In this document: positions 1-20,298 of the stretch, one piece after another | Layout: every line of letters starts with the position of its first letter | Numbering within the stretch: the first letter of the stretch is position 1 | From: a virus | Length of the DNA stretch: 20,298 nucleotides | Direction: 5' to 3' (one strand) | Virus record (IMG/VR): IMGVR_UViG_3300035698_002605 | Span: 1-20,298 of that record | Translations under genes and position numbers: made by a program | Notes under the pieces: generated by a model | The model's database searches: none | What the model saw: only the letters and a program-made list of their open reading frames with translations | What the model was told of the DNA's origin: nothing

Positions 1-937
1 CATTATATCCATCTGCATCAAAGCCTCCATAGGTATAGCTTCCATCTGTTTCCGTGAATGTAAAATCATCCATATCCTGTTCATTGCTCAGTATCAACTC
101 ACCATGGGCCCCAAGGGTTCCATACTGAAAGGTATCCATATACGGAAATTCCATGTCTTCCCAGGCTTTTCTCATCTTCGGTAGTCGAACATCTATCCCA
201 TCCCACTTACCATAATATTCATCAACCTTATTTTCTTGTCCCCATTTTTTAAAAATGGATTCGTCCATGGGATCATGGGTGTAAATTCGATCCATATATA
301 ATTCATTACTGTCAAGTCTCCATAACAATGCTCGACCAGTGACTTCTTTTTGCTCATTGAACTTCACCAGGAGTTTGACTGCTTGGGGATTAAAGACATA
401 TATGTCAAGGTAATCCTGACATGATCCGTGCCTCATACAAGATTTATTTAAATTACCCTTACCCTTTGCATATGCATATGTCTTTTCATGGTAATACTTT
501 CGAATATTTTCACCTTTTACGACCTCAAACATAACTCCAGCACTCTTCATGTCGGTGCGGAAAGCATTTATATATTTTATAAATTCCTCAATCTGTTCAG
601 GCTTGAACTTCTTCATTAATTTTGTGACCAATTTTCCTATTTTGATCTGTTGTGTAATGACTTTTCCATCTGGCTTGGTATATTGAACAGAAAAAGCGTC
701 TTTGCGTTTTGGATCCAGGTCAATGACATCAACTGTCTTTACATCTTTGAGGAAATCAACCATGTTATCTCCTCCTGCAAGGTTGGAAACTATACTGTCT
801 TTTATTGCCTTTGCAATTGGATCCGCGGACAGTGTATTTATAAGCGTCATTAGATTACTCTTGACAAGAATTTCACTTTCCAGAAGTGCTTGCCAGTAAT
901 TACTATCAGTATATGTTAATTTATTAAAAAAAATCAT
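1..937 (-). CDS. Conserved phage protein of unknown function (3' end missing)
   Basis: An open frame of 312 codons runs from ATG at 937 off the left edge, so the C-terminus is not in the window. The frame is clean on the minus strand. The N-terminal 80 residues look helical. The middle holds the segment NLNKSCMRHGSCQDYLDIY followed by a hydrophobic strand and GRALLWRLDSNELYMDRIYT. This combination (two cysteines near a YLDIY strand, then a RALLW...YMDRIYT block) is one I associate with uncharacterised proteins of large T4-like phages, but I cannot name a function. It lies just beyond the terminator that follows queC, so it is probably its own transcription unit. A TATAAATTA box sits 16 nt before its ATG. 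Ribosome-binding sequence is weak. Confidence 0.7.
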   Translation of the reverse strand, partial: MIFFNKLTYTDSNYWQALLESEILVKSNLMTLINTLSADPIAKAIKDSIVSNLAGGDNMVDFLKDVKTVDVIDLDPKRKDAFSVQYTKPDGKVITQQIKIGKLVTKLMKKFKPEQIEEFIKYINAFRTDMKSAGVMFEVVKGENIRKYYHEKTYAYAKGKGNLNKSCMRHGSCQDYLDIYVFNPQAVKLLVKFNEQKEVTGRALLWRLDSNELYMDRIYTHDPMDESIFKKWGQENKVDEYYGKWDGIDVRLPKMRKAWEDMEFPYMDTFQYGTLGAHGELILSNEQDMDDFTFTETDGSYTYGGFDADGYN

Positions 938-952
938 AGTTTTTATATTTTT

Positions 953-961
953 TAATTTATA
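953..961 (-). promoter_or_regulatory. Late-promoter-like TATAAATTA box
   Basis: On the minus strand the 9-mer TATAAATTA ends 16 nt before the ATG of the 1-937 gene. The identical 9-mer lies at the same distance before the HD hydrolase gene (18395-18403). T4 late promoters use TATAAATA at -10, so this is a candidate late promoter. The region is very AT-rich, so chance occurrence is quite possible. Confidence 0.25.
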
Positions 962-972
962 AATTATATATC

Positions 973-1010
973 AAAAAAGGAGAATACCATTTCTGGTATT
1001 CTCCTTTTTT
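973..1010 (-). terminator. Rho-independent terminator after queC
   Basis: An 11-bp perfect stem (979-989 GGAGAATACCA with 994-1004 TGGTATTCTCC) closes a 4-nt loop and is flanked by A6 and T6 runs. Read on the minus strand it is a GC-containing hairpin followed by a U tract, 15 nt past the queC stop. The symmetric flanks would let it act on either strand, but no plus-strand gene is seen. It separates the queC group from the gene at 1-937. Confidence 0.9.
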
Positions 1011-1024
1011 TACTAATTTATGGC

Positions 1025-1675
1025 CTATGCCATATACTGTGTTGGATCAAAGCCCTCAAGTGCCTCTTTTCGTTCCACACACGTTCCACACGTGCCGCAA
1101 TGGATATCCCCACCCTTGTAGCAACTATATGTATTTTCGAAGTCTACATCGACTCCTTGACCGATTATAGCTATGTCACGTTTTGTGATGTTAGCGTAAG
1201 GTGCGTTAATTTTCACCTCATTATATGTCCCGAATGTCATTGCAGTTGACAATGCAACTATGAACTCAGGCCTACAATCTGGATAAATTGTGTGGTCTCC
1301 GGCATGATTCGCAATCATTACCTGTCCCATTTCTTCACTCTCCGCGATTCCGGCTGCAATGGATAACATTATACCATTTCTAAATGGCACAACTGTCGAT
1401 TTCATACTGTCTTCTCGATAATCTCCGTCGGGTATGGCCTCTGTGGATCCATCAAGTAATGAACTCTTGAATAAATCATGAATGAAATCTAAGTCAATTT
1501 TTACCAGGGGGATTCCCAATTTGTCACAGTTCAATTTTGCTCGTGCATATTCCTTTTCCATGTGCCGAGATCCATAATTGAAATATATGGCCTTTGATAT
1601 CCTGTCCTTGAATTCATGGAGCATGACCGTTGAATCCATGCCTCCCGAATATACTAATACTGAATCTTTTTTCAT
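1025..1675 (-). CDS. queC: 7-cyano-7-deazaguanine synthase (QueC)
   Basis: QueC makes preQ0 from 7-carboxy-7-deazaguanine with ATP and ammonia, in the queuosine/7-deazaguanine pathway. The 216-residue protein has the PP-loop SGGMDST at residues 10-16, the family segment VPFRNGIML at 96-104, HAGDHTIYPDCRPEF at 124-138, and the C-terminal zinc site formed by Cys185, Cys193, Cys196 and Cys199. Length and motif order match bacterial QueC. In phages preQ0-type bases are used either to modify tRNA or to replace guanine in viral DNA and so evade restriction. No QueD, QueE, FolE or DpdA/transglycosylase gene is in this window, so the use is unknown here. It starts 2 nt after the preceding stop with an AAGG ribosome-binding site and probably shares a transcript with the two small genes upstream. 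The terminator at 973-1010 ends it. Confidence 0.95.
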   Translation of the reverse strand: MKKDSVLVYSGGMDSTVMLHEFKDRISKAIYFNYGSRHMEKEYARAKLNCDKLGIPLVKIDLDFIHDLFKSSLLDGSTEAIPDGDYREDSMKSTVVPFRNGIMLSIAAGIAESEEMGQVMIANHAGDHTIYPDCRPEFIVALSTAMTFGTYNEVKINAPYANITKRDIAIIGQGVDVDFENTYSCYKGGDIHCGTCGTCVERKEALEGFDPTQYMA

Positions 1676-1677
1676 AA

Positions 1678-1977
1678 TTAACCTTCTATTGTCATTTTGC
1701 CAGTGTTATACACTGTAAATTCATTAATGTGATTTTTGTTATCCATCTCAACGTCTATTGTTATTTTTAATTCATCTGTTGCATCTGAATTATTGGTTTC
1801 ATCACAGGTCACTTTATATGGATACGGGTGGTGACTTTCAATGTATTCTTCCACATGCTTTTTTATTATGAATCGATTGTCCGCATCATTAAAAGATCCT
1901 ATGAAGAATTCAAGAATTCTTTCAAGTTCTTCTTTCAAGTCACGGTCTAATTTAGACAGGGCTTCATCTTTTTTCAT
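1678..1977 (-). CDS. Hypothetical protein, 99 aa, queC-linked
   Basis: I do not recognise this protein. It is rich in charged residues, with a predicted helical N-terminal half (residues 1-45) and a strand-rich C-terminal half containing YKVTCDETNN and a run of alternating hydrophobic residues (ELKITIDVEM). I chose the ATG at 1977 over an in-frame upstream start at 2007. The 1977 start is 2 nt after the stop of the preceding gene and has AGGG at the right distance. The junction GGTTAATTATGAAAAAAGAT here is the same as the one in front of queC, which supports this start and suggests duplication of the junction. It is probably translationally coupled on both sides. Confidence 0.7.
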   Translation of the reverse strand: MKKDEALSKLDRDLKEELERILEFFIGSFNDADNRFIIKKHVEEYIESHHPYPYKVTCDETNNSDATDELKITIDVEMDNKNHINEFTVYNTGKMTIEG

Positions 1978-1979
1978 AA

Positions 1980-2192
1980 TTAACCCTTTGCTCTTGCCAC
2001 TGACCAAGTTTCTTTTGTGTCGTAAACTACTATTCTGTCCGCATGGGGAAATGAAGGTAATTTTGATTCTGCAAATGATTTCTTACTCTCATGCACATTG
2101 TTCTTATGACCCGATTTGCCATAAGATCTTGATCCGTCGTTTCCAATAACACAAAAGTATACCGGATTTTCTAACATTATTTTTTCAGCCAT
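1980..2192 (-). CDS. Hypothetical protein, 70 aa
   Basis: A small basic protein with no family that I recognise. It begins MAEKIMLENPVYFCVIGNDG and contains a glycine/serine-rich, lysine-rich middle (SRSYGKSGHKNN). It has no signal peptide or membrane segment. It is followed at once (2 nt) by the 99-residue gene and then queC, so the three form a tight group. The ribosome-binding sequence AAAGAAC lies before the ATG. Coding status rests on tight packing and a clear start. Confidence 0.6.
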   Translation of the reverse strand: MAEKIMLENPVYFCVIGNDGSRSYGKSGHKNNVHESKKSFAESKLPSFPHADRIVVYDTKETWSVARAKG

Positions 2193-2211
2193 TTTCTGTT
2201 CTTTCTATTTA

Positions 2212-2391
2212 TTATAAAATTATATGCTTCAGTCGAATTATATCCCACAAATCAAATCTGAAATTTGAACGGACATAACTATATTTCTCCTCTTCTACTC
2301 CCCATCCATACTTTCCGGATACATGACAACGAACGATATATTTGGTCGCTCTGTCAAGTTTTCGCCATATATCCTCATTAATGTTCTTCAC
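2212..2391 (-). CDS. Small hypothetical protein, 59 aa, GTG start
   Basis: Translation from GTG at 2391 gives 59 residues beginning MKNINEDIWRKLDRATKYIV and ending DLWDIIRLKHIIL. The GTG overlaps the TGA of the preceding gene in the form GTGA, a common coupled arrangement. The frame fills what would otherwise be a 195-nt gap between tightly packed genes, and its composition (many Trp, Tyr, Arg and Lys, helical pattern) looks like real protein. No family recognised. The start is not ATG. Confidence 0.6.
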   Translation of the reverse strand: MKNINEDIWRKLDRATKYIVRCHVSGKYGWGVEEEKYSYVRSNFRFDLWDIIRLKHIIL

Positions 2392-2717
2392 TTATTTTTC
2401 CAAGTGGCAAGATTATGGAGGATCCAGAACGGATTGAATCCATCATTTCCCAATATCTTTACAAATTTTAAATATTCCCGGCTGGGGCGACCACTTATGA
2501 TTGCATGAAGTTCGTCCATGGGTATTTCCAAATAATGTGTCAATTTGACAAGTGTCATTTCATAGCCAACATATGACACAAATCGAAGTCTCTCCTTTGG
2601 ACTGTTCAATTTGAAATTAATATGTAGATCTTCTTTTCCTGGTAATGGCTTTGCCGTCAAATTACCACCGTTACTTAGGGGGCCGCCGAATCGAAAGTCA
2701 ATATCTGTGATTTTCAT
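2388..2717 (-). CDS. Hypothetical protein with XRE-like helix-turn-helix
   Basis: A 109-residue protein. The N-terminal 45 residues are glycine-rich and of no known type. Residues about 50-105 read like a Cro/C1-type five-helix domain: LVKLTHYLEIPMDELHAII then GRPSREYLKFVKIL and FNPFWILHN, the last resembling the 'ps...l..i....gv.p.WLL' end of XRE repressors. DNA binding is therefore inferred, not shown. It lies directly downstream of the gp44 clamp-loader gene. In T4 that position holds gene 62 (small clamp-loader subunit), then regA, and I see no resemblance to either. Confidence 0.6.
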   Translation of the reverse strand: MKITDIDFRFGGPLSNGGNLTAKPLPGKEDLHINFKLNSPKERLRFVSYVGYEMTLVKLTHYLEIPMDELHAIISGRPSREYLKFVKILGNDGFNPFWILHNLATWKNK

Positions 2718-2734
2718 TTTTGTTTCCTTTGTGA

Positions 2735-3694
2735 TTAACTATTTAATAATACTTGAAGGGCGAAGAAACATGCACGGAGGCCGGATCCAGGTTCGATGAG
2801 TGTTTTTGACATATGCTCCCACTCTGGAACCTTTATAATTACCATCGGTAAATACTGCTCCTTTTCCGGGTGGTTCTCGACAAGCCATTTTGGAAATTCC
2901 TGGCCCAATGCAACAAATATATTGTCCTCCTTACCAGCGTACTCACCAAGCAGTACCTTGTAATTTTTGAGGGGATCGGGCTCCGCTACTAACATTTCAT
3001 ATAAATCAATGAAGGAGTAAGATGCTCTCTTCACATCATCCATTTCAATTTCTGTTGTTCCGGAGATATGTAAACTTTGTAACTGTGAGAAGGTTTTTCG
3101 AAGGTCAGGAAAGTTTCGAGTGACAAATTCTGAAAGAACTCCCTTACCCCAGACCATCTTGAGTTTTTTACTGATTATTTTGACGCGTTTGCTGTACAAT
3201 TTTATCATCTCCAGTTCTTCTTCTGTATCAACCGGATCAAATGAAACTATTAAAAAACGTGACATTATAGCCTCAGGAATTTTATTTGTATAGTTGGTGG
3301 TTGCAATGAACCTTACATACTCATGAAATTTTTCCATTGTGGCCAATAACGCATCATAGAATCCAGCAGATGCCCCGTTAAATTCTTCCATGATTATTAC
3401 TTTGTAGGGTGCGTCCAGGTGTGTGAGGGATTTGGTCATGCAAAACTTTGTCACCTTTTCACGAACAACATCAATTTTACCCTCGGATGAGGCATTTATA
3501 TACAGTACGGGACTGTCCTTTGATAGCACCTGAGAAATTGAACTTTTACCCGTACCAGGTGAGCGTGACACGAGTAAAAGGTTCTGGCTCAATTCCCCAT
3601 TTCCAATAACTTTTGTAATTCTTTTGTTGAGAATCATCGTCTCCATGCTCTTCGGTCTAAACTTTTCCGTGAACATCATATCTTTAACTGACAT
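2735..3694 (-). CDS. 44: Sliding-clamp loader large subunit (T4 gp44-like AAA+ ATPase)
   Basis: T4 gp44 forms a tetramer that, with gp62, uses ATP to load the gp45 clamp for the viral DNA polymerase. This protein has 319 residues, the same as T4 gp44. Visible motifs are the YRP-like N-terminus TEKFRPKSMETMIL (9-22), Walker A SPGTGKSS (45-52), Walker B VIIMEEFNG (99-107), sensor 1 ATTN (131-134), the SRF equivalent of the SRC arginine-finger box (145-147), and NFPDLRKT in the lid region. T4 gp44 carries NFPDFRKT at the matching place. The Walker B box has Glu where most relatives have Asp (EE rather than DE), a conservative change. The gene stands alone here without a recognisable clamp or gp62 gene next to it. 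The start has a good AAGGAAAAG ribosome-binding site. Confidence 0.9.
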   Translation of the reverse strand: MSVKDMMFTEKFRPKSMETMILNKRITKVIGNGELSQNLLLVSRSPGTGKSSISQVLSKDSPVLYINASSEGKIDVVREKVTKFCMTKSLTHLDAPYKVIIMEEFNGASAGFYDALLATMEKFHEYVRFIATTNYTNKIPEAIMSRFLIVSFDPVDTEEELEMIKLYSKRVKIISKKLKMVWGKGVLSEFVTRNFPDLRKTFSQLQSLHISGTTEIEMDDVKRASYSFIDLYEMLVAEPDPLKNYKVLLGEYAGKEDNIFVALGQEFPKWLVENHPEKEQYLPMVIIKVPEWEHMSKTLIEPGSGLRACFFALQVLLNS

Positions 3695-3786
3695 TTCTTT
3701 TCCTTATAATTAATTAACTTTAATACTCTTCTTATACACAGGGTTTTGTGATATGCTCGTTTTCATTTTTTATCTTTTATTTATGA

Positions 3787-4092
3787 TTATTTTATTTTGC
3801 CGTCGTTGAAATCTTCATAAAAACTGAGCATATTATCAACTTGAGATTTACTTTGTTCCACATATTTCATTATTTCATCTTCAGAAATTTCCACGATTGT
3901 ATCCGTATTCGAATCTCTTACTTCCATATATGTGCTTTGGTCTGATACGATACTATGGCCGTTTGTTAATTCAATTTCAATATTAGATTCGTCTGTGTCC
4001 ATACTACCATATATGCTCATGACCTGAATGGGCTTGGCTGCGAGTTTGAACGACTTTGTTACATTTGCATCCATCTTTTTGTTTGCTTTCAA
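3787..4092 (-). CDS. Hypothetical acidic protein, 101 aa, probably lost or shifted 5' leader
   Basis: The reading frame is open from just after position 4135. Its only initiation codons are TTG at 4092 and ATG at 4074, neither with a convincing ribosome-binding site. The product has no recognised family. It has a strand-rich middle (QVMSIYGSMDTDESNIEIEL) and an acidic helical C-terminus. Directly upstream, in the other frame, lies the short leader ORF 4118-4162, which ends only because the frame is off by one base. Joining leader and body by skipping one nucleotide near 4125-4135 gives a continuous protein of about 125 residues with the same MKNFKEFKMNEG start as the gene at 4621-4854. So the annotated start may be wrong and the gene may be frameshifted, recoded or misassembled. 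Confidence 0.55.
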   Translation of the reverse strand: MKANKKMDANVTKSFKLAAKPIQVMSIYGSMDTDESNIEIELTNGHSIVSDQSTYMEVRDSNTDTIVEISEDEIMKYVEQSKSQVDNMLSFYEDFNDGKIK

Positions 4093-4117
4093 TTCTTTTG
4101 AATACTCAAGATGAAAT

Positions 4118-4162
4118 TCAACGCTTACCTTCGTTCATTTTAAATTCTTTGAAATTTTTCAT
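4118..4162 (-). pseudogene. Orphan capsid-targeting-like leader ORF (14 codons)
   Basis: ATG at 4162, preceded by AAGAGAAAAATT, encodes MKNFKEFKMNEGKR and then TGA. The first 13 residues equal the N-terminus of the 4621-4854 protein. It lies within the 79-bp repeat shared with 4816-4894. The following frame continues as the 3787-4092 protein after a one-base shift, so this is best read as the true 5' end of that gene with a disruption, rather than as a free peptide. Confidence 0.55.
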
Positions 4163-4202
4163 AATTTTTCTCTTTTTATTTTTTAACGATTGTTTTTATC
4201 TT
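4124..4202 (-). repeat. 79-bp direct repeat, copy 1 (RBS plus leader)
   Basis: Matches 4816-4894 at 78 of 79 positions (the difference is C at 4187 versus T at 4879). The unit spans the last bases of the upstream gene, the intergenic RBS segment and the first 13 leader codons. The part of the unit that codes the endolysin C-terminus at copy 2 is non-coding at copy 1, so copy 2 is likely ancestral. Confidence 0.95.
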
Positions 4203-4618
4203 ATAAATTTATATTTCTTATTTCCAACTTTTATTGCATGACTCTTTTTTACTAAAGAACTCCATAGTTTTTCACCCAACTCAGATAATTCAATTACAGG
4301 CGTTCCATTATTTAATATTCTTTCGGGAGAAGGCCTTAATGGATTTTTCGTTTGTTTGACACTAAATTCATTCATTTTAATATAAAATTGAGTGCCAATA
4401 GACTGTTGCTGAAATTCTTCAGGTATTATAGAATTTCTGATGACCCATCCATCTTTATGTTCCCAAACTGTGAACATATCTGGGCGGGAGAGATGATTAT
4501 TATCTATATCCCAAGTAGAGAAATTACCTTCAGAAGATTTGAACTTAAATATTTTTTTAAAATAAAGCTCATTAATTTTTATTTTAGCTTCATTAAGTAT
4601 TTCACTAAAAAGTTTCAT
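4196..4618 (-). CDS. GNAT-like hypothetical protein with capsid-targeting-like N-terminus
   Basis: A 140-residue protein. The first 12 residues, MKLFSEILNEAK, resemble the T4 internal-protein leader and include LNE followed by Ala, which fits the T4 gp21 protease rule (Leu or Ile, any, Glu, then Ala/Gly/Ser). Residues about 55-135 have a pattern I associate with phage GNAT-type domains: a strand with VIRNSIIPEEF, then QQSIGTQFYIKMNEF, comparable to the acetyl-CoA-binding GxGxG/A loop and helix, and a C-terminal ELGEKLWSSLVKKSHAIKVG. The loop is poor in glycine (SIGTQ), so acetyltransferase activity is doubtful. It and the next gene lie exactly between the two copies of the 79-bp repeat. Confidence 0.6.
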   Translation of the reverse strand: MKLFSEILNEAKIKINELYFKKIFKFKSSEGNFSTWDIDNNHLSRPDMFTVWEHKDGWVIRNSIIPEEFQQQSIGTQFYIKMNEFSVKQTKNPLRPSPERILNNGTPVIELSELGEKLWSSLVKKSHAIKVGNKKYKFIR

Positions 4619-4620
4619 AA

Positions 4621-4854
4621 TTATTTCTTTATTTTTTCAAAATATTGACATGCACGTCTATCCAATTCTATTACTTCATAATTTGTAGATGTATACTCAT
4701 TTGGCTGTTTTGTACAATACATTGTAACATTTCGCATACTTGTTTTCTTTTTAAGATGATATTCACAATAATAACAATACTGATTCTTTAATGTTTTATC
4801 CGGAGCAAACTCATCCTTACCTTCGTTCATTTTAAATTCTTTGAAATTTTTCAT
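4621..4854 (-). CDS. Small four-cysteine (zinc-ribbon-like) protein with leader
   Basis: A 77-residue protein starting MKNFKEFKMNEGK, the same leader as the orphan at 4118-4162 and close to the one at 19227. After the leader it has Cys27-x2-Cys30 in YCYYCEYH, Cys47 and Cys69, a spacing compatible with one bound zinc. The rest is basic. No family recognised. It starts 13 nt after the endolysin stop with AAGAGAAAAATT as the ribosome-binding segment, which is inside the 79-bp repeat. By analogy with T4 internal proteins it may be packaged in the head, but the predicted cleavage site (MNE then Gly) differs from the strict Leu/Ile rule. Confidence 0.65.
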   Translation of the reverse strand: MKNFKEFKMNEGKDEFAPDKTLKNQYCYYCEYHLKKKTSMRNVTMYCTKQPNEYTSTNYEVIELDRRACQYFEKIKK

Positions 4855-4894
4855 AATTTTTCTCTTTTTATTTTTTAATGATTGTTTTTATCTT
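4816..4894 (-). repeat. 79-bp direct repeat, copy 2 (RBS plus leader)
   Basis: Partner of 4124-4202, offset 692 bp, one mismatch. Covers the end of the glucosaminidase gene, its downstream RBS and the first leader codons of the 77-residue gene. The interval between the copies holds exactly two genes (4196-4618 and 4621-4854). Confidence 0.95.
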
Positions 4895-5512
4895 GTCCGG
4901 GAGTTTTCGTTTGTTCATTACTGTTCCATATTTTCTGGAGACTGCGTAATTACCATTCAAATATTTGATCCATTTTTGCCGGGTTCCAATTTGACGTTCC
5001 TTCTTGCATGATTGGAATAACTTGTAATCTGCTATACTATATATCCATGACCTGTAACTCGCATGGCCGAGGTGTCTGTCCGGTAATGCACAGTTCCTAC
5101 GTCTCAACGGTTTCTTCATGCCAAATACATTGTTGCCGTTCTTGGCTAATCCTGAAGTTATACTCTCCGCAATACTTGAATTGTATGCCATATTAGGATA
5201 CAGAATTTCCATGTCCATTAACGCCTGGGCCATGTTTTCTCGACTCAGTGGTTTTGGATCACTTTCAAATTCATGTATGGTGGTGACAATGTCCTCCAAT
5301 AATATGGAATCCATGTCTTGGATGTTGTTGAAATATGTTAAAATTTCACTTCTCTCGTGATTATAAATTACCTGTTCCAAACTGTCTCGCTTGCAATTGC
5401 AATCTTTTACTTGCATATTACTTGTGGAACTTCCAAGGGCATATGACGCCCAACCCACGAGAATCAAGAGGGGGACCACCCCTACCATAAACAAGTTATT
5501 TTTCACTGCCAT
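4868..5512 (-). CDS. Membrane-anchored glucosaminidase-type endolysin
   Basis: The 214-residue protein has a hydrophobic N-terminal segment (residues 8-26, MVGVVPLLILVGWASYALG) that acts as signal-anchor, then a coiled linker, then a glucosaminidase (GH73, FlgJ-like) domain at about 85-195. The domain motifs are SSIAES (112-117) with the probable catalytic Glu116, NGNNVFGMKK (125-134), and HASYRSWIYSIADYKLFQ (150-167), the usual end of this fold. It would cut the beta-1,4 bond after N-acetylglucosamine in peptidoglycan. An anchored endolysin of this sort is typically exported and held in the membrane until lysis. The gene overlaps the upstream two-TM protein by 17 nt, which supports a lysis cassette. 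The catalytic loop is a little shorter than usual, so the Glu assignment is provisional. Confidence 0.75.
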   Translation of the reverse strand: MAVKNNLFMVGVVPLLILVGWASYALGSSTSNMQVKDCNCKRDSLEQVIYNHERSEILTYFNNIQDMDSILLEDIVTTIHEFESDPKPLSRENMAQALMDMEILYPNMAYNSSIAESITSGLAKNGNNVFGMKKPLRRRNCALPDRHLGHASYRSWIYSIADYKLFQSCKKERQIGTRQKWIKYLNGNYAVSRKYGTVMNKRKLPDKIKTIIKK

Positions 5513-6020
5513 TCAAATCCTTCATTTTGTTTTCATTTAATATATTTTTAGTAGCTTCTTTTCGCATCTGGATTCTCAGTTTCCTGGCCTCCGTACTTTC
5601 CTGAATCAGTGTATCTCTTGTCGTCTCACCTTTGATTTTACGTGTCAAAGTTTTCAGAGTTGCCTCGTAATTTCTATTTTTTGTGACAATTTTTTCTACA
5701 TCTGTAATATCCTTCTCCAAGTCCTTGACCTCTTTTTTAATGGCCTTGAAGTCCTTGTTCCACGATACGGATGTTGTCTTTGCATCCTTTTTTAATGTCT
5801 TGATCTGTTTCTGTATGGTTTCAATTGTCTTCTTATGACTCATTAAAGCCGCCATGGTTTTGATATGCTTTTCATCATGGTCCTGCACTTTATATAATAA
5901 ATACCATAAAAATGTGAATGGGGCTATCATTACGATACCCCCGCTCATATCAAAAACAGAATACCAAATGTATAAACTCAATCCAAAGAATAAGCCCCCA
6001 ATGATATTAAATAGTTTCAT
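5496..6020 (-). CDS. Two-TM coiled-coil protein, lysis-associated candidate
   Basis: A 174-residue protein with two N-terminal hydrophobic helices (about residues 4-22 and 28-45) and a long charged coiled-coil region (about 50-165, many Lys and Glu in heptad-like order). Its 3' end overlaps the start of the glucosaminidase gene, and its own ATG is 3 nt after the upstream stop with AGAGG as ribosome-binding site. Position next to an endolysin and two TM helices suggest a holin or a spanin-like role, but topology alone does not settle it. It could equally be a structural membrane protein. Confidence 0.6.
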   Translation of the reverse strand: MKLFNIIGGLFFGLSLYIWYSVFDMSGGIVMIAPFTFLWYLLYKVQDHDEKHIKTMAALMSHKKTIETIQKQIKTLKKDAKTTSVSWNKDFKAIKKEVKDLEKDITDVEKIVTKNRNYEATLKTLTRKIKGETTRDTLIQESTEARKLRIQMRKEATKNILNENKMKDLNGSEK

Positions 6021-6023
6021 TTA

Positions 6024-6500
6024 CTACCTCTGTACTGGTGTTATTTGTGATTCTTTTACATATTCCCCGATATCTTCGATTCCTAAGGAATAAAGAGAAT
6101 ATAGGGGTTCGCCTTTCAACGAAACTCCCCAATGTTCCTGCACAAGAAAAACTAATCGCTGGTGTAATCCCTGGACCATTACCTTTGAACCTTTTGGATA
6201 TTTGAAATTGGCTGTGCTGGCTGTTGCAACTTCTACGATCTTTTCAACTTCAACGATCTTTTCAACTTCAACAATTTTTTCAACTTCAACAATTTTTTCA
6301 ACTTCAACTATCTTTTCAACTTCTTTTTCCACTATTTTTTCTTGGATTTCGGGCTCAACACTTTTTAAATGTTCGATATATTTTTCCGTGTCATCGAAAC
6401 CTGAATCTTCTGCCATTTTATTCAACCCTTTTATGGTTTTATCCATTTTCGTATACTCTTTTACGATGTCCGCTTTGGTCATCTTATCCGTTTTTGCCAT
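6024..6500 (-). CDS. Coiled-coil protein with EKIVEV hexapeptide repeats
   Basis: A 158-residue protein. The N-terminal 55 residues are helical and charged. Residues about 61-91 are a near-perfect run of the hexapeptide EKIVEV (five units), encoded by the 18-bp tandem repeat at 6229-6318. The C-terminal 60 residues start FKYPKGSKVMV and look like a small beta domain with LVFLVQEHWGVSL. I do not recognise the family. VEKEVEKIVEVEK runs occur as linkers or stalks in many phage and bacterial surface proteins, so the repeat is probably a helical spacer whose length can vary. AAAAAGGAAC is a good ribosome-binding site. It directly precedes the two-TM protein. Confidence 0.65.
   Translation of the reverse strand: MAKTDKMTKADIVKEYTKMDKTIKGLNKMAEDSGFDDTEKYIEHLKSVEPEIQEKIVEKEVEKIVEVEKIVEVEKIVEVEKIVEVEKIVEVATASTANFKYPKGSKVMVQGLHQRLVFLVQEHWGVSLKGEPLYSLYSLGIEDIGEYVKESQITPVQR
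6229..6318 (-). repeat. 18-bp tandem repeat, five units
   Basis: Five consecutive units of the form ACTTCAACAATTTTTTCA (plus-strand reading), starting at 6229, 6247, 6265, 6283 and 6301. Units 3 and 4 are identical and the others differ at one to three positions. A decayed sixth unit follows. It codes the hexapeptide EKIVEV, so gain or loss of units keeps the frame. Confidence 0.95.
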
Positions 6501-6533
6501 TTTACTGTTCCTTTTTTTATTTTATTATTTAAA

Positions 6534-7010
6534 TTACTTTCCTGCTGCCAACATCGATTGAATTACTGCATCCAATATATCATTTAGCCATAAATTTATT
6601 TGGGGGTCATATTGATCAATCATATTCTCAAATTCATAATCCGGATCATCTCCGTCATATTCTTCATCCTCGCTTGGATCAATATCGGGCAATACTTCTT
6701 GATTCCATGCTGTATACAAATCTTGAAATGAATTTTTATCTCGTAAAAATTTCTTGAAGAGTTTTTCGTTCTTATTTACATACGCAAATTCAATGCGTTT
6801 ATCATTACCAAAACCATTATTATACCAATCATATGCAATTCCCGTTACACATCTAAATAATTCTCCCCATGGTTTATCTTTTGATGGACCAGTCGTAGGG
6901 ATATATTCATCTTCCATCCGAGTATACTCATCTTGATATGTTCCCTCGTCATCCCAATAACCATTTCCCTTAACTTTAATTTTGCCTTCGAAAATCTTAA
7001 AATGTTTCAT
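6534..7010 (-). CDS. Acidic hypothetical protein with capsid-targeting-like leader
   Basis: A 158-residue protein beginning MKHFKIFEGK. The IFE-Gly step fits the T4 gp21 protease cleavage rule, so the first nine residues may be a removable head-targeting leader. The remainder is very acidic, especially DPSEDEEYDGDDPDYEFENM near residues 111-130, and rich in Trp and Tyr. The C-terminus is a helix (INLWLNDILDAVIQSML). No family recognised. The 5' segment, AAAAAAAGGATAAATATGAAA, is shared with the next upstream gene (7030-8316), evidence that RBS and leader were copied together. Confidence 0.65.
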   Translation of the reverse strand: MKHFKIFEGKIKVKGNGYWDDEGTYQDEYTRMEDEYIPTTGPSKDKPWGELFRCVTGIAYDWYNNGFGNDKRIEFAYVNKNEKLFKKFLRDKNSFQDLYTAWNQEVLPDIDPSEDEEYDGDDPDYEFENMIDQYDPQINLWLNDILDAVIQSMLAAGK

Positions 7011-7039
7011 ATTTATCCTTTTTTTTTATTTAAAAATCG
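7004..7039 (-). repeat. RBS/leader direct repeat, copy 1
   Basis: On the minus strand it reads CGATTTTTAAAT, then an A9 run and GGATAAATATGAAA. The same segment with A8 is at 8310-8344. It joins the last codons of one gene (Asp-Phe-stop) to the ATG of the next. Length differs by one base in the A run. Confidence 0.85.
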
Positions 7040-8316
7040 TTGGGGTCTTGAATATATGAGTCAGGTTTAGGTTTCAAGGATTTCCATATAGCGTTATTAT
7101 GCCATTTTCCTCGTTTCCATGTGCCATCCAGCCAAGTTCCTGACATGAAGTCTCCATTATACCATATTCCATTTTCCCATGTGCCATTAAAAAATTCACC
7201 TCTATACCATTCCCCGTTTTTCCAGGTACCACCTAAGAAATCTCCACGAAGCCAGATACCATCTTCCCATACACCTCCTGTGAAAGATCCAGATTTGAAA
7301 ACTAATTTACCATCCTTTTTACCAAGAACAGCTTCGTCCAAATCACAATCTAATATCCAAGGGAAATCCTTTTTAAGTTGTGGAATTGTGAGTTTATCTT
7401 GTAATTTTTCAATTCCAAATTTTTGAAAGAAAACTCTATCAGGATGGTTTTTATCTTTCGGACGTGATTTTTTCAGTTGCCAATCACCATTCTGCCAGGT
7501 TCCATCTTTCCATTTACCACCCGCGAAGGTTCCATTCTCCCAGGTTCCATCTTCCCATTCACCATTCATGAAGGTTCCATTTTTCCAGGTTCCTTGGAGC
7601 CAGGTTCCATTTTCCCAGGTCCCATTTTCCCAGGTTCCTTTGATCCAAAGGCCAGATTTCCAGGTTCCATCTTTCCAGGTTCCATCCCGCCAGGTTCCAC
7701 GGTCAAAGATTCCATTTTCAAATGTGCCGCCTTCGAAGCTTGCATGTCCGAATGTTCCATTTTTAAAAGTCCCTCCAGCCCATGTATCTTCTTCAAAGGT
7801 TCCGTCTAACCAAATGCCATCTTCCCATACAACAGATGGCTCCCTGAACGTATATTCTGCATTAATTACAGCATCTTTTATTTTTGCTGCCAATATCCAG
7901 GGATAAAATTCTTGGAGATATTTAAGAGTGAATCCACCCTTTAATTCTTTTATGCCATACTTATTTAAATTTTCTTCTCCTATGAGTGGAACCCCTATTG
8001 GCCGAACCCAAGAAATTTTGAGTAATTTTCCTTTGGCCGTTGAAAAGATTTTTCTGTTGGTTTTTATGTCATTTAATGTTCGTATAGACTCATCTAAATT
8101 TACGAATTTATCCTCGGTATTTATATTATAACCTACTATAGATTCGTTTTTGATGATAAATACCAGTCCTGTATCAAATTTAGCCAGCATATAATCGTTA
8201 AAATTTGAATCAATTTCAACGGAACTTGCCCCTACCCATTTCTTAATTTCTTCTAATCTTTTAATAATAAATTTCGGGACTGTCTTATCACCCTCAAATA
8301 TTTTAAAATATTTCAT
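7030..8316 (-). CDS. Two-block pentapeptide-like (WxxGT) repeat protein with leader
   Basis: A 428-residue protein. It starts MKYFKIFEGD, with the same IFE-Gly leader pattern as the gene downstream. Residues 164-280 and 343-409 are long runs of a five-residue unit of the form (Trp/Phe)-x-x-Gly-Thr, for example GTWENGTWENGTW, about 23 and 13 units. Each run follows a related 32-residue module: YGIKELKGGFTLKYLQEFYP (120-139, then WIL) and FGIEKLQDKLTIPQLKKDFP (300-319, then WIL), so the gene has an internal duplication. The unit differs from the classic A(D/N)Lxx pentapeptide repeat but has the same period and should form a narrow beta-solenoid. It lies directly after the portal gene, which with the leader points to a head-associated protein. 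Function is unknown. Confidence 0.75.
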   Translation of the reverse strand: MKYFKIFEGDKTVPKFIIKRLEEIKKWVGASSVEIDSNFNDYMLAKFDTGLVFIIKNESIVGYNINTEDKFVNLDESIRTLNDIKTNRKIFSTAKGKLLKISWVRPIGVPLIGEENLNKYGIKELKGGFTLKYLQEFYPWILAAKIKDAVINAEYTFREPSVVWEDGIWLDGTFEEDTWAGGTFKNGTFGHASFEGGTFENGIFDRGTWRDGTWKDGTWKSGLWIKGTWENGTWENGTWLQGTWKNGTFMNGEWEDGTWENGTFAGGKWKDGTWQNGDWQLKKSRPKDKNHPDRVFFQKFGIEKLQDKLTIPQLKKDFPWILDCDLDEAVLGKKDGKLVFKSGSFTGGVWEDGIWLRGDFLGGTWKNGEWYRGEFFNGTWENGIWYNGDFMSGTWLDGTWKRGKWHNNAIWKSLKPKPDSYIQDPNDF

Positions 8317-8344
8317 ATTTATCCTTTTTTTTATTTAAAAATCG
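8310..8344 (-). repeat. RBS/leader direct repeat, copy 2
   Basis: Second copy of the segment at 7004-7039, with A8 instead of A9. It covers the last codons of the portal gene, its stop, the AAGGAT ribosome-binding site and the first codons of the solenoid-protein gene. Confidence 0.85.
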
Positions 8345-9897
8345 CCATCATCATCTCCACCAATTGGGTGGTCTTTTTTATATTTCAACATATCCGCCCA
8401 CTGATCATCTGTCAAGCTCAAATATTGTTTTGCCGCCCATTCACGTGGAATAATTGGATTTTCATCCGCATCATCCATTAAATCTCCCATTGAGCCAACA
8501 AAGTCAAGTTCTCTCTGTAGGAATTCCATTTCTTTCAACTTCTTGTAAATGTTGTCGTCCTGGAATTTTATACCCAGATTTGATCTAAATTGTTCGTCAT
8601 CTTTTAGAAAATCAAAGTCGATACAAAGCTGTAAGTATAATGGTTTCCATAATACTTCTTGGAAGGTTGATCTCAAACGCCCAATGAACTTACTGAATCG
8701 AATTTCTTCTCTGTCCAATCCGTCGGATCCAATCATCATTTGACCTCCGCCGCCTTCTCCGTCAAATCTACTTTCAGGAACTTTTGAATCTTTTTTCAAC
8801 TTGTCCCAGAAATATTTCAAACTGTCAGTGTCATTCAAATCCGGCCCCTCACCCGCAATGGTTTCAATTTCCGGCTGTTCTCCATTTTTACTTGGGAAGA
8901 GATAGTTTTTATAAAATTGCATTGAAGGTTTTCCATTGATCAATAGTTCTCCACTATCAAAATCAAGATATATGTCCTCTTTATATAATGCCATTAATTC
9001 ATTCAAACTCTCTTTTGCCTTTTGGGGTGACTTTGTTCCAATTGGAATTACCATTTTCATTCTAAATGTAGAATTCATTAGGTTCCAGATTAGTCGAGTG
9101 TTTTCCATCAAGCGAAGCAAATTTAATGATCGTACAAGGCGTTCCAGGTAGGACACGCGCATCATTATGTTACCCTTTGCATACGATATATATATGATTT
9201 GTGCGTCATACAGAGGGGGTCTGGCCAAATTAGGACTATCCTCATACTGCATCCATACTGATTTATATCCACCCTCAGTCTCTTCTTTTTGGGGTCTCAA
9301 ACTAATTGGGTCAAGTTCTTTGAAACCAATTATATTCTTCCATTCCTCATCATAAATAATTTCAAATGCAAGGAACCCATCAATCATTAATTGACGGAAA
9401 TATTGCCATGCAGATACATCATCATTAAAATGGAAATGATTATAAATTTCCTTGTATCTCTGTTGTGCCTTCTCAATTACCTCCTTTTGAGTTTCCTCTT
9501 TCAAATGTGAACCAAGATTACTCAGATCGGGATATGCAAAGAAGTTTTGATTGTCATATACAATTGCATCATCACAAATTGTATCCAAGATCCATTCAAT
9601 TTCGCCGTTCATACTGAATTTACGAAGGAATTCCCTTCTACTTTGATAGTCTTTATCAAAGAATGCTGTATATTTTTTTTGACCGATGTCTGCCATTGAA
9701 AGAGTATACGCCATATCCTCCGGCATTGGACCATCCATACTGAACTGAGCTTCGGTAGCACCTACAGCTCTTGACTGCTTGACCACGAGATCGTCATATT
9801 TAAAACCTAAATTACTTAGGTTTTTAATCATGGAGCCGACTTGATTTAAAAATCCGACCTCGCCGTTGGCATATTTATTTAGAAAACCAGTTGCCAT
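8335..9897 (-). CDS. 20: Portal vertex protein (T4 gp20-like)
   Basis: The portal is a dodecameric ring at one capsid vertex. It nucleates head assembly, is the channel for DNA packaging and later joins the tail. This protein has 520 residues against 524 for T4 gp20. Recognisable parts are the N-terminal wing with RREFLRKFSMNGEIEWILDT, the stem and crown region SYLERLVRSLNLLRLMENTR then LIWNLMNSTFRMKMVIPIGT, which is the most conserved block of gp20 proteins, and the core segment IETIAGEGPDLNDTDSLKYF. The C-terminal tail is acidic (GGDDDGDF). It has a strong AAAAAAAGGATAAT ribosome-binding site. That site lies inside the last codons and stop of the homing-endonuclease gene, 1 nt away, so its translation depends on sequence carried by the endonuclease end. 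Confidence 0.9.
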   Translation of the reverse strand: MATGFLNKYANGEVGFLNQVGSMIKNLSNLGFKYDDLVVKQSRAVGATEAQFSMDGPMPEDMAYTLSMADIGQKKYTAFFDKDYQSRREFLRKFSMNGEIEWILDTICDDAIVYDNQNFFAYPDLSNLGSHLKEETQKEVIEKAQQRYKEIYNHFHFNDDVSAWQYFRQLMIDGFLAFEIIYDEEWKNIIGFKELDPISLRPQKEETEGGYKSVWMQYEDSPNLARPPLYDAQIIYISYAKGNIMMRVSYLERLVRSLNLLRLMENTRLIWNLMNSTFRMKMVIPIGTKSPQKAKESLNELMALYKEDIYLDFDSGELLINGKPSMQFYKNYLFPSKNGEQPEIETIAGEGPDLNDTDSLKYFWDKLKKDSKVPESRFDGEGGGGQMMIGSDGLDREEIRFSKFIGRLRSTFQEVLWKPLYLQLCIDFDFLKDDEQFRSNLGIKFQDDNIYKKLKEMEFLQRELDFVGSMGDLMDDADENPIIPREWAAKQYLSLTDDQWADMLKYKKDHPIGGDDDGDF

Positions 9898-9898
9898 A

Positions 9899-11713
9899 TT
9901 ATCCTTTTTTTATATTTAATGAATATTTTGCGTTCCCACTATTATATATCTTATTGTATCCTCTGTCATGCATAATTTCTGTTTCTGTTTTGGACGAATC
10001 GAAACCTTCTTGTATTAATTTATGCTTCATGTATTTCTGTCTCGATTCCCGTATCCCATTGACCACCCAAGAATATCCGGGGTCTGTATTTCCAATAAAT
10101 TTAAATCCATTCGTTTCATATACATTGTCTCTCGGCATTGACCAATCCAAATCGGCATATGAAAAGATCTCTGTTGGTGTATATATCTTTATAAAATATT
10201 TCAAAAGTCGACTGAAGCCGCCAACCACCGTATGATTCAATATATTTACATACCTTAGGAGTTCCATTTTCTTGTTCCTGATACCAAAGGTGGCCAGGGT
10301 GACAAGTTTATCCTCGAAGTATAGTCCAATCTTATATTTTGAATTCACGTGGCCCTGTATGTGATTTTGATCCAAGAAAGCTCTTGAAGTCTTTGAGTCA
10401 ACTTCCGATATCACACATTTTCTGGCATATATGCGAGTTGACATACCAAGAACTGCCCGAATTCTACTCTTGACAATTTCATTTTTATAATTCCAGTCGT
10501 CTTCCCAGATATGAATTAAATTGACACCCTTTTCTATTGCAAGTATTTTCTTCTTATGATGATACATTTTTTCCTTATATGCATCTGAATGCCAATACAA
10601 TCCATTAAATTCAAATCCAATTTTCTTTGATGGAATATAAATATCAATTTCCTTACCATCGAGAATTGTTCGATTGCCTTGTTCAATCTCAACTCCCAAA
10701 GATTCTATAAATACTTTCAACTCTTCTTCTTTCCATGAAAGTCCTCCATCAATTGGATTACAATGCGGACAAATTTCAACATTGTATTTATTCATTCTCT
10801 GCCACAAGAAAAATTTATTCGCCGTAAATTCTTGGTTGCAGGTGGGGCATTGTAAGGTGAATTTCCTATTCTCATATGAAATGAATTTATATCCCCGACT
10901 TTCAAAATCCGGAACAATTTCTAATGACTTCTTTCGTTGAATCTTTTTCAAAACTTCTTTACCAATGTCGGATGAAAAATAATATTCATTTCCATATTTA
11001 GTAAATGTGGTCTTCTTTTGTTTCAATCTAAATTTTAATAGTGTAGACGGATGCTCTACGCCATGAATTTGAAGGTTATTTAATTTCATCGATTCTCGAT
11101 ATGATACAGATTGCAGGGGATAATCAACGCCATAATTATGTCGACTGGTCTCCCTCTTTTTTTCTTTGACGGATTCAACTGTATTTGGACTTTTCACTCC
11201 ATAATGATCCATGCTGGTTTGTATTTTTGACAGTTTGACCTCGTCTACTTGACTGGGGTTTTCAACACCATATTTCTTGACGCATGTTAATTTATATTGG
11301 TTTCGTATTGATCCCGACTGTAGAGGATGAGGAACTCCATAATTTTTTATGCATGTTGCCTCTTTTTTTGATTGTATGGTGGGAGATTGACTGACATTTT
11401 TTGACCCATATACTTTTATGCAAGTTGACTCTGTCATTTTGTTTTTACACGAAATAGAGCCGCAAGTTGCAATATAAATCTTGTTTTTTTCAATCTTTTT
11501 GTAGGTTTGTAAAGGTTTGTTACAGAATGGACAGAGGAGGAGTTGAAGATTATCATTCCATATATGATATGCCCGTTGATATAAATGGACATTTTTATAT
11601 GCATCATCTAAAAAAGAAGTGGCATCCCGAAGTTTGTCCGGATACCCCTTCACTTTTTTTAGAAAATCTCCAAAATCAACTGACATAAGTTTTATTTGTT
11701 CTATGTCTACCAT
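9899..11713 (-). CDS. Hef-like homing endonuclease with YG repeat array and PD-(D/E)xK-like domain
   Basis: Free-standing homing endonucleases cut an allele lacking them and spread by repair. Numbered from the in-frame ATG at 11725, the protein (608 aa) has a Cys4 knuckle at C65/C68/C88/C93, then seven repeats with Tyr-Gly at exact 23-residue spacing (Gly at 107, 130, 153, 176, 199, 222, 245, consensus like KYGVENPSQS). A second CPTC...CPHC knuckle (293-322) follows, then a Vsr/PD-(D/E)xK-like core with KEIDIYIPSKKIGFEFNGLY (358-377) and WHSD, IHIWEDDW. The repeat array probably reads DNA along the target. I set the start at ATG 11713 because AAGGATAAAATGG there matches the portal start, but 11725 is possible. 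It lies directly before gene 20, a classic site for such elements, and its 3' end supplies the portal RBS. Confidence 0.8.
   Translation of the reverse strand: MVDIEQIKLMSVDFGDFLKKVKGYPDKLRDATSFLDDAYKNVHLYQRAYHIWNDNLQLLLCPFCNKPLQTYKKIEKNKIYIATCGSISCKNKMTESTCIKVYGSKNVSQSPTIQSKKEATCIKNYGVPHPLQSGSIRNQYKLTCVKKYGVENPSQVDEVKLSKIQTSMDHYGVKSPNTVESVKEKKRETSRHNYGVDYPLQSVSYRESMKLNNLQIHGVEHPSTLLKFRLKQKKTTFTKYGNEYYFSSDIGKEVLKKIQRKKSLEIVPDFESRGYKFISYENRKFTLQCPTCNQEFTANKFFLWQRMNKYNVEICPHCNPIDGGLSWKEEELKVFIESLGVEIEQGNRTILDGKEIDIYIPSKKIGFEFNGLYWHSDAYKEKMYHHKKKILAIEKGVNLIHIWEDDWNYKNEIVKSRIRAVLGMSTRIYARKCVISEVDSKTSRAFLDQNHIQGHVNSKYKIGLYFEDKLVTLATFGIRNKKMELLRYVNILNHTVVGGFSRLLKYFIKIYTPTEIFSYADLDWSMPRDNVYETNGFKFIGNTDPGYSWVVNGIRESRQKYMKHKLIQEGFDSSKTETEIMHDRGYNKIYNSGNAKYSLNIKKG
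9908..9949 (-). repeat. 42-bp direct repeat, endonuclease 3' end copy
   Basis: Codes IYNSGNAKYSLNIK near the endonuclease C-terminus. Matches 11725-11766 at 38 of 42 positions. The similarity extends through the ribosome-binding site to the next ATG in both places. Confidence 0.85.
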
Positions 11714-11721
11714 TTTATCCT

Positions 11722-11766
11722 TCATTTTATCTTTAATGTATATTTTGTGTTCCCACTGTTATATAT
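11722..11766 (-). pseudogene. Relic of a homing-endonuclease C-terminus
   Basis: Between two stop codons this stretch reads IYNSGNTKYTLKIK then TGA, nearly the same as IYNSGNAKYSLNIK at the C-terminus of the adjacent endonuclease. Nothing upstream continues the frame. It is best explained as the remains of an earlier or related endonuclease copy, kept because it contains the ribosome-binding site for the following gene. A simple local duplication is the alternative. Confidence 0.6.
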
Positions 11767-11807
11767 TCAATTTCTATTGTTATATTGTAAAATGTTTTAG
11801 GGATAAC

Positions 11808-12224
11808 TTAAAATAATCGTTTCGAAATTAATTTATTGGAACCTCTTGGACACCATTTTATAAAATCCCATGTAAGTGCATCATGACATATAAATTGTTC
11901 ATTTAGAATATCTTTGGCTTTGGGATGATATTTTACTGGTATTTCATTCAGTAGACGTTCGTGTGCCTCTTTTATGTTATCTTCCATTAGATCAACACCC
12001 CAAAGAGTTTGGATGGCTTGTAGAGGATTGTGGCCATGAGATAGTTTCCTTTTGAGGATTTCAAGGACTATGTTTCCATTACCTGCGGCAGGATCACAGA
12101 AGGTTTTATTTGGTTCCCATACAGACGGAGGTAACTTATCCAATATTTCATTTGTGAGCTCGGGGGGTGTGAATACTTCCGCCGTTATATGTTTCCTTTG
12201 GGATCTTATTTGGTCATTTGTCAT
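11808..12224 (-). CDS. Short adenine-specific methyltransferase-like protein (motif I half)
   Basis: 138 residues from ATG 12224 (a TTG at 12233 is also possible). It begins with the N6-adenine methylase signature TAEVFTPPELTNEILDKLP, then motif I, the SAM-binding CDPAAGNGNIVLEIL, and acidic GVDLMEDN, then a segment ending DALTWDFIKWCPRG. The catalytic motif IV (NPPY) is absent, so the protein cannot be a complete methylase. Phages often carry orphans of this sort. It corresponds to residues about 769-850 of the 1186-residue enzyme (IMTPWKLINEIFDKLP, CDPAVKSGIF) but is clearly diverged from it. The gene overlaps the end of the second TRD cassette by 11 nt, so both are probably translated from one message. 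It may pair with a cassette product, or be a decayed methylase. Downstream lies the endonuclease relic. Confidence 0.7.
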   Translation of the reverse strand: MTNDQIRSQRKHITAEVFTPPELTNEILDKLPPSVWEPNKTFCDPAAGNGNIVLEILKRKLSHGHNPLQAIQTLWGVDLMEDNIKEAHERLLNEIPVKYHPKAKDILNEQFICHDALTWDFIKWCPRGSNKLISKRLF

Positions 12225-13197
12225 TGTTTTCAATGTAATTTATTTCTTCTTCTGTTAGCTTAAAATGAGTGTATAGGTCTTCGTCTGTCCAGCTGCGAGT
12301 GAGGTCCATAAGTGGGACGTATTTGAAGACGGGGGATCTAAAAGTTCTACCGACCTGTTTTAATAATCTGAGTGTGGTTGCAAATTTTGTTGTTAAATAC
12401 ATTTTACAATTTATAGCTTCAATTTCTGTATCAAATGGAAAATAACATACAGATTCGGATGTTAAAAACTTGGGTGGAATGGTTTTTAATGCTGAAAATT
12501 CCTTCGCCTCGTTTCCTGTCCCCCCTTGTCCAAAAGATGTTTTCCATTTATCAAATTGAAATTTACCTATATTAATTTCATTTTTATTGACGTATTTTAC
12601 ATTATCGACCAATCCCGCTCCCATGACTGAATATTTTTGTTTCCCATTAATACATTCTAATTTATTTTTAAATATTGATGTTCCTATACTTGCTGGGTGT
12701 TTAAAAGATTTCTTCATCATTGTATATCCATCAATTTTGGATATTATATTTATCATTAAATCACTTTCAATGAAATTTGGATTTTCAATTGGATTTATAT
12801 TAAATATTTTATCATTCACTTCGTAATTGATGTCACCTATGTAATCTTTATCTGAAATAAAATAACAAACTCCTCCACTAACAGATACATCTGGGAAATG
12901 ATTACCCACATCACTCCCTGTTTTAATATATGAGATATGTTCATTTAAAAACTGATCTTTGAATTTAAAATATTTATCTGTTTTGTTCCAACTGAATGGA
13001 ATAATCATTGTGCATATATGTTTCGAAATGTCAAAGCCTAACCTCACAAATTTATCATATAAAATTTTACCGCAACTTCCATTTTTCATTGGAACTGTAT
13101 ACGGTGGATTCCCAACAACGACATCAAATTTTGGCATATCCTCTAATTTCCTCTCCAATATATTTATTTTTGAATCAATGTTCACAAATCCCGGCAA
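12214..13197 (-). CDS. Methyltransferase motif IV/TRD cassette 2
   Basis: 327 residues from TTG at 13197, without a clear ribosome-binding site. It begins LPGFVNIDSKINILERKLED and has motif IV VVVGNPPYTVP (27-36). It continues with the Eco57I-like core (LYDKFVRLGFDISKHICTMI, VSGGVCYFI), a variable central part that should be the target-recognition domain, and the common end PLMDLTRSWTDEDLYTHF. It is colinear with residues 852-1180 of the 1186-residue enzyme. Ends are nearly identical and the middle is diverged. It lacks the SAM-binding motif I, so it cannot methylate alone. Frame and repeats allow it to replace the TRD of the large protein by recombination. It overlaps cassette 1 by 16 nt. 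It may be a silent donor, or be made as a separate subunit. Confidence 0.75.
   Translation of the reverse strand: MPGFVNIDSKINILERKLEDMPKFDVVVGNPPYTVPMKNGSCGKILYDKFVRLGFDISKHICTMIIPFSWNKTDKYFKFKDQFLNEHISYIKTGSDVGNHFPDVSVSGGVCYFISDKDYIGDINYEVNDKIFNINPIENPNFIESDLMINIISKIDGYTMMKKSFKHPASIGTSIFKNKLECINGKQKYSVMGAGLVDNVKYVNKNEINIGKFQFDKWKTSFGQGGTGNEAKEFSALKTIPPKFLTSESVCYFPFDTEIEAINCKMYLTTKFATTLRLLKQVGRTFRSPVFKYVPLMDLTRSWTDEDLYTHFKLTEEEINYIENNDK
12231..12302 (-). repeat. TRD cassette 3' repeat, copy in cassette 2
   Basis: 72 bp coding the C-terminal SWTDEDLYTHFKLTEEEINY segment. Differs from the cassette 1 copy (13205-13276) at one position and more from the copy in the full-length gene. Confidence 0.9.
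13103..13197 (-). repeat. TRD cassette 5' repeat, copy in cassette 2
   Basis: 95 bp identical at every position to 15006-15100 inside the full-length gene. It runs from TTGCCGGG to the codons of the NPP catalytic motif. Confidence 0.97.
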
Positions 13198-14108
13198 CTC
13201 ATCTCAATGTAATTTATTTCTTCTTCTGTTAGATTAAAATGAGTGTATAGGTCTTCGTCTGTCCAGCTGCGAGTGAAATCTAATTCCGGCAATCTATTAA
13301 ATTCATTTACCAAAAATCTCCCATTATAATTAATTGAATTAAAATAAAATGAGCATAGTTTTGATTTAATAAAACATTTTACAGACTCAGCTTCTTGTTG
13401 TGAGCCACAAACCTTGAATAAATTATTTTGATTGATCCCACAATTTTTATCAATAATAATGAAATTAGGAGTATAAAACAACGATACGATCACTTTAATA
13501 TCTTTATAATGTGGAGGTTCTATATCCAAATTAATTATTGATTTTCCATTATAACACCTATATTTCCCATTTTCTACTTGGTGTTGTTTTCTATAGGCTC
13601 CATTGACTTTTTGAGAGTACAAAAAGTCAATGGAGCCTTTTCTACATAATAATTTATTTAATATGGAATTTCCAATTTTAAAATTATTATATAATGGTAT
13701 GAAATTAAAATTTAATTCCGACGGCTCATTGTTAATTATTGATTTCCCATTGTTTGGTATATTGTTTTTTAAAATGAAATAACAAAATGTTGACCCTATT
13801 TGTGGGAAATATTTTTTAACATCTGTATTAATTTCCGTCATGTAAGGTTTTAAATATGTTTTAAAAATATTTTTTGTATTACTGAACCATGTATTTGGGG
13901 TAATCAATGTTATAATGCCAGTGTCTTTTACAATTTTGGTACTCAATATTATAAATTGACTCCATAATGTATTATGGTTTCCCAAGGATCGCCCATTCTT
14001 TGTATTTTGATACGGCGGATTCCCAACAACTACATCAAATTTTGGCATATCTTTTAATTCCCTCTCCAATATATTTATTTTTGAATCCATGTTCACAAAT
14101 CCCGGCAA
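13182..14108 (-). CDS. Methyltransferase motif IV/TRD cassette 1
   Basis: 308 residues from TTG at 14108, which overlaps the end of the 1186-residue gene by 16 nt in another frame. No good ribosome-binding site precedes it. It starts LPGFVNMDSKINILERELKD, carries motif IV VVVGNPPYQNT (27-37), then a methylase core with GIITLITPNTWFSNTKNIFK and FCYFIL, then a variable half. It ends with DFTRSWTDEDLYTHFNLTEE and the same MSCRDL tail as the large protein, because the next cassette is joined at the same point. Between the repeats it is much less like the large enzyme than cassette 2 is, which suggests a different DNA target. Motif I is absent. A perfect 19-bp inverted repeat (13595-13638) lies in its middle. 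Probably a silent donor or a coupled subunit. Confidence 0.75.
   Translation of the reverse strand: MPGFVNMDSKINILERELKDMPKFDVVVGNPPYQNTKNGRSLGNHNTLWSQFIILSTKIVKDTGIITLITPNTWFSNTKNIFKTYLKPYMTEINTDVKKYFPQIGSTFCYFILKNNIPNNGKSIINNEPSELNFNFIPLYNNFKIGNSILNKLLCRKGSIDFLYSQKVNGAYRKQHQVENGKYRCYNGKSIINLDIEPPHYKDIKVIVSLFYTPNFIIIDKNCGINQNNLFKVCGSQQEAESVKCFIKSKLCSFYFNSINYNGRFLVNEFNRLPELDFTRSWTDEDLYTHFNLTEEEINYIEMSCRDL
13205..13276 (-). repeat. TRD cassette 3' repeat, copy in cassette 1
   Basis: 72 bp, one mismatch to 12231-12302. Followed directly by the next cassette's 5' repeat starting at TTGCCGGG. Confidence 0.9.
13595..13638 (-). repeat. Perfect 19-bp inverted repeat inside cassette 1
   Basis: Arms 13595-13613 (AGGCTCCATTGACTTTTTG) and 13620-13638 are exact reverse complements around a 6-nt loop AGAGTA. 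Within the gene it codes KGSIDFLYSQKVNGAYR, so it does not break the frame. As RNA it would be a very stable hairpin that could hinder translation. As DNA it resembles a recombinase or small hairpin-element site. No U tract of terminator length follows. Confidence 0.9.
14014..14108 (-). repeat. TRD cassette 5' repeat, copy in cassette 1
   Basis: 95 bp, six mismatches to the identical pair at 13103-13197 and 15006-15100. Same boundary at TTGCCGGG. Confidence 0.95.
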
Positions 14109-17100
14109 CTCATCTCAATGTAATTTATTTCTTCGGGTGTTAGATTAAAATGTTCGTAGAGGTCTTCGTCGGTCCAAGGGCGAGTGAGGTCCATAAGAGG
14201 AACATATTTGAACGCAAGTGACGGAAATGTATAACTATCTTGTGCCAAATACCTTAATAATGTTGAGAATTTGGTTGTTAAATACTGCTTACAATTAATC
14301 GCTTCCGTTTCCGTATCAAACGGAAAATACGAAATAGACATGGTTGTTATATTTAATGGTTTTATTAATTTTAGGGAGACTAAATATCGAGTTATATTTT
14401 TTTTGATGGAACCTATTGTTATTTCAGAGGCAGTTCCCCCTCTTGTGAACCCACATTTCCATTTATCCAAATCATATCTCGATAAGGTAACTTTATTTTT
14501 ATCAATATGCTTCAATTTTTTATTTAAGCCTGGTCCTTCGACGGGTATTGAATTTTTAAATTCAGAATCCGATAAATCTTTAAATATGTTAGATTTTATG
14601 TTTTGTGGATTTTTATACAACTCCGACATTTTAGGAGATTTAGACATTTTATCTAAAATATTTATAACTTCACTATCAATCGTTATAATATTATAATCAT
14701 TGCCAATTGATAAATTGCCGTTAATGTATAAATTTTTATTGACATTTACATTGGTTATATAATAACAAACTCCTGCTGATATATTAACACTATCGAAAAA
14801 AGACTGTTTATTTGTATAAACTTCTCTTAAACCATTTTTAATTAAATGATTTCTAAAATTTACCATTGAGCCTTGATTAAATAACCAACTTTGTGGAACA
14901 ACCATACATGAAATATTATTTGTTATATCTAATCCCAGATTCATAAATTTGTCATATAACTTTCCCGTTTTCATATTTTTGTTTTTCCCTCGTGGCGTGT
15001 TATAAGGTGGATTCCCAACAACGACATCAAATTTTGGCATATCCTCTAATTTCCTCTCCAATATATTTATTTTTGAATCAATGTTCACAAATCCCGGCAA
15101 ACATTTCTTTGTCAATAACTCGGCCTGTTTGCTGGTTGTATACCCATATAAACACTCCTTTGTTATATACTTATATATATCATTTTCACTTTTGTTTCCT
15201 CTATATGCTTCCATCAATCGGATTACAATTTCTACTAAAAATATACCACTTTTGACCGCAGGATCACAGAATGTTTTTTTCACATCCCATATATTTTTCG
15301 GTAATTTATCGAATATTTCATTTATTAATTTCCAGGGCGTCATGATTTCTTGATTGCTCGTTGGATTTAAATATCCCAATAATGATCTCATTTCTTTCAG
15401 GCATTCCAATATTCCCATGCCCTCCATTTTTGGCATGCTACTATAAAAACTTTCCAGGGCCTTGTTCAACCGATCTTTATTTATTAATCCACTTTTCAAT
15501 ATCTTCCCAAATTCCTCTGGTTCAATTCCAATTATAAGTTCAAATATTTTAATCTCCTCTGTACCCCCCAATTCTTGCCAATTTAAATATTCATCATCTG
15601 CAAGGAATAAAAATGTTGGTAAGTTCATTGTGAATCCCCTGACGGCATCCAATATATTTTTTATCTCTTTTTTATCTCTTACTGGAGTCTCGCCTCCTCC
15701 TCCGTCAGTCTTCTTCTTGTTTTTTCCTTTTTTGGTCCCACTGTCGGAAATTTCAACATCCCCCAATGCTCCATTTTTACCACCATTGGATTTCTTCAAA
15801 ATATCCAATATATCATCTTCTAAATTAAATTTCAGAGATAATATCCAATCACTTCCAAATCTTCTTATGTTGCGATTTGCATTTGCCCCAATCGATACAA
15901 TCTCTTTTAAAATATCTTCTGTACTCTTTTCAATTAATTGACCCCCGGAATATGACAAAACACTCATACAATCTAAAAATTCAGATAATCCATTTTTTAT
16001 CGAGTTGCCTTTTTTGGTGGCCTCCATTGCATAATCATAGGTCATTTTCAAGGCTCGTTGAGGATTAAAATCAAAAATATAACACTCTTTCTTCCCTACT
16101 TTTTTATTTGATGTTTTTACACGAAACGCAGTTTGCCAATAATCTTGAACACTTTCCACATCAGATAAGAAAAATACAGATCCCCACTCCGGAATACTTA
16201 CACCTGTATTCAATTTTCCACAGCTCAATGTAATTGTTCCAATTTTACCTTTATATTTTCCAATTTGATTGTCAACCCCGGATATTGCCCTCTTCACATT
16301 ACCAAGGGTATCTTTTCCCAGTCCATCATTTTTACCAGCGGCAATTATAATTTCATAGTCCTTAAAATAATTGTGATCGTTCAATACTTTTTTCATGGAG
16401 GTAATCTCTTTTACCCCACTCATGTACCAGAATGTATGTTTCAAGTATTTATTGTCAATATTAATGTTAAATGGACTTTTCATCCTCCTTGGTTCTGTAC
16501 TGGCCAAATTATTTAAAAACTTATCAACAGAACTTCTATTTATAAATTTATCGTTTTTCACTCCGAAAAATTTATTCATTGTTAGATATTCATCATCACT
16601 GTAATATTTTACATTTTCCCAAACTTCATCCGAAACTTTAAATGTATACAAATTAATTCTTGGTAGCCATCTATAAATGGAATTTCCAGTTTGCTTTTTG
16701 CGTTGCTCATCAATATATGACCAGCTGTAAATTTGTTCGTCTTCGTAATATCCGGAGGTTTTTAAATGAATTGGGGTTCCTGACAAATCCAGCCTTTTTT
16801 TGTAATTCAGTTTCCCTAAAAATTCTTGGGGACGGATGTTGCCAAATCCATAATGAACTTCATCAACAATTACAAAATCAAAATCAATTTGTAATAATTT
16901 TTCAAATTTCTCTTTTGGTTGGCCATTAATTTTGGTTCCTAAAATATCTTGAAATGATGAAAATATTACAACTTTTTCATTTTTTAATTTTTTTTGCTGT
17001 TCCTTGTCATTTAATTTTAATCCGTCCACAAAAAAATATTCGGGGAAATTTATATGATCCAGAAGTTCATTTTTCCATTCCTCTTTTATTGCAGGCTTGT

Positions 17101-17653
17101 ATGTCAATATCAATACTTTTTTAGCATCCAACTTTTTCATTAATTGATACGTTGTAAATGTTTTCCCGAATCTCATTATTGCATCAAATAAAAAAGTATC
17201 TCCATCCACAAAATAATTATATGCTTGGTTGACAGCATCCTCTTGTTCAGGTCTCATTTTAAAATTATTTTTCCTATTGACCCCATTTATAATTTCATTG
17301 TATGCACAACTTATATCGGAAAGTGAACATTCAAACCACTCTCTTGATACATTAATCCTATATGGAGATAATTTTTTGTGGATGGCGTGTTCTAATTTAA
17401 AACATAGTTCATTTCCTCCATAACTATCCTCGGATGATAAATTCTGGATCTTGTTCTTGTTCTGTTCTGTGATTGGGAAAACGTCTAAAATTTTGAAGGG
17501 TTTGTAATTGGAGGTGGTGTGCTGTTCTGAAATTCGTTCACATATATTACCAGTAGCCCCTCCTATTTTTAACCCAGGGGAGCCCTCCTTCATGTAAACA
17601 TATACGCCATTTGAATATTCACTGTATTCGTCTTTGTTGATTATCTTTTCCAT
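14093..17653 (-). CDS. Single-chain restriction-modification-like enzyme: GIY-YIG nuclease, SF2 helicase, Eco57I-type N6-adenine methylase, TRD
   Basis: 1186 residues. Residues 16-110 are a T5orf172/GIY-YIG-type nuclease domain: GVYVYM (16-21), LKIGGAT (28-34), Arg40, KLEHAIHKKL with Glu88, and EWFEC (105-109). Residues 134-535 are an SF2 helicase/translocase: AIMRFGKT (158-165, motif I), DEVH (264-267, motif II), SGTP (291-294, motif III), and LNTGVSIPEWG plus QDYWQTAFRV (motifs V and VI). A Lys- and Gly-rich hinge (640-656) precedes the methylase: MTPWKLINEIFDKLP (771-785), motif I CDPAVKSGIF (796-805), motif IV GNPPY (880-884), then a Eco57I-like core and the variable TRD up to about 1110. 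The C-terminal block is PLMDLTRPWTDEDLYEHF. It should methylate adenine at one site and translocate on and cut DNA lacking the mark. The last residues, MSCRDL, run into the next cassette. The ATG at 17653 has only a weak ribosome-binding site. Confidence 0.85.
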   Translation of the reverse strand: MEKIINKDEYSEYSNGVYVYMKEGSPGLKIGGATGNICERISEQHTTSNYKPFKILDVFPITEQNKNKIQNLSSEDSYGGNELCFKLEHAIHKKLSPYRINVSREWFECSLSDISCAYNEIINGVNRKNNFKMRPEQEDAVNQAYNYFVDGDTFLFDAIMRFGKTFTTYQLMKKLDAKKVLILTYKPAIKEEWKNELLDHINFPEYFFVDGLKLNDKEQQKKLKNEKVVIFSSFQDILGTKINGQPKEKFEKLLQIDFDFVIVDEVHYGFGNIRPQEFLGKLNYKKRLDLSGTPIHLKTSGYYEDEQIYSWSYIDEQRKKQTGNSIYRWLPRINLYTFKVSDEVWENVKYYSDDEYLTMNKFFGVKNDKFINRSSVDKFLNNLASTEPRRMKSPFNINIDNKYLKHTFWYMSGVKEITSMKKVLNDHNYFKDYEIIIAAGKNDGLGKDTLGNVKRAISGVDNQIGKYKGKIGTITLSCGKLNTGVSIPEWGSVFFLSDVESVQDYWQTAFRVKTSNKKVGKKECYIFDFNPQRALKMTYDYAMEATKKGNSIKNGLSEFLDCMSVLSYSGGQLIEKSTEDILKEIVSIGANANRNIRRFGSDWILSLKFNLEDDILDILKKSNGGKNGALGDVEISDSGTKKGKNKKKTDGGGGETPVRDKKEIKNILDAVRGFTMNLPTFLFLADDEYLNWQELGGTEEIKIFELIIGIEPEEFGKILKSGLINKDRLNKALESFYSSMPKMEGMGILECLKEMRSLLGYLNPTSNQEIMTPWKLINEIFDKLPKNIWDVKKTFCDPAVKSGIFLVEIVIRLMEAYRGNKSENDIYKYITKECLYGYTTSKQAELLTKKCLPGFVNIDSKINILERKLEDMPKFDVVVGNPPYNTPRGKNKNMKTGKLYDKFMNLGLDITNNISCMVVPQSWLFNQGSMVNFRNHLIKNGLREVYTNKQSFFDSVNISAGVCYYITNVNVNKNLYINGNLSIGNDYNIITIDSEVINILDKMSKSPKMSELYKNPQNIKSNIFKDLSDSEFKNSIPVEGPGLNKKLKHIDKNKVTLSRYDLDKWKCGFTRGGTASEITIGSIKKNITRYLVSLKLIKPLNITTMSISYFPFDTETEAINCKQYLTTKFSTLLRYLAQDSYTFPSLAFKYVPLMDLTRPWTDEDLYEHFNLTPEEINYIEMSCRDL
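14116..14187 (-). repeat. TRD cassette 3' repeat, copy in the full-length gene
   Basis: 72 bp homologous to 13205-13276 and 12231-12302 but with several substitutions (for example GGGTGT for TTCTGT). Codes PWTDEDLYEHFNLTPEEINY. Confidence 0.85.
15006..15100 (-). repeat. TRD cassette 5' repeat, copy in the full-length gene
   Basis: 95 bp identical to 13103-13197. Here it is internal, coding residues 852-883 of the enzyme. The sequence upstream of TTGCCGGG (Lys-Lys-Cys codons) differs from that before the cassette copies, so this point marks the breakpoint of the repeat unit. Confidence 0.97.
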
Positions 17654-17764
17654 GTTCTGTAACTTATTAATTATTATAAAATCTCATCTCATAATTGTAA
17701 TTTACGGAAAAAATATTTAAAATCCAAATGCTATTTTATTTTTATTTTTTAATGCTGTCACATA

Positions 17765-18379
17765 CTATTGTATATTTCCCGAGTCATATTCAACGAGTAT
17801 CTTATTAATTTTACCAATTAAAATTGAATGTGTTTTATTTAAATTGCGTTTTTGTATAGACATTACTATTAATTTTGTAGAGGGTGCGTACTTTTTTATA
17901 AATTTATCAGTTGCCGTGTCAAAATCTTGTATATTGTCAAGTCTATCGGCTAATTTTATAGTCAGTGCATCATCTGACATTTTCAACAATTTTTGAATTA
18001 GATAATCTGTTTTGTTACTTTTTTTGATTTCTGCCTCATCACTTGTCAATTCTTGTACTAAATTAGCAACATCTTCACCAAATTCATTCCGAATATCTAT
18101 CCAATTTGACTTGGTGTCCTCTATTACATCATGTAAGAACGCGGCATGAATTATTTTTTTGTTCATTTTCATGTCAATTAATAACTTGGCGACTCGAGCG
18201 GGATGATACATATAAGGAGTTTTATCAAATCTCCTCTTTTGGCCCCAATGATTCAAGAGGATGTAATCTATTATCTGATCATATTCAGCTCCAAATTTCA
18301 TTTTACTGACAACTCGCCTCTCCAATAAATATTCGGATGATCCGTTTTTATATAAAGTGATTTTCTTGAAATATTTCAT
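17765..18379 (-). CDS. HD-domain hydrolase, SpoT/MESH1-like (p)ppGpp pyrophosphohydrolase candidate
   Basis: A 204-residue protein. The HD metal-binding set of the RelA/SpoT hydrolase is complete: His59 in YMYHPARVA, His83-Asp84 in AAFLHDVIEDT, Glu87-Asp88 in the same motif, and Asp145 in TIKLADRLDNIQDF. FGEDVANLVQELT (100-112) also matches the family. There is no synthetase, TGS or ACT domain, as in the small MESH1-type enzymes of about 180 residues. It would remove the 3' pyrophosphate from (p)ppGpp and relieve the stringent response during infection. NADPH phosphatase activity, known for MESH1, is an alternative. It starts MKYFKKITLYKNG, like the leader-bearing proteins, but has no Glu cleavage site. 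A TATAAATTA box is 16 nt before the ATG. Confidence 0.8.
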   Translation of the reverse strand: MKYFKKITLYKNGSSEYLLERRVVSKMKFGAEYDQIIDYILLNHWGQKRRFDKTPYMYHPARVAKLLIDMKMNKKIIHAAFLHDVIEDTKSNWIDIRNEFGEDVANLVQELTSDEAEIKKSNKTDYLIQKLLKMSDDALTIKLADRLDNIQDFDTATDKFIKKYAPSTKLIVMSIQKRNLNKTHSILIGKINKILVEYDSGNIQ

Positions 18380-18394
18380 AACTTATCTATTTAA

Positions 18395-18403
18395 TAATTT
18401 ATA
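18395..18403 (-). promoter_or_regulatory. Late-promoter-like TATAAATTA box
   Basis: The same 9-mer, at the same 16-nt distance from the ATG, as at 953-961. It resembles the T4 late promoter TATAAATA. It sits in the 34-nt gap between genes, so it could drive the HD hydrolase gene. AT-rich background lowers certainty. Confidence 0.25.
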
Positions 18404-18413
18404 TCCTATATAT

Positions 18414-18947
18414 TCAATTTTTCTTTTTTTCGGGTTCGAGCATTAAAATTTCATTCTTTAATGTGACTATTTTAAATTGCATCCCGTACTTTTGACAGTG
18501 TGATTCAATTGCTCTCATCTTGGCCAAGGTTACACTTGCAATTGCCATACTTTGATTGTACTGTGTACGTGCCTCCGGTGGCATTGAATGGATTTGATCA
18601 AATGGTACCAGGGGGAAGGTAATGGATTCAAAGTTTCCCATGTAATATACTGTCTCCTCACAATTGTTATAATCCCCCACCCACCTCATTACATAAAAAC
18701 TTGGTGAGCAGAATTCAACTCGGTTTAATATCACATCCATATATGCAACGTTGAAAGGGTTATATTTCCAGGCTATGACTTCCGGGTCATTGTCCAATTC
18801 TTCTATCCATTTTATATCAATCGATGTCTGGGGATGAAGTACAGAAATTTCGTCCTGGTATTTATCGGGACGTTGAATAGTATATGAAGGTTCTACTATC
18901 ACATCAGCAAAACCCCAACTATCTGTAGTTAGAAATGGATGTATCAT
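18414..18947 (-). CDS. Hypothetical protein, 177 aa
   Basis: I do not recognise this protein. It starts MIHPFLTTDSWGFADVIVEP and contains several strands with aromatic residues (YVMRWVGDYNN, TVYYMGNFESITFPLVPF), a proline-rich turn, then a long helix (residues about 125-155, EARTQYNQSMAIASVTLAKM) and a C-terminal strand pair (QFKIVTLKNEILMLEP). The C-terminal tail is charged (EPEKKKN). No signal peptide or TM segment. AGGAAC is a fair ribosome-binding site, 16 nt after the stop of the disrupted gene upstream. The strand-then-helix build could suit a virion protein, but that is a guess. Confidence 0.65.
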   Translation of the reverse strand: MIHPFLTTDSWGFADVIVEPSYTIQRPDKYQDEISVLHPQTSIDIKWIEELDNDPEVIAWKYNPFNVAYMDVILNRVEFCSPSFYVMRWVGDYNNCEETVYYMGNFESITFPLVPFDQIHSMPPEARTQYNQSMAIASVTLAKMRAIESHCQKYGMQFKIVTLKNEILMLEPEKKKN

Positions 18948-18962
18948 AACAAGTTCCTGTTC

Positions 18963-19227
18963 TTATTCCCAAAAGTAATCAAATTGAGTTTGCCCATCTA
19001 ATTTTTTATCAATCAATTTTTTTAATTTGTCCTCATCCCTGTCATTTTTGACCGCAAATTCCATCGTAGATGAATCTTCATTTCTACCCCTGGTGCCGCC
19101 GGAATATATTGGATTAAAACTTACTAATAACTGTGTTGCCAAATTCCAATCATTTGTATCCTCAAACCATAATGATATTTGATACCCCCGCCTGTTCGTC
19201 TAATTTAAATTCTTTGAAGTTTTTCAT
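18963..19227 (-). pseudogene. Leader-bearing gene broken at a G5 run (frameshift)
   Basis: ATG at 19227 opens MKNFKEFKLDEQAG, a close match to the leader of the 4621-4854 protein. In frame it soon stops (GVSNIIMV, TGA). Skipping one G of the five at 19185-19189 restores a frame that runs on to TAA at 18963: YQISLWFEDTNDWNLATQLL, then an acidic, lysine-rich C-terminus ending TQFDYFWE. The joined product has 87 residues. The continuation has protein-like composition and fills the gap exactly to the next gene, so it is very likely the real body. Either a one-base insertion in a homopolymer, a sequencing or assembly error, or +1 recoding explains it. Confidence 0.7.
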
Positions 19228-19237
19228 ACTTGTTTAT

Positions 19238-19765
19238 TTATTTTATATTTCTTTTACAAAACTCTATCACTTTGTTCTTGAAATCTTTGAGTGTGCCATC
19301 ATTTTCAATAACATAGTCAAATTTATCGAAATTGTCCAATGAGGTTTCACTTGGATGCTGGTCATTTGTATCCAGGGAATCTCTATTTATACGGACCAAT
19401 ATGCCACCATGTTTTAAAATTTCCTCTGCTTCATTTTCAAACCTTACATCTGTCAATACCCATTTTGAATGTTCGTTAAAATCGCTCATCAATGCAATGA
19501 CCCATGCATCCTGATGTAAATTCGTTCGAATTGCTTCTGTTCCTAATTTTTACATGAACTCTCGAATTGTCATGCCCCAATCAACAAGGAAATCCGCATA
19601 GTGATTTCGATTATAAAAGTAGGTAATTGGTTGACCTGTTAATAATGCACCCATCCGCTTTAACTTGTCCGCAAATTTGTGGTTCTTGTACTCCGGACAG
19701 ATCTCCAATAAATATCTGTAGAACTGATCTTTTCCTGATTCCTTTTTTCCGGATATCCCTATCAA
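19238..19765 (-). pseudogene. 1: Deoxynucleoside monophosphate kinase (T4 gp1-like) with in-frame TAA
   Basis: This enzyme phosphorylates dNMPs, including modified ones, for viral DNA synthesis. The frame begins IGISGKKESGKDQFYRYLLE, a P-loop at residues 6-13, and goes through GMTIREFM to a TAA at 19550-19552. It then continues in the same frame as KLGTEAIRTNLHQDAWVIAL, WVLTDVRFENEAEEI, VRINRD, HPSETSLDNF and DYVIENDGTLKDF to the real stop at 19238. In the family the residue at the break is usually Gln (FMQKLGTEA), so CAA to TAA is the simplest change. Total 176 codons, shorter than T4 gp1. The only start is TTG at 19765, shortly after the preceding stop and in the same frame. Other genes here end in TAA, so general recoding of TAA is unlikely. 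The two halves may be made separately, the product lost, or the base miscalled. Confidence 0.8.
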
Positions 19766-19771
19766 TCGGGG

Positions 19772-20298
19772 TTATTTTTTCGCTCTTCGTTTTTTAATGT
19801 CATTTTTGTTCCTTGATTTCCAATATAGTTTGTGAATTTGTCCAATTGACATTTTCATGGTGTCCTTGGTATCGATTAATGTTGAAAGACCCCAGTCATC
19901 GAAATCTATAAACTTACCATTGCTTATACGACTCCAAATATACTGCCTTAGGGCGAATTTCCAGCCGGACTTAGACAGAGTATCCCATAAATAGTCAAGT
20001 AATTTCATAAAATCGTAATTGTCTGTGAACAATAACGTTTGTCTGCCGTCCGTCTGGAGTTCCCCACTATCGTCCGGCTTGCTTCGTTTTTTAATGTCAG
20101 CCTCTATCATTTTCGAATATGCTTGCCATAACTTTTCCAAGAGGAATACTCGAATTTCCTTCGGTATGAAGTTTAAATTGACACCGAGCTGTAGGTTGTT
20201 TCCTGTGTTTTCATGTATATAACTTTTTATAATTAATACCACGGGGCGCTTGTCATAGAACGATAATACATCTTTATATTTCGGGTCATACTGAAATG
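19772..20298 (-). CDS. Conserved T4-like phage protein (5' end missing)
   Basis: The open frame enters from the right edge and has no start needed inside the window. A GTG at 20242 exists, but the 18 upstream codons (FQYDPKYKDVLSFYDKRP) look like genuine protein, so the gene starts outside. The pattern YDPK...YDKRPVVLII, NLQLGVNLNFIPKEIRVFLL and later FALRQYIWSRI resembles a protein common in marine and other T4-like myoviruses that reads YDPK..LP.YD.FPLV..., GLNLHYLP. I cannot state its role with confidence. The C-terminus is very basic (KNDIKKRRAKK). It is followed after 6 nt by the broken dNMP kinase gene. Confidence 0.7.
   Translation of the reverse strand, partial: FQYDPKYKDVLSFYDKRPVVLIIKSYIHENTGNNLQLGVNLNFIPKEIRVFLLEKLWQAYSKMIEADIKKRSKPDDSGELQTDGRQTLLFTDNYDFMKLLDYLWDTLSKSGWKFALRQYIWSRISNGKFIDFDDWGLSTLIDTKDTMKMSIGQIHKLYWKSRNKNDIKKRRAKK

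Follow-up and report, generated by a model that had tools for sequence, protein, structure and literature searches.

The internal proteins (IPs) of phage T4 have only a packaging leader in common; they are cut by gp21 and injected, and IPI to IPIII block type IV restriction enzymes (PMC3012670, PMC5694885, PMC12373910, PMC9391042). At least 10 IPs have been reported from T-even phages, again with the leader alone in common (PMC12373910, PMC3012670). The ejection (inner body) proteins of phiKZ and SPN3US are likewise packed with the DNA, cut after Glu by the prohead protease, and ejected, with propeptides that mostly exceed 100 residues (PMC5694885). The leaders described here, for which these same events would be inferred, are in contrast 8-19 residues long and recur across many genes; those of the locus itself span 8-11. 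A jumbo-phage survey from 2021 records, in its searched text, S77 proteases for two groups, and a 2026 review deals with injected proteins mainly for phiKZ; the passages found in either leave such leaders unmentioned. No description of an expanded leader set was found in the open-access papers searched. The principle is known from T4; the scale and the genome-private wording appear to be undescribed.

We consider it likely that the leaders presented below are T4-type capsid-targeting sequences (CTS), with docking, cleavage, packaging and injection, much expanded in huge phages. An earlier note on this DNA had drawn the analogy with T4 internal proteins, and it holds by comparison. As in T4 IPI, IPII and IPIII, a short Lys/aromatic leader with a (L/I)xE↓small cut (the arrow marks the predicted cleavage) precedes unrelated small bodies, in phages having a T4-type portal and an S77 protease (the latter seen in relatives), and one clustering finds both. 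Where T4 has four leader genes, clustering finds 6-124 per genome in the relatives, with a private wording for each phage; unlike the T4 IPs, the bodies include large enzymes, and the protease mostly comes as a long fusion whose scaffold-like tail is rich in cut sites.

The window and its leaders

The window, meaning the whole stretch of DNA analysed, is an IMG/VR fragment of 20,298 bases. Its features are as follows.

3787-4092, minus strand: ORF in another register from the 4162 leader, open upstream (frame read by eye)
4118-4162, minus strand: frame-broken leader copy MKNFKEFKMNEGKR followed by a stop; MKNFKEFKMNE↓GK, 14 codons to the stop
4124-4202, no strand: 79-nt direct repeat, copy 1, holding the preceding gene's end, the ribosome-binding region and the leader
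4196-4618, minus strand: 140-aa protein, possibly GNAT-like; leader MKLFSEILNE↓AK, codons 4618-4589
4621-4854, minus strand: 77-aa Cys-containing protein; leader MKNFKEFKMNE↓GK, codons 4854-4822
4816-4894, no strand: 79-nt direct repeat, copy 2, 99% identical with one mismatch; starts the 4854 gene
6534-7010, minus strand: 158-aa acidic protein; leader MKHFKIFE↓GK, codons 7010-6987
7030-8316, minus strand: 428-aa solenoid protein with GTWENGTW repeats; leader MKYFKIFE↓GD, codons 8316-8293
8335-9897, minus strand: T4-type portal protein (gp20), Pfam PF07230, E=2e-64
18963-19142, minus strand: 59-aa ORF in another register, an open frame beside the 19227 leader
19162-19227, minus strand: leader MKNFKEFKLDE↓QA next to a run of G, with a stop after 21 codons

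The portal gene gives the locus its T4-type head context; Gp23 matches are found in the relatives, the capsid gene lying outside the window, and a family search of the 20-kb fragment found no Peptidase_S77 (gp21-type) protease. Among public phages the nearest portal records include that of LR756500, a huge uncultured phage of 462 kb (49% identity), and the others come from huge uncultured phages of 634-735 kb and from Prevotella Lak phages. Upstream of the portal gene, a 608-aa protein (9899-11725, minus strand), possibly a homing-type nuclease, has about 10 relatives in LR756500 at 31-46% identity and further ones in Lak-C1 and PTm1. Positions 11808-17653 hold helicase/methylase-like genes with internal repeats, including a 192-nt stretch around FDVVVGNPPY that occurs three times, and look like a duplicated restriction- or methyltransferase-type array. 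The protein family at 1-850 (minus strand) is present as five tandem copies in the closest relative (G001, 17854-25098) and has many relatives in huge phages, several with leader-like N-termini.

When the sequence was re-read, all six leaders listed in the earlier note were present on the minus strand at the coordinates it gave. Their consensus is MK-x-F-x-x-(I/F)...(I/L/M)xE↓(G/A/Q). Four head intact genes (8316, 7010, 4854 and 4618), whereas those at 4162 and 19227 are frame-broken. The cut rule first proposed, (Leu/Ile)-x-Glu, describes LNE↓A at 4618 and IFE↓G at both 7010 and 8316, but 4854 and 4162 have Met at P3; the 19227 leader has Gln at P1'. The ORF at 3787-4092 is the probable body once joined to the 4162 leader, and that at 18963-19142 is probably the body of the 19227 gene. 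Close to the latter, a kinase-like gene (19238-19765) is also broken, into ORFs 19550-19765 and 19238-19492, so the frame breaks may be either assembly errors or real decay. An HD protein at 18379 (MKYFKKITLYKNG) begins in a leader-like way without a cut motif, and was dropped from the leader set.

The bodies were said to be unrelated, and indeed the four intact genes have no common family match in Pfam or PHROG: in the window, one kind of leader stands before unrelated bodies. The solenoid foreseen for the 428-aa protein is borne out by its repeat, and similar proteins to this part occur in other huge phages and in Pseudomonas phage PspYZU05; its leader matches those of other phages with p=0.0075. 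The acidic protein could be placed in a phage family, to which no function is assigned. The 77-aa protein has no family match (Pfam, PHROG) and no match in phage records. The 140-aa protein weakly matches PHROG_2547 (E=5e-4), a family without assigned function, and has no Pfam match, no relative in IMG/VR and no match in phage records. The labels "zinc-ribbon-like" and "GNAT-like" that these two had received are still guesses, as neither has a Pfam match and only the second has even a weak PHROG one.

The window genes were compared with a reference set of 312 leaders from eight whole genomes or long contigs, gathered without using the window. Only the six named genes, among 22 in the window, have both a leader match and a cut motif; in the background, 0.8% of 4173 non-leader genes have both at equal score. 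The binomial p is about 2e-8 for 6/22, or 2e-5 for 4/20 with repeated copies collapsed, values that are somewhat favourable since the match score of 6 is the lowest of the six window leaders and was picked after they had been seen. The shared leaders of the window are real, and they extend beyond it.

Leaders across whole genomes

In whole genomes, a leader was defined by residues 2-10 that resemble the same segment in three or more genes of unrelated body, without a signal-peptide-like stretch. The method has a weak side: gene calls came from a simple script and gene starts from a simple rule, and the cluster threshold, a BLOSUM62 sum of 22 over the nine residues, was a manual choice, made ahead of the T4 and crAss001 controls. 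Blind clustering gave the following leaders, unrelated body families and genome-specific wordings.

Sphingomonas phage PAU: 18 leaders, 18 families; MKTLTQLYE↓A
Chryseobacterium phage MA9V-2: 6 leaders, 6 families; MKTFTxFINE↓S
Lak-C1: 24 leaders, 23 families; MNKxIKxLxE↓S
G005 (IMG/VR contig, 238 kb): 15 leaders, 11 families; MKNLKTFEQFLNE↓A
LR756500: 41 leaders, 34 families; MKYIKEYEEFLxE↓A
LR756501: 80 leaders, 69 families; MIKKFxxFE↓S
LR745206: 124 leaders, 116 families; two wordings, MKYLKxYKIFE↓S and MKHLKKFNE↓S

Random internal Met positions used as a control gave 0-1 leaders per genome. In T4 the clustering yields exactly IPI, IPII, IPIII and gp61.1, and in crAss001 it yields no leader (this genome also has no S77 match). 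PTm1, HTVC008M and RM378 have an S77 match and no leader cluster, which indicates that the expanded form belongs to some T4-type phages and not to all. A strict regular expression run on 37 contigs around related portals had found little, as if the leader were a local feature; clustering overturned this, since it finds the wording of each phage, and the low yield did not mean that the leader was local. Many of the leader-rich huge T4-type phages are known from metagenomes alone.

T4 gp61.1 (NC_000866, 18966-19130), a hypothetical protein of 54 aa, begins MKTFKEFIKED, an IP-type leader, and may be a further internal protein of the IP kind. In PAU, gp142 (MKSLTNLYE↓N) and gp154 (MKTISKLYE↓A) were annotated "internal capsid protein" by the depositors, and both have the PAU leader that is common to 16 further PAU genes.

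Cut motif, protease and capsid proteins

Between residues 4 and 22, a hydrophobic-x-Glu↓small motif is found in 59-100% of leader proteins, versus 10-18% of the others. The residue after the first [LIVMF]xE is mostly A, S, N, G or D in most genomes. The strict motif is missing from 27-41% of the clustered leaders in G005, Lak-C1, LR745206, LR756501 and LR756500. At residues 31-49, leader proteins do not consistently exceed the rest in this respect.

Each of the seven leader-rich genomes contains a Peptidase_S77 match. Five exceed the family cut-off (LR756500, G005, PAU, Lak-C1 and MA9V-2), and those of LR745206 and LR756501 are weaker and fall below it. In most of these genomes the S77 protein is a long fusion (584-1173 aa) with a scaffold-like tail, containing 4-13 [LI]xE↓[AS] sites where about 1-2 are expected. 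Such site-rich fusions are what one would expect of a core that its own protease destroys. The Gp23-type capsid proteins of leader-rich phages also have [LIMF]xE↓small near the N-terminus, often in a similar position (WMSxYAxxHxxNE↓N). T4 gp23 is cut at LTE↓A65, likewise near the N-terminus, so the relatives' proteases probably share the T4 cut rule.

These results bear on a different reading, in which the leaders address proteins elsewhere, to the membrane, the replication compartment or the early vesicle, with the Glu-small motif being incidental. Jumbo phages do own other addressing systems, and the analysis here covers sequence. Even so, we find this very unlikely: the same clustering recovers the proven packaging leaders of T4, N-termini resembling signal peptides were excluded from the leader set, and enrichment of the motif is limited to residues up to 22, the motif being also found in capsid proteins and protease-scaffold fusions of the same phages.

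Copied DNA or selected peptide

The two copies of the 79-nt repeat flank a two-gene segment, whose gain or loss by recombination they would permit. At the start of the 19227 gene, a 55-nt stretch is 76% identical to the copies at 4130 and 4822, and the starts of the 7010 and 8316 genes are 84% identical over 51 nt, ribosome-binding region included. A search of IMG/VR did not find the exact DNA of the 4162/4854 leader. One could imagine that the N-termini have no function as protein and are just copied gene-start cassettes, or reflect a codon choice that favours initiation: the ribosome-binding region lies within both the 79-nt repeat and the 51-nt similarity, and codon identity is raised in the leaders of PAU, MA9V-2, G005 and T4. 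We regard this as most improbable. In LR745206, LR756501 and LR756500, which are the largest three of the leader-rich genomes translated with table 11, residues are kept while synonymous codons vary, with observed codon identities of 0.60, 0.59 and 0.66 against 0.57, 0.56 and 0.76 predicted from usage, respectively. Codons there are about as diverse as expected or more so, which indicates that selection acts on the peptide. In addition, the P1 Glu and the small P1' residue play no part in initiation, and one homologous body bears different labels in different phages. The raised identity in PAU, MA9V-2, G005 and T4 shows that some of the sharing there is recent copying; copying of the gene-start cassette is the likely route of recent spread in these four and in the window.

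Different leaders on homologous bodies

The body on which the leader is swapped is that of the 158-aa protein. Its family has invariant W19, P38, R53, D61, NNG 64-66 and N69, and an alignment query finds relatives at 74 IMG/VR loci; a single-sequence search of IMG/VR with the protein found no relative, nor did a PDB profile search with the family. Most homologs have no label and start directly at the body in an MSNTYW-like manner (MSNTYWNGNGTYQ and others). Three kinds of phage label it. In the window the label is MKHFKIFE↓G. In L266/L267 it is MRARFINE↓A, next to genes starting with MRAKKVNE↓G, MRAITINE↓D and MIAKKVYE↓S, and the L266 contig (260 kb) has a T4-type portal. In L268/L270 it is MKETAQLKNLME↓S, with MKELEQLKNLFE↓S on a neighbour. 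Three T4-type phages (G015-G017) have the body without a leader, so labelling is optional. Other exchanges are seen: a protein labelled MKNLKTFEHFLNE↓A in G005 has a match in Lak-C1 that begins MIKEIKKLLE↓S, and a ligase resembling T4 RnlA is labelled MKLFKYIEFINE↓N in LR745206 and unlabelled in T4 and LR756501. As far as comparison of sequences goes, then, unrelated bodies share the leader, its cut motif is conserved, it is a trait of the protein, and it is swapped on one homologous body.

Proposed mechanism

We infer packaging and cleavage from the likeness to T4, and injection even more so. While the head is being assembled, the first 8-11 residues would let each protein dock in the prohead's scaffold core. 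Next, the S77 (gp21-type) prohead protease would cut after Glu in hydrophobic-x-Glu↓small and remove the leader. The body would stay enclosed in the head with the packed DNA and pass with it into the next host. The leader has its own version in each phage, and unrelated genes would become cargo by acquiring the local version. In the huge relatives, the set has grown to dozens of genes, or to more than 100.

It is quite possible, and we suggest it tentatively, that huge T4-type phages inject dozens to more than 100 different pre-made proteins under a private label rewritten in each lineage, any gene being convertible into cargo by gaining the local label. On this view, privacy of the labels may also stop phages that infect the same cell from packaging one another's cargo. 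A label that can be read from sequence would class up to about 13% of LR745206 genes as packed in the virion and delivered to the host. Most genes of huge phages lack a known function, and the labels make their candidate injected proteins directly testable; the leader pattern predicts cut positions for proteomics on a cultured relative. The leader could also serve in each phage as a ready-made tag with which to load foreign proteins, a use that the T4 CTS already has.

The cargo

When 280 leader-bearing bodies were scanned with Pfam, most were assigned no family. The matches include RNA ligase, 2'-5' RNA ligase, NUDIX, methyltransferases, RNase_T, PPK2, GNAT, HD, LRR, polynucleotide 3'-phosphatase and one Acb1-like (anti-CBASS) match. 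The last was not pinned to one protein, and the candidate gave no match when scanned singly. PADLOC, run on 122 leader bodies, found no more than scattered matches. The Acb1-like match, RNA ligase, NUDIX and methyltransferases are candidate first-strike counter-defence proteins. Genes with T4 homologs are depleted in leaders (4/174, odds ratio 0.27, p=0.003), which is what one would expect were the core replication genes and the tail genes excluded from the cargo.

The nature and position of these genes also help to weigh another explanation, in which the leaders serve for packaging or for docking to the scaffold, and the tagged proteins work only inside the head (core, scaffold or structural) and are not injected. 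PAU gp152, annotated as scaffolding, has the PAU leader, and several leader genes lie near portal, protease and capsid genes. However, leader genes are scattered across whole genomes, T4 IPs are injected (PMC12373910), and the enzyme bodies (RNA ligase, NUDIX, methyltransferase, nuclease, PPK2, acetyltransferase, HD and Acb1-like) look host-facing and not structural. We therefore find it unlikely that the proteins remain in the head, and retain delivery to the host as the preferred reading.

Another short peptide was seen in LR756501 (735 kb). DPYGEE-x-W-(D/E) occurs there 109 times, spread over about 83-92 unrelated proteins and with varied codons, and 41 of these sites lie within 8 residues of the C-terminus (loci L172-L209, for example the gene ends at 554211-555297). 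A search of papers turned up nothing relevant to it. It is absent from the other genomes examined and multicopy on several IMG/VR contigs (L346-L385). Within LR756501 it is enriched among leader-bearing proteins, being found in 27/80 of them versus 65/962.

Follow-up and report, generated by a model that had tools for sequence, protein, structure and literature searches.

A tandem array of exchangeable specificity modules, probably expressed as subunits of a split adenine methylase, in a T4-like phage

A phage gene for a single-chain restriction-modification (R-M) enzyme that is followed by two partial copies of its own C-terminal part raises a simple question: are the partial copies spare parts for the large gene, or are they genes in their own right? 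The window that we have analysed is an entire virus record (IMG/VR IMGVR_UViG_3300035698_002605; 20,298 bases), and all features of the array are located on its minus strand. The gene content of the record (a gp20-type portal, a clamp loader and head closure) is that of a T4-like phage, and its portal is closest to the portals of huge phages (the best match is a 462-kb uncultured phage, with 49% identity, and other huge phages follow, including Lak phages), so that the record is probably a fragment of the genome of a huge T4-like phage. The first-pass annotation of this DNA had described a full-length enzyme, followed by two copies that hold only the catalytic motif IV, the target-recognition domain (TRD) and the C-terminus; this anatomy is present as described (Table 1), but a third partner, the free methylase N-half P4 at the end of the array, had been left out.

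Table 1. Positions of the units of the array, of their repeats and of P4 in the window.
Feature	Position	Strand	Description
Unit A, full-length R-M gene	14093-17653	-	1,186 aa; GIY-YIG/helicase/Eco57I-methylase
Cassette B ORF	13182-14108	-	308 aa from TTG; probable translated part 13182-14048, from the ATG at codon 21
Cassette C ORF	12214-13197	-	327 aa from TTG; probable translated part 12214-13137, from the ATG at codon 21
P4	11808-12224	-	free methylase N-half; motifs X, I (FCDPAAGNGN), II and III; without motif IV
5' repeat, unit A copy	15006-15100	-	95 bp; contains a possible internal SD and ATG (15040)
5' repeat, cassette B copy	14014-14108	-	95 bp; 6 mismatches
5' repeat, cassette C copy	13103-13197	-	95 bp; identical to the unit A copy
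3' repeat, unit A copy	14115-14188	-	74 bp
3' repeat, cassette B copy	13204-13277	-	74 bp
3' repeat, cassette C copy	12230-12303	-	74 bp; 2 mismatches to B, 12 to A

The full-length protein, which we refer to as “unit A”, starts with a GIY-YIG domain (aa 17-119; T5orf172/MUG113), followed by a ResIII/SF2 helicase (aa 131-295 and beyond), by a methylase N-half, by the NPPY motif IV (aa 881-884), and then by the TRD and the C-terminus; a sequence search of the PDB has found no solved structure that matches the protein as a whole. Cassettes B and C consist of motif IV, TRD and C-terminus only, and both ORFs open at TTGCCGGG, with a TTG codon at the identical point, as had been noted before. All three units match PF07669 (Eco57I-type N6-adenine methylase) above the family cut-off, with the NPPY motif IV present; the SAM-binding motif I occurs in unit A as a variant that departs from the usual form (DPAVKSGIF) and in P4 as DPAAGNGN, and is absent from the cassettes. 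No nonsense mutations occur in the cassettes, and their TRD cores, diverged yet open, keep the conserved columns. The cassette C protein, modelled from the ATG at codon 21 (mean pLDDT 83, with 54 sequences; a version with 12 sequences was poor, with a pLDDT of 54), resembles CamA, BrxX/PglX and M.TaqI, and in the model it corresponds to a TRD together with the C-half of an N6A methylase of the gamma class. The three units have been correctly described as being in direct orientation, but they share a frame only relative to the repeats: in genome terms, the three ORFs occupy three different frames. The TRD coding part of cassette B also contains a near-perfect inverted repeat (13595-13638), a potential hairpin.

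Alignment has confirmed the 5' repeat, as well as the 3' repeat around variable cores, with the latter taken as 74 bp in this analysis and having 12 differences between unit A and each cassette, and two between the cassettes. Near their 5' ends, the units share a nucleotide identity of 0.94-1.0, and near their 3' ends one of 0.76-0.90; in the core, it is mostly 0.27-0.69, with the exception of one A/C stretch of 0.80 near the 3' end; judged by these values, the similarity of the repeats around unrelated cores is far beyond chance. By the same alignment, cassette C is a mosaic, with a 5' end like that of A and a 3' end like that of B, because its 5' repeat is identical to the copy in A, while its 3' repeat is nearest to the copy in B.

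Close relatives of the locus have been found neither by searching viral contigs with the full-length protein or cassette C as single queries, nor by a scan for the exact pattern of the 5' repeat, and blastn with the cassette region has given no matches among phage records. TRD swaps, for which a comparison of related phages had been proposed, have been found between related phages; the compared relatives are metagenome-derived, and any single case may be a misassembly at repeats. Loci L099 and L100 have no mismatches across 12,935 bases upstream and 3,083 bases downstream, and their sole difference is a 3.6-kb deletion between 344-bp direct repeats: L099 (a 16-kb metagenome contig, where misassembly at the repeat is possible) goes on with what L100 has after its second repeat copy, so that the same methylase N-part is followed by another TRD, with the crossover located within the last ~182 identical bases, spanning ATG-KFDIVVGNPPY. 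In L283 and L291, with flanks that are 93-95% identical, the TRD differs from just after NPPY, and the second unit is missing from L291. In Lak-A2 and Lak-C1, most flanks are 98.9% identical, and the TRD segments differ.

The Lak phages have inverted TRD copies beside the enzyme, and the C-terminus of Lak-A2 is more similar to the inverted copy of Lak-B1 than to the copy in the same orientation, a pattern that fits an inversion. In L011-L014 (Lak-A2, C1, B2 and B1), the inverted copies adjoin the GIY-YIG/helicase/methylase gene, or its replacement at this locus; the flanks of Lak-B1 and Lak-B2 are 97-99.7% identical, and the R-M module between them differs.

Across 35 unit pairs from 11 phage arrays, the mean nucleotide identity is 0.85 over the 30 bases that precede NPPY, remains at 0.83 across the NPPY codons themselves, and falls to 0.35, 0.29, 0.28 and 0.29 in the successive windows after NPPY; this cliff is in part the reflection of a conserved protein segment, and in several arrays the repeat runs far upstream of the conserved motif-IV protein segment. 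These comparisons support the recombination of modules among related phages, and modules can probably be swapped into the large gene as well.

P4 is located directly behind cassette C, with an overlap of 11 nt, its ATG at 12224 lying inside the end of cassette C. Its homologues in many phages and bacteria share its C-terminal end point; because they end at the same place, P4 is not a fragment, and we have rejected its interpretation as a truncated gene. Fusions of TRD and P4 occur (L083, L086, L114, L118 and L145). Since some P4-linked systems already contain a complete methylase, P4 may have another role than completing one. In the bacterial contigs (L139-L218), the gene order P4, methylase, GIY-YIG-helicase-like gene is widespread, and the methylase has an ATG (or GTG) at its motif IV.

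The cassettes have an in-frame ATG at codon 21 (MPKFDVVVGNPPY), which is preceded by GAGG in unit A and cassette C, and by a weaker sequence in B; in the cassettes this putative SD stands at a short distance from the ATG. The earlier statement that the cassettes have no clear RBS holds for the TTG, while the codon-21 ATG has its GAGG in A and C and a weak SD in B. Stand-alone TRD proteins of phages begin with M(P)KFD...NPPY, i.e. at codon 21 of cassettes B and C, and their genes are common in phages, where they often overlap their neighbours and adjoin a free N-half methylase.

After de-duplication, the set comprised 53 methylase ORFs of phages that have a P4 nearby; 52 of them have an ATG within about three codons of the motif-IV start point, and the SD complementarity at this ATG has a mean of -5.1 kcal/mol, compared with -1.4 kcal/mol for other in-frame ATGs (Mann-Whitney p = 4e-14, for sequences that are related and not independent). 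Bacterial P4-linked methylases have an ATG at motif IV in 58/61 cases, with a GTG in the remaining three, and an SD excess over other in-frame ATGs (p = 3e-8, again for related sequences that are not independent). In the combined count, the motif-IV start is found in 98/105 methylases with P4 and in 3/11 Eco57I-type methylases that were taken, as controls, from loci without P4 in the same genomes; the control, at 11 methylases, is small, and the loci are related, so that the counts and p-values overstate the independent evidence. The conserved Met before motif IV may also be partly a constraint on the protein.

Because the stand-alone TRD genes start at this same ATG, and the P4-linked methylases keep it, the cassettes are probably not silent; that they are expressed separately, in trans, is no less likely than a silent store, and a free C-half, made from the internal start, may pair with P4. 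As for the ORF overlap, inspection by eye has found no classical slippery heptamer in it, while a GTG overlaps the upstream stop (GTGA), and for this reason re-initiation seems likelier than programmed frameshifting.

The reading that we favour, and consider reasonably probable on the sequence evidence, is that of an R-M system, carried by the phage, in which the specificity modules of a split methylase form a tandem array and are both expressed and exchangeable. Each module would be the C-half of an adenine methylase, comprising motif IV, the TRD and a short tail at the C-terminus; one of the modules would be fused to the GIY-YIG/helicase/N-half enzyme, and two more would be present as overlapping genes, translated from the ATG just before NPPY, with products that would complete an active methylase with P4 and would be directed to different DNA targets. 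Since all modules have the same ends, homologous recombination could put another module in place of the fused one, or change the number and the order of the modules, in this phage as in its relatives, and a replacement would give the large enzyme a new sequence to recognise.

The first-pass annotation had proposed that recombination across the repeats would give the large protein a new TRD, with the cassettes as its store: the modules do appear interchangeable at the point that it named, but the cassettes are probably not a silent store. Untranslated cassettes, serving only as recombination donors to the full-length gene, would account for the fusion of unit A alone to the helicase and nuclease, for the TTG openings without an SD, and for the mosaic ends and the recombination that is seen in relatives; they would leave unexplained the long intact ORFs with their in-frame codon-21 ATG, the stand-alone homologues that start exactly there, as overlapping genes, in many phages, and the presence of P4 next to the cassettes. 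We regard this alternative as unlikely, and a purely silent store as less likely than expressed, exchangeable subunits.

The layout recurs in other viruses. Our census has found 15 distinct viral loci with at least two adjacent motif-IV/TRD ORFs, the present array included: L117 repeats the order of the array (fused enzyme, free TRD, P4), L062 and L249 have two free TRDs beside P4, L097 has the same in reverse order, and L280 has five tandem methylase units (3311-9817), mostly direct repeats of 84-92%, followed by P4. The arrangement TRD-TRD-P4 and split gene pairs of TRD and P4 are widespread and, together with the known TRD-P4 fusions, agree with a second alternative, in which the extra units would be separate subunits only, providing with P4 stable extra specificities against several host enzymes, and the repeats would be leftovers of duplication. 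The identical 5' repeat of A and C beside unrelated cores, the mosaic ends, and the modules that have been exchanged or lost between near-identical relatives make this improbable as the full account. A recent duplication followed by decay, or an assembly artefact, with the extra units as functionless debris, is very improbable: the record is a single metagenomic contig, with close relatives not found in the viral-contig searches, but the cassettes are free of nonsense mutations, with diverged TRD cores that remain open and keep conserved columns, the layout recurs (e.g. in L117 and L249), and mismatches distinguish the repeat copies from each other.

The favoured reading, a tandem array of expressed and exchangeable modules, may be part of a wider R-M design in phages and bacteria, which we propose tentatively: one gene would give rise to a complete enzyme and also to a free TRD subunit, starting at motif IV, for a separate N-half, and a tandem TRD store, cut at that same point, would be shuffled by recombination, so that phages could rapidly diversify their methylation and restriction specificity.

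Several known systems have parts of this arrangement. Type IIG and Type ISP enzymes are single-chain R-M enzymes with a nuclease, an SF2 helicase, a gamma-class methylase and a TRD; unit A likewise combines all four in a single polypeptide, but in place of the Mrr-like nuclease of Type ISP it has a GIY-YIG N-terminus, and it is accompanied by a free N-half (P4) and by extra TRD modules. In gene conversion of the pilE/pilS type, the pilS donor copies are not expressed; homologous flanks, a variable core and partial copies occur here too, and the sequence of the cassettes suggests that they may be translated. Phase-variable hsdS loci of Type I systems (SpnD39III among others) recombine spare TRD-bearing copies (PMC7394358, PMC4948785): they are similar to the present array, as read here, in their spare TRD copies, and in an exchange at conserved segments that changes specificity, but the module here is an Eco57I-like methylase C-half and not HsdS, the repeats are direct and not inverted, and the carrier is a huge phage. 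The inverting hsdS loci, with their inverted copies, are in this respect like the Lak phages and unlike this array; no site-specific recombinase has been recognised among the larger proteins that were scanned in the 20,298-base record, a probable genome fragment.

In Helicobacter pylori, TRDs move between alleles or positions at conserved flanks (domain movement; PMC3077401, PMC3983042), within or between specificity genes, whereas here a tandem array adjoins its recipient in one phage genome. The multispecific C5-methyltransferases of Bacillus phages carry several TRDs for several DNA targets (PMC12707154), and are thus also a case of phages with several TRDs, but those are cytosine-C5 enzymes in one polypeptide, while the present ones are of the adenine type (NPPY), in separate ORFs that each have motif IV. 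Lastly, an in-frame internal start in the McrB gene yields a shorter C-terminal protein, McrBs, a regulatory form of the GTPase (PMC12707154); the predicted internal-start product here is a methylase C-half with its TRD. A limited search of the open-access literature has found no description of the present arrangement.

Bacterial Type I systems were already known to switch their specificity by exchanging TRDs, and a few Bacillus phages to have fixed enzymes with several TRDs; if the reading proposed here is true, viruses also vary the specificity of their own R-M systems, either to protect themselves or to attack competing DNA, which suggests a general route for viruses to alter which DNA sequences they mark or attack. 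With motif IV being the module border and apparently also the start codon, module exchange would be frame-safe, and this motif-IV rule offers a testable explanation for many split methylase genes in large phages, as well as a guide for finding more.

Two further genes of the window have been observed outside the array: a homing-endonuclease-like protein of 608 aa (9899-11725, minus strand; phrog_3339, E 6.6e-129; DUF7487) is located between P4 and the portal gene, and a QueC-like queuosine biosynthesis gene (phrog_1550) is located at 1025-1675, also on the minus strand.
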